Shown here: positions 1 through 50,982 of the stretch, one piece after another | Numbering within the stretch: position 1 is the first letter of the stretch | Layout of the letters: each line of letters starts with the position of its first letter | NCBI GenBank assembly: GCA_022826905.1 | Contig: JAJDUA010000028.1 | Location: 1-50,982, forward strand | Reading direction: 5' to 3' | DNA: 50,982 nt | Source: Candidatus Dadabacteria bacterium | GTDB taxonomy: Bacteria; Desulfobacterota_D; UBA1144; Nemesobacterales; Nemesobacteraceae | The notes under the pieces: model-generated | Told to the model about the DNA's origin: nothing | Databases searched by the model: none | What the model saw: only the letters and a program-made list of their open reading frames with translations | Translations under genes and position numbers: made by a program

Positions 1-140
1 TCGTTGTTTGACAGAAAAATTGCTGACGTGGTAAAGTCTGTTTTGAAGAAGAAAAAAAGAGAGAACCGGATGTCCGAATTCAGTGAGAATTACTGTCCGG
101 TTTTAATGAGAATTGGCGTCCGAAATCATGAGAATACGCA
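1..140. mobile_element. IS21-family-like terminal repeat end (element continues off the left edge)
   Basis: Three imperfect copies of a GTCCG-(8-10 nt)-TGAGAAT motif lie at about 72-92, 94-117 and 119-137, and the last ends in an ACGCA tip near 140. Multiple terminal repeats of this wording are typical of one branch of IS21-family elements. The helicase reading frame on the minus strand stops making sense exactly where these repeats begin, so I infer that the element inserted there. No transposase gene can be read in the 70 bp that remain to the left. The identification rests on remembered motif similarity only. Confidence 0.5.
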
Positions 141-699
141 CATAGCGACGTATAACGTTATTCAGAAGTCCTTCACGTGTTCGTCTGGTTACTGCGGGCG
201 CCCTGCCACGTCCGTCCCTTCGCACTTTTAAGTACTCGTTCAGTTGATCAGGTGAAAATCTGCCCATAATGTATTTGACCTCATCAATGAAGTAATCCAG
301 ATTGGCGGTAAAGCCCGCTTTTTGCAATAATCTGGTTATTCGGGCGTTTGTATCGGTATCTTTATCTATCTCTTGATCTGGTACGCAGAGGTTCTGTGCC
401 CACTCAGAAAACGTTGCGATTTCTATATGTACGGTTTCAGGATATTCTCTAGTTGCCAGGTGCTTCACATACCCTCGCAATGTCCGGTTGAATGTTAGAA
501 CCAGAACCTTGATCGTCTCATTGAGATTAAGGCGAGCTTGACGTGAACTGCGGGATGCGCAAAGCTGATGAAGCCTCATTAACGCTACCGTGGTCTTGCC
601 ACTGCCAGCAGCACCTCTAATCAGTCGAAATCCCGGTGCGGTATCTGTCAGAATGGGAAGTTGCTCAGCAGTTGGGATGACCTCATGCAGCACTTGCAT
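103..699 (-). pseudogene. Truncated UvrD/Rep-like superfamily 1 helicase (N-terminal part)
   Basis: This is the N-terminal ~185 residues of a UvrD-type (superfamily 1) helicase. A Q-like region (AEQLPIL) is followed by an ideal Walker A, GAAGSGKTT, about 30 residues in, and by the motif Ia-like stretch VLVLTFNRTL. Full-length proteins of this kind have 500-700 residues, so the Walker B, helicase motifs III-VI and any nuclease part are missing. The last residues are encoded by the IS21-type repeats, which shows that the gene is cut off by insertion. The start is taken at the ATG at 699; a TTG at 708 is also in frame. What survives binds ATP at best. It is probably a dead fragment of a larger accessory region lying to the left. 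Confidence 0.7.
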
Positions 700-708
700 G
701 GAAGGCAA

Positions 709-1068
709 AGGTATCCGAACGCCCGCATAGAATCAAGTATCAGCTGTATCTTTTTGTGTTTATGATGCATTATCTAATGTAGAAACAGCATAGGTGTTTG
801 CGAGATTAGGATTGTATGCGGTGGCGGGGCTAAAGCTAAGGCGGCAGACGTTGTTAGTTGATTCTCCCTGAATTCTATAATTCGAAGTCTTTCGGAGTTA
901 CAGAAAACCATAAAAAGTTTTGTACTTACACATGTACATACTTGAGTCTGTAATTCCGGTCACTTACAATACGAATGTGTGAAAGGTCAGAAAAAAGAAA
1001 TAGAGACAATGCGGGCTAGGGTAAAAGTGGACCGGTTGTTTAACTGCATGTCGGGAGGGCGGATCTAA
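709..1068. other. 360-bp non-coding gap
   Basis: I find no convincing gene, RNA or repeat here. It is the shared upstream region of the truncated helicase (minus) and the DUF1902 antitoxin (plus), so promoters are expected. The only structured part is a short palindromic patch (ACATGT with TGTACATAC) near 930-945, which could be an operator but is too short to claim. Confidence 0.4.
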
Positions 1069-1227
1069 ATGGAGAATCTAGTTTTTGAGGTTTCCTGGGA
1101 TGAGGAAGCCGAGGTTTGGTACACTTCGGAAACTCCCATTCAAGGGGCAATGGCCGAGGCTCCGACTCTTGAAGAGTTAAGCAAGAAGCTGTCTGTGATT
1201 ATTCCCGAAGTGCTAGCGGCAGAGTAG
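1069..1227 (+). CDS. Small DUF1902-family antitoxin-like protein (orphan)
   Basis: This gene encodes 52 residues. The start ATG at 1069 is preceded by a GGAGGG ribosome-binding site about 9 bases upstream. The pattern is a beta strand FEVSWDEEAEVWY, then a TLEELSKKL helix and a final IIPEVL. That is the layout of DUF1902, a HicB-like antitoxin fold that usually sits beside a HicA-type mRNA-cleaving toxin. No toxin gene is present: the next gene, scpB, converges from the other strand 10 bp after the stop. It is therefore either an orphan remnant or an antitoxin acting in trans. The family call comes from the sequence pattern; no function has been shown. Confidence 0.65.
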   Translation: MENLVFEVSWDEEAEVWYTSETPIQGAMAEAPTLEELSKKLSVIIPEVLAAE

Positions 1228-1237
1228 GGTGTACTGG

Positions 1238-1789
1238 TTACTCAGGTTCTTTAATATCCTCTTTAATCTTCTCGATTTCCTTTACCGTGGGAAGATCCTT
1301 CAGATTTTTAAGGCCGAATGTCTCGAGAAAAAGATCAGTGGTCCTGTAGAGAAAAGGCTTTCCCGGAACTTCCTTTCTTCCCGCGATCTCGATGAACCTT
1401 CTCTCAAGAAGCATGCTCACGCTGCTTGAGCAGTCAACCCCTCTTATCTTTTCAACCTCGACTTTTGTAACTGGTTGCTCGTAAGCCATTATGGCGAGTA
1501 CTTCAAGCGCGGCCTTGGAGAGCCTGAACTTCTTTATTTCCTTGTTAAACTCGACTATGTATTGTGAGTACTCGGGACGGGTCCTGAACTGATATCCCCC
1601 GGCGACACTGCTTAGAAAGAAGCTTCGCCCCATCTCCTCCCAGCGCTTCTGGAGTTCGTCGAGAGCGGCGGTTATCTCTTTTTTCTCAGCGTCCTTAAGA
1701 AACCCGGAGATTTCCTGAATAGTTAAAGGGTGTTTAGAAACGAATATCAAGCATTCTATTATATTTTCAAGAGAACTTCTATCGTCCAT
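1238..1789 (-). CDS. scpB: Segregation and condensation protein B
   Basis: ScpB is a kleisin-associated subunit of the SMC-ScpAB condensin, which compacts and separates the chromosome in the cytoplasm. The 183-residue product has the expected length and tandem winged-helix character: an N-terminal IIECLIFVSKHPLT segment, the central SKAALEVLAIMAYEQPVTK helix-turn typical of ScpB, and a GRKEVPGKPFLYRTT wing. Its start lies inside the end of scpA (11-bp overlap), so the two are probably translationally coupled, as is usual for these partners. It is the last gene of the metK-ahcY-xerD-M50-scpA-scpB run. Confidence 0.93.
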   Translation of the reverse strand: MDDRSSLENIIECLIFVSKHPLTIQEISGFLKDAEKKEITAALDELQKRWEEMGRSFFLSSVAGGYQFRTRPEYSQYIVEFNKEIKKFRLSKAALEVLAIMAYEQPVTKVEVEKIRGVDCSSSVSMLLERRFIEIAGRKEVPGKPFLYRTTDLFLETFGLKNLKDLPTVKEIEKIKEDIKEPE

Positions 1790-2528
1790 TTTCCTTCCTC
1801 AGAATTATCTTTATAGGTTCTTTGAAAGTCGGCTGAAAAACATCCAGGATGCCTTCTTTCAGCAGCTCCAGTATCGAGAGAAAGGTTACCACGAGTTTCA
1901 TGCGGTTTTTATCCCCCTCGAAGAGATCTCCGAAGAGAACCTCTTTTTCCCTCCTCATTATTTCGATTACCTGGTCTTTTCTCTCCTCAACGCTGTAAGT
2001 CTGCGGGGTAAGGGATATTTCCCTTGTCTCAGCCTTCTTTGTGTCTTCGCATATCTTGGAGAAGGCGTCCACTAGGGACCAGAGGTCGAATTTCACGAAT
2101 TCCGTCTCTTCTGCCGGCTCTCCGAACATTTCCCTGCGGTCGTAACCCGCCAGAAAGACGTCTTTTCCGAGAATCTCCATCCCCCCGAGCTCCGCCGCCG
2201 CGCTTCTGTACTTCTCATACTCAAGCAGGCGTCTTACGAGTTCCTCCCTGGGGTCCTCTTCCTCCTCTTCGCCTTCTTCCTTTATCCTGGGAAGAAGCAT
2301 GCGCGATTTTATGTACCCCAGTTCGGCCGCCATGGACATGTAATCCCCGACGACCTCGAGGTTCACGTCCTTCAGGAACTCCAGGTATTCAAGGTACTGC
2401 TCGGTTATGAGCGCAATGGGTATGTCGTAGATGTCCACCTCGTGTTTCTTTATGAGGTGAATCAGCAGGTCAAGCGGGCCGTTGAATATCTCGAGCTGTA
2501 CGCTGTAGGCTGACTGTGGGTCTTCCAT
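1779..2528 (-). CDS. scpA: Segregation and condensation protein A (kleisin)
   Basis: ScpA is the kleisin that bridges the SMC dimer heads and binds ScpB. The 249-residue protein shows the family opening (LEIFNGPLDLLIHLIKKHEVDIYDIPI), a middle acidic linker (EEGEEEEEDPREELV), and a C-terminal winged-helix-like end (VVTFLSILELLKEG). The length is normal. It overlaps scpB by 11 bp and follows the M50 protease gene by 24 bp. No SMC gene is in the window. Confidence 0.94.
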   Translation of the reverse strand: MEDPQSAYSVQLEIFNGPLDLLIHLIKKHEVDIYDIPIALITEQYLEYLEFLKDVNLEVVGDYMSMAAELGYIKSRMLLPRIKEEGEEEEEDPREELVRRLLEYEKYRSAAAELGGMEILGKDVFLAGYDRREMFGEPAEETEFVKFDLWSLVDAFSKICEDTKKAETREISLTPQTYSVEERKDQVIEIMRREKEVLFGDLFEGDKNRMKLVVTFLSILELLKEGILDVFQPTFKEPIKIILRKENGR

Positions 2529-2552
2529 TTTTCCCTTTCTCTTGCCGAACCG

Positions 2553-3221
2553 CTACGGGTTCATCGCCCGGATCACGATCTCAAGTTCGCTCGGGCTGAA
2601 ATTGCACATTTCTATAAAGATAACCACAGGAACGCGTATGAAGTAACCCAGGAATTTCCCGCCGAACAGGAAAAAGGCGAAAAGAATGAATATTCCGTAG
2701 GTTTCAAATCTCGCGTACCTGTAAGCGAGACTGTCGGGAAGCAGTCCGTAGAGCACCCGAGAGCCGTCAAGCGGCGGAACGGGGATCATGTTGAAAACGG
2801 CAAGCACTATCCCTATGTACATGAACCACACGAGCATCCGCGCGGCCACGTCGACCCCGCTTCCCGGAGGTATGACCGCGAAGTTCTCGAATATGACCTT
2901 TAGAATCACGGCAGCCGCAATTGCGGTCAGAATGTTTGATACGGGGCCCGCAAGCGCGACCATGAGCATGTCTTTTTTCGGGTTCCTGAAGTTTCGCGGG
3001 TCAACGGGAACCGGTTTCGCCCATCCGAAATGCACGATGAAAAGCAGCAGGGTTCCCAGCACGTCAAGGTGCACGAGAGGGTTAAGCGACAGCCTTCCCT
3101 GTCTCTTCGCCGTGTCGTCCCCGAGCCTGTAGGCCACAAGCGCGTGGGCGTACTCGTGTATGGTAAGAGAAAAAAGGATTACGGGGACCAGTATTATGAG
3201 AAATTGGTAGTTCATATCCAT
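2553..3221 (-). CDS. Site-2-protease-type M50 membrane metalloprotease
   Basis: This 222-residue integral membrane protein belongs to the small YwhC/M50 subgroup. The zinc ligand motif HEYAH is at residues 23-27 inside the first membrane segment, and the second conserved motif is NMIPVPPLDG near 145-155, which supplies the third zinc ligand in this family. Four to five hydrophobic stretches are visible. The family cuts proteins within membranes; the substrate cannot be told. The gene sits between xerD (3 bp away) and scpA, an order that recurs in many bacteria. The start could be the ATG at 3221 or the one at 3215. Confidence 0.9.
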   Translation of the reverse strand: MDMNYQFLIILVPVILFSLTIHEYAHALVAYRLGDDTAKRQGRLSLNPLVHLDVLGTLLLFIVHFGWAKPVPVDPRNFRNPKKDMLMVALAGPVSNILTAIAAAVILKVIFENFAVIPPGSGVDVAARMLVWFMYIGIVLAVFNMIPVPPLDGSRVLYGLLPDSLAYRYARFETYGIFILFAFFLFGGKFLGYFIRVPVVIFIEMCNFSPSELEIVIRAMNP

Positions 3222-3224
3222 AGT

Positions 3225-4118
3225 TTACGCTCTTGGGTGAGATTTTTCGTGTATGCGTTTCAGCCTTTCTTTTTCAACATAAGTGTATATCTGGGTAGTG
3301 GATATGTCCGAGTGACCGAGCATGGCCTGTATGGCCCGCAGGTCGGCCCCCCGCTCAAGCAGGTGCGTGGCGAAGGAGTGGCGAAGCACGTGGGGGGTTA
3401 TGTGGGAGTGGATGCCGGCGGCGAGGGCGTAGTCCTTTATCATGCGCCAGAAGCGCTGACGGCTCATCTTTGAGCCGGTTCTGGAGGTAACGAAAAGGTA
3501 CTCCGAAACCCTTTCCCGAAGAAGCCTGGGCCTTGAGTCAGAGAGGTAGTCCCTTACTTTCCTGATGGCGGCGTCGCCTATGGGAACTATTCTCTCCTTG
3601 CTTCCCTTGCCGAGGGTGATGACGTAGCCGTGGTCAAGGTTGACGCGGTTAAGCTCAAGTGAGATCAGTTCAGATACCCTGACCCCTGTGGCGTAGAGAA
3701 CCTCGAGCATCGCTCGGTCCCTTAGCGCCTCTGCGGACTTGCCTTCCTCGGGCTCTTGCAACAGCCTTTCGACCTCTTCAAGCGAGAGGGTGTGGGGAAG
3801 GGTTTTTGCAGGCTTGGGAGAGACGGTGTTTCTGAGCGGATCCTCGGTTATGACGCTTTCTGTAAGCAGGAACCTGAAGAACTGCTTTATGGAAACTATG
3901 TTTCTCGCCACGCTTCTCGGGGAGAGCTTCTTTTTCCTGAGGTGATCGAAAAAGGCGGCTATCTCACCTTCGCTTACGGCGGCGGGGTCGGATATGCCCC
4001 TTTTGTCGAGAAATGCCACAAGGGACGTTATGTCCCTTGAATATGACTGAATGGTGTTTTTCGAAAGGCCCCTGTTCACAGTGAGATATACAAGGAACGA
4101 ATCGAGGTATTCATCCAT
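3225..4118 (-). CDS. xerD: Site-specific tyrosine recombinase XerD
   Basis: The 297-residue product has the core-binding domain first (LVYLTVNRGLSKNTIQSYSRD). The catalytic domain contains the Arg of ATGVRVSELI, the Lys of LGKGSKERIVPI, HxxR in HVLRHSFATHLL, the His of MLGHSD and the nucleophile Tyr in IYTYV. XerC and XerD jointly resolve chromosome dimers at dif. The neighbourhood (M50-scpAB) and the length favour XerD over XerC, but the two are hard to separate by eye. It lies in a housekeeping operon, so it is unlikely to be the integrase of the distant defence island. Confidence 0.88.
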   Translation of the reverse strand: MDEYLDSFLVYLTVNRGLSKNTIQSYSRDITSLVAFLDKRGISDPAAVSEGEIAAFFDHLRKKKLSPRSVARNIVSIKQFFRFLLTESVITEDPLRNTVSPKPAKTLPHTLSLEEVERLLQEPEEGKSAEALRDRAMLEVLYATGVRVSELISLELNRVNLDHGYVITLGKGSKERIVPIGDAAIRKVRDYLSDSRPRLLRERVSEYLFVTSRTGSKMSRQRFWRMIKDYALAAGIHSHITPHVLRHSFATHLLERGADLRAIQAMLGHSDISTTQIYTYVEKERLKRIHEKSHPRA

Positions 4119-4123
4119 TAATC

Positions 4124-6579
<2,456 letters not shown>

Positions 6580-6602
6580 TAAGCGACCTCAAAAGTCCAA
6601 GT

Positions 6603-6630
6603 AATATAATTATTCTGGTCTTTCTGTCAA
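6603..6630 (-). promoter_or_regulatory. Sigma70-type promoter for metK-ahcY operon
   Basis: On the minus strand a consensus -35 box, TTGACA (6625-6630), and a -10 box, TATATT (6603-6608), are 16 bp apart. The -10 box is about 24 bp ahead of the metK start codon. The leader is therefore short and leaves no room for a riboswitch. The boxes are seen directly; promoter activity is inferred. Confidence 0.6.
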
Positions 6631-6743
6631 CAATCCGTTTTTTGTGTGGAATCGCCTTGGGTTCCATATATGGGTGCGTGGGTTTTTCCTGTCGTTCGGT
6701 TAAAATATCAAGTAATCCTACTGCACCCTTCGGAGAAAATGAA

Positions 6744-7418
6744 ATGAAAAAACTCCTGGCTCCTTCGATACTCTCGTGTGACTATCTTCGTCTTGAGGAG
6801 GAGGTGAACGCCGTTTGCGAGGCGGGCGCCGATCTTATCCACGTTGACGTGATGGACGGGCATTTCGTCCCGAACATAAGCATAGGAATACCCATAGTGG
6901 AGGCGATTGCCCGGATGGAATCCCCGCCCCAGATGGATATACACCTGATGATTGACAGTCCCGAGAAATTCACGGAAAAATTCATAGACGCGGGCTCTCC
7001 TCACGTTAAGATCGTCACGGTCCAGATGGAAGCCTGCAACCTTCTCTACAGTGCCCTCTCATCCATCAGGTGGAGGGGGATTATGACCGGCGTGGCCCTT
7101 AACCCCGCAACCCCGATCGGCGTGATAGAGGAGAAGCTGATGGAGCTTATAGATGTGATAGTGATAATGACCGTGGAGCCGGGATTCGGGGGTCAGAAGT
7201 TTATTCCCGAGATGCTGTCGAAGATAAGGGACCTGAGGTCTCTGCTTGACAAGATGGACGGAAAGAAGCCGCTTATTGAAGCTGACGGCGGGATAAATCT
7301 CGGGAACATAAGGGAAGTGATCGAAGCCGGAGCGGACATAGTGGTAACGGGATCCGGAATATACAAGACGGAAAACTACGCCGATACGATGTCGGCCATG
7401 CGCGAGATGATGGGGTAG
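6744..7418 (+). CDS. rpe: Ribulose-phosphate 3-epimerase
   Basis: Rpe interconverts ribulose 5-phosphate and xylulose 5-phosphate in the pentose phosphate pathway. The 224-residue TIM barrel begins MKKLLAPSIL and has the metal/active-site stretch HVDVMDGHFVPN and the phosphate-binding VEPGFGGQKF. The frame is open upstream to 6642, but the ATG at 6744 starts the conserved protein and has a GGAGA site 8 bp before it, so I chose it. It is divergent from metK and heads a three-gene run with an unknown gene and a DnaC-like loader. Confidence 0.95.
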   Translation: MKKLLAPSILSCDYLRLEEEVNAVCEAGADLIHVDVMDGHFVPNISIGIPIVEAIARMESPPQMDIHLMIDSPEKFTEKFIDAGSPHVKIVTVQMEACNLLYSALSSIRWRGIMTGVALNPATPIGVIEEKLMELIDVIVIMTVEPGFGGQKFIPEMLSKIRDLRSLLDKMDGKKPLIEADGGINLGNIREVIEAGADIVVTGSGIYKTENYADTMSAMREMMG

Positions 7419-7456
7419 GGGACAGACCCGAGGGCTGCGTGTTTTTCCGGGGAAAG

Positions 7457-8113
7457 ATGAAGTCTCTAGAGCGAAACTACATTGCCGACATAGAGCGGTA
7501 TTTTCTCGGGCTTGCGGGGAAGGGCCTCATGCTTTCGGCCAGGGACTACGGTTTTATAAGGGAGCTTGGTGAAAGATCCGTCTCAAAGGAAATGGTAATT
7601 AAGGCTATAGCCTACGGCTTTGAGCAAAAGAGACAGAGAGGGGCCGAGGAGCCGAGGGGGCTTTTCAACATAAGGCATGAGATTGAAGATTACCTTAGGG
7701 CACAGTCAGTAGAACGGGAGTCGAGACGGGCAAGACCCCAAAGCTCCGGTTTTGCCAAAAGCAGTATAATAGAACAGGCCCTGAAGAGGCTTGATAGGAT
7801 CATAATTGAGGAAAAAAGAGAGGATATAAGGGAGAAATACGAAAAACTCAGACAGAGGGTTCGAGAGACAGACGACGCGGGGTCCGCTAACGTATACAAG
7901 CAGTTTAATTCTTTGTGGCGGGGTTTTGTTGAAGATGTTTTCTCGGGTCTTTCCGCCGAGAGACAAAAGCAGATAACGGATTCTGCCCTGAGCAGACTTC
8001 CGGAGGAGGCAAAACTCTACGACGAGGACGCGAAGAAAAGAACCATTAATGCCTTCAGGGATGAAATCGTATGCGAAACTCTCGGTATAAATAATGTTTT
8101 CGCGATGAAGTAA
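7457..8113 (+). CDS. Unknown 218-residue helical protein, partner of DnaC-like gene
   Basis: I do not recognise this family. The protein is mostly charged and helical. Its N-terminal third (IERYFLGLAGKGLMLSARDYGF) looks like a small helical domain, and a long basic-acidic helix follows near residues 95-150 (EEKREDIREKYEKLRQRV). The gene ends 1 bp before the DnaC-like gene, so the two are almost certainly co-translated and may work together, for instance in loading the replicative helicase (inference from position only). A GTG at 7439 is also in frame. The ATG at 7457 is preferred because GGGGAAAG lies just before it. Confidence 0.6.
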   Translation: MKSLERNYIADIERYFLGLAGKGLMLSARDYGFIRELGERSVSKEMVIKAIAYGFEQKRQRGAEEPRGLFNIRHEIEDYLRAQSVERESRRARPQSSGFAKSSIIEQALKRLDRIIIEEKREDIREKYEKLRQRVRETDDAGSANVYKQFNSLWRGFVEDVFSGLSAERQKQITDSALSRLPEEAKLYDEDAKKRTINAFRDEIVCETLGINNVFAMK

Positions 8114-8114
8114 C

Positions 8115-8933
8115 ATGGCCAGAATAAGACACATTGCGACCGGTTGTCGAACATGTTCCGGCAGGGGGTACATGATTTCCACAGAGAACGATCAGTACGC
8201 CCGTGCGCAGCTCTGCGGCTGCGTTTCCGAGTGCAGCGACTGCGGAGGGTCGGGGACGGTGTTCCTGGAGAACGAAAGGGGCTACAGGTACCTTGAACGC
8301 TGCGGGACCTGCGGAGTGGTAAGACTTAAAATCAGGAGATACAACAATGCGAAGATTCCATCAAAGTTCGCCGGTGTTCTTCAGTCAGACGATATAGACC
8401 CGCGTGGACAGAGTCAGCTTGATGCAATGACCTACGTTAAGTCGTTTGTCGATAAGTACCCGGAGGAAAAAGGCTTTCTGCTTATGGGAGGTCCCGGGCT
8501 TGCCAAGACACGCCTTGCAGTAGGGGCCATAGCGGAGCTTACTCTCCAGAAAGCCGTTGAGTGCGTGTTTACCGATTTCTTCTTTCTTCTTGGGGACCTG
8601 CGGAAAGCCTATTCCGAGGGGATTCCCGAAAACGAGATAATAGGACCGCTAATAAATGCGGAAATTCTGGTTATAGACGAGATGGGAAAAGGCAAAAGTT
8701 CCGAATGGGAGCAGAACATCCTTGATCAGCTCATTTCCAAGCGTTACAACTCCTCAAAGAAGACTCTTGTTACTACCAATTATGTGGCTAGGGAGTCACT
8801 ACCTAAAAAATCCAGGAATAAAACGGAAATACTTGAAGACAGGGTGGGGGAGAGGATAGCTTCAAGGCTTTATGAGATGTGCACCCCGCTTTTCATTGAG
8901 GGAAACGACTACAGGAAAGATGGAATTTCCTAA
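8115..8933 (+). CDS. DnaC/DnaI-like AAA+ ATPase with N-terminal DnaJ-type zinc fingers
   Basis: This 272-residue protein starts with two CxxCxGxG knuckles (Cys 11/14 and 40/43) plus further Cys pairs at 34/36 and 63/66, enough to bind two zincs. An AAA+ domain of the DnaC/IstB type follows: Walker A at 125-132 (GGPGLAKT) and Walker B LVIDEMGKG near 190, then the sensor-1-like LVTTNY. Loaders of this type place the replicative helicase on DNA. One oddity is that the last glycine of Walker A is alanine (residue 130). It follows the unknown gene by 1 bp. IstB of an IS21 element was considered, but no istA gene is adjacent. Confidence 0.75.
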   Translation: MARIRHIATGCRTCSGRGYMISTENDQYARAQLCGCVSECSDCGGSGTVFLENERGYRYLERCGTCGVVRLKIRRYNNAKIPSKFAGVLQSDDIDPRGQSQLDAMTYVKSFVDKYPEEKGFLLMGGPGLAKTRLAVGAIAELTLQKAVECVFTDFFFLLGDLRKAYSEGIPENEIIGPLINAEILVIDEMGKGKSSEWEQNILDQLISKRYNSSKKTLVTTNYVARESLPKKSRNKTEILEDRVGERIASRLYEMCTPLFIEGNDYRKDGIS

Positions 8934-9176
8934 AATATTGCCGGGTTCAACTGAAATCCAAAGCTGATGTACTATCGCTAGGGCGGCTGTCTTTGATTTT
9001 TTTATTTTGACCTTTTCTATGCGGTTTCAATGAGAATGAATAAAAATTATGAGAATTTAATATTTTTTGTTCTTTAGTTCCGGAGGTGATGTTATGGGTA
9101 AGGAGAGAAGCAGATCATCAGACATGGTAAATATTTCTGTTCAGATTCCTGCTGAAACCGCCGAAATATTGGAAAA

Positions 9177-9260
9177 GATATCAAAGATAGAGGAAAGGCC
9201 AAAAAGCTATTACGTGAGGAAGGGCTTAGAGCTATTTTTAATGACTAGGCTGGAAGATTT
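9177..9260. repeat. Left copy of 84-bp target-site duplication
   Basis: An 84-bp stretch starting GATATCAAAG and ending GGAAGATTT is repeated exactly at 11181-11264, on the other side of the IS element. The boundary is ambiguous by 1 bp because the element tip and the repeat share a base. It covers codons 28-56 of the antitoxin gene. Confidence 0.9.
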
Positions 9261-11181
9261 CCTGACTTCAGCACATTCGTAGTGTAAGTGGCTGTAATTA
9301 CACATACGGGTGTGCGTTTGTACACTACAACTCATATTTTTAACTGTTTTTACGCAACCGGGAGACCCCGGTTTGCTCTCACGAAGAATCCACAAGCAAT
9401 GTCTGCCGCCTCAGCTTGACCCCCACTGCCGCGTAAACAGACCTCTGCTTCGCAGTGCCCGGAGAAGGTATCAGGTACCTCTTCCCGCTTCCCCTGTCAC
9501 ACACCAACGACGCCTCAACCCTGCCAAGCTCACTCAGTATCTCCCCCTCGCTCATCGGCTCCTTCCCCCCGTGATAGCAGTTGTGCCTGAACCGCAGTAT
9601 ACGAAGCAGCGCAAACGCCGCAAAGCATATGGCCATGTGAGCCTCTACCCTCCTCTGCGTCCAGTGAAACACCGGCCTTACCGCCATCGTGTGCTTCATC
9701 ACCCGAAAACCCTCCTCTATCCTCCACAGCTCCCCATAGTAACCGTATACATCCTGTGCCGAGTGCTTCTCCCTCTCAAGACTCGTCCACACCCCGTGAA
9801 GACCGTCAAACTTCTCATCCCTCTCCACCGCTTCGGTGTCTATGGACACCGCCCCCGACTCTATCTTAAGAAACCTCCCCCTCCGCCCGTTACCCTTTAT
9901 CCCCCGCGCCATCCTTCCCTCAAGCTTCTCCAAAGCATCCTCCCGGTCCCTTGAATCCTTCCTAGCCCTCTTCTCGCAGTGACGCACCACGAGCCTTCTT
10001 CCATTCACTTCCATATCCCCAACACTCTTCCCCTCTCCAACCCCCTCCCACTCCCCGTGCTCAAACACCCTGTCCTGATCCTCCGCTGACATGCTCCTAA
10101 GCCGCGCAGCCACCACCCAATCGTATCCCCTTTGCTCCAGAACCTTAAGATTCTTCTCGCTCATCATCCCCCCGTCCCCCACAAACACCACCCTCCCAAG
10201 GTCCATCCTCTCCCTAAGCCCCTCTATAGCGGGCTCAAGAGTGCTCACGTCCGCCGTGTTCCCCGCAAACAACTCGTACCCCAGGGGCAGACCATCCCCA
10301 CTCTGAAACAGCCCCAGCACCACCTGCACCCTCTGAGGCTTACCGTCCTTGCTCCATCCCTTCTTCCGAAACCCGTCATCCCTGTCGCTTGCAAACGACA
10401 AAGTCGTCACGTCGAAAAACACAACTTCAACTTCTCCTCCCAGAAGCCCCTTCACCTCTTCGCATACAATCCCCTGAAGCTTCTCCCTTCTCTTGCCGTC
10501 TACCTTGTCCATCATCCTGTAGAGCTTGTCCACACTCACTTCCACTCCCAGATCCCGAGACAGCTTCGCGTGAGCCCTCTTGCTTCTCCCCGGAGCCGCT
10601 AGCCGCATCAGCACCGCCTGGCGGAACAACCGCCCCGCCATCCTGTTGCGCGCTCCCCATATCCTGTCAAAACCCAGCTGATCGTAAAGCTCTCCGAACA
10701 CCTCATGGAACCCGAGCTTGTAACGGACCTCCTCTTCAAGGGCCCGGGCGTCGGCTATGGGAAGGGGCTTGTCTTCCTGTTCCCTTCTCCTCAACTCCAC
10801 AAGCTTCTGCGCCCTGTCTTCTGAGGGAAAAAGAGAAGGCTGCATGCTCTCGGCCAACCGCTTGCGCTCCACCTCTGCTGCCCGCAGAAGCGCTTCAAGC
10901 GGTTCTCCGGGGGGAGCCGAGCCCATGTGACGCACTATCTTCTGGCGGGGCTGGCCCTTGGAGTTGCGGTAGGAGCGCACTATCTGCACTGATATGTTGA
11001 CTGTGCTCTGGCGTTTAACCTGTCTTACGTACATGGGAAGTTATTATAAAGGGTAGGGAGAGAAAGTCAATACCTAAATAAAACTGAACACTACAAAACA
11101 GCCTGAAAACCCTCTTCAAGTGTTTACAGACACTTACGTTACTTCTATGACCTTATTACAGGAAAATGTGCTGAAGTCAGG
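9261..11181 (-). mobile_element. IS1634-family insertion sequence, apparently complete
   Basis: The element is about 1.92 kb with perfect 16-bp terminal inverted repeats, CTGACTTCAGCACATT at 9262-9277 and its complement at 11165-11180. It carries one transposase gene on the minus strand and is flanked by an 84-bp direct repeat. Very long, variable target duplications are known for IS1634 of Mycoplasma mycoides, so the long duplication supports the family call. The exact repeats and intact transposase suggest a recent insertion. Confidence 0.88.
9379..11034 (-). CDS. IS1634-family (IS4-superfamily) DDE transposase
   Basis: The 551-residue transposase has the DDE catalytic residues in the expected settings: the first Asp in VVFFDVTTLSF near residue 210, the second in VVFVGDGGMMSEKN near 290, and the Glu in the YREK-like stretch LWRIEEGFRVMK near 445. 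This is followed by the hydrophobic VEAHMAICFAAFALL segment common in this family. The frame is full length and uninterrupted. It moves the surrounding element by cut-and-paste or a variant of it. The base composition on this strand is strikingly skewed, which gives several long but meaningless ORFs on the plus strand. Confidence 0.92.
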   Translation of the reverse strand: MYVRQVKRQSTVNISVQIVRSYRNSKGQPRQKIVRHMGSAPPGEPLEALLRAAEVERKRLAESMQPSLFPSEDRAQKLVELRRREQEDKPLPIADARALEEEVRYKLGFHEVFGELYDQLGFDRIWGARNRMAGRLFRQAVLMRLAAPGRSKRAHAKLSRDLGVEVSVDKLYRMMDKVDGKRREKLQGIVCEEVKGLLGGEVEVVFFDVTTLSFASDRDDGFRKKGWSKDGKPQRVQVVLGLFQSGDGLPLGYELFAGNTADVSTLEPAIEGLRERMDLGRVVFVGDGGMMSEKNLKVLEQRGYDWVVAARLRSMSAEDQDRVFEHGEWEGVGEGKSVGDMEVNGRRLVVRHCEKRARKDSRDREDALEKLEGRMARGIKGNGRRGRFLKIESGAVSIDTEAVERDEKFDGLHGVWTSLEREKHSAQDVYGYYGELWRIEEGFRVMKHTMAVRPVFHWTQRRVEAHMAICFAAFALLRILRFRHNCYHGGKEPMSEGEILSELGRVEASLVCDRGSGKRYLIPSPGTAKQRSVYAAVGVKLRRQTLLVDSS

Positions 11182-11264
11182 ATATCAAAGATAGAGGAAA
11201 GGCCAAAAAGCTATTACGTGAGGAAGGGCTTAGAGCTATTTTTAATGACTAGGCTGGAAGATTT
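11181..11264. repeat. Right copy of 84-bp target-site duplication
   Basis: This is identical to 9177-9260. It restores the antitoxin reading frame on this side of the element. Confidence 0.9.
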
Positions 11265-11402
11265 TGTGGATTATGAAGATGCTGCCAAAGCTTATAGGGA
11301 GTTCTTGGCGTCTGGAGAGAAAACGGTTTCCTTTTTGGAACTCAAAAAAGAACAGAACCTTTAAGATTATACCACTGCCTCTATCTGAGCAGGCTTCCCG
11401 CT

Positions 11403-12437
11403 CTAGAAATCCCAGAATTTCGAGTAAATCCTTCTGATTTCCGAGACTGTGTGTTCGCAGGTTGTCCGCTTGGGGTCAAAACCGGTATCCGATGTCTTAA
11501 GATCGAGTATCTCTTCTATGACCGATTTCATGATCAGTCCCATCTCTGCGGTGTTATAGCCGCCCTCGAGCAGAAAAGCGATATTTCCACGGCAGTGTTT
11601 TTCTGCAAGTCGCATCACGAATCTTGTAAGCTTGGCGAAACCTTCTGAGGTAACCAGCATTCCCCCCAGCGGGTCGACCTGGTAGGCGTCAAAGCCCGCG
11701 GAGATAAGAATGAATTCCGGGGAGTACTGCTCCACCACGGGTTCGAGTATCTCGGTGAAGATTCTAAGGTAATCTTCGTCTCCCAGCATCGCGGGGCAGG
11801 GGACGTTAACCGTGTACCCGAGCCCGTCCTTGTATCCAAGCTCCTTAAGGCTTCCGGTGCCTGGGTAAAACGGGAACTGGTGCAGCGAAAAGTAGAGCAC
11901 CCTGTCCGAATCATAGAAGATGTGCTGGGTGCCGTTTCCGTGGTGTACGTCCCAGTCTATGATCAGGACCCTCTCAAGGCCGCAGTTGGCAAGCAGGTGG
12001 GCCGCGGCGACCGCCACGTGGTTAAACAGGCAGAATCCCATCGCCCTGTCGTGTTCGGCGTGATGCCCGGGAGGGCGGGCCAGTACGAACGCGGTATCGA
12101 TTTTCCCTGAGAGGATATCGTTTACAGAGCATATAAGTCCCCCGGAACCGGCAAGCGTCGCGTCAAAAGAAACTTCGCACGCAGAGGTGTCGGCATCGAG
12201 CTGCGAGAACTCCTTGCCGGAGGTGCTTTTCACCATGTCGAAATAGGGCTTGCTGTGCGCGAGGGTGATCTCTTCCTCTGTTGCGGGCCTCGTGTCGGCG
12301 GAAACCGTTTTCTCCATGAGGCCCGAACTCTCAAGCGCCCCCAGAATGCTGGTCAGTCTTTCCGGACACTCGGGGTGCCCCGGAGGGTTCTGGTGAACCA
12401 GGAAAAGATCGTTACTTACTATCGAGAGTTTCTTCAT
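11403..12437 (-). CDS. Histone-deacetylase-superfamily amidohydrolase
   Basis: This 344-residue zinc-dependent deacetylase belongs to the arginase/HDAC fold. The motifs visible in order are HPECPERL near the N terminus, the His-His pair in RPPGHHAE, the zinc site DWDVHHGNGTQ, FPFYPGTG, and the second zinc Asp in AGFDAYQVDPLGG, followed by LLEGGYN. Bacterial members deacetylate polyamines, acetoin-pathway enzymes or other small amides; the substrate cannot be decided. The gene overlaps the end of folC by 26 bp. Confidence 0.9.
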   Translation of the reverse strand: MKKLSIVSNDLFLVHQNPPGHPECPERLTSILGALESSGLMEKTVSADTRPATEEEITLAHSKPYFDMVKSTSGKEFSQLDADTSACEVSFDATLAGSGGLICSVNDILSGKIDTAFVLARPPGHHAEHDRAMGFCLFNHVAVAAAHLLANCGLERVLIIDWDVHHGNGTQHIFYDSDRVLYFSLHQFPFYPGTGSLKELGYKDGLGYTVNVPCPAMLGDEDYLRIFTEILEPVVEQYSPEFILISAGFDAYQVDPLGGMLVTSEGFAKLTRFVMRLAEKHCRGNIAFLLEGGYNTAEMGLIMKSVIEEILDLKTSDTGFDPKRTTCEHTVSEIRRIYSKFWDF

Positions 12438-13686
12438 TTTGGATTGCCTCCTTAAGATAACCTACCAGGTAAAAGGAACCACAAACACAGGCTGCTTCTC
12501 CGTAACCAAGAAGCTTTTCGTATGCTTTCCAGGGGTCCTTTACTGTCTCTACCGAATCGAATTCTCCCCGGGTAAGCGCCAGAATTCTTTCCGTTTCCAA
12601 AGACTTCTTGACTCCGGGAAGTTCCGTTACGAGCAGCTTCCCCGAAACTCGGGAGAGCGTTTCGGTGAACCCTCCGATGTCCTTGTTATCGAGCATTGTT
12701 ACGAGGAAATTGAATTTTTTCCCCGGATGATAAAACTCAAGCGACTTAACGAGGTTCTCCCCCGCTGCGAGGTTGTGCGCGCCGTCGATTATAACGGGAG
12801 TCCCCCTGTCTAGGTATTCCATTCGCCCCCCCAGACTGACTTCCGCAAGAGCCTTTTTTATCTTCTCCGGGTCCGTTTTGTAGCGGGTATGCATTGCAAG
12901 CAGCTCGGCCGTCGCTATGGATATAACGGCGTTTTCCACCTGGTGCGTACCCGCGAGAGAAACCTTAAGTCCCGGAATACTCCACCTGGGCCCCATGTAA
13001 TCGAAGCCCAGATCTTCTTTTTCCCCGTAAGTGAACTCCGCTCCGATTCTGTGGCATATTGAGGAGTTCTCCCGGACCCTCCGCTCGATTACCGACAGGG
13101 CCTCGCCCGTGCATCCGGTCACCACGAGGGCGTTTTTTTTGATTATTCCGGCTTTTTCCCCGGCAATCTCACCCAGAGTGTTTCCCAGGTATTCGGTGTG
13201 GTCAAAGGACACGTTCGTTATAACGCCTGCCAGGTGATCGCATACGTTTGTCGAGTCCCATCTCCCGCCCATCCCCACTTCAAGCACGCCTACGTCTATT
13301 GACTTGGCGTTGAAGTGAAGGAATGCGGCTGCGGTGAGCGTTTCGAAGTAACTGAGCTCCACGCCAATTTTGGCGCAGGCGGCAAAAACCGTGCCGAGGG
13401 TCTCTTCAAGCTGCTCCCTGGTTATTTCCTCTCCGTCTACCTTTATTCTCTCCGTGACTTCGATCAGGTGAGGGGAGGTGAAGAGACCTGTGCGATAACC
13501 GTTTGCCTCGAATATTGACGCGATACAGGCGGCCACGGACCCCTTGCCGTTAGTTCCGGCAACGGAGACGTAATCCTTTTTCCTGTGGGGGTTCCCCAGT
13601 TCTTCAAGAACCGCGGTGATTCTTCCGAGCCCCGGTTTTACGCTGTCAACTCCCTTCAGGCGGAGTCTGTCGAGATTCTGAAACAT
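12412..13686 (-). CDS. folC: Bifunctional folylpolyglutamate/dihydrofolate synthase
   Basis: FolC adds glutamate to dihydropteroate and to folates. The 424-residue Mur-ligase-type protein has the ATP loop SVAGTNGKGSVAA, the LFTSPHLIEVTERI motif and the linker motif IIDGAHN. The length is normal. It sits downstream of acpS after a gap of 109 bp and overlaps the deacetylase gene. With folP in the same cluster, two steps of folate synthesis are encoded here. Confidence 0.93.
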   Translation of the reverse strand: MFQNLDRLRLKGVDSVKPGLGRITAVLEELGNPHRKKDYVSVAGTNGKGSVAACIASIFEANGYRTGLFTSPHLIEVTERIKVDGEEITREQLEETLGTVFAACAKIGVELSYFETLTAAAFLHFNAKSIDVGVLEVGMGGRWDSTNVCDHLAGVITNVSFDHTEYLGNTLGEIAGEKAGIIKKNALVVTGCTGEALSVIERRVRENSSICHRIGAEFTYGEKEDLGFDYMGPRWSIPGLKVSLAGTHQVENAVISIATAELLAMHTRYKTDPEKIKKALAEVSLGGRMEYLDRGTPVIIDGAHNLAAGENLVKSLEFYHPGKKFNFLVTMLDNKDIGGFTETLSRVSGKLLVTELPGVKKSLETERILALTRGEFDSVETVKDPWKAYEKLLGYGEAACVCGSFYLVGYLKEAIQNEETLDSK

Positions 13687-13795
13687 TTTGGGCTACAGGG
13701 TTAAAGATAGCACATGCCGGCCTGAAATCCTGCTCACGTTGCAGGAGCGTTTTTTCGAATCCCCAAGGGCGGGACGGATATCCGGGCTTAAGCGG

Positions 13796-14173
13796 TCAGT
13801 CCTCAAGTATAACTACGGCGACGGAGTATTCACCGTCATGCGATATGGTGGTATGAATCCGGGTCAGGCCCCTTTGTTCGGCGATCTCTTTCGTGCTTCC
13901 CCTGAGGTCTATGAAAGGTTTTCCAAGCTCGTTGCGTTTGACCGCTATGTTGTGAAATTTTATTCCCCGCCTGAACCCGGTCCCAAGCGCCTTGACAAAG
14001 GCCTCTTTGACCGCGTAGTTGGCCGCGTAGCTTATGTTCCTGTTCTTGCCGTTACCGTTTTGCGCGAGTTCGTCATCGGTGAAGACTTTTCGAAGGAATT
14101 TCTCCCCCCATCTCTCGATAAGGCTCTCTATGCGACTGTTGCGGACCATGTCGATGCCTATGCCTGAAACCAT
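13796..14173 (-). CDS. acpS: Holo-[acyl-carrier-protein] synthase
   Basis: AcpS transfers 4'-phosphopantetheine from CoA to acyl carrier protein. The 125-residue protein has the two family motifs: the N-terminal GIGIDMV, with the magnesium Asp, and YAVKEAFVKALG, with the catalytic Glu. It follows pdxJ by 30 bp, a common arrangement. Confidence 0.93.
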   Translation of the reverse strand: MVSGIGIDMVRNSRIESLIERWGEKFLRKVFTDDELAQNGNGKNRNISYAANYAVKEAFVKALGTGFRRGIKFHNIAVKRNELGKPFIDLRGSTKEIAEQRGLTRIHTTISHDGEYSVAVVILED

Positions 14174-14203
14174 ATCTTTTTGCCTTGCTGCTGCAGATAA
14201 ATA

Positions 14204-14917
14204 CTATAGCAGTCTGATCATGTCTCTTACGGCTTCCCCCATTCCGGAGAAAATCGCCCGTGAAATTATGCTGTGGCCGATGTTGAGTTCCTCAATCCCG
14301 TCTATTCCCGAAACCGCGGTCACGTTAACGTAGTTAAGCCCGTGGCCGGCAGATACCCTGAGTCGCTGGGAGAGGGCGTCTTCCGTTGATTTTCTGATCT
14401 TCTGAAGTTCCATCATCATCCCGGTCTCGTCGCGGGCGTTTGCGTAACTTCCGGTGTGGATTTCAACCATGTGGGCTCCAGTCTGCGCGGAGGCGCTTAT
14501 CTGGTCGGGGTCGGGGTCTATGAAAATGCTTACGAACAGTCCAGAGCTCTTCAGTTTTTCAATCCCCGCGGCGATTCTCTCCGTGTCCCCGCGCACGTCA
14601 AGTCCTCCTTCGGTAGTTATCTCCTGCCTTTTTTCCGGAACGAGGGTCACGACGTCGGGAAGCGTCTCGCACGCAATCTCAATCATTTCATCCGTTACGG
14701 CCATTTCCATGTTAAGCTTCGTCCGCACCGTCTGTCTCAGCAGAAGAAGGTCTCTTCCCTGAACATGTCGGCGGTCTTCACGAAGATGGACCACTATTCC
14801 GCTCGCTCCGGCGAGTTCAGCCTGCGTGGCTGCGGTCACGGGGTCGGGTTCGTCCCCCCTCCTTGCCTGTCTCAGGGTTGCCACGTGGTCAACGTTTACG
14901 TTCAGTCTGGTTTTCAT
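14204..14917 (-). CDS. pdxJ: Pyridoxine 5'-phosphate synthase
   Basis: PdxJ condenses deoxyxylulose 5-phosphate with 3-amino-2-oxopropyl phosphate, the last ring-forming step of vitamin B6 synthesis. The 237-residue TIM barrel starts [22 protein letters not shown] and retains [18 protein letters not shown] and the HTGSYA region. The stop of glmM directly abuts its start codon (glmM ends at 14918). Confidence 0.95.
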
Positions 14918-16300
14918 CTACAGGTTTCCCGCTCCTATGTTCTGGCTTATCACTGAAGATACGCGGGAAGCGATTCCGTTTATCAGGGTTTCGTCCTCTC
15001 CCTCCACCATTACCCGTGCCAGCAGCTCGGTTCCGGAATACCTGAGGTTTATTCTTCCTCTGTCTCCAAGGATTTTTTCAGATTCCCTTAGGATCTCGAC
15101 AAGCCCCGGGATCTGCTCGAACGGTTTTTTCTCCTTGATTTCCAAGCTGTTAAGAACCTGGGGAAACAAATCTATTATCCCGGCTAGCTCAGAAAGAGGT
15201 TTCCCCCTTCTTTTCATTATGCCCAGAATCTGAAGCGAGGCCAGCAAGCCGTCTCCCGTTGTCGAGTGGTCAAGAAACAGCAGGTGACCCGATTTCTCGC
15301 CTCCCAGGTTTGCTCCCAGTTCTCTCATTGCTTCTACCACGTACCTGTCTCCCACGCGGGTTCTCTCAAGTCTCAGCCCTTTTGCGTTCAGGTAATTCTC
15401 AAGGGCCATGTTGCTCATCTGAGTAGCCACCACGGTGTCCGTTGCCAGTGTGCCGCTTTCAAGCATTTCGGATGAGCAGATCGCAAGCACATGGTCGCCG
15501 TCAACCTCATTTCCGTTTTCATCGCAGAAAACCACCCTGTCCGCGTCTCCGTCAAGCGCTATTCCTATGTCGGAGCGGCTTCGCACTACTTCTTCGCAGA
15601 GTATTTCGGGGCGCAGGCTTCCACAGTCAACGTTTATGTTCGTTCCATTGGGATCAGTGCCGATCGTGATTACCTCGGCTCCGAGTTCCTCGAAGATTAT
15701 GGGTGCGACCTTGTACGCGGCTCCGTTGGCGCAGTCAACCACGATCTTCACTCCATCTAGCGTAAGATCGTCAGGGAAGGTGTTTTTGAGAAACACTATG
15801 TAGCGTCCGACCGCGTCCTCGATTCTTTTCGCCTTTCCCGTCAGGGAAGGGGGGCTTAGCTGCTCTTCTCCGAGAACCATGTTCTCTATTTCGATCTCCG
15901 TTGTGTCCGGGAGCTTGAAGCCCGTGGAATCGAATATCTTTATTCCGTTGTCGGTGTAGGGATTGTGTGACGCGGAGATGACCACGCCGGCCGTGGCTCT
16001 CATGTTTGAAGTGAGAAAGGCTATCGCCGGAGTCGGCAGGGGACCAACGAGCAGTACGTCGGCTCCCATGGAGGTTATGCCCGAGGCTATTGCCTGTTCA
16101 AAGACGTAGCCTGAGAGGCGGGTGTCTTTGCCGACGAGTATTTTCACGTGGCCGCCCGTTTTCCCGGACAGGTATTTTGTGAGCGCTTTTCCTAGGGCAA
16201 GCGATATCTCAGGGGTCATCGGATAGGTGTTGGTAACCCCTCTTATTCCATCGGTTCCAAAGATCTTTCTTTCGGGAGATTCAGGTGCGGAATTGTTCAT
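14918..16300 (-). CDS. glmM: Phosphoglucosamine mutase
   Basis: GlmM converts glucosamine 6-phosphate to glucosamine 1-phosphate for peptidoglycan and lipopolysaccharide. The 460-residue protein has FGTDGIRG near the start, the phosphoserine loop ISASHNPYTDNGIK, the metal loop DGDADRV and a C-terminal sugar-phosphate site RYSGTE. It is in the classic cdaA-ybbR-glmM order, in which the three products are known in other bacteria to interact. Confidence 0.96.
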   Translation of the reverse strand: MNNSAPESPERKIFGTDGIRGVTNTYPMTPEISLALGKALTKYLSGKTGGHVKILVGKDTRLSGYVFEQAIASGITSMGADVLLVGPLPTPAIAFLTSNMRATAGVVISASHNPYTDNGIKIFDSTGFKLPDTTEIEIENMVLGEEQLSPPSLTGKAKRIEDAVGRYIVFLKNTFPDDLTLDGVKIVVDCANGAAYKVAPIIFEELGAEVITIGTDPNGTNINVDCGSLRPEILCEEVVRSRSDIGIALDGDADRVVFCDENGNEVDGDHVLAICSSEMLESGTLATDTVVATQMSNMALENYLNAKGLRLERTRVGDRYVVEAMRELGANLGGEKSGHLLFLDHSTTGDGLLASLQILGIMKRRGKPLSELAGIIDLFPQVLNSLEIKEKKPFEQIPGLVEILRESEKILGDRGRINLRYSGTELLARVMVEGEDETLINGIASRVSSVISQNIGAGNL

Positions 16301-16303
16301 GAT

Positions 16304-17260
16304 TTACGTCTCGGGGGATTCTTCGACGGGAGGCGCTTTGACTCTGACCCTGACGCTTGCCGGAGAGGTCTTTGTAAGTTTCAGCAGGTCTGAACTTGGA
16401 TACTGAACTTTTACCCTGAGTCTTTTCTGCCTGCTGTCGCCCATCTCTGCCCCGTCTATGAAAACTTTGACTTCGTTGCTCGTAAGGTCGTTGATGGTCT
16501 TGTAGGGGCCGTTGAATACCAGTGTGGCCTTAAGCTCAGGAGTTGTGGTGTATTCGAGCTCTCCGAAGTTGCGGGGAACTATATCGACATCCCGAAACTC
16601 CTTGGACAGTATTATCTCTTTTATGTAAACCGTTACGTTCACGTGATCGCCTTCGAGGGCTTCCATGTACTGGGAGGGAAGCTGCAGCTGCACCGGCGCC
16701 GTGAACTCGGCTTTTTCGCCTTCAAGTTTTATTTTCGCCGTTTCTATGGTCTCCAGTTTGCCAAGCTGCGAAGCGGGTCCTTTTACCTTTACGAATTGAG
16801 GGACGACCTTTATTTTCTTCGATATCTCGTAGCCGGAGTCCGGGTCTCCGAGCACAGGTTTCACCTTGAATCTTTTCGTCACAAGCATGTCTACGTTAAG
16901 AGAGAGCTTTGAGGGCCTCGCAGCGACTATATCGATTCCTCTGGGAACTACCTGCGATGCCGCGCGCTTTAGGTCTATTTTAAGAACGCCCCGCTCCGTT
17001 TTCTGCAGGTCAATGGGAATTGACTTGTTCGAGAAGGCAAATGAAGATAGCAGGTTCCTCGCCCCCCTGAGAGAGAGGTCAACATTTTCGGGAGCATCGT
17101 TCACGATAATAAGGTCTTCAGGCAGGCCGCTTAGGTGAAGCGGAATCCTGACGTCCCTTTCCACGTCAAGTTCGAAGTTAGTAAATGCCCATAGAGTTAC
17201 GGCCAGCGCAAGCGCGATAGTTTTTTTTGCAAGACCTTGAAAGAAAGGTTTTTTCTCCAT
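16304..17260 (-). CDS. YbbR-domain protein (CdaR-like)
   Basis: This 318-residue protein has an N-terminal membrane anchor (about residues 12-27, TIALALAVTLWAFTNF) and then several YbbR-type beta repeats, starting with RDVRIPLHLSGLPEDL and repeating with VKPVLGDPDSGYEIS. YbbR proteins bind the neighbouring diadenylate cyclase CdaA and modulate it; here the genes overlap by 1 bp. It is likely exposed on the periplasmic side. Confidence 0.85.
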   Translation of the reverse strand: MEKKPFFQGLAKKTIALALAVTLWAFTNFELDVERDVRIPLHLSGLPEDLIIVNDAPENVDLSLRGARNLLSSFAFSNKSIPIDLQKTERGVLKIDLKRAASQVVPRGIDIVAARPSKLSLNVDMLVTKRFKVKPVLGDPDSGYEISKKIKVVPQFVKVKGPASQLGKLETIETAKIKLEGEKAEFTAPVQLQLPSQYMEALEGDHVNVTVYIKEIILSKEFRDVDIVPRNFGELEYTTTPELKATLVFNGPYKTINDLTSNEVKVFIDGAEMGDSRQKRLRVKVQYPSSDLLKLTKTSPASVRVRVKAPPVEESPET

Positions 17261-18057
17261 CAGGCTTTTCCTGTCTGGCCTATTTTTATGCTGCTCAGCC
17301 TCTCGGCACTAAGTTCGGAAACCAGGCTCGGCTTTAGCGGTCTATCTTTGTCAATTCTTTTAAGTTCTCCGTCTGCCGCCAGCGAGATATTCCCCGTTTC
17401 CTCGGACACGATTATCACGACGGCGTCGGTTTCCCTGGAGAGTTTTATTGCGGCTCTGTGCCTTGTTCCAAGCTCTGTTCCAAGTTCAAGGTCAGTACTG
17501 ATGGGGAAAAAGCACCCCGCCGAAACAATAACGTCGTCCTTGACTATCACTCCTCCGTCGTGAAGAGGGGATGCCGGGTTGAAAATGGTTATAAGCATCT
17601 CGCTTGACAGGCTGGCGTTAATAGGCCTTCCGGGGAACGTTCTTAGGCTTTCCTGTCTTTCAATAGCTATCAGCGCTCCGGTTTTCCTTGAAGAGAGAAA
17701 AGAGCAGGCATCCACCAGTTCCTCTATCATCGCTTCGTTTGCGGCGTGTTTTACGAAGCTGAAGAGAAGAGGTTTTTTCCCTATGTTCGCAAGCCCCCTT
17801 CTTATGTCATCCTGGAAGAGAATTATTATTATGAGGATAACGAAGCCGAGAAAGTGGGTAAGCACCCAGTTAAGCGTGAAAAAACCCCATTTCCTCGAGG
17901 CGAAGTAAAGAACTGCCATCGCCACGAGTCCGACCAGGATCTGCGAGCTTCTGGTTCCCTCTATGGCCCTCAGCACGTAGAAAAATATTATGGCGACGAT
18001 CAGGATATCCAGACTGTCGGAGAAAAATCGAAAGCTCTGTATGGTAGAGTCTGTCAT
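17260..18057 (-). CDS. cdaA: Membrane diadenylate cyclase (DisA_N domain)
   Basis: CdaA makes cyclic di-AMP from two ATP. The 265-residue protein has three N-terminal membrane helices (to about residue 85) and a DisA_N domain with LHDGGVIV and GTRHRAAI. The second catalytic motif (RHR) is intact. The first is usually DGA and is DGG here, a small change whose effect I cannot judge. The order folP-cdaA-ybbR-glmM links second-messenger production to cell-wall precursor supply, as known in Gram-positive bacteria. Confidence 0.9.
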   Translation of the reverse strand: MTDSTIQSFRFFSDSLDILIVAIIFFYVLRAIEGTRSSQILVGLVAMAVLYFASRKWGFFTLNWVLTHFLGFVILIIIILFQDDIRRGLANIGKKPLLFSFVKHAANEAMIEELVDACSFLSSRKTGALIAIERQESLRTFPGRPINASLSSEMLITIFNPASPLHDGGVIVKDDVIVSAGCFFPISTDLELGTELGTRHRAAIKLSRETDAVVIIVSEETGNISLAADGELKRIDKDRPLKPSLVSELSAERLSSIKIGQTGKA

Positions 18058-18060
18058 CTT

Positions 18061-18948
18061 CTAGTTGACCCCGTATATGCTTCTTACCGTCCGAATTGCC
18101 TGCATTGTTTCAAGTACATCATGAACTCTTACGATAGAAATGCCCTTGAGCATTGATATTATTACTGAACAGACGGATCCTATCAATCTTTGCTCGGCAA
18201 GCGGGCTCCCCAGAATTTCTCCTATAAAGGATTTTCGCGAGGTTCCAAGGCAGACCGGAAACCCGAGCTCGCAGAATTCCTCGAGTCTTCTTATGATCTC
18301 AAGGTTCTGCGGGGTGGTTTTTCCGAATCCGATGCCCGGGTCAATTATTATATGGTCCCGCGGCACTCCAGCCGCCATGGCCGTCTGGGCTGAATTCAAA
18401 AGAAAGTCCGCTATGTCGGGAATAAGCGAACTGTATTGGGTTTTTTCCTGCATGTCCGAGGGTCGCGAACTTGTGTGGGTAAGCACGATTGCGGCTCCTT
18501 TTTCCGATACCTTCTGCGCCACTTGCGGCTCGAAGCTCAGTCCGCTTATATCGTTTACCATGGAAGCTCCGCACCCCAAGGCCTCCTCGGCGACAACTGC
18601 TTTTGTGGTGTCGACGGATATTACGGTGTCAAATTCCACTGAAGCCGCCTCTATTACCGGTATAACCCTGTCAAGCTCCTCTTCCGTGCTCACGCCGAGA
18701 GAACCCGGCCTTGTGGATTCTCCTCCTATATCAATGATGTCGGCCCCGTCTTTGATTAAAGAGGCGATTCTCCCGAGGGCTTTTTGCGGATCGTTGTACT
18801 TCCCGCCGTCATAAAAGGAGTCCGGCGTCATGTTCACGATCCCCATGACAAGGGGCTTTTCGCTCAGATCCAGCTCTTTTGAACCGAGTTTTATCAGATG
18901 ATTTTCTGGCGCGCTCTGATTTGCTTTGTGGACTGAAGATTTTAGCAA
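18061..18948 (-). CDS. folP: Dihydropteroate synthase
   Basis: FolP joins pterin pyrophosphate with p-aminobenzoate and is the sulfonamide target. The 295-residue TIM barrel has GIVNMTPDSFYDGG, DIGGESTRPGS, the INDISGL-like VNDISGL and DPGIGFGK. It has about 20 extra N-terminal residues before the conserved part. It lies between ftsH (69 bp) and cdaA (3 bp). Confidence 0.95.
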   Translation of the reverse strand: MLKSSVHKANQSAPENHLIKLGSKELDLSEKPLVMGIVNMTPDSFYDGGKYNDPQKALGRIASLIKDGADIIDIGGESTRPGSLGVSTEEELDRVIPVIEAASVEFDTVISVDTTKAVVAEEALGCGASMVNDISGLSFEPQVAQKVSEKGAAIVLTHTSSRPSDMQEKTQYSSLIPDIADFLLNSAQTAMAAGVPRDHIIIDPGIGFGKTTPQNLEIIRRLEEFCELGFPVCLGTSRKSFIGEILGSPLAEQRLIGSVCSVIISMLKGISIVRVHDVLETMQAIRTVRSIYGVN

Positions 18949-19017
18949 ACGGCTTTTACTCCCGGTTTTGTAAAGACAGCAGAAAAACAGCGGCGGGGCA
19001 GGGGAAAGCCGTAGGGA

Positions 19018-20868
19018 TCAGACCCTGCTGGTTATATCAAACGGCTTTTTCACTTCCGGCTTGAACTCCCGTGTTCTTGACACCAGTTCGTCAAGTTCCG
19101 CCGAGTCTATAACTTCTTTTTCAAGAAGCAGGGAAGAGAGCTCATGCAGAAGATTAAGATTGTCTTCTAGGAGTTTCATTACCTGGTTGTAGCTTTCATT
19201 CACGATCTTTTTTGTCTCTTGATCGATCTGCACCGCGGTATCTTCGCTGTAATCGCTTTTTCTCGATATTTCCCTGCCCAGGAAAGGCTGCTGTTCGCCT
19301 TTGCCGAAAGTTACCGGCCCCACAACTTCGCTCATTCCCCATTCGCATACCATTTTTCTGGCTATATCGGTGACTCTCTCAAGGTCGTTTGCCGCGCCGC
19401 TGGTTCTTTCGGAGAACACAATTTCTTCGGCGGCCCTGCCTCCCAGAAGCACCTTTATGGTGGAAATAAGGTAACTCCTCGAAAGGGTGTACTTGTCTTC
19501 GAGGGGGAGCTGCTGCGTAACTCCGAGAGCCATTCCTCTCGGTATGATCGTCACCTTGTGTATGGGGTCGGCCTCGGGAGTCAGTTTCGCCACGAGTGCG
19601 TGTCCGGCTTCGTGATAAGCGGTGATTTTCTTCTCTTTTTCGCTTATCAGCATGCTTTTTCTCTCAACCCCCATTGTGACCTTGTCTTTTGCGTATTCAA
19701 AGTCCTCTATGGAGATCTGTTCCTTGTCGTTGCGGGCAGCGTGAAGAACTGACTCGTTGACCAGATTTTCAAGGTCGGCACCAGAAAAACCCGGGGTGGA
19801 CCTGGCTATCACCGAGAGATCAACGTCATCAGCCATCGGGGTGTCTTTTGAATGAACGACCAGGATGGCTTCTCTTCCCCTTACATCCGGCCTCGGGACG
19901 ACAACCTGGCGATCAAACCTCCCGGGCCTGAGAAGCGCCGGGTCAAGCACGTCCGGGCGGTTCGTGGCGGCCATGACTATAATGCCTTCGTTTCCTTCAA
20001 AGCCGTCCATCTCGACCAGAAGCTGGTTAAGGGTCTGCTCCCTTTCGTCGTGGCCTCCTCCGAGTCCCGCTCCCCTGTGTCTTCCCACGGCGTCGAGTTC
20101 GTCAACGAATATTATGCAAGGGGCGTTTTTCTTGGCCTGTATGAACAGATCCCTTACCCTTGAGGCTCCGACTCCGACGAACATCTCCACGAAGTCGCTC
20201 CCGCTTATAATGAAAAACGGCACTCCCGCTTCTCCTGCTATGGCTTTTGCGAGAAGGGTCTTTCCCGTTCCCGGGGGACCGACCAGCAGAACACCCTTTG
20301 GTATTCTTCCTCCAAGCCGGGTGAATTTCTCCGGACTTTTCAGGAATTCCACTATTTCGCTTACTTCCTCTTTTGCCTCCTCAACTCCGGCCACGTCCTT
20401 GAAAGTGATCTTGTTCTGACCTTCGCCGAGCATCCTCGCGCGGTTTTTTCCGAAGCTCATCGCCTTCGTGCCCCCGGCCTGGACCTGCCTCATGAAAAAG
20501 ACCATCAGGGCGACCAGTATGAAAAGCGGACCCCAGTTTATGAGTATCTGGGTAAGCGAACTCTGTTTGCGGCGGGAAAAACTGAACTCCACGCCGCTTT
20601 CCTCGAGCTTTGCGATAAGGAGTTCTCCCGCGGGGCCGGTGGTCGTGAATCCGCGGTCTGCGGGATCGGCGTTTTTAAGCTCTCCCCTTATTATGTTCTC
20701 GCCGAACTCTATCTTGGCTATCCTGTCGTTGTCCAGGTGTTCCAGGAATTTGCTGTAGGATATCTCCGAGTAGACGTTCGCCGAGGTGTTCATGAACTGG
20801 TACACCGCGAACACTCCGACGAATATGGCCACCCAGAGCACAAGGTTTTTAAAAATGTTTGCTGACAT
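19018..20868 (-). CDS. ftsH: ATP-dependent membrane zinc protease FtsH
   Basis: FtsH extracts and degrades membrane and some soluble proteins. The 616-residue product has two membrane helices (about 8-26 and 106-126), Walker A GPPGTGKT (197-204), Walker [10 protein letters not shown], a second region of homology with [20 protein letters not shown], and the zinc site HEAGH (419-423). The length is normal. It heads the folP-cdaA-ybbR-glmM-pdxJ-acpS run and has its own promoter. Confidence 0.97.
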
Positions 20869-20926
20869 GCGTCGTTATTCCTTTGTTTTTACGCAACTCT
20901 CACGCAGATAAAAATATCCAAAAGAT

Positions 20927-20955
20927 AAAATAACATAGTTAAATTTTCATTTCAA
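20927..20955 (-). promoter_or_regulatory. Sigma70-type promoter for ftsH operon
   Basis: On the minus strand TTGAAA (20950-20955) and TATTTT (20927-20932) are separated by 17 bp and lie about 60 bp before the ftsH start. This is the best match in the gap; activity is inferred. Confidence 0.5.
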
Positions 20956-21003
20956 ACGGATGGAGGTTTTATGTGCTTTATTGCATGAAAAGCCTTGAAT
21001 CGC

Positions 21004-21585
21004 TCAGCTGGGCCATCCGACTTGCCGCTGGAAGTCAGAGTGCGAAAGCAGTTCTCTGGCTAATGTCTTTCCGGGGAATTGTATTAGGACCACCTGAAGC
21101 CCCGCTGTTCGTGCCAATTTCATTGCCGGCAAACAGTCGGTATCACCTGTGATCAGAATGATCCGTTCCACGGATCGATTGGCTGCATAGGTAGCGATGT
21201 CCAGACCAAGGCGCATGTCAACCCCTTTTTGCTCAAATCGGGGCTTAAAATCCTCATCCGATAGTGTGCTTGTAGAGAGGGGAATTTTCTTGGGTATAAA
21301 TCCCCGAAACTTTAAAACGCCGAACCGAACAGCGAATTGTGGCTTGGCGGATAGTTCCTCTATCCATTCATCAGAGCCTGTGAAACTGGATGGTTTGCCA
21401 GAGACGGGAAGCTTCGGACTTCCTTTATACGGTGCACAATCGTAATAAAGGATTCGCAGAAGGAATTCCTCTTCCAAAAGGCAAGCGTGAGCAATTTTTT
21501 CAATGTAGTCAGGTGCATACTGAAGGTCAGCTTGCCGAACCAACACCCGCAGATATCCGCCGTCAATGAAAATTGCTGTTTTCAA
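21004..21585 (-). CDS. NYN/PIN-fold ribonuclease-like protein (LabA/DUF88 type)
   Basis: The 193-residue protein begins TAIFIDGGYLR and ends its core with ERIILITGDTDCLPAMKLARTAG. These are the acidic residues (Asp near 8, the DTD near 143-145, and an Asp in GLDIATYA) that make the metal site of NYN domains. Members cut RNA; the target is unknown. The start is TTG, because it has a GGGAGGT site 7 bp upstream and no ATG is in reach. That site lies inside a 12-bp hairpin stem. The gene stands alone between ftsH and a cysteine synthase. Confidence 0.8.
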   Translation of the reverse strand: MKTAIFIDGGYLRVLVRQADLQYAPDYIEKIAHACLLEEEFLLRILYYDCAPYKGSPKLPVSGKPSSFTGSDEWIEELSAKPQFAVRFGVLKFRGFIPKKIPLSTSTLSDEDFKPRFEQKGVDMRLGLDIATYAANRSVERIILITGDTDCLPAMKLARTAGLQVVLIQFPGKTLARELLSHSDFQRQVGWPS

Positions 21586-21589
21586 AAGA

Positions 21590-21625
21590 GAGACCTCCCA
21601 CGGGTTTTAACCTGTGGAAGGTCTC
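21590..21625 (-). promoter_or_regulatory. Hairpin that sequesters the ribosome-binding site of the NYN gene
   Basis: The segments 21590-21601 and 21614-21625 are complementary over 12 bp with one G-T pair, closed by a short GG/CC extension and an A/T-rich loop. On the minus strand the 3' arm holds the GGGAGGT ribosome-binding site that serves the TTG start at 21585. A second hairpin, GCCCG-CCTA-CGGGC, lies at 21635-21648. The pair could be a translational switch, or the decayed end of an IS200/IS605-type element, whose ends also form such hairpins. Confidence 0.5.
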
Positions 21626-21853
21626 CACATACGTGCCCGCCTACGGGCGTAACGGATAATTTCATGATTTTGTCGAAAGATTTTTGTTAAAAAATGTATA
21701 CGAAATAAAAAGTTCCTGTCAAGAGCGCACGCTTCCTTCACTATACCTTTCCATATTCGTTTTCTCCGGGGTATTATGGCCTCGATTATAAACAATTGTA
21801 ATGACAGAAAACAACCCGCTTCCATAGAAAGCAATATTGCCCAAAGCGATTCT

Positions 21854-22765
21854 CTAATCGTAAAGGTCGGTCCCCAGATACATTTCTCCGCTGTCGCAGA
21901 AAGTTACAAGCACCTGGCCGCCGTCTCGAAGTTCTTCCGAGATCCCAAGGGCCGCGCTGAGGCAGGCTCCCGAGGATATTCCGACCAGTATGCCTTCTTC
22001 GGAAGCGAGAGTTTTGGCGCACGCGCGGGCGTCTTCCGTGGAGACCGGATAGATCCTGTCGATCACGCCGGTATCGAGCTTCTCGGGAACGAACCCGGGC
22101 GATATCCCGCAGATGCCGTGAGGACCTCCCTTTCCCTCGGAAAGAGTAGGGCATTCGACGGGCTCGACCACCACTACCTTGAGGTCGGGATAGATTTTTT
22201 TGAGTTCAGAGCCCACTCCCATTACCGTTCCCCCGCTTCCGACTCCGCACACAAAGGCATCGAGACGCCCCGGTATCTGGTTTTTTATTTCTTTTGCGGT
22301 CTCTTTGCGGTGAATCTCTATGTCCGCTGTGTTTCTGAACTGGTCAAGGAAATAGGAGTCCGGGTTTTCGCGTTCTATCTCGCGGGCCTTTTCTCTCGAC
22401 CCCCTGAGCCCCAGGCCTGGGTCGGTAAGAACCGCCTGTCCCTTGAATGCTTTTATTACCTGGACTTTCTCTTTTGCCGTATCCCCGGGCATAACGACGG
22501 TGAAGTCGTAGCCGCCAGCCCGGCAGCAGAGGGCTATTCCTATGGCGGTATTTCCGCTTGACGCTTCGATTACGGTTGTCTTGCCGGGTTCTATCAGGTT
22601 TTCACGCTCCGCTTGCCTGAGCATGGCGATACAGGCTCTGTCCTTTATGCTGCCCGCGGGGTTTAAGTTCTCAAGCTTCGCCCATATTTTTGAGCGTCCG
22701 TCTTCCGGCATGCTTCTTAGCCTTATTACCGGAGTGTCGCCGATGTAGTCAACCAGGTTTGCCAT
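21854..22765 (-). CDS. Cysteine synthase (CysK/CysM family)
   Basis: This PLP enzyme makes cysteine from O-acetylserine (or a related activated serine) and sulfide. The ~303-residue protein starts MANLVDYIGDTPVIRL and has the PLP lysine in NPAGSIKDRA, EASSGNTAIGIAL and the glycine loop CGVGSGGTVMGVG. I chose the ATG at 22765 because it begins the conserved part. A start at 22813 would overlap the small gene upstream. CysM and CysK cannot be told apart with confidence. Confidence 0.9.
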   Translation of the reverse strand: MANLVDYIGDTPVIRLRSMPEDGRSKIWAKLENLNPAGSIKDRACIAMLRQAERENLIEPGKTTVIEASSGNTAIGIALCCRAGGYDFTVVMPGDTAKEKVQVIKAFKGQAVLTDPGLGLRGSREKAREIERENPDSYFLDQFRNTADIEIHRKETAKEIKNQIPGRLDAFVCGVGSGGTVMGVGSELKKIYPDLKVVVVEPVECPTLSEGKGGPHGICGISPGFVPEKLDTGVIDRIYPVSTEDARACAKTLASEEGILVGISSGACLSAALGISEELRDGGQVLVTFCDSGEMYLGTDLYD

Positions 22766-22799
22766 TTGCGTGTTTTTCGTGCGGATTTTCCGTTCCTGG

Positions 22800-23012
22800 T
22801 CAATACACAACAAAAGGGATTATGTCTTTGAGCGCGCCGGCGTCTTTGCTTTTGATCTCGGCCAGTATCTCTCTTATCTGCTCCCACGTCATGTCTTCTT
22901 TTCTGATCTCGTTTTTGAGTTTCAGAAGAAGTACTTTTATTTCCTGGTCCGTCACGTCTTTTACGTATGAACTGAGAGCGTCCATCGCTTCATCTTCAGA
23001 AAATTGTGTCAT
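22800..23012 (-). CDS. Small conserved-looking hypothetical protein, 70 residues
   Basis: I do not recognise it. The protein is acidic and helical, with a repeated pattern of charged residues (DEAMDALSSYVKDV, then KEDMTWEQIREILAEIK). It ends 34 bp before the cysteine synthase start and points the same way, so the two are probably co-transcribed. It is divergent from the PBP gene. Confidence 0.55.
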   Translation of the reverse strand: MTQFSEDEAMDALSSYVKDVTDQEIKVLLLKLKNEIRKEDMTWEQIREILAEIKSKDAGALKDIIPFVVY

Positions 23013-23100
23013 TGGTCTAATTGCCGATTAAGATAACCAAAAAAAGCTTTTTTAAGGTAACCTTTTTTCAACTTGATTTCCACGGAATTGTATACTTCCA

Positions 23101-25698
23101 GTGCAAATGAATTCTAACAGAGGGATCAATCTTGCTGGCAAAGAACCGGGCAAGCTTCCCCGTTTCCGTTTCTTCTTGCCTGCGGTCTTTGCGTTTGCCT
23201 GCCTGGCCGGGATTCTTGCGGTCTATGTCTATTTCTCAAAAGACCTCCCGGACCTGCGCGATCTCACAAGGTATCAGCCCGCTATTCTAAACGAATTCTA
23301 TTCATCCGAAGGGGAGCTGATAGCGCAGTCCGGGCTTGAGAGAAGAGCGCTTGTAAATCTCGAGGATATGCCCCCTCACGTAGTAAACGCTTTCATAGCC
23401 GTCGAAGACAGGAGGTTCTACCAGCACAGCGGCGTGGACGCGAAAAGCGTTGTGAGGGCCCTTTTGCAGAACCTGATTACGGGGAGAATCGTCTCCGGCG
23501 GAAGCACCATTACTCAGCAGATAACCAAAAACCTCATTCTGGGTCCCGAAAAGGCATACAGCAGGAAGATAAAAGAAGCTATCCTCTCTTACAGGATAGA
23601 AAAGAATCTCTCCAAGGACGAAATACTCTATCTGTACCTAAACCACATATACCTTGCAGACGGCGTCTACGGAGTTGAGATGGCAAGCCGGAATTACTTC
23701 GGAAAATCGGCAAAAGACATAAACATAGCCGAGGCGTGCCTGCTGGCGGGAATTCCGCGAAGACCGGAACTGTATTCCCCCAGAATCAATCCTTCGAATG
23801 CGCTTAAAAGGCAAAAAACCGTGATAAACATAATGCACGACCAGGAGTTCATAACCGACAGAGAGAAGCGCAAAGCCTTGGCATACAAGATAAAAATCAT
23901 TCCGAAGCGGGAACCCAGAGGGGAATACATAGCCCCTTATTTCATTGAGTACGTAAGGGAATATCTTGAGAATAAAGTCGGCAGGAGGGCCTATGAGAAG
24001 GGCGGTTACAAGGTTTACACAACCCTTGATATGGATCTTAACCTTGTGGCTTACAGGGCCGTTAGAAGGGGAATACGCAACACGGAGAAAAGACAGGGAA
24101 GAACCAGATTCACCATTGCCAGGCTCAGAACTTTAGAGAAGATCGAGGAATTCAAAAAGCAGCAGAGCCAGCTTGTTTTTCAGGACGGAAAAACGTACAG
24201 GGGCGTTATCACCATCACGGGGTACGTAGACGAGAAAACTTCTTTTGCTACGGTAGAAGTCGGCGGCGAGAAGAGAAAGTTCAACTACATAGTTGACCCG
24301 GAGAGGTATCTTCCCCCTCCCGATGGCATCTATCTTCTTCCCGAAAAACTGAACCCGGGAGACGTTATAAAGGTGAAGGTATCTGTAAGCGATGAGAAGG
24401 TGACCGATATAGTTCCTCTGCTTCGGCCGCAGACCCAGGGGGCTCTGGTCGCCATGGACGCAAGGGGCAACATCATCTCAATGGTAGGAGGATATGATTT
24501 CGGACTCTCTAAGTTTAATCGGGCCATTCAGGCGAAAAGGCAGCCGGGCTCCTCATTCAAGCCTTTTCTCTATTCGGCGGCCATAGACAAGGGGTATACG
24601 CAGACGAGCAAACTTCTTGACGTGCCGATTATCGTGGATGACTGGGTTCCGGAGAACTACGACGAAGAATACATGGGGTCGATTTTCTTCAGGGAATCTC
24701 TTGTCAATTCGAGGAACCTTTCTTCGATCAGGCTTATAATGGACGTAGACCCGCGGTATGTGGCGAGTTATTCCAGACCCTTCGGGTTCGGATCCAGAAT
24801 CAATCCCTATCCCTCGCTTGCTTTGGGAAGTTCCGAAGTGACTCTGCTGGAAATAACTACGGCATATTCTGTTTTCGCAAACTCCGGGATATACAGGAAG
24901 CCGAATTTCATACTCAGGATCTACGACAGGAACGGGAGCCTGATTGAAGACAACACCGGAGAGGTGTATCTGCGGTACGAGAGGAGGCTTAAACAGGGCG
25001 AGGAGTCGGGGGAATGGCATTATCAGGAGCGTCTTTCACCACAGCCCCGGGAGGACAGACCGCAGTTTCTAGGCCTCTTGGCCGAGGATCAAAGAGACTT
25101 CGTTACCGCCGGGGAATTCGGGTTTTTTATCAAGAAAGTTCCCATCCATTATTTCGGCAACACGGAAGAGTTTAAGAGGGTTATAAGCCCCGAGACTGCA
25201 TATATAATGACGGACATGATGAAAGCGGTTGTATCGGAGGGGACAGGTCTGCTCGCCAATTCGCTTAATTCCAAGGCAAAGGTTGCGGGCAAGACAGGGA
25301 CCACAAATGATTATACGGATGCATGGTTCATAGGATACAGTCCCATGGTTGTCGCCGGGGTGTGGGTTGGAAAGGACGATAACACCTCGCTTGGAGACAA
25401 GGAGTCTGGGTCTCTGGCCGCCGTTCCAGTCTGGAAAGAGTTTATGGGCAGGGTGCTTGATAAATACAATGAGCGCAAGGAATTTGAGGTTCCATCCGGC
25501 ATAAAAATTAGAAAAACTCCTCTGGGGGAAATTTCATTCAAGGTCAAGTCGACCATGTCCAAAGATGAGGTGCTCAGGGGATTGAAGATGATGGTAGTGG
25601 AATCTGGGGAAAAGAAAGCGGAGCGCTCACAGGAATACGACTACAATAGGATAAGGTCTCTTTTCAGGCGGAGCCAAGAAGAAGAAGATGATGAATAA
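23101..25698 (+). CDS. mrcA: Bifunctional penicillin-binding protein 1A
   Basis: This enzyme polymerises and cross-links peptidoglycan. The 865-residue protein has a single membrane anchor (about residues 24-45) and a GT51 glycosyltransferase domain with catalytic Glu 102 in EDRRFYQHSGVD and GGSTITQQITKNL. After a linker/OB-like region, the transpeptidase domain shows SxxK at 484-487 (SSFK), SxN in NSRNLSS and KTGTT from 731. The start codon is a GTG at 23101 or an ATG two codons later; neither has a clear ribosome-binding site. The gene stands alone and is convergent with purU. Confidence 0.94.
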   Translation: MQMNSNRGINLAGKEPGKLPRFRFFLPAVFAFACLAGILAVYVYFSKDLPDLRDLTRYQPAILNEFYSSEGELIAQSGLERRALVNLEDMPPHVVNAFIAVEDRRFYQHSGVDAKSVVRALLQNLITGRIVSGGSTITQQITKNLILGPEKAYSRKIKEAILSYRIEKNLSKDEILYLYLNHIYLADGVYGVEMASRNYFGKSAKDINIAEACLLAGIPRRPELYSPRINPSNALKRQKTVINIMHDQEFITDREKRKALAYKIKIIPKREPRGEYIAPYFIEYVREYLENKVGRRAYEKGGYKVYTTLDMDLNLVAYRAVRRGIRNTEKRQGRTRFTIARLRTLEKIEEFKKQQSQLVFQDGKTYRGVITITGYVDEKTSFATVEVGGEKRKFNYIVDPERYLPPPDGIYLLPEKLNPGDVIKVKVSVSDEKVTDIVPLLRPQTQGALVAMDARGNIISMVGGYDFGLSKFNRAIQAKRQPGSSFKPFLYSAAIDKGYTQTSKLLDVPIIVDDWVPENYDEEYMGSIFFRESLVNSRNLSSIRLIMDVDPRYVASYSRPFGFGSRINPYPSLALGSSEVTLLEITTAYSVFANSGIYRKPNFILRIYDRNGSLIEDNTGEVYLRYERRLKQGEESGEWHYQERLSPQPREDRPQFLGLLAEDQRDFVTAGEFGFFIKKVPIHYFGNTEEFKRVISPETAYIMTDMMKAVVSEGTGLLANSLNSKAKVAGKTGTTNDYTDAWFIGYSPMVVAGVWVGKDDNTSLGDKESGSLAAVPVWKEFMGRVLDKYNERKEFEVPSGIKIRKTPLGEISFKVKSTMSKDEVLRGLKMMVVESGEKKAERSQEYDYNRIRSLFRRSQEEEDDE

Positions 25699-25748
25699 TG
25701 AAAAGTACCGGGGAACTTCTGCTTAAAAACTCCAAGAAGCTTCTTAGG

Positions 25749-26618
25749 TCATTTATTGAACATTATTGTTCTGTTTTTGTATATAAGAATTTCTCTGTTG
25801 ATGTGAGACCAGATTGCCTGTGAGAGAACCTGTTTCTCAAGATCCTCTCCCTTCCTCACCAGGTCGTTTACGGAATCGTTGTAGTTTACCCGTATTACAT
25901 CCTGCTCTATTATGGGTCCGGAATCCAAATCCTCGGTTACGTAATGACTCGTCGCTCCAACGATCTTGACGCCTCTTTGGTAGGCATTATGGTAGGGACG
26001 CGCTCCGGGGAAAGCGGGGAGGAAGGAATGGTGAATGTTGATTATCCTGTTTTCGTAGTGTGAGACAAAGTTCTCGCTAAGTATCTGCATGTACCTGGCA
26101 AGCACTACGAAGTCCACTTTATAGTCCGCGAGAAGCTCAAGCTGACTGGCTTCCACTTCCTCTTTGTTATTTTCTACATCCGAGAACACATAAAAATCCA
26201 TGCCGTAGCGGTCAGCAACGGGCTTGAGGTTAAGATGATTGCTTATAATGAGGGGAACTTCCACATTCCACTCCCTGACTCTTAACCTGTATATGATATC
26301 AGAGAGACAATGTGGGAGTTTTGAGACAAAAACCGCCATGCGCAGCACTTTCCCAGTGAAGAATACGTCAAATTTTATATCGAATTCTGAAGCTACTTCC
26401 TCTCGGAAACGTTCGGAGAATTCCTCTTTGGGAATGGAGAATTTCTCCATGTCCCACTTTACGCGGACAAATGTGACCATGTCGTCCATGTCCATGCAGT
26501 GCTGCATTTCATATATGTTACCGCCATACTTGGAGATGAAGTCGATTATTGCGCGGAGAAGACCCGGGCGGTCGGGAGAATGGGTAAGCAGTACTGCTTG
26601 TTCAGAGCTTTCTGGCAT
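25749..26618 (-). CDS. purU: Formyltetrahydrofolate deformylase
   Basis: PurU splits 10-formyltetrahydrofolate into formate and tetrahydrofolate. The protein (289 residues from the ATG at 26618) opens with an ACT domain (LLTHSPDRPGLLRAIIDF). It ends with a formyltransferase domain carrying NIHHSFLPAFPGARPYH and the catalytic Asp/His region GATSHYVTEDLDSGPI. A TTG at 26630 is in frame. Before the island arrived, its upstream neighbour was the SDR gene now at 38633. Confidence 0.93.
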   Translation of the reverse strand: MPESSEQAVLLTHSPDRPGLLRAIIDFISKYGGNIYEMQHCMDMDDMVTFVRVKWDMEKFSIPKEEFSERFREEVASEFDIKFDVFFTGKVLRMAVFVSKLPHCLSDIIYRLRVREWNVEVPLIISNHLNLKPVADRYGMDFYVFSDVENNKEEVEASQLELLADYKVDFVVLARYMQILSENFVSHYENRIINIHHSFLPAFPGARPYHNAYQRGVKIVGATSHYVTEDLDSGPIIEQDVIRVNYNDSVNDLVRKGEDLEKQVLSQAIWSHINREILIYKNRTIMFNK

Positions 26619-26692
26619 GATTAGGAGCAAGCTTCCTGTTTAGTTAAGCTGTCATTCTACCTTAAACAACCCCCTAAAGTCCAATAAGCTAG

Positions 26693-26832
26693 AACAGACT
26701 TCGCAGTAATCCTCCGTCAACCTGGATAGTTGTCCCGGTCATGTAGCTTGCTTTCTCGGAAGCAAGAAAGCAGGCTAGGGCGGCCAATTCTTCAGGAGTT
26801 CCTATTCTTTGCAGGGGAATGTCCTTTTCCAT
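26693..26832 (-). repeat. Left-edge copy of the SDR gene 3' end (att-like direct repeat)
   Basis: These 140 bp match 38637-38776 without gaps, with 11 differences by my count (about 92%). Read on the minus strand they encode the last 47 codons of the dehydrogenase (from [11 protein letters not shown] to GGLLRSLF) and an in-frame TAG at 26689. Only one residue differs from the intact gene. Joined to 38777-39424 this copy would make a whole SDR gene, so it is probably the original 3' end, displaced by the island. Confidence 0.9.
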
Positions 26833-26962
26833 GTTATCCTAAACACTTTAACTACTTCCCTTAGTGTCTCATTATACAAAAAAACAAAGGGAGGTCCTTT
26901 AATGACTTTCTAAAACTCGACTTGTAAAATTGATTACGAACTAATAGTTATGATATTGATGG

Positions 26963-28425
26963 ATGCTGAGAATGAGTAGTGAAACAACTCCTCCAAAACT
27001 GTTTATTTCCTATAGTTGGACAACTCCAGACCACGAGGCTTGGGTTATCCGGTTTGCGACAGAACTGCGTGAGTCTGGCATTGATGTCATTCTTGACAAG
27101 TGGGACTTGAAAGAGGGACACGATGGTTACGCTTTTATGGAAAAGATGGTTGCCGACCCGAAAATCAACAAGGTCTTACTGGTTTGCGACAAAGGATATG
27201 TTGACAAAGCAGACGGTCGAAGTGGTGGTGTGGGAACGGAGACACAGATTATCACGCCTGAGATTTACAATAAACAGGCTCAAGACAAATTTGTTGCTGT
27301 CGTAACGGAACGCGACGAAAACGGAAGACCTTATATTCCGGTGTTCTATGGGTCCCGGATATTCATAGACCTTAGTGATCTTGGAACCTATTCTGAGAAC
27401 TTCGACCAACTTCTCCGTTGGGTATTTGATCAACCATTGCACAGAAAGCCACCGATAGGCAAAAAGCCGACATTTTTGTCGGAAGAGGATAGAGGAGTTG
27501 AATTGGCGACATCTTCTCCATTTAGACGTGCAGTGGATGCGATACAAAATGGCCGTGACCACGCAACGCTGTTGGTAGTTGAGTATTTCGAGAAATTAAC
27601 CGAAGAACTTGAGAAACTTCGTATTGAACAGGACACAGAAGACATATTCGACGATTTAGTAGTCCGTAGCATCGAATTATTCCTTCCTTATAGAAACGAA
27701 GCTATAAAAATACTTCTTTTACTTTCTCGCGGTAAGAATGCGGATGAAATAATCCAAATTGTTCACAGATTCTTGGAAAGTCTCATACCGTACATGGATA
27801 GACCAAAGAATGTCACCCGATGGAGAGAAGATGGTCTCGACAATTTTAAATTTATCGTCCACGAATTGTATCTATATGCTGTGGCTTGCTTTATAAAAAA
27901 TGAGAAATTTGATTCTGCTGCGGGCCTCATGAGCAACGATTACTATCTATCCGACAGTTTCACAGATTACTACGGTTCAGCCATGATTACATTCTCCGTG
28001 TTTAGGCAGAATTTGCTATCTCTGCAAGAACGCAATAACCGTCTGGAGTTGAATCGGTTGTCGTTGCATGCCGATCTCCTTCTACAAAGATCGGAGAAAT
28101 CAGGGATTGAATTTCGGGACCTTATGCAGGCAGAGACCTGGTTTTGTTCTTGAGAGGGCACTTGGATTATCCTGACGTTCGGTCTCGTTGGTGGTGGCCA
28201 GATACACTTCTCTACGCGGGACGACAATCTAGACCATTCGAGATATTCGCTAGATCGCAGTCGAAGAGATACTTTAATAGGATGAAATGTCTGCTAGGAA
28301 TCAATAATATTACGATTCTTCTGAATAAGATAAATACAAACCCACAACTGTATTTACCCCGATTGGATTTTCCAATTTATCTTGAGCATTTGCTTGGATA
28401 CGAGCAGATTGCCACTAGAGAATGA
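26963..28425 (+). pseudogene. SEFIR-domain defence protein, frameshifted near 28128
   Basis: The first ~140 residues are a SEFIR domain (TIR-like): KLFISYSW at the start, then ESGIDVILDKWDLKEGHDGYAFME and the RSGGVGTETQIIT motif. In bacteria SEFIR/TIR domains act as NAD-consuming or signalling modules in anti-phage systems. A helical middle follows. The first frame ends at 28153 shortly after LMQAETW, but frame +2 continues at once with LVLFLRGHLDYPD, RWWWPDTLLYA and PFEIFARSQSKRYFNRMKCLLGI, an end expected for this protein. Dropping one GA from CAGAGACC near 28128 would restore a 486-residue protein. It may be a true inactivation or a read error. An ATG at 26972 is an alternative start. Confidence 0.8.
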
Positions 28426-28470
28426 TCAAAGATTGGGAAATAGAAGTATCTACAGTTCATAGCGAGAACA

Positions 28471-31400
28471 GTGGACAAAAAGATAAAGAAGGAACATGGT
28501 TTCAAGGGGTCTGGTATAACAAGAACTGCCTTTGAATATCAAGACCTGATAGGTATTGAGTTTTTGATAAAGTTCTTCCGCGACCCTGATAAATATCATT
28601 GGATTGAATTAGACTCTGAAAACCCCGATGTGGGATATCTAGATGATGTTGTTGTGGCTCGTCAGGATGGGACATATGAGGTCATCCAAGTAAAATTTAC
28701 GGTTGATCCAAATGAACATTTCTTGGATTGGGATTGGTTATTAAAGAGAAAGCCAGAAGGGACATCTCCGCTTGCAAAGTGGGCCGAGTCTCTAAATCGC
28801 GTGGCGTCTTTAGGCCCGATTCGCTCCGCAAAACTTAGAACTAATCGAAAGCCCGGCGGGGAATTTAAACAAGCTCTAAAGAATGATCAGATTGACTTGA
28901 ACAAACTTAGCAAAACTGTAAAGAAGCAGGTTGAAGATGAGTTAGGTGGACCAGAACCGGCATCAAGTTTCTTTAGTAGCTTTCATTTCTCACATTCTGA
29001 ACTATTAATTGATCAATTGGAAAACAAATTGAAAGCTTTTGTCGTTCCAACTGATACTGACGACAGTGGGTGGTTTCTCCTTCGCAATCAAGTACGACAA
29101 TGGGCGACGAGGAAACTGAACCCAGAACCGGACGGAAAGATTAGACATCAGCATCTCGTACAAATAATCACAAAGAAACGGGCTCAGCCTATCCCGCAAA
29201 ATTTTCGGATACCCGATGTTTATTGCCAGCCAAGCAGCCAATTCCATGCCGATTTTTTTGAGCGCATAAAAGTATCGGAGAGCCAAATATCCGTACTTTG
29301 GGGTACGCCCGGTCGAGGAAAAAGTACATATCTGAGTTTCTTCATTGAGGAACTGCATCGAATCGAGATTCCTACGGTGAGACATCACTATTTCATGTCG
29401 TTGGATGATACTTCAAGCAATCGTTTTTCATTTTTTGACATTGCTACATCCCTGATGGACCAAATGGTGGCGAGTTGCCCAGAGGCGGTGAGAGGATTGC
29501 AAGATGGAAGCGAGCAACTCCGAAATTGGGTGGAAGCCTGCGGAAATTATTTTGAAAAGAAGAAAAAACCATTTGTCGTTGTTGTTGACGGACTTGACCA
29601 TGTTTGGCGAGAGCAGGGAAATATTGTTCAAATGGAACAGCTGTTTAATTACCTGCTTCCCGTTCCTCTTAACGTACATTTGGTTGTTGGTACACAGAAA
29701 GTTTCTGAAAACCAACTTCCCCATCGCCTCATCCAGCATGCGGAAAATAACGATTGGATTGAAATCCCACCTATGGATGAGCAGGCAGTTCATAAATGGG
29801 TGGTAGAGCAGCGTAAAGCAGGTCGCCTCCGGTTGCCGGACAATTTTCAGCTTTTCCGACCTGAACGCAAACAGGAATTAATAGACAACATATCTCTTGC
29901 GTTTTTTGAAATTTCTCAGGGGCACCCCCTACATCTGATCTATTCTTTTGAGGTTCTTGCAAGAAGAGGAGCGATATTTACCCCGGAAGAAATCCACTCG
30001 CTTCCGACATGTCCGGAAGGCGATATTCGTAAATACTATAAGGGGCTTTGGAGTCGGTTATCCGCAAAGGCCAAACAAATAATCCACCTAATCGCGGGTT
30101 CGGATTTTCACTGGCCATGGTCTGGGATAATGCAATGTGTTGGTCCGGTTGAAGAAGTTAGCTTCCTGCTAGAGCATAGAAAAAGTGGTGCGGTGCCGTT
30201 TCACGGAAGCATAATTGCATATGCCAGGGAGCACACAGATCATGAAGAGACTTTCCGAGCGATTTTGCCCAAGGTGATTGATTGGCTTGAGCAGGATGCT
30301 CCCGAATATTACCGATGGGGCTGGTTGTGGCTTATGCGTGCAAAGCGAGGTGACTACGAAGATTTGTTAAACAAAACTACGAGAGAGTGGGTTCTTGAGT
30401 CGCTTGCCGAAGGCTGGCCTGATAAACAAATCGTAACAATTCTTAATGAGGCGGAACGGAAGGCTTTTGCTGACCTAGATTACGCGAAAACAGTTGAACT
30501 GCGTTCTTTAAAGGAGCGCCTCTATAACGGTTTTGAAATAGAGTATCAGACCAATAGCGGTTCTGAGTTTCTGGAATGCGCAATTCGATCCAGCTGTAAT
30601 ACTCAGCGCATTATTAACCTTGCAGACAGTGTAGTATCTCTTGCGGATAAGCATGTCGTTGCTCTTGCCTGCTCAACGGCTGATGAGATGAACGATGTCC
30701 GAGATGAATGCGTTGAAGAACTTCGCCGACGCATAGATTTGTGGATTAGTTTACGACATAGGTCAGGGAATGACTTTCTTGGTCTTGTAAGGTGCTTCTT
30801 TGACGCTTTGTCTTTGGCTTCGGAGATCGATACAGAAAGCCTTTTGAAATTTGTCAGCAGATTTAATAATCCGAAAAAGATTTTTGGCTTTCTTATGAAA
30901 GCCCTCTCGAAGGAAAGGCGCCTGAACGAATTGATCTCAATAGCCAAAGCAAGACGTTTAAAATCGAAGAAGGCACTTTCGTTGCTCCCGCTTGTGCAGG
31001 ATGCCATAGTACGTGTCGCCTCGGCCGAGGGAGTTTGCATCGCCTCAAGATATGCTCCGACTAAAACACCCGTTAGTCCGTTGATGGCTTGTTGGAGGCA
31101 TTATCATCAAGTAGTTAAGTCAGTGCCAATCGCCGTTCCCGATGTTCCCGGGGACATTATCCGTGAATACTACTCACATGAAGACAGCCAAGATTTAGAA
31201 CAATTTTTTTATAGTTTTTTCTTTTACACCTTTGCGAACAACCTCAGGAATAATGATGACAATTCACTCTGGCCTACTGGAGAGCGCCCAGGAAGTTCAG
31301 GGTGGATAGATCGTCCACTGAAACTGCTCAAAGAGATGGCACAGAATATAGCAACCGGTAATGTCGTCATATCGTTTTCGACTCCTTACCACGTAGCGAA

Positions 31401-32871
31401 GATCTTGGAGCCTGTCGCGCATAAATTCTCCGACGCAAGTTACGCACAGTATAGAGCTTTTAAATCTGCACTTCTCAAAATTGCTATTGATCTTCATTAC
31501 GTCAATAGTCCTATTGGAAGGATGTCTTTCATAGGGGTAAGAGAACTGTCTGCGGCAAGGTCGTCTGTTCACTGGAACGAGGAGATGTGGATATCGATTC
31601 AGGTGAAAAATCAACTAGCTATTCTTGATCCGGAAACAGCAAGATGGACGCTAAAGTCCGCTATTAAGAAACAGGATTTAGCTGTAACGCGATTTGACAT
31701 GCGAGCAGACAAATGGGTTGAACTTGCTCAATTCGCTTTGCTGTATGATCTTCAAGATTCTAGGCGGCTTGTTTCAAGAGCTGCTAACTGCATAATAGGA
31801 TACGGATGGCGTAAGGATTTCTGGCTAGGGGAAATCTTGGATTCGGTAGCGGCAGTACATGACTCAGGAGCGAAAGACGGATTTTCATGGCTTCAGACAC
31901 TCGTTCCCATCGTCGGAGAGGTAACAAAATTCACCGACGGGGACGAGACCGACCACATAAGGTCGAAACTCATCAATGTTGTGGCTAAAGTATGTCCCAA
32001 TCGACTTCCTCAATTATATGCCTATCACATTGCTAACGACGAGTTTTGGTATGCAGAAGAAACTCTTTCAGCCTATTGCAAGCTCATTGACTTTACGGAT
32101 TCAACCAGCGTGGCCTTGGCTCATACTTTTATTGAGGAACAGGACATCTTGAATCTTCGATCACTTCGGGAGGCTGGCAATGTAGCCGTAGGTGCGCTGG
32201 AAAATGAGCAAATCCATTTTATAGGCGGCATAGAACCCAAACAGTCTTTACCCGAAAACAAAGACGAAGACTTGGATTGGGCTGGCACCCCGCCGGATGT
32301 AAGTAAAATCAAGCCTTCACAATTCCGTATTCTGATTAAAAAAGCTTCTAGCCATTCTCTTGGTTATAAACTCGAAAGGAAAGTTCTAAAAGATTGGCTC
32401 GATCATTGGAAAAGCAAGGGCAAGGGCTTAGAAGCGATTGCATCAATCCGTTCATATTTTAATGAGCAAGAGAATCCGCATGCAGCCGAATCCTTACTTG
32501 ATGAGGTCTTCCAAGTCAGTTTAGAGTTGGAGGGTAAAACGACGGCTTACGAATGGCTGGTTCTGGCACACATTCATCGCCACGGATGGAGCTCCTACTG
32601 GGGTCCGGAGGACGAAACGCTCCGGCGGATTGGCTGGGCCGCCGAATACTATCGGAATAAATGGGTCGATTATATTCTAGATACGTCGAAACCCCCTCGG
32701 TACCGAGAACGCAGAAAAGATAGTTTCAGTATCGGCATAAAATATCTTGTCAAATTTTTATTGCTTGTTGGTGAAAAGGAAATTGCCGTTGATTTCGTGG
32801 ATATGTGCGTACGTATCGTTGTCGAAGAGGTTTCAGATCAACCAATACCGGAGTGTCCATGGTTTCGCTAG
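28471..32871 (+). CDS. Giant STAND NTPase with N-terminal Cap4/DUF4297-like nuclease (Avs-like)
   Basis: The protein has 1466 residues with a GTG start. Residues 15-80 look like a Cap4/DUF4297 PD-(D/E)XK nuclease: TAFEYQDLIGIEFL, an acidic DD at 58-59, and IQVK at 72-75. A P-loop NTPase follows, with Walker A GTPGRGKS (278-285) and a STAND-style Walker B VVVVDGLDHV (Asp 373). From about residue 600 the protein is rich in helices with no recognisable domain, as expected for the repeat-type sensor of STAND proteins. Nuclease-STAND proteins of the Avs group recognise a phage protein, oligomerise and cut DNA. Which trigger it senses is unknown. It lies 45 bp after the SEFIR gene and overlaps the next gene. 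Confidence 0.75.
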   Translation: MDKKIKKEHGFKGSGITRTAFEYQDLIGIEFLIKFFRDPDKYHWIELDSENPDVGYLDDVVVARQDGTYEVIQVKFTVDPNEHFLDWDWLLKRKPEGTSPLAKWAESLNRVASLGPIRSAKLRTNRKPGGEFKQALKNDQIDLNKLSKTVKKQVEDELGGPEPASSFFSSFHFSHSELLIDQLENKLKAFVVPTDTDDSGWFLLRNQVRQWATRKLNPEPDGKIRHQHLVQIITKKRAQPIPQNFRIPDVYCQPSSQFHADFFERIKVSESQISVLWGTPGRGKSTYLSFFIEELHRIEIPTVRHHYFMSLDDTSSNRFSFFDIATSLMDQMVASCPEAVRGLQDGSEQLRNWVEACGNYFEKKKKPFVVVVDGLDHVWREQGNIVQMEQLFNYLLPVPLNVHLVVGTQKVSENQLPHRLIQHAENNDWIEIPPMDEQAVHKWVVEQRKAGRLRLPDNFQLFRPERKQELIDNISLAFFEISQGHPLHLIYSFEVLARRGAIFTPEEIHSLPTCPEGDIRKYYKGLWSRLSAKAKQIIHLIAGSDFHWPWSGIMQCVGPVEEVSFLLEHRKSGAVPFHGSIIAYAREHTDHEETFRAILPKVIDWLEQDAPEYYRWGWLWLMRAKRGDYEDLLNKTTREWVLESLAEGWPDKQIVTILNEAERKAFADLDYAKTVELRSLKERLYNGFEIEYQTNSGSEFLECAIRSSCNTQRIINLADSVVSLADKHVVALACSTADEMNDVRDECVEELRRRIDLWISLRHRSGNDFLGLVRCFFDALSLASEIDTESLLKFVSRFNNPKKIFGFLMKALSKERRLNELISIAKARRLKSKKALSLLPLVQDAIVRVASAEGVCIASRYAPTKTPVSPLMACWRHYHQVVKSVPIAVPDVPGDIIREYYSHEDSQDLEQFFYSFFFYTFANNLRNNDDNSLWPTGERPGSSGWIDRPLKLLKEMAQNIATGNVVISFSTPYHVAKILEPVAHKFSDASYAQYRAFKSALLKIAIDLHYVNSPIGRMSFIGVRELSAARSSVHWNEEMWISIQVKNQLAILDPETARWTLKSAIKKQDLAVTRFDMRADKWVELAQFALLYDLQDSRRLVSRAANCIIGYGWRKDFWLGEILDSVAAVHDSGAKDGFSWLQTLVPIVGEVTKFTDGDETDHIRSKLINVVAKVCPNRLPQLYAYHIANDEFWYAEETLSAYCKLIDFTDSTSVALAHTFIEEQDILNLRSLREAGNVAVGALENEQIHFIGGIEPKQSLPENKDEDLDWAGTPPDVSKIKPSQFRILIKKASSHSLGYKLERKVLKDWLDHWKSKGKGLEAIASIRSYFNEQENPHAAESLLDEVFQVSLELEGKTTAYEWLVLAHIHRHGWSSYWGPEDETLRRIGWAAEYYRNKWVDYILDTSKPPRYRERRKDSFSIGIKYLVKFLLLVGEKEIAVDFVDMCVRIVVEEVSDQPIPECPWFR

Positions 32872-34313
32872 TTACAACCGAATCAACTGTAAAGATGCTG
32901 ATCGAACGTCTCAACTGGCCGGTTCGTTTGACCAGGTGGCAAACAGCTCGAGAACTCGGCGTGTTGCTTTCGTCCAAGGATTATTCAAACCTTGCCACAG
33001 AAGTTTATCTTGATTGGCTTTCAAGCAGACAATTTGAAAGTGAAATTACCTCTGCTTTGGTTGTTCTCTTTTGCACTCCTGAAAGTAGTTTGCCATCATC
33101 TCAGGCTGTTGTAGATAGTATTTCCAAGCCCTCAATATTAGCGGATCTAATGCTTCAAGCTATATATGGACCAATACAAATGAAAAGGGAGTGGGAAAAT
33201 TTGCATTCCCCCGAAGTGTCTCGACTGTATAAACCAGAAACTTATTTTCTAAATCATAGATCGGTCTATGTACCGCCACTACTCGGCAACGAATTCGAGA
33301 AACTTGAAAAGGAAACCGGCTTTCCATTCATATGCCAATGGGCCTTTGAGTGGCATCAACTAATGGAGTCAACGAAAGCTCCGTATTCCAGTCATCCATA
33401 TTATTTTGTTGAACCATCTCTTACTCGTTCCGGTATTTTTGGTCAGTTCAGTCAGCGCCAATGCGATGTTTACCAATCTGCGTATCTCAGGGCATTAGCC
33501 TGTGCAGTCGATTGCTGCTATCTTCCTGAAGATTTAGCTGCTGGAGTGGCACTGCATGCTCTTCCGCTTAATCGCGGGTTGGGGGAATTGAATATAGCGG
33601 AACGTCCCGTTTGGCTTTCTGATATTCCTGAGAAATGCATTAACCCTGAAGAATCACTTGAACCTCTAGCCCGAAATCTGATTAAACCGGGGTTAGAGCA
33701 AGAGGATATGCGTCCTGTGGTACTTAAAACCCCCATGTCAGCAGATGTAGCAGAGTTCTCGAATGTGTCCATCCGCGCGATTTTGGCAAGCACGGACTTT
33801 GAATACAGAGAGCATTGCTCTTTGCGTGGTGGCTTGATCTTACCGCTTCCGGATGGGGTAACGATAAAAGGCATTCTTGGCAAGAAAAATATATCAAATT
33901 TCACCTCATCAGGCATTGCTGGTGCTGCGGCTCCGCTTTGTCTTGATCTTTTCCCCGTGCCGATGGGACTCTGGCTCGTTGATTATTTGCGGTTTGGGAT
34001 TCCACTGCCAGCTCCATATGTTTTTGAGAATGATGTAGAAGTTGCTTGTAGCAGTAACTGTATTGAGGTCATAAGCAGCGGTAAAAAAGTTGCCTCTTGG
34101 AAAGTCTGGCATGATCGCTGGACTCCGTTACACGCAAAAGACGGAGCAACGCGCTGCGGTATGCTTACCGAGTTGCGAGAAGACGAGATTAGTAAAGCAC
34201 AAGACAGACATGGTATGGCACTTGGTTGGCTGGTTGAGTTGAATGTTTGGAAACAAAAAGAGGAGCACGAGCCTTTTGAACTGAGCAGGCGCCGGGAATT
34301 CTTTTTTGACTAA
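32859..34313 (+). CDS. Unrecognised 484-residue protein coupled to the STAND gene
   Basis: The start ATG at 32859 lies inside the end of the STAND gene (13-bp overlap) with GGAG 6 bp before it, which argues for coupled translation and a joint function. The frame is open from 32805, but that part is a shadow. The first ~100 residues look like helical repeats of HEAT type (NWPVRLTRWQTARELGVLL). The rest is a mixed globular protein with no motif I know. Notable stretches are WAFEWHQLMEST, LHALPLNRGLGELNIAERPVWL and a late DLFPVPMGLWLVDYLRFGIPLP. There is no signal peptide. It could be an adaptor, inhibitor or second effector. Confidence 0.65.
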   Translation: MVSLVTTESTVKMLIERLNWPVRLTRWQTARELGVLLSSKDYSNLATEVYLDWLSSRQFESEITSALVVLFCTPESSLPSSQAVVDSISKPSILADLMLQAIYGPIQMKREWENLHSPEVSRLYKPETYFLNHRSVYVPPLLGNEFEKLEKETGFPFICQWAFEWHQLMESTKAPYSSHPYYFVEPSLTRSGIFGQFSQRQCDVYQSAYLRALACAVDCCYLPEDLAAGVALHALPLNRGLGELNIAERPVWLSDIPEKCINPEESLEPLARNLIKPGLEQEDMRPVVLKTPMSADVAEFSNVSIRAILASTDFEYREHCSLRGGLILPLPDGVTIKGILGKKNISNFTSSGIAGAAAPLCLDLFPVPMGLWLVDYLRFGIPLPAPYVFENDVEVACSSNCIEVISSGKKVASWKVWHDRWTPLHAKDGATRCGMLTELREDEISKAQDRHGMALGWLVELNVWKQKEEHEPFELSRRREFFFD

Positions 34314-34360
34314 GTTTGATAATTTGTAAGCCATTCTACCTCGTCGGAAAAATAATCATC

Positions 34361-34453
34361 CCAACTGGGTAGATTGCTTTCTAGTAAGCAAAGAAGCAGG
34401 CTAGGGTGGTTAATCCTCCAAGGCTTCATTTTTTCCAAGAGGATATTTTTATC
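34361..34453 (-). repeat. Decayed third copy of the SDR 3' end
   Basis: Read on the minus strand this stretch lines up codon by codon with the same part of the SDR gene. DKNILLEK stands for EKDIPLQR, and TLACFFAY-stop-KAIY stands for [13 protein letters not shown]. The exact core shared with the other copies is GCAGGCTAGGG. At least two stop codons show that it is dead. It lies between the convergent left and right modules of the island and points the same way as the other two copies. Confidence 0.72.
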
Positions 34454-34491
34454 TTTACTTGATCGCCTAATCTGCTGATATGAGTCTTTAT

Positions 34492-34513
34492 GAAAACCAT
34501 GGAGGAGGTTTTC
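34492..34513. terminator. Possible hairpin between convergent gene ends
   Basis: GAAAACC and GGTTTTC form a 7-bp stem around an 8-base loop. It lies in the 258-bp gap between two convergent genes, where a two-way terminator is expected. There is no long T-run, so this is tentative. Confidence 0.3.
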
Positions 34514-34571
34514 TCTGAGTGCAAACTAAACCCACAAACATTAATCACTGCGGGCTAATATTAACCCCGGT

Positions 34572-35696
34572 TTATGGGCTATTGTGCCAATCTTCGAATT
34601 CGAGTTGGTTGCGAAGAAACAATTGGTATTGCTCCGTCTCGTCTGTGCTTGGTTTTGCTGATTTGTGCTCACCGCTAGAACTGAGAAAATCATCCAATTC
34701 CCTCTTGAGAATTACAGGGATCTTTAATTGGTGATTCCATCGCAGACGTGCTTCATCAGCGGCTTCTCCGTGGCCCCCTATTGAAAGTTTTGTAGAATCG
34801 TCCCTTCGAGTAAGTGATGAATAAAATCTTTGAACAGCATATTCCATGCTACCAACCTTGTAGAAATAGAATCGTCCGGCCCTACGAGGTTCCCAATCTG
34901 GTGCAACCATTGATTTCTTGTTGTCGTCAAAATTGACGCAGCGAACCTGAGCTAATCGGGTCTGATGATAATAGAGTTCGTAATACCACGCTCTATTGTT
35001 GTCTCTACAAATCTCCCCGCGGGTCCATTCTTCATGGCAAGCAATTTGATCTTCTGCGCTAGCAACTCTTAATGTAAATTCTGGAAAGATTTTGTGATGG
35101 AAATTCATATTGCATCCATTTTCAGTTATGAGTGACCATGCGTCAGGTTTACTCAAATAACGTATGGCCCTTTCATAAGGTGTCATATCCAGGCCAAAAC
35201 GTTCACGCCACATTCGTTCAATTTCATGCGGTTGGGCAGAATCATTTACTGGGGTGTTTGTGTCACAGACGCGTGTATATATATGATGAGCACGAACTTT
35301 CTTGTATTTCTTAACAAGATAGTAAGGTTTGTATGCAGTATCCGCAATTACTAAAACATCAAGTAATGTTTGATTAACTGTGATTTCTTTTAAGTAAAAA
35401 TCAGGGAATCTGGATTGAAAAAAATTGTTAGCATTATCTCGAAACAAACCGGCTAATTCTGCTTGGGTTGTTCGTCTTGGGTCTTCATTTATTGGATACA
35501 AAGAGAAATCCTTATCATCAACGCCAAATATTAAAAATCGGTCACCAGTATGTTTGGCATTTGCTAGGCACAAGACATCGTGAATAAGATCTGATTTGTC
35601 CTTGTGATGTTCACGTTTGAAATCCCAATAGGTGCCTTCAGCTTTTCTATCGATAAGGGCTGAAATGGTTGTAAGTAGGCTGTCTTGTTTAGTCAT
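34572..35696 (-). CDS. AlbA_2/Schlafen-like putative DNA-binding protein
   Basis: The N-terminal ~150 residues of this 374-residue protein match the AlbA_2 (Schlafen) pattern: EGTYWDFKREHHKDKSDLIHDVLCLAN, then FLIFGVDDKDF and the DVLVIADTAYKPYYL strand. Such domains bind nucleic acid and in some proteins cut RNA or tRNA. The C-terminal 220 residues are unrecognised. It is 16 bp downstream of the MmeI-like gene on the same strand, so it is probably part of that restriction module as an accessory or back-up effector. Confidence 0.75.
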   Translation of the reverse strand: MTKQDSLLTTISALIDRKAEGTYWDFKREHHKDKSDLIHDVLCLANAKHTGDRFLIFGVDDKDFSLYPINEDPRRTTQAELAGLFRDNANNFFQSRFPDFYLKEITVNQTLLDVLVIADTAYKPYYLVKKYKKVRAHHIYTRVCDTNTPVNDSAQPHEIERMWRERFGLDMTPYERAIRYLSKPDAWSLITENGCNMNFHHKIFPEFTLRVASAEDQIACHEEWTRGEICRDNNRAWYYELYYHQTRLAQVRCVNFDDNKKSMVAPDWEPRRAGRFYFYKVGSMEYAVQRFYSSLTRRDDSTKLSIGGHGEAADEARLRWNHQLKIPVILKRELDDFLSSSGEHKSAKPSTDETEQYQLFLRNQLEFEDWHNSP

Positions 35697-35712
35697 GATT
35701 ACACCTTTTTGC

Positions 35713-38532
35713 TTAGAGGTTTCTATTTCTTCGCCGCTTTGGAGTTCTTCCCTTTATTTCAGCATCTAAAGGTGCGTGCATTTCCTCATACAGCATGAAC
35801 AGATGCTCTATGCGCTTGCGCTCTGAAGAGAAGCCAGTGCGGCGATATAACCTGTCTACGGCTCGGTCAAGAGCTTGATGTGCACGACGAAGACTTGGTG
35901 GCATTAAGTCGGGGTCGTAGAGATCGGCCAGTGTCGAATCCGGGTGAGCAGCACGAGCATCAAGTATGGCTTGCGCAAGTCGTTCCAGTCTCGACATATT
36001 CACACCTTTTGGGGGCATAGGGAACGTGTTGTAGACAAGACCTATAGAATAGCGGTAGTCACTTTTTAACCTTCCACCAACATGACGAAGCCAAGCCATG
36101 TGCATAGACGAAGTAAGAAGTGCGAAATCGGCAAGAGTGGCGTTTTCTAGAACGCGAACGAGGTTGCTTGGAATAACTGGCGGTTCCAGCCAGCCAATTG
36201 GAATATATTCCCGTCTTTCTGAGCTGACTTCGGGAATGACCAAGAAAGGGGTTGTTGGGATAGTCGTAAATGCAAATTCAGTTGGAAACTGGGCAAGTTT
36301 ACGAGTCACTTCCCGCTTGCTTTCAAGACGAGACCCACGGACGGCCTTGATACGCTCCCGAACTTTTGGCAGGTCTACCAATATGTTTGGTTCCGTATCA
36401 TGCAAAACCAAAATCCAACGATCACCGCCTTGCAAGTATTCACGGGCTCCGACAAAAGGGTGTAGGAAAGGTTCAGCATCGGGTTCTTCTGCTAGAAACT
36501 GGACCCGTTCCTCATCTGTGAAAATGTAGTGGCCCCCATCAATGGGTTGCGAACCATAACGCAACGGAGTCATTCCGTTGATTGGTTTATTCTCCTCGTA
36601 AACCGTTATATAAGGGTTAGAAAGTCCGGTAGCATCAAACAGATAGGGTGACAGTACTTTGTGCCGGGTTTCCTCCGGTTCGCCATTAATGTCAGGATAG
36701 CTGAACAGGTACTTTTCCGATTTGGCTACTTCCCGTCCATCCAATCCGATAATTATCACATGGACATGTGCTTTACCATCTGCATCAGAACCCCAAGCGA
36801 ATGTGCGGTGAGCAAAACTGATTTCAAGCTTGAGGTGGTCAAACAGTAAGGGCCAGAGTTGTGCCACCTGCTTGCCCTGAGTAATAGAATTCGTTGCCAC
36901 GAATCCTATTCGCGCTGAAGTGTTCTGAACATATTTTCCAGCTTTGATGAACCAAGCAGTGACATAGTCCAGACTACCACTACTTCCGTCTAGATTAGCT
37001 ATTCTACGAACTTGGGTGCGCTGATCAATTGTTTGAAATTTTGCGCCCACGAACGGTGGATTGCCGAATACATAGTCGCAGTGCTCTGGGGATAGAAGGG
37101 AAGCCCAGTCAGTTTCCAAAGCATCTGCATGTTGTATATTGGGTGATGTTTCAAGCGGGATGCGAGCATAAGTCTCGCCGAATTCCAAGCTCAATCGGTT
37201 ATTCATAATATGGTCCATCATCCAAAGCGCGGTTTCGGCGATCCTGACCGGAAATTCGCCAAGTTCAATACCGTAGAACTGGTTCACATTTACTAAAGAG
37301 AGTATTTGCATATAGAATTCTCTCTGTCGTGATAACTTGGGTTCCGTTGTATGAATTTCACGTGTACGGAGTTCGCGGATTACCTCCATTTCAAGCAAAC
37401 GAATTTCCCGGTAAGCGATGATCAGGAAGTTTCCGCAACCGCAGGCCGGATCAAAGAAGGTAAGACTGCCGAGCTTTTTCTGGAATTCCTCAAGCCGATT
37501 TCTTCGGTTACTTTTCAGTATCTTGATCTTTTCGAACTCCGCGCGGAGTTCATCAAGAAAGAGCGGTTCAATAACCTTGAGAATATTTTTCTCGGTAGTA
37601 TAGTGTGCGCCTTGGGCTCGACGTTCCGCCGGTTCCATGACCGACTGGAAAAGCGCACCGAAAATCGCTGGTGATATCTTCGACCAGTCAAAATAACAAG
37701 CCTCAAGAAGTCGCTCGCGCATTACCCTGTTAAAAGAGGGGATAAGTAGGGGTTCATGGAAAAGGTCGCCGTTTATATAGGAAAAGTTTGCGAGGTCTTC
37801 ATCAAGAGTCAAAGATCGTTTGTTAACCTGAGTATCCAGAACCTGAAAAAGCTGGGTAAGCATAGGTCCGAGATCGGAACCATCCTCTCTGGTACGCGTT
37901 TCAATGAATTCAAGGAATATATCTCGTGGCTCGAAAATACCTGTGTCATCGGCAAACAGGCAGAAAACGATTCTCACTAGGAAGCATTCCAGATCGTGGC
38001 CACGGTACCCTGCCTCGTCAAGTGCGTCATACAACCGCCCAACAAGTTTTGCCGCCTCTATGTTTGCTGGGTCTTGATCGCGAAAAGTCTTGCGCTCCAC
38101 GCCGATTATGAATCCAAATTTCTCTATGTGAGCTTGCAGATCAGGCAGTTTGAAAGAAATCTTTTCTCTTTTTTCAAGATCGCGAAGTAGAAAGTTTTGA
38201 AAGTCGCTTACGAGTATATAACGCGGTTGGTCTTTTTTAGGCAGAGCATCACAGTAATCTCCTGCCTGCTCCTGGGCAGGTTTTAGATCACGACCGGCGC
38301 TTTTTTGTTCAACTAACAACATTCCCGGCCAGAAAAGGTCTATGAAACCCGAACTGTTGTCGAGCTTTCGCACATGGTATTCATAACGTGCGACAGAACG
38401 ACTCTTAACACCAAATATTTCAAAAAAGTCGTTGTAGAAACTCTGAGTTTGTCCTTTTTCATAGGCGGCGTCTGCCCATTCGCGGGAAAACTCGGCGGCA
38501 CGGCTTCGAATTTCATTCCAAGATAAGCGCAT
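35713..38532 (-). CDS. MmeI-like type IIL restriction-modification enzyme
   Basis: The 939-residue single-chain enzyme has the layout of MmeI. The N-terminal nuclease contains FIDLFWPGMLLVEQKSAGRD (D...EQK near residues 64-80). A helical spacer follows, then the N6-adenine methylase with FDPACGCGNFLIIAY (SAM motif I), YGIELGEFPVRIAETALW and the catalytic VFGNPPFVG (NPPF). A target-recognition domain takes up the last ~300 residues. MmeI-type enzymes methylate one strand of their site and cut about 20 bases away. All motifs look intact, so it should be active. The recognition site cannot be read from sequence by eye. Confidence 0.88.
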   Translation of the reverse strand: MRLSWNEIRSRAAEFSREWADAAYEKGQTQSFYNDFFEIFGVKSRSVARYEYHVRKLDNSSGFIDLFWPGMLLVEQKSAGRDLKPAQEQAGDYCDALPKKDQPRYILVSDFQNFLLRDLEKREKISFKLPDLQAHIEKFGFIIGVERKTFRDQDPANIEAAKLVGRLYDALDEAGYRGHDLECFLVRIVFCLFADDTGIFEPRDIFLEFIETRTREDGSDLGPMLTQLFQVLDTQVNKRSLTLDEDLANFSYINGDLFHEPLLIPSFNRVMRERLLEACYFDWSKISPAIFGALFQSVMEPAERRAQGAHYTTEKNILKVIEPLFLDELRAEFEKIKILKSNRRNRLEEFQKKLGSLTFFDPACGCGNFLIIAYREIRLLEMEVIRELRTREIHTTEPKLSRQREFYMQILSLVNVNQFYGIELGEFPVRIAETALWMMDHIMNNRLSLEFGETYARIPLETSPNIQHADALETDWASLLSPEHCDYVFGNPPFVGAKFQTIDQRTQVRRIANLDGSSGSLDYVTAWFIKAGKYVQNTSARIGFVATNSITQGKQVAQLWPLLFDHLKLEISFAHRTFAWGSDADGKAHVHVIIIGLDGREVAKSEKYLFSYPDINGEPEETRHKVLSPYLFDATGLSNPYITVYEENKPINGMTPLRYGSQPIDGGHYIFTDEERVQFLAEEPDAEPFLHPFVGAREYLQGGDRWILVLHDTEPNILVDLPKVRERIKAVRGSRLESKREVTRKLAQFPTEFAFTTIPTTPFLVIPEVSSERREYIPIGWLEPPVIPSNLVRVLENATLADFALLTSSMHMAWLRHVGGRLKSDYRYSIGLVYNTFPMPPKGVNMSRLERLAQAILDARAAHPDSTLADLYDPDLMPPSLRRAHQALDRAVDRLYRRTGFSSERKRIEHLFMLYEEMHAPLDAEIKGRTPKRRRNRNL

Positions 38533-38632
38533 AGCTGTTTAACTTCCAATCAATTACATGATTCCACTCAACACTTCTTTAAAGTTTTCAAAGATTTTCA
38601 AGATTATTAGTTTTAATACGAAAGTAGTGAAC

Positions 38633-39424
38633 TCAAAACAGTCCTCGCAACAATCCTCCATCAACCTGGATAGTAGTTCCGGTCATGTAGCTTGCTTTCT
38701 CGGAAGCAAGAAAGCAGGCTAGGGCGGCCAGTTCTTCAGGAGTTCCTATTCTTTGCAGGGGAATATCTTTCTCCATCTCCTCTATGGCTTTTTCGTATTT
38801 AATGTTTGCCTGCGCGGCCCTTTTTTCCGCGAGCGCCTTTATCCTGTCCGTGTAGATCCTTCCGGGACAGATGTTGTTTACCAAGATGTTGTACTCTGCG
38901 AGTTCGTTTGAAAGAGTCTTCGAGAAACCTATAAGCCCGGCGCGGGAAGTGTTCGAAAGTATCAGTCCATCTATCGGTTGCTTAACAGCTATTGAGGTTA
39001 TGTTCACTATTCTTCCCCAGCTTTTCTGTTTCATTAGAGGAACTATTTTCTTCGCCAGATAAATGCCGCTTAGAAGGTTGAGTTCCAAGGCGCTTTGCCA
39101 GTCGGGTGATTCAAAGTCTTCGAAGAAGCCGAAAGGGGGCCCTCCGGCGTTGTTTATGAGAATATCAATTCCGCCAAGTGTTTTTACCGTTTCTTCTATT
39201 ACACGGTCGACCTGTTCTTTATTAGTTACATCGGCTGTGGAGGCAAGAACATCCACCGGAAAACGAGTTCTTATTTCGGAAGCCGTACGCTCTATTTCCT
39301 CTTTTGAACGGGAAAATATGGAGAGATTTACTCCTTCATCCGCAAGAGCGAAGGCTATCGCCTTTCCGATTCCCTTGCTGGACGCCGCCACCAGGGCGAC
39401 CTTTCCCTTTATACCGAGATCCAT
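38633..39424 (-). CDS. SDR-family oxidoreductase lacking the usual YxxxK
   Basis: This 263-residue Rossmann protein resembles 3-oxoacyl-ACP reductases. It shows the cofactor loop AASSKGIGKA (AAS in place of TGG), NNAGGPP, and the catalytic-Ser region NITSIAV. Where YxxxK is expected it reads LILSNTSRAGLIGFSK, so both Tyr and Lys are missing. A subgroup of SDR proteins with LSN-R at this place exists, so the change is probably a family trait and not decay. Its last 47 codons are duplicated at 26693-26832 and serve as the boundary of the defence island. It is 3 bp downstream of the fmdB-like gene. Confidence 0.88.
   Translation of the reverse strand: MDLGIKGKVALVAASSKGIGKAIAFALADEGVNLSIFSRSKEEIERTASEIRTRFPVDVLASTADVTNKEQVDRVIEETVKTLGGIDILINNAGGPPFGFFEDFESPDWQSALELNLLSGIYLAKKIVPLMKQKSWGRIVNITSIAVKQPIDGLILSNTSRAGLIGFSKTLSNELAEYNILVNNICPGRIYTDRIKALAEKRAAQANIKYEKAIEEMEKDIPLQRIGTPEELAALACFLASEKASYMTGTTIQVDGGLLRGLF
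38637..38776 (-). repeat. Right-edge direct repeat within SDR 3' end (att-like)
   Basis: This is the partner of 26693-26832. To the left of 38637 and to the right of 26832 the two copies lose all similarity, which fixes the island borders to within a few bases. Most of the 11 differences fall in third codon positions, as if this 3' end came from a diverged strain together with the island. Confidence 0.9.
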
Positions 39425-39427
39425 AAG

Positions 39428-39784
39428 CTATTTTTTCTTTTGCTTTGACTTTGCTTTTTTCGTGTCGGACTTTATCGAGTCATATGTCTGGCTCGAACCT
39501 GAAACAGCGGCTTGTTCCGTCGGAAGAACGGGACTCTGAGAAGAAGAGGCGGGGGCACCTTCTCCGACATCGTGATCTCTTAGCTGCTTGGGCTCAGATA
39601 TCTTTTTCTTCCCGTAGTCGGTTTCATACCAGCCCGAGCCTTTCAGATGAAAAGCTGAAACAGAGATGATTCTTTTAAGTCTTCCTCCACACTCTTCACA
39701 CTTGGTGGCAGGCTTATCATTAAAGCCCTGAAGGATTTCAAACACACTTTCACACTTTTTACATTCATACTCGTAAATAGGCAT
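39428..39784 (-). CDS. FmdB-family zinc ribbon protein
   Basis: This 118-residue protein begins MPIYEYECKKCESVFE and has a second CEEC pair about 25 residues later, forming a zinc ribbon typical of FmdB-like regulators. A GSGWYETDYGKK segment common in the family follows, and then a low-complexity, Lys-rich tail. The role is poorly known (possibly transcription regulation). It is co-directional with the SDR gene. Confidence 0.85.
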   Translation of the reverse strand: MPIYEYECKKCESVFEILQGFNDKPATKCEECGGRLKRIISVSAFHLKGSGWYETDYGKKKISEPKQLRDHDVGEGAPASSSQSPVLPTEQAAVSGSSQTYDSIKSDTKKAKSKQKKK

Positions 39785-39988
39785 GGCTTATAAAATCTCC
39801 CATATTTCCAGAAAATCATCCGGACATATGAGAAAAAATCAAGAACAGCGGCGAAATAGGGCGTTTGTCGCTGATTCTCTCGGATTTGTTCATGGATTTA
39901 TACAAGTTTACATAATATACATTATCGGACACTGAGAAGATGCTGCTCAAAGGCATTGAATCCGAATTCTAATCCCGATACGTGGTTC

Positions 39989-40552
39989 TTATTTGATCAA
40001 ACCAATTTCCTTGAGAAATCTAAGCAGACCACTGTTATTTCGAGTTGCACGTTCAAGATCAGGAATATCAAATTTTGAAAGACATTCCGACGCGGTTATC
40101 GGCTTGTTGTAGTCCTTCCAATGACGTTTGAGTTCCTGTTCTGCTAAGTTTGATGTTGGGGGTTTTAAATTCTCACATCTGGGAAAATGGTTTAACAGAA
40201 GTGCTTCCAAACATGGGTTTGACCATACTGGTATAAATTCAGACCGCTCAATTATTCTGTCAGCCTTTTGTGTCTTCAGTAAATTTTCAGCACGCAGGTC
40301 TGCATCAAGGAATACCGCTTTCTTCCAGAATTTCCTACTATGTTTTTGTTCCCGTTTTATCGCGGTCTTCTCCGCCTGTTCCAAAATGGCTAAATGGTTT
40401 CCTCCTCGGCACAGTTTTATATCAAAATGGAGATCAAGTGTGGATTGAGCATTAGCGATTTGATGAAGAAAAGAAACGTAACCGCGTTCGCTCTCTCCTT
40501 CGCAGGCAACGAAGACTGCCTTTCGTGGTTTTCGAGACGGACGCCGCGCCAT
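39989..40552 (-). CDS. RloB-like protein (TOPRIM-type, AbiL second component)
   Basis: This 187-residue protein has a basic start (RRPSRKPRKAVFVACEGESERGYVSFL). The Glu there and the Asp pair in KKAVFLDADLRAEN are the metal residues expected of the RloB/TOPRIM-like fold. Known partners are RloA-type ATPases, and the ATPase gene lies 3 bp upstream. Pairs of this kind (RloAB, AbiLi/AbiLii) are phage-defence or abortive-infection modules. It is the likely effector. Confidence 0.78.
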   Translation of the reverse strand: MARRPSRKPRKAVFVACEGESERGYVSFLHQIANAQSTLDLHFDIKLCRGGNHLAILEQAEKTAIKREQKHSRKFWKKAVFLDADLRAENLLKTQKADRIIERSEFIPVWSNPCLEALLLNHFPRCENLKPPTSNLAEQELKRHWKDYNKPITASECLSKFDIPDLERATRNNSGLLRFLKEIGLIK

Positions 40553-40555
40553 TTG

Positions 40556-41782
40556 TCAACCAATCACGGGCAAAGCGCCGTATTGGCCGCCCATGTATTT
40601 ACGATAGAAATTGTCATCTCGTCTCACCGATTTAATATCATTAAGAGAAAAAATTTCCGTCTTTCCATCATTGTCTTTTTCGCATAATACGATTTCATCC
40701 TTCTGGAGTTCTTCAAGCAATGATGGACTTTGGCAACTCATCCAGAGTTGTGCATTGCGAGTATTACGCCGGGGGTCGCGAAACCAGCGTAGAATTTCTT
40801 CCATAATTGTCGGATGTATTGAAGCATCAAGTTCGTCAATAATTGCTATACCACCTTTGACTAACGCATGGGCAAGAATCGGAAAATATCTGATAAATTG
40901 TTGTGTGCCATTGCTCTCAAGTTCGAATGGCATCCCCAGATTTAGACCGTTATGGTAAAGCTTCATTATATTTTTTCCATTTTCTGTTGATGATACATCT
41001 AGGCTACGAATACCGATATCAATACGCCTAATCTCCTGATTGACCTGTTCCAGAAGTTCATTTTGGTCTGCATAATTCTGGAAAAGATCTTGATCGGATA
41101 TCTTTTGTTTTGTGACTAGAATATTTGACTTCATTAACAGTGCATGGTTGGAAAACTCAGTTGAAAATTCATGGTTGAATTGAACCATAGTGGATATAAC
41201 ACTGGCGTTTGGTTTCAGAATTCTAACAAGAAAGTCTTCTCCATAACCAAGCCCGAATCTCTTTGAAACTTTTACCTTGCCGTTCTCAAATCGTTCAAAA
41301 ATTCTTGTCTTTCTAGCAGTTGCTGATGGCCAGAAGAAGAGACTTTCATAACTGACAGTCTTTTTTCCGTTGTTTGAAATTTCAAGTTCGTAGAGGTGTC
41401 TGCTGTACTTTCTGTCGAAGCGCTCTGTATCTGTTCCCAGAGATTCCGGGGCGGAGAACCAGAGTCTCAATCTCGTGGGTCTAGATACGTGTTCATTGTC
41501 AATATAAGGCCAGAAGGGAAATGAATGCAAATCGTCACCAGGTTGAGTGTGAAAACTGTGTTTCAGGAACCAGATGATGAAAGTCAAGGCTCGGAGAATG
41601 TTTGATTTCCCAGATCCGTTGGCTCCAAAGATGGCAATAACTTTGGAAACCCGTTCCCCTGAGTCTGGAAAACTTTCGATAAGATGATCGGCTTTCGCTG
41701 GTGCATTTCCTGGTGCGACTAAATCAAGCACTTGGCGATCTTGAATAGAATAAAAGTTTTCGACTTCTAATTTGGTAATCAT
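40556..41782 (-). CDS. RloA/AbiLi-like AAA ATPase
   Basis: This 408-residue SMC/ABC-type ATPase of the AAA_15/AAA_21 group starts ITKLEVENFYSIQDRQ. Its Walker A is FGANGSGKSN (residues ~52-61), a signature-like region lies near 285, Walker B is GIAIIDELDASIH, and a His-switch-like WMSCQSPSL follows. With the RloB-like gene 3 bp downstream it forms a two-gene defence module. It lies just outside the SDR-bounded island. Confidence 0.82.
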   Translation of the reverse strand: MITKLEVENFYSIQDRQVLDLVAPGNAPAKADHLIESFPDSGERVSKVIAIFGANGSGKSNILRALTFIIWFLKHSFHTQPGDDLHSFPFWPYIDNEHVSRPTRLRLWFSAPESLGTDTERFDRKYSRHLYELEISNNGKKTVSYESLFFWPSATARKTRIFERFENGKVKVSKRFGLGYGEDFLVRILKPNASVISTMVQFNHEFSTEFSNHALLMKSNILVTKQKISDQDLFQNYADQNELLEQVNQEIRRIDIGIRSLDVSSTENGKNIMKLYHNGLNLGMPFELESNGTQQFIRYFPILAHALVKGGIAIIDELDASIHPTIMEEILRWFRDPRRNTRNAQLWMSCQSPSLLEELQKDEIVLCEKDNDGKTEIFSLNDIKSVRRDDNFYRKYMGGQYGALPVIG

Positions 41783-41923
41783 TGATCAGTTTTGCATGTA
41801 AAAGACTTTTAGAAGCTGTTACTGGGAGAGTTTAACAAAATTTCTGCAAAAAGCCAATCTAAACTGGCAATATGTAAAAATTAGGAAATTAAGACAGAGA
41901 ATAATTCTCTCCCAACTACCGGT

Positions 41924-42094
41924 CTAATCGCGCTCATTCATAAAATCATCCGTAACGCCCTCCCCCTCAAACCAGATTTCCCATTCTAAAACTCGTTTCA
42001 ACGCCTGTTCGGTAGTTTCTTCATAGGTTCCCTGTTTTCTAAGAAAATCCTCAAAAAGGGTTCCGACTTTTCCTTTTTCAGTTTCACCAGTCAT
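41924..42094 (-). CDS. Small antitoxin-like protein, 56 residues
   Basis: The minus-strand frame starts with ATG at 42094 and ends with TAG at 41924. The sequence TLFEDFLRKQGTYEETTEQALKRVLEWE resembles the N-terminal segment of antitoxin-like proteins (F/DDFL..EG.YEE.T..A.KRV) that normally continue into a helix-turn-helix. Here the protein ends after an acidic tail, so it is a short form or a remnant. No toxin gene is beside it. It lies between lutC and the RloA gene. Confidence 0.5.
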   Translation of the reverse strand: MTGETEKGKVGTLFEDFLRKQGTYEETTEQALKRVLEWEIWFEGEGVTDDFMNERD

Positions 42095-42130
42095 CTCAAA
42101 GCACGTATTCTCCTTTTTGAGAGTATATCC

Positions 42131-42733
42131 TCAAATCATTATCACTGCTACTTTCCCCGGCCCATGAACTCCGAGAGTAAGGTTAAGTTCTATATCTGCC
42201 GTTCTGCTCGGCCCTGTTATAAAGGAAACACAGGAGCAGGTATCGAAGATTTGCGGAAAAAGACTATGAATATCAGGAACTATGTTTGTTTTTTCAAGTA
42301 TAGCTATGTGTACAGGAGGCAGAGCGGATACAAGCCTCGGTTTGTTGGAATCTGAGAGAAGCACAAGTGTTCCGGTATCTGCAATAGCGAAATCAGCCCC
42401 GGTTATTCCTATGTCAGCATTTGCGATGTTGGACTCATGTGTAAGTTCAAGTGATTTCAAAAGCTCCGTGTTCCAGCAGGAAATCGGCCCGCCACCGAAC
42501 TCTCTTATGAGGCTGTTTACCGAGTCCCTCAGGTCTTCTTTTCTTTCAAGAACAAGGGTCTCACCAGACACCATCTTGAAATTTTTTATAAAATCAGCTT
42601 CCAACTGGCTCTGATCAATGGATAATTCAGGCTTGACAAAGGGTTTCCGGCTGTTTTTGCCTGCAATTTTCTGCGTTGTTAAACTGAAAGATAAGTTTTG
42701 GAGTATACTTGCCTTGGATTCTTTAAAAATCAT
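42131..42733 (-). CDS. lutC: LutC-like LUD-domain protein (lactate utilisation)
   Basis: This 200-residue LUD-domain protein has the core GITGADFAIADTGTLVLLSD and ends SFITGPSRTADIE...GVHGPGKVAVIMI, as LutC/YkgG proteins do. With LutA and LutB it forms the iron-sulfur L-lactate dehydrogenase complex. The start overlaps the end of lutB by 4 bp (ATGA type). Confidence 0.88.
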   Translation of the reverse strand: MIFKESKASILQNLSFSLTTQKIAGKNSRKPFVKPELSIDQSQLEADFIKNFKMVSGETLVLERKEDLRDSVNSLIREFGGGPISCWNTELLKSLELTHESNIANADIGITGADFAIADTGTLVLLSDSNKPRLVSALPPVHIAILEKTNIVPDIHSLFPQIFDTCSCVSFITGPSRTADIELNLTLGVHGPGKVAVIMI

Positions 42734-44175
42734 CTCAATGATGCCTCGTTCTGATCGTTATATTTTTCTTTCCATCTTTCCCTGAAAGGTTTTTTCGAGA
42801 ATGCGGGAAAATTCTTTTCTTTAGTCCAGCTTGAAAAAGGATATGGGAGGTTGCGCAGCTCGTTATCTTTTTTATAGAACTGCTGCAGAATGAATATTAT
42901 TTTTCCCGCAAGATTGTAGAAAAACGGTTTGCTGAAAACGAAACTCCACATCCGGAAAGCAGTTTTCTCCATAAACTCCTCTGGCTTTGCCTTCCCCCCT
43001 CCTTCTCTTACCACTTTTTCCCTCAAAGAAAGAAGGACGTGGGGGAAATCGATCCTGACGGGACACACGTCTCTGCAAGCCCCGCAAAGAGACGACGCAA
43101 ACGGCAGGTCTGCGGTTTTATGCAGATCATTTAGCTGGGGTGTTATGACCGCCCCTATAGGGCCGGAATAAACCCAACCGTAACTGTGTCCTCCGACCTG
43201 CCTGTAGACCGGACATATGTTGATGCAGGCTCCACATCTTATGCAGTAAAGCGATTCCCTGGTTTTCTCCGACGCGGCGATGTCGCTTCTTCCGTTATCA
43301 ACAAAGACCAGATGAAACTCTCGGGGGCCGTCTTTCTCCCCTTCCCTTTTCGGTCCTGTTATCAGGGAAACGTAAGTGGATGATTTCTGCCCCGTGGCAC
43401 TTCTTGCGAGCAGGCTCAGGAAAACAGGAAGGTGGTTGAACTTCGGGATGATTTTCTCTATACCCATGATCGCCACGTGTATATCCGGCAGTGTGGTTGC
43501 TAGTCTGGCGTTGCCCTCGTTCTCCACTATGGCTATGGTTCCGGTTTCGGCCACGGCGAAATTAACTCCAGAGATCCCCATATCGGCTGAGAGGAACTTC
43601 TTTCTGAGCTTTTTTCTTGCCAGATTTGTTAGTTCTTGAGGTTCTTCATACTCGGGCACTCCGAATTTCTCGGAAAAAAGCTTTGATATATCCTCTTTGG
43701 TCTTGTGGATCGCGGGGGTGATTATGTGAAATGGGTGATCGTCACAGAGCTGGACTATGTATTCGCCAAGATCGGTTTCCACAGTGCTTATCCCGTTTGA
43801 TGTGAGATGCCTGTTAAGTTCTATTTCCTCTGTGGCCATCGACTTGCTTTTCACCACGCTTCGGACGTTGTTTTTCCTAGCTATGTTAACCACTATGGCG
43901 GAAGCCTCTTCGCCGTCCTTTGCCCAGTGCACCTTCCCCCCTGCGCTCGTGACGCTTTTCTCAAGCTCAAGGAGATAGCGGCCGAGATTGTCAATTACTT
44001 CCTCCTTTATGTGCCTAGCTTCTGACCTGAGTTTTTCCCACTCGGAAACTTCGCTTACGGCCTTCCGCCTTGAGGTTCTTGATCTGTCTGTGAAGTTCAC
44101 AAGTGCCTTTTTCAGCTTGGGGCTTCGCAGTGCCTCCACTGAGTTTTTCTTGAAATCTATGCGTTCGTTAATCAT
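42730..44175 (-). CDS. lutB: LutB-like iron-sulfur LUD protein (lactate utilisation)
   Basis: This 481-residue protein has an N-terminal LUD domain (GISGVNFAVAETGTIAIVEN) and two ferredoxin-type Cys clusters, YCIRCGACINICP and CGACRDVCPVRIDFP, for two 4Fe-4S centres. A C-terminal domain follows. The length and order match LutB. It overlaps lutA and lutC by 4 bp each, so the three are translated together. Confidence 0.92.
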   Translation of the reverse strand: MINERIDFKKNSVEALRSPKLKKALVNFTDRSRTSRRKAVSEVSEWEKLRSEARHIKEEVIDNLGRYLLELEKSVTSAGGKVHWAKDGEEASAIVVNIARKNNVRSVVKSKSMATEEIELNRHLTSNGISTVETDLGEYIVQLCDDHPFHIITPAIHKTKEDISKLFSEKFGVPEYEEPQELTNLARKKLRKKFLSADMGISGVNFAVAETGTIAIVENEGNARLATTLPDIHVAIMGIEKIIPKFNHLPVFLSLLARSATGQKSSTYVSLITGPKREGEKDGPREFHLVFVDNGRSDIAASEKTRESLYCIRCGACINICPVYRQVGGHSYGWVYSGPIGAVITPQLNDLHKTADLPFASSLCGACRDVCPVRIDFPHVLLSLREKVVREGGGKAKPEEFMEKTAFRMWSFVFSKPFFYNLAGKIIFILQQFYKKDNELRNLPYPFSSWTKEKNFPAFSKKPFRERWKEKYNDQNEASLR

Positions 44176-44924
44176 CCGGGATCCTCAAAGGCAAGAAGCT
44201 CCGCGAGGTGAAATATTTTTACGGGCAGATTTTTCTTAGACGCAAGCCCCCTTATGTTCATGAGGCAGCCCATGTCTGTTGATACCACGGCGCCAGCGCC
44301 TGAATTCATTATTGAATCCGTTTTTTCCTCAAGCATGGATTTTGATACTTCCGGATACTTGATGGAGAAGGTTCCTCCGAAACCGCAGCAGGCATCCGAC
44401 ATGTTCATTTCAATCAGTTCGACCCCATCAAGCGACCTGATAATTTCCCTGGGCTGAGAACTTATCCCGAGTTCCCGAAGCGCGTGGCAAGAGTCATGAA
44501 ACGTAACCCTGCCCCTGTATGCGGAGTCAAGATTCAGATCCTCTTTTCTGCTATAGATGAACTCTGAGAATTCATAAATTCCGGAGGATATCTTTTCTGC
44601 CCAGGAAAGCTTCTCAGGGTCATCGCGGAAAAGCTCGGTATAGTAATTTTTAACCATGGAAACACATGAACCCGAGGGGCACACTATCGGGCTGTCTCCG
44701 GCATTGAAAACATCAAGAAAATGACAGGCGACCTTCCCCGCTTCTTCACGGTAGCCCGAGTTAAACGCAGGCTGTCCGCAGCATGTCTGGTTCTTTGGAA
44801 ATTCAACTTCCAACCCCATACCAGTTAGAACTCTCAGCATCGCTTCGCCTACTTCCGGAAAAAAATTGTCCACAAGACAGCTTATGAAGAGACGGATATT
44901 TTGTTGTTTTTCTGATGAACTCAT
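44172..44924 (-). CDS. lutA: LutA-like CCG-domain protein (lactate utilisation)
   Basis: This 250-residue protein has two Cys-rich CCG motifs, QTCCGQPAFNSG and DACCGFGGTFSIKYPEVS, and a further CPSGSC. LutA/GlcF-type proteins use these to bind cluster or heterodisulfide-type cofactors. It overlaps the Fic-fold gene upstream by 4 bp, which puts that gene in the same operon. Confidence 0.92.
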   Translation of the reverse strand: MSSSEKQQNIRLFISCLVDNFFPEVGEAMLRVLTGMGLEVEFPKNQTCCGQPAFNSGYREEAGKVACHFLDVFNAGDSPIVCPSGSCVSMVKNYYTELFRDDPEKLSWAEKISSGIYEFSEFIYSRKEDLNLDSAYRGRVTFHDSCHALRELGISSQPREIIRSLDGVELIEMNMSDACCGFGGTFSIKYPEVSKSMLEEKTDSIMNSGAGAVVSTDMGCLMNIRGLASKKNLPVKIFHLAELLAFEDPG

Positions 44925-46312
44925 AACGATCTCTTATTCCAGACTTCCTGCCAGAGCTGAAACTCGCGCAGCCCTACCCTGTAACGCGCACAGCTTCCTT
45001 CGTGCAAGGCAATCAACTCGTTTTCGGCGATTTCTCTGAATGTTTCCCTGTCTTCAGATTCAATGTTTTTTCCCGCCCAGTGCTCAACATGTTCAAACGC
45101 GGACTTTCTGCTCATCGAAGCGAGAATGATTTCCCGTACGATATGAAAAAGCCCTTCGCGATGTTTCATACGGAACTGGTCAGGCTCTCCGATTACTTGT
45201 CTTACAGCTCTGTAACGTGAAGCTGAAGATTCATACGCCTTGAAGAAGATGTTTTTCAGAAGGGCGATTTCTTTAAGTTCGTAAACACCCAGGACGGCTT
45301 CGGTATATACGTCGGCTGGTACCTCTATAAAAGACAGAGGCATAAGGTTTTCCCTTATCAGAGGGATGTTGGCGGCAAGGCGTGACAAGCGCTTGTTAAC
45401 GTTATCAAAGGGTTGGAGATAAGGAATCTGGACCATGGTGAAAAAGGACTGCTCAAACGGGTCTTTGATGGCGGTTGTGCTTGCGAGAAGCTGGTCAAAG
45501 CATTCATCGATCAGCTGAGGTGCTTCGAGGGGACGGAATGTGGATTTTCCCATTCCGACGGCGATGCGTCGCAGTTTGCCGATCGATTTTGGGTCGGCGA
45601 GAAGATTGTGCGCAAGTAACGCATGGAGATTGAAAATGGTGTAGCGACTAAAACCGATCTCCGCTGCGGAATCGACGAGGAATTCAATCGCCTCTTTGTG
45701 ATTCAGGATCATCTGGGTTTCCAGTTGATCTTTTCCCTCGGCCTCTTTGCCGAAATTGATAAGTCTGCCGGTTTCAAGCAGAGAGTAAGTGTTGCCCTCA
45801 AGACGACTTGAATTCCACGACATATCTATTAACAGACGGTTAAGTATATGCTTCGCGTGAGCGCCCACGGGTTGTTCCGCTGCCGCCTGGGTGCCGATTT
45901 TTCTCAGATGTTCCCGTTCTTTTTCTGAAAGATAGAAACTTGTGTTCGGCAGGTAGGAATCGAGAAACTTTCGATCGTAACCTGCTCGCTTTCGCGTTTC
46001 GATGGGTTTGCGAATATATTTCCGAATTTTATCTATGTCTTCCAGGAACGATTGTCTGGTCACAGCGTCTTTTTTGAGAACTTCCCTGTATCCCGTTCTT
46101 GTTGCGGGAACTCTGTACTTAACTCCGCGTCTCTCGCCATCACTAAGTAGACGGCCCTCGTCCACAAGATGCTTCAGGCGGTACTGGAGCGTGCGACGAG
46201 GAATTTTATCATCAAGCTTGTCTGCAATTTCCCGAATGCCGGTTCCATCCGGGAACATCGACACGACAGCTTCGATAGCTTGAAACTTTTCTTCCGGTAT
46301 CCTCTTTCCCAT
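44921..46312 (-). CDS. Winged-helix/Fic-fold protein without the catalytic His, first gene of lut operon
   Basis: The first ~65 residues of this 463-residue protein form a winged helix-turn-helix (GIREIADKLDDKIPRRTLQYRLKHLVDEGRLL). The Fic region has the inhibitory-helix motif SSRLEGN, but the active site, usually HPFxDGNGRxxR, reads LQPFDNVNKRLSR. His, the second Gly and other key residues are replaced, so AMP transfer is unlikely. Related Fic-like proteins with QPF.DVNKR occur, so this is probably a subgroup trait. The 4-bp overlap with lutA and the repeat ladder upstream suggest a transcription regulator of the lut operon. Confidence 0.8.
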   Translation of the reverse strand: MGKRIPEEKFQAIEAVVSMFPDGTGIREIADKLDDKIPRRTLQYRLKHLVDEGRLLSDGERRGVKYRVPATRTGYREVLKKDAVTRQSFLEDIDKIRKYIRKPIETRKRAGYDRKFLDSYLPNTSFYLSEKEREHLRKIGTQAAAEQPVGAHAKHILNRLLIDMSWNSSRLEGNTYSLLETGRLINFGKEAEGKDQLETQMILNHKEAIEFLVDSAAEIGFSRYTIFNLHALLAHNLLADPKSIGKLRRIAVGMGKSTFRPLEAPQLIDECFDQLLASTTAIKDPFEQSFFTMVQIPYLQPFDNVNKRLSRLAANIPLIRENLMPLSFIEVPADVYTEAVLGVYELKEIALLKNIFFKAYESSASRYRAVRQVIGEPDQFRMKHREGLFHIVREIILASMSRKSAFEHVEHWAGKNIESEDRETFREIAENELIALHEGSCARYRVGLREFQLWQEVWNKRSL

Positions 46313-46340
46313 TTTTATCCAGTACCGTATATAAAGATAT

Positions 46341-46451
46341 ACGCAACTAGAATGCAGTTATGCGCAATTAAAAGCTTTTATACGCAATCAAAACACGATT
46401 ATGCGTAATTAAAACATAATTTGCGCAATTATCAATATTGTTTTTGCGCAA
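46341..46451 (-). promoter_or_regulatory. Ladder of six GCGCAA operator-like boxes upstream of Fic-lut operon
   Basis: Six boxes with core [GA]CG[CT]AA in an A/T-rich frame start at 46341, 46362, 46382, 46403, 46423 and 46446, with spacings of 21, 20, 21, 20 and 23 bp. On the minus strand the consensus is near TTTTAATTGCGCATAA, and all face the same way. The last boxes are palindromic (TTTGCGCAAA). The nearest box lies 29 bp before the start codon of the winged-helix/Fic gene. Spacing of two helix turns puts all boxes on one face of the DNA, as for a cooperatively binding regulator. Confidence 0.65.
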
Positions 46452-46605
46452 ATTAAGAGTTTCCCGATATAGTCACTTGTTAATAAAAGCACATGGCCAT
46501 GCTTGACGCAATAGCATGCACCATAGTTTCATAACAGCATTCATAGTCAAACTTCAGGCTGAACTTCCAGTATAAGTAATAAGCAAGTGATCAGGAATTC
46601 TGAAG

Positions 46606-49600
46606 TCAGAAAGAAAACTTCGCTTCCAGAAGCAATTCGTATTCCGACCCGTTTACCTCGTTTTTCTCCCGCTGTCCCTCAAGTTGGAGGTCAAAAGCTT
46701 TACCGACATCCAGACGTCCGCCGAGACGCAGTATGCTCTCGTCTCTTTCAAGAAGCGATACCGCTGCAAAAGGTGTCATTACCCCCCTGCCGCCAACGGC
46801 GGGGATACCCCATCCTGCCTCCGCTTCAAGCGACATACCCTCGTCCCTGCCTTCGCCGAACTCGGTTTCGGAATCATTCTCAAAAAATGTCGACGCCCTC
46901 TCATCATCTTCTCCCCTGGAAGTGGCAAAGCGCAGGGACGGACCGAGGCCTCTTCTGGGTGAGAGTTGGACATCTCCGCTTATTCCCCATTCCTGAACAC
47001 TGCTTCTGACCAGGAGGGCACGGCTCTTGAGAGATGCCCTGAGACCATGCGATCTGGATTCCCACTCAATACCGGAACCTATTTCCATGCCGGTGCTGTC
47101 CGAAGAAGCGTTGTCATGCTTTACCCCGACGAGCAGAGACGGGGTAACCGAACTCCCCTGCCATTTGCTCTCAAGCAGGGCCCGAGCCCCTCGGGTCTGC
47201 ACTGATACTCCTCTTATGAGATCTCCGTTATCCGCTATTTCAAATTTCCCGAGCCATAAGTCTCCCCGAAGGCTCAGGGAGCCATTGCCTGAAATTTTTC
47301 TAAGCGGCACGGCTCCTCCAAGTGCCATGCTTTTCATGGTTATATCTGCTGACTGATCGAGAATCTCTTCCTCTACTATCTTTACCTTACCGAAACCATA
47401 TCCGGCCATTGTCCAGAACTGCCTTTCTCCATCTTCTGAAAGCAGCGCCACGTAAGGGTTCACTCCCCTGAGGTCAAGGTTCCAGTCACCCGTAAATGTT
47501 TCCCCTATGACGGCATCAGTCCAGTCAAAAGAACCGGTATAAAGAAACAGGTCAAGACCCGTCAATATCCATTCTGACAGGCGCACGTTGCCTCCAAGAT
47601 GAGCTCCCCCGAGACTGCCGTCCCACTTGATGAGGTCTCCATCTCCGCCCGAGAGATCGTTCCAGTCGCTTCCTGCGCAGAATGTCACGTCACCGGGGTT
47701 ATGTGTTTCTCCGTAGGACTTGAACATTGTGGCAAGTCTTGCGTCGCTGAACACGTCGCGAAAGGACACGCGTTCCATCGGATCCTGTTCCCAGGTTTCC
47801 GCGTTGTTTCTCAGTTGTCCTTCAAGCGACGAGAGGTCTCCGTAAGAAACTCCGGAAGCCGCGTGATTTATGCATCCGGTTATGTGGTCTATTCTGCTTC
47901 GCATAAGCGCCGAGCCCACATACGGCAGTATCGTTTTGTTGATGCGCTTGAGACGGGCTATGGCCTTGGGGCGGTCGTCGTCCTCAATCGTTCCGGTTGC
48001 CGTGGATTTTTCGAGCGTCAGGTTAACCGGGTCAGAGAGCGTGACTGAGAAAGTCTCTGTGAATTCAATCTCTCTGTCGTCAATTGTCGCGACTTCGATT
48101 GTTTCCGAGGTGGTTCCCGGATTAATTGTGATTTCCGCTCCGGAGCCATGGTAATCAACATCTTCAAGAGCAGTTCCTGAAGAGGTTACCCAGCGTACGG
48201 TTATGATTTTTCCCGACTCCTCTGACAAATTCAGGGGAAATACTGCCACAGAGCCTTCTTCTACCGGGTCCGAGTCCTCAAAGGAGACTGTCGGCGGATC
48301 GTTGTTGTCAATGATCAGTCCTGTTGTGTCAAGTGTGCTGACATTGTCAGGGAAGCTGGCATTTGTCGGGTTGCTTAACCGCAGCGACACCGTTTCGTCA
48401 TACTCATCAATATTGTCTCCGTTCACAGTAACAGTGATTGTCCTGCTTGTGACCCCGGTACTGAACGTAAGGGTGCCCGGAGAAATCGGTACGTAGTCTC
48501 TGCCGGGAGTGGCTGTACCGGTTTCAGGATTCGCATAGGATACTGTGACGACCTTGCTGCTCTCAGGGGTGAGAGTTACGGTAAACGTCATAGCCGCAGC
48601 AACACCTGAGGTTCCGCTTTCCCTGACTGAGGGCGAGTTAATTGACAGTATCGCCGGGTTGTCGTCATCCTCTATGGTTCCCATCACCTCAAGTGTTTGA
48701 GCGCCGTCCGGGAATGTGGCGTTTGTGGGGGATGAGAATCTGATCACTACCGTTTCGTCATACTCATCTATCCTGTCGCCTTTTACGGCAACCGTAACTG
48801 TGTTTCTTGTGCTTCCTTCGGTGAATATCAACGTACCGGGGGCAAGCGGCTCGTAATCTTTGCCTGAAGTGGCGGTGCCGGTTCCAGCGTCAGCGTAGGG
48901 CACAATAACTCTCTGCCCGCTTGCCACATCCATTGTTACCGTGAAATTCAACGCCACAGTTGAACCGGGGTCGTCGCCCTCCGTTACGGACGATGACGTT
49001 ATTGACAGTTCCGGAGTGGTATCGTCATCTTCTATGGTAATGATTGCGTTAGTTACGGTGACGCCTTTAAGAACGCCTTCAATGCTTATGGATTTATCTT
49101 CCTCGTCTATTGCGTTATCAATGGGAGTAAGAGTGAAAGTTTTGCTTCCGCCACCCTCCCCCGCAGCTATCGTGACAGTCTGGGTGCCTACCGTTTCGTA
49201 GTCTGTTCCTTCGGTTGCGGAATCCCCATCCTTACCCACCTCAACAGTTACGGTCTTGTCAACTGCAAAGCGGGTGGCTCCATCCAAGGTTGCCGTAACG
49301 GTAACCGTAGTTGCGCCTGCGTCCTCATCTACTGAGCCTCGACTTACTGCCAGTCTCTGATCTCTCAACGAGTCTTTGGTTTCCCCCGTACCGGAGCCTG
49401 TATCTACCGTGAGGCTAAGTGCCGTTGGAGCAATGTCATTGTCTGTTATTATGATAGTGGTACCGGCTACGGTCAGTTCCGCCGATGTGCCGTCAAGGCT
49501 TATCATCTCGTTATCATCGTCGAGGTTATCGTCTTTGGGAGTGAGGGGAAAGTCCACATGCCCACTTTCCTCCCCCGCAGCTATGGTGATAGTCTGGGTG

Positions 49601-50982
49601 CCTACCGCTTCGTAGTCCTTTCCTTCGGTTGCGGAATCCGTCGTCTTGCCGACCTCAACCGTTACGGTCTTGTCGATGGTAAACAGAGAACTTCCCCCCA
49701 GAGTCGCTGTGACTCTCACGGTTTTTGCGCCCCCGTTCTCCATTAAGCTTTCCTGCACTCCGTCTTCACCCGTATCAGCGTCCACGGAGAGGGTAAGCGC
49801 CGTGGGAGTGGCATCATCGTCTGTGACTGTGATTTCATCGGGGGTCACCGTTAGTCCCGTCGAGGTGCCCGATACGCTTATGATCTCATTGCCCTCCGCC
49901 AGGTTGTCGTTTACAGGAGTAAGCGTGAATGTTTGGCTGCCGCTAGCCTCTCCCGCGTTGATAGTGATAGTAAGATCAGTTGCCGAAACAGTGTAGTCAG
50001 TGTCTTCGGTTGAGGAGTCCGCCGACTTGCCCACGGCCACTGTCACGGTTTTGTTATCTGCGAAGCGAGCAGCCCCGTCCAGGGTCGCCGTAACGGTAAC
50101 TGTCTTTGCTCCCCCTCCCTCTGCTACCGAGTCCGGATTTGCGACAAGCGTAAGAGCGGTAGGAGCCTCGTCGTCATCTGTAATGGTTATGGAGACAGGT
50201 TTAACGGTTACTCCGGTGAGTGCGCCCTCGACGCTTATCGTTTTATCTTGCTCGTCTATCGCGTTATTAATGGGAGTAAGAGTGAAGGTTTTGCTGCCGC
50301 TTGCCTCCCCCGCGTTGATAGTGATGTTAAAGTCGGCCACCGTCTGGTAATCAGTTCCTTCCACGGCTGTGTCGGAGCTTTTACCCACTGATACAGTTAC
50401 GGACTTGTTAACCGCAAAGCGAGCGGTTCCATCAAAAGTTGCAGTAACGATGACAGTCTTTGCTCCGCCGCTTTCTGTTACTGAGTTCTGTTTCCCATTT
50501 GTGCTGGAGTCTGTATCCACCGAAATTGTAAGATCAGTCGGGGACGCGTCGTCATCGTCTGTGATTGTTATGGAGGCATTGGTTACAGTAAGTCCTGCCG
50601 ATGTGCCGTCAAAGCTTATTGTCTCGTCCTCCTCGTCGAGGTTGTCGTCAGCGGGAGTGAGGGTGAAGTCCACATACCCACTTCCCTCCCCTGCAGCTAT
50701 GGTGATGGTCTGGTCTCCTACCGTCCCGTAGTCAGTACCTTCGGTTGCGGAGTCCGCCGACTTGCCCACTTCAACCGTTACGGTTTTGGCGGCGACAAAC
50801 CGGGCTGTTCCTACCAAGGTCGCGGTTATCCGCACCGTCTTCGCGCCTCCGTTCTCCGCTATGCTGCTCTGCACATTGTTTGTGGCCGTATCGGCGTCCA
50901 CCGTGAGTGTAAGAGCTGTGGGGGCGCCGTCATTATCGGTAAGCGTGATCGCTGCATCGGTTACAGTAAGTCCCGCCGACGT
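46606..50982 (-). CDS. Calx-beta repeat autotransporter, 5' end beyond the window
   Basis: The frame stays open to the right edge, so the signal peptide and first repeats are missing; at least 1458 residues are present. The passenger has about five similar units of ~115-125 residues (each with GGAKTVTVTATLDG, KTVTVEVGK, TEGTDY, TITIAAGE and DDNLDEEDETIS). About three classic Calx-beta units follow (DYVPISPGTLTFS, DEYDETVSLRLSNPTNASFPD). The last ~400 residues form an autotransporter-type beta-barrel ending LLLEAKFSF. It should be anchored in the outer membrane with the acidic, calcium-binding repeats outside. A role in adhesion is inferred. Confidence 0.85.
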   Translation of the reverse strand, partial: TSAGLTVTDAAITLTDNDGAPTALTLTVDADTATNNVQSSIAENGGAKTVRITATLVGTARFVAAKTVTVEVGKSADSATEGTDYGTVGDQTITIAAGEGSGYVDFTLTPADDNLDEEDETISFDGTSAGLTVTNASITITDDDDASPTDLTISVDTDSSTNGKQNSVTESGGAKTVIVTATFDGTARFAVNKSVTVSVGKSSDTAVEGTDYQTVADFNITINAGEASGSKTFTLTPINNAIDEQDKTISVEGALTGVTVKPVSITITDDDEAPTALTLVANPDSVAEGGGAKTVTVTATLDGAARFADNKTVTVAVGKSADSSTEDTDYTVSATDLTITINAGEASGSQTFTLTPVNDNLAEGNEIISVSGTSTGLTVTPDEITVTDDDATPTALTLSVDADTGEDGVQESLMENGGAKTVRVTATLGGSSLFTIDKTVTVEVGKTTDSATEGKDYEAVGTQTITIAAGEESGHVDFPLTPKDDNLDDDNEMISLDGTSAELTVAGTTIIITDNDIAPTALSLTVDTGSGTGETKDSLRDQRLAVSRGSVDEDAGATTVTVTATLDGATRFAVDKTVTVEVGKDGDSATEGTDYETVGTQTVTIAAGEGGGSKTFTLTPIDNAIDEEDKSISIEGVLKGVTVTNAIITIEDDDTTPELSITSSSVTEGDDPGSTVALNFTVTMDVASGQRVIVPYADAGTGTATSGKDYEPLAPGTLIFTEGSTRNTVTVAVKGDRIDEYDETVVIRFSSPTNATFPDGAQTLEVMGTIEDDDNPAILSINSPSVRESGTSGVAAAMTFTVTLTPESSKVVTVSYANPETGTATPGRDYVPISPGTLTFSTGVTSRTITVTVNGDNIDEYDETVSLRLSNPTNASFPDNVSTLDTTGLIIDNNDPPTVSFEDSDPVEEGSVAVFPLNLSEESGKIITVRWVTSSGTALEDVDYHGSGAEITINPGTTSETIEVATIDDREIEFTETFSVTLSDPVNLTLEKSTATGTIEDDDRPKAIARLKRINKTILPYVGSALMRSRIDHITGCINHAASGVSYGDLSSLEGQLRNNAETWEQDPMERVSFRDVFSDARLATMFKSYGETHNPGDVTFCAGSDWNDLSGGDGDLIKWDGSLGGAHLGGNVRLSEWILTGLDLFLYTGSFDWTDAVIGETFTGDWNLDLRGVNPYVALLSEDGERQFWTMAGYGFGKVKIVEEEILDQSADITMKSMALGGAVPLRKISGNGSLSLRGDLWLGKFEIADNGDLIRGVSVQTRGARALLESKWQGSSVTPSLLVGVKHDNASSDSTGMEIGSGIEWESRSHGLRASLKSRALLVRSSVQEWGISGDVQLSPRRGLGPSLRFATSRGEDDERASTFFENDSETEFGEGRDEGMSLEAEAGWGIPAVGGRGVMTPFAAVSLLERDESILRLGGRLDVGKAFDLQLEGQREKNEVNGSEYELLLEAKFSF

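Follow-up and report, generated by a model that had tools for sequence, protein, structure and literature searches.

The locus lies on a contig (C66) of a Candidatus Dadabacteria genome of 1.78 Mb in 69 contigs, 93% complete; we refer to the whole stretch analyzed, 50,982 nucleotides, as the window. Between 26963 and 34313, the three plus-strand genes listed in the preliminary description are real open reading frames (ORFs) of 396, 1466, and 484 amino acids, and the features are as follows, with the strand given where one was assigned.

25749-26630, purU, left flank gene
26693..26832, no strand, copy A of the 3' end of the SDR gene, 140 nt, 92% identical to 38637-38776, at the left island edge
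26963..28425, plus, bSEFIR-like gene with a change of frame near 28135, made up of ORFs 26963-28153 and 28144-28425, by Pfam, PADLOC, and alignment with the Pseudomonas luteola protein
28471..32871, plus, ORF2, 1466 aa, GTG start, by Pfam/PADLOC, invariant residues, AlphaFold, and Foldseek
ORF2, N-terminal, matched residues 16-187, plus, Cap4-like PD-(D/E)xK nuclease with D59, Q73, and K75, by Pfam/PADLOC
ORF2, residues ~270-560, plus, STAND/NACHT-type NTPase with Walker A GTPGRGKST and Walker B region VVVVDGLDHVWR
ORF2, residues ~560-1466, plus, long alpha-helical repeat
32850..32861, plus, GGAG (32850-32853) and ATG (32859-32861) of ORF3, within the end of ORF2, by sequence
32859..34313, plus, ORF3, 484 aa from ATG, second chain, by fusions, AlphaFold, and Foldseek
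ORF3, residues ~7-275 and ~284-483, plus, alpha-helical part and beta-rich part, respectively, by AlphaFold model
34369..34453, no strand, copy B of the same SDR 3' end (74% identity over 87 columns), separating ORF3 from the next module
38633-39424, SDR gene, intact, right flank gene
38637..38776, no strand, 3' end of the intact SDR gene, at the right edge of the inserted region

The assignment of ORF2 as a Cap4-like nuclease joined to a STAND NTPase is borne out by Pfam, the NTPase matching families of the NPHP3_N/NACHT type and the nuclease giving a weak match of 22.8 bits, below the Pfam cut-off of 26.2. Avs3 carries a Cap4-type nuclease effector, and the same feature is found in the family of ORF2: among 45 members, the window included, Cap4_nuclease is matched by 38 at E ≤ 0.01, and Q24, D59, Q73, and K75 are invariant in all of them. 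A profile of the Cap4 domain matched a single PDB chain (9n00_A, 'AAA family ATPase', E 0.0011). The claimed coupling of the 484-residue gene to ORF2 also holds, the two genes overlapping by 13 nt, with a GGAG five bases upstream of the ORF3 ATG; the mechanical ORF spans 502 aa, of which 484 are counted from this ATG.

ORF3 of the window matched no family in Pfam, PADLOC, or NCBIfam (E ≤ 1) or in PHROGs (E ≤ 0.1), and no phage by tblastn at E ≤ 0.01. Across 69 members of its family the matches are HEAT_2 in three (best E 0.039), PADLOC Avs3a in one (E 0.01), and VexE in one (E 2.9e-5); none of the libraries searched contains a model dedicated to the second chain, and the 69 show only such scattered weak matches. 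Some members are named 'multidrug DMT transporter permease' in public records. Sequence searches of the PDB returned no match with the ORF3 family, no match with ORF2 alone, and only one short PPR match with the NTPase and sensor together.

The AlphaFold model of ORF2 residues 270-1466, built from a 71-row alignment (mean pLDDT 90.6, pTM 0.89), consists of the NTPase followed by the long helical repeat, and that of ORF3, from 69 rows (pLDDT 92.3, pTM 0.91), consists of helices to residue ~275 and then of the beta-rich part. When the two models were searched separately with Foldseek against 350,542 PDB chains, both gave as their best match Avs3 in complex with the terminase of phage PhiV-1 (8DGC). 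For ORF2 270-1466, the top hits were 8dgc_B (E 5.4e-12; TM by query 0.49) and 8dgc_A (E 5.8e-12; TM by query 0.46), the third of 12 matches at E ≤ 0.001 and the first from another entry being CED-4/CED-3 at 1.8e-4, so that the STAND NTPase and helical repeat have the Avs3 fold. For ORF3, the 8DGC chains (E 3.8e-7 and 8.9e-7; TM by query 0.44) are the only two matches at E ≤ 0.001 among 498 at E ≤ 10, with the first other entry at 0.061. The structural alignments to Avs3 show 12% identity, TM by query of 0.44-0.49, and rmsd of 9.8-24.7; the low identity and large rmsd indicate a shared fold with Avs3, not close kinship. Of eight segments compared, ORF2 731-980 and ORF3 291-484 are the most variable (mean identity 0.185 each, versus 0.395 for the NTPase); this variability might fit recognition surfaces, which is no proof of such a role.

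The distribution of the two chains was followed by scanning genome contigs with an eight-protein STAND alignment and demanding the NTPase motifs, which gave 123 relatives, the best 80 of which were kept. In six-frame ORFs, the ORF3 domain directly follows the STAND part in 73 of these best 80 of 123 genome loci, as a separate gene in 51 and fused to the STAND part in 22; four loci in which the ORF3 part is interrupted (L017, L021, L033, and L077) are counted among the 73 carriers. The seven loci without the domain comprise five at contig ends (L015, L023, L026, L049, and L084) and two truncated remnants (L058 and L065), whose shortened STAND genes adjoin unrelated genes. A scan of viral contigs yielded one STAND relative (L092), which is fused. 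By record titles the relatives occur in several bacterial phyla, and many are metagenome bins. Within the phylum of the window, the ORF3 protein was found in 1 of 57 genomes, that of the window itself, and among 289 genomes of the class of L013, the ORF3 profile matched only the genome of L013 and one marginal stretch of 58 residues.

Of 72,556 plasmid records searched by tblastn, 16 contain relatives of ORF3 and 20 contain relatives of ORF2. Nine of the 16 (L003-L011) were inspected: five have a separate second gene (L003, L004, L005, L009, and L011), preceded in L004 only by a 341-aa piece of the STAND gene; in L006, L007, and L010 the ORF3 part lies within a single gene annotated as 1842-1922 aa, and in L008 within a shorter gene of 643 aa. 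A homologue from E. coli is annotated as one gene of 1922 aa (WP_128452452.1), with matching DNA in 4 of 5426 genomes, 99.7-99.8% identical to the fused Enterobacter gene of L054; its existence makes the Avs3-like pair testable.

Alignments were made from these loci, A3 holding 68 of the 74 loci among L012-L092 with an ORF3 domain (L017, L021, L033, L053, L077, and L081, incomplete or oddly aligned, are omitted) and A4 holding 70 of 71 candidate rows (without L021). The STAND and ORF3 parts correlate in their pairwise identities (Spearman 0.73; 65 rows, the window among them), indicating that the pair travels together. Clustering of 1047 flanking ORFs (≥100 aa, within 8 kb, loci L003-L092) produced no candidate for a third conserved neighbor, no cluster among the 18 largest listed being present in more than eight loci. 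Equally spaced neighbors were seen only in a few apparent near relatives, namely L005/L064/L079 and L009/L077. ORF2 and ORF3 form one conserved unit, the two parts recurring together, separate or fused, in the 73 loci.

At the junction, a start codon for the second gene lies within 20 nt of the ORF2 stop in the 55 split loci, that is, the 51 from genomes and four from plasmids, the search for starts having covered only -25 to about +12. Counted from the base that follows the first stop, the second gene starts at -4 in 17 loci, -13 in 15, -1 in 11, and -10 in five, and the remaining starts are at -8, +2, and -20 (two each) and at -7 (one). A FastTree phylogeny of 71 STAND rows, 70 of them labeled (48 split and 22 fused, L092 among the latter), requires at least nine changes between the split and fused states, six of which are forced by starred branches, compared with a mean of 19.0 after shuffling; a long-branch warning applies to this tree. 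That the second gene stands apart at this very junction in 51 of the 80 relatives shows that the split of ORF2 from ORF3 is no accident, and the same count, set beside the 22 fused loci, led us to reject the idea that ORF3 is merely the product of one gene having been broken.

With its N-terminal Cap4-type nuclease and with Avs3 as the top fold match of both chains, the pair resembles an Avs3 machine divided between two chains, and we consider it likely that ORF2 and ORF3 make up one two-chain phage-sensing nuclease of the Avs3 kind, the SEFIR gene being separate and probably broken. The combined length of 1950 aa is close to the 2004-2028 residues of the 8DGC chains; the window differs from Avs3 in having two genes instead of one polypeptide of about 2000 residues (fused in 22 of the 73 relatives), in that ORF2 gives no match to the PADLOC Avs3a model at E ≤ 1, and in the 12% structural identity. 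By gene order and the fused relatives, ORF3 would correspond to the C-terminal end of Avs3. The general logic of the mechanism that we propose comes from the work on Avs3 and Avs4 and from the description of an AVAST system of type 1 cited below. The ORF2 and ORF3 chains would assemble 1:1, ORF3 completing the sensor; the helical repeat of ORF2 together with ORF3 would bind a phage protein, the likeliest candidate, by analogy with Avs3, being the large terminase subunit; binding of this trigger would lead to ATP-dependent oligomerization of the STAND domain; and the Cap4 domains, thereby brought together, would cleave double-stranded DNA, so that phage growth would stop. Of this scheme, computation supports the domains, the conserved catalytic residues, the pairing, and the fold, and the assembly, trigger, oligomerization, and cleavage are inferred. 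The preliminary attribution of a nuclease-STAND protein with an overlapping partner gene to the Avs kind is likewise supported.

The proposal that the third protein acts as an adaptor or control has fared less well. A separate adaptor or inhibitor regulating a complete STAND sensor would agree with ORF3 being its own gene, with its own start, in 51 of the 73 relatives, and with the Shine-Dalgarno (SD)-like motif found before 26 of the 55 chosen starts versus 8.7% at random positions, a figure overstated by the choice of start, which favors such motifs. However, in the other 22 relatives the ORF3 domain and the STAND part form one protein, with repeated changes between the two states, and the best structural match of ORF3 is Avs3, whose solved chains have about 2000 residues. 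We therefore read ORF3 as the sensor end and regard an independent regulator as unlikely.

Other known systems share single parts with the two-chain Avs3-like nuclease. The NTPase of ORF2 (residues 256-537) matches Avs1b of AVAST type 1 (Avs1a/b/c) in PADLOC at 54.6 bits, although the NCBIfam Avs1b model gives 38.4 bits against a cut-off of 1500. An AVAST system of type 1 is described as a sensor of phage protein that is activated by terminase, and the type as having an MBL-fold nuclease gene upstream and a trypsin-like domain on the STAND protein (PMC12799240). The window lacks these partners of type 1, the upstream gene encoding SEFIR and the N terminus of ORF2 being Cap4-like. The Cap4-type nuclease is also common to the Cap4 effectors of CBASS and to LmuA of Lamassu (PADLOC SAVED_PDDEXK, 2.2e-11; LmuA, 3.5e-10), but only the nuclease part matches, being fused in ORF2 to a STAND NTPase, and Pfam finds no SAVED domain in ORF2. 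A literature search, with most subscription papers outside its reach, returned no description of the STAND-ORF3 pair or of its parts, and none for 'bSEFIR'.

The first gene of the trio was correctly recognized as encoding a SEFIR domain, which is confirmed in ORF1 (26963-28153, 396 aa) by Pfam (64 bits) and by PADLOC, where residues 4-392 match bSEFIR (PDLC03957) at 373.8 bits; its true end, however, is not 28153. When the gene is aligned with the SEFIR protein of Pseudomonas luteola (479 aa, H37/L093), one frame covers residues 4-382 (52%) and another covers residues 382-478 (40%), the change falling near 28135. The bSEFIR-like protein is thus not contained full length in one open frame, its last ~97 residues lying in another ORF. 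As this second piece reaches 28419, inside an ORF ending at 28425, the SEFIR gene spans approximately 26963-28425 and is frame-disrupted, by either mutation or assembly error, and the gap to ORF2 is 45 nt.

The set of three parts was originally suggested as one that could unite two effectors under one sensor, to be checked by the co-occurrence of the three families. On that check, the STAND-ORF3 pair recurs, as described above, but SEFIR does not: phmmer with ORF1 (E ≤ 0.001, ORFs ≥40 aa) detected no SEFIR protein in the best 80 of 123 genome loci, the nine plasmid loci, or the one viral locus, so that the trio is nowhere found as recurring neighbors among them; flanking sequence of 5 kb or more is available upstream in 63 and downstream in 65 of the 81 loci L012-L092. 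Anywhere in the genome, SEFIR proteins, mostly domain-only matches, were found in 5 of 76 STAND-carrying genomes (2 of 50 plus 3 of 26, with four of the 80 loci left out of this count), a frequency close to that in the phylum of the window (4 of 57 genomes, the window's own among them); SEFIR relatives also occur in at least 157 plasmid records. In these loci and genomes the claim that SEFIR belongs to the system finds no support, and the gene was rejected on them as a partner of the STAND pair.

One alternative is a three-part system restricted to this lineage, in which the SEFIR protein and the STAND pair would work jointly, as two effectors governed by one sensor. The defence island between purU and the SDR gene, about 12 kb, comprises the SEFIR gene and the STAND pair together with an SLFN_AlbA_2 gene (PDC-S50) and a gene for an MmeI-type IIG enzyme; the SEFIR, ORF2, and ORF3 genes have a G+C content of 0.43-0.45, against 0.51 in the left flank. 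Of 11 other genomes of the genus searched, five (G015, G019, G020, G025, and G026) have an unoccupied purU-SDR site, with the two genes 62-70 bp apart. In G021 a single gene of 935 aa separates them, which by eye is related to the MmeI-type enzyme of the window. Additional genes and another copy of the SDR 3' end are present at the site in G024 and, to the extent that its contigs reveal it, in G022. In G016, G017, G018, and G023, no close copy was found for at least one of the two flanking genes. The SDR 3'-end repeat has matches in 10 of 13 genomes, in more than one copy only in G000, G022, and G024, and the pattern has no match in viral contigs. In the window, copy B scores 51.8 bits, compared with at most 26.5 by local blastn in 200 single-base shuffles of the island. 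No integrase was found among the five inserted genes by the families scanned, and no tRNA within the window.

The repeat copies flank the block of SEFIR, STAND gene, and ORF3, with none found inside it; as they bound the three genes, joint arrival is possible in this genome, and the three may have come together, the repeats being the sole observation that favors this. The common strand and the gap of only 45 nt also speak for one system. Given the disrupted SEFIR frame, the absence of SEFIR hits from the 80 genome, nine plasmid, and one viral STAND loci, and its similar frequency in STAND genomes and in the phylum, we nevertheless think a lineage-specific trio improbable. ORF1 matches bSEFIR well, but with its change of frame it is probably a separate, broken gene of the bSEFIR type in the same defence island, the adjacency being best read as that of two tenants of one island.

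Finally, a split that is only apparent, a -1 ribosomal shift yielding one fused chain, is very unlikely: the second frame is indeed -1 of the first in 51 of the 55 split loci, but starts at -1, -4, -10, or -13 would give that frame in any case, four of the 55 loci are in the other frame, the open frames overlap by only ~7-13 nt in some loci (L071 and L032), and a shared slippery site was not seen by eye among the junctions listed, so that programmed frameshifting as the rule was rejected.

A bolder extension of the two-chain nuclease would make the Avs3-like sensor a two-subunit receptor, in which the fast-changing, beta-rich ORF3 carries much of the recognition surface. We hold this to be a long shot; the STAND and ORF3 parts co-vary (Spearman 0.73), which speaks against an exchangeable subunit. 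If it were true, a nuclease-STAND chain could be retargeted by exchange of its small subunit, somewhat like an antibody with its light chain, and the repeated fission and fusion would represent gain and loss of subunit exchange.

The interesting part of the locus is the Avs3-like sensor nuclease of two chains, which is widespread and has been split and fused repeatedly, the damaged gene of the bSEFIR type in the island being the ordinary part. Each chain could be produced on its own, combined with partners from relatives, and assayed for binding, with no need to cut a protein of 2000 residues by hand. Altogether, the pair suggests that an Avs3-like sensor can have its end in the form of a separate protein, which has been split off or joined many times at the same place.

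The junction between purU and the short-chain dehydrogenase/reductase-type (SDR) gene, spanning 26630-38640 of the window (see also the loci L096-L104), is an insertion hotspot within the genus. It carries no cargo in five of the 11 other genomes searched (G015, G019, G020, G025, and G026) and a single MmeI-like gene in G021, while different cargo is found there in G024 and G022, and five genes occupy it in the window. Among the genomes searched, only G024, G022, and the window's own genome (G000) have the 3' end of the SDR gene, a stretch of about 140 nt, in more than one copy. The cargo of G024 and G022 includes the following.

L096 (G024), 1661-3724, plus strand: two genes (263 and 418 aa), in the same place as SEFIR-STAND-ORF3 of the window
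L104 (G022), 156-1412: relative of the second (418-aa) gene of G024

We take the 263- and 418-aa genes of G024 to resemble the Gp37/Gp68-like and TcmP-like families.

Of the relatives of the STAND pair, the one in L082, on a contig labelled Micrarchaeota, lies very close on the tree to that in L052 from a Chloroflexi genome; the bin of L082 is probably contaminated. The relatives of ORF3 in the plasmid loci L004, L005, and L009 are publicly annotated as 'multidrug DMT transporter permease', a label that no result obtained here supports.

Some other genes of the window, inside and outside the junction, are listed below.

34572-38532: SLFN_AlbA_2 gene (PADLOC candidate PDC-S50, 264 bits) and adjoining MmeI-type IIG restriction-methylation enzyme (1169.5 bits)
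39989-41782: RloB-like (AbiLii) and AbiLi-like genes, directly past the SDR gene
19018-20868: AAA protein of 616 aa, matching the IetA model (130 bits), outside the island
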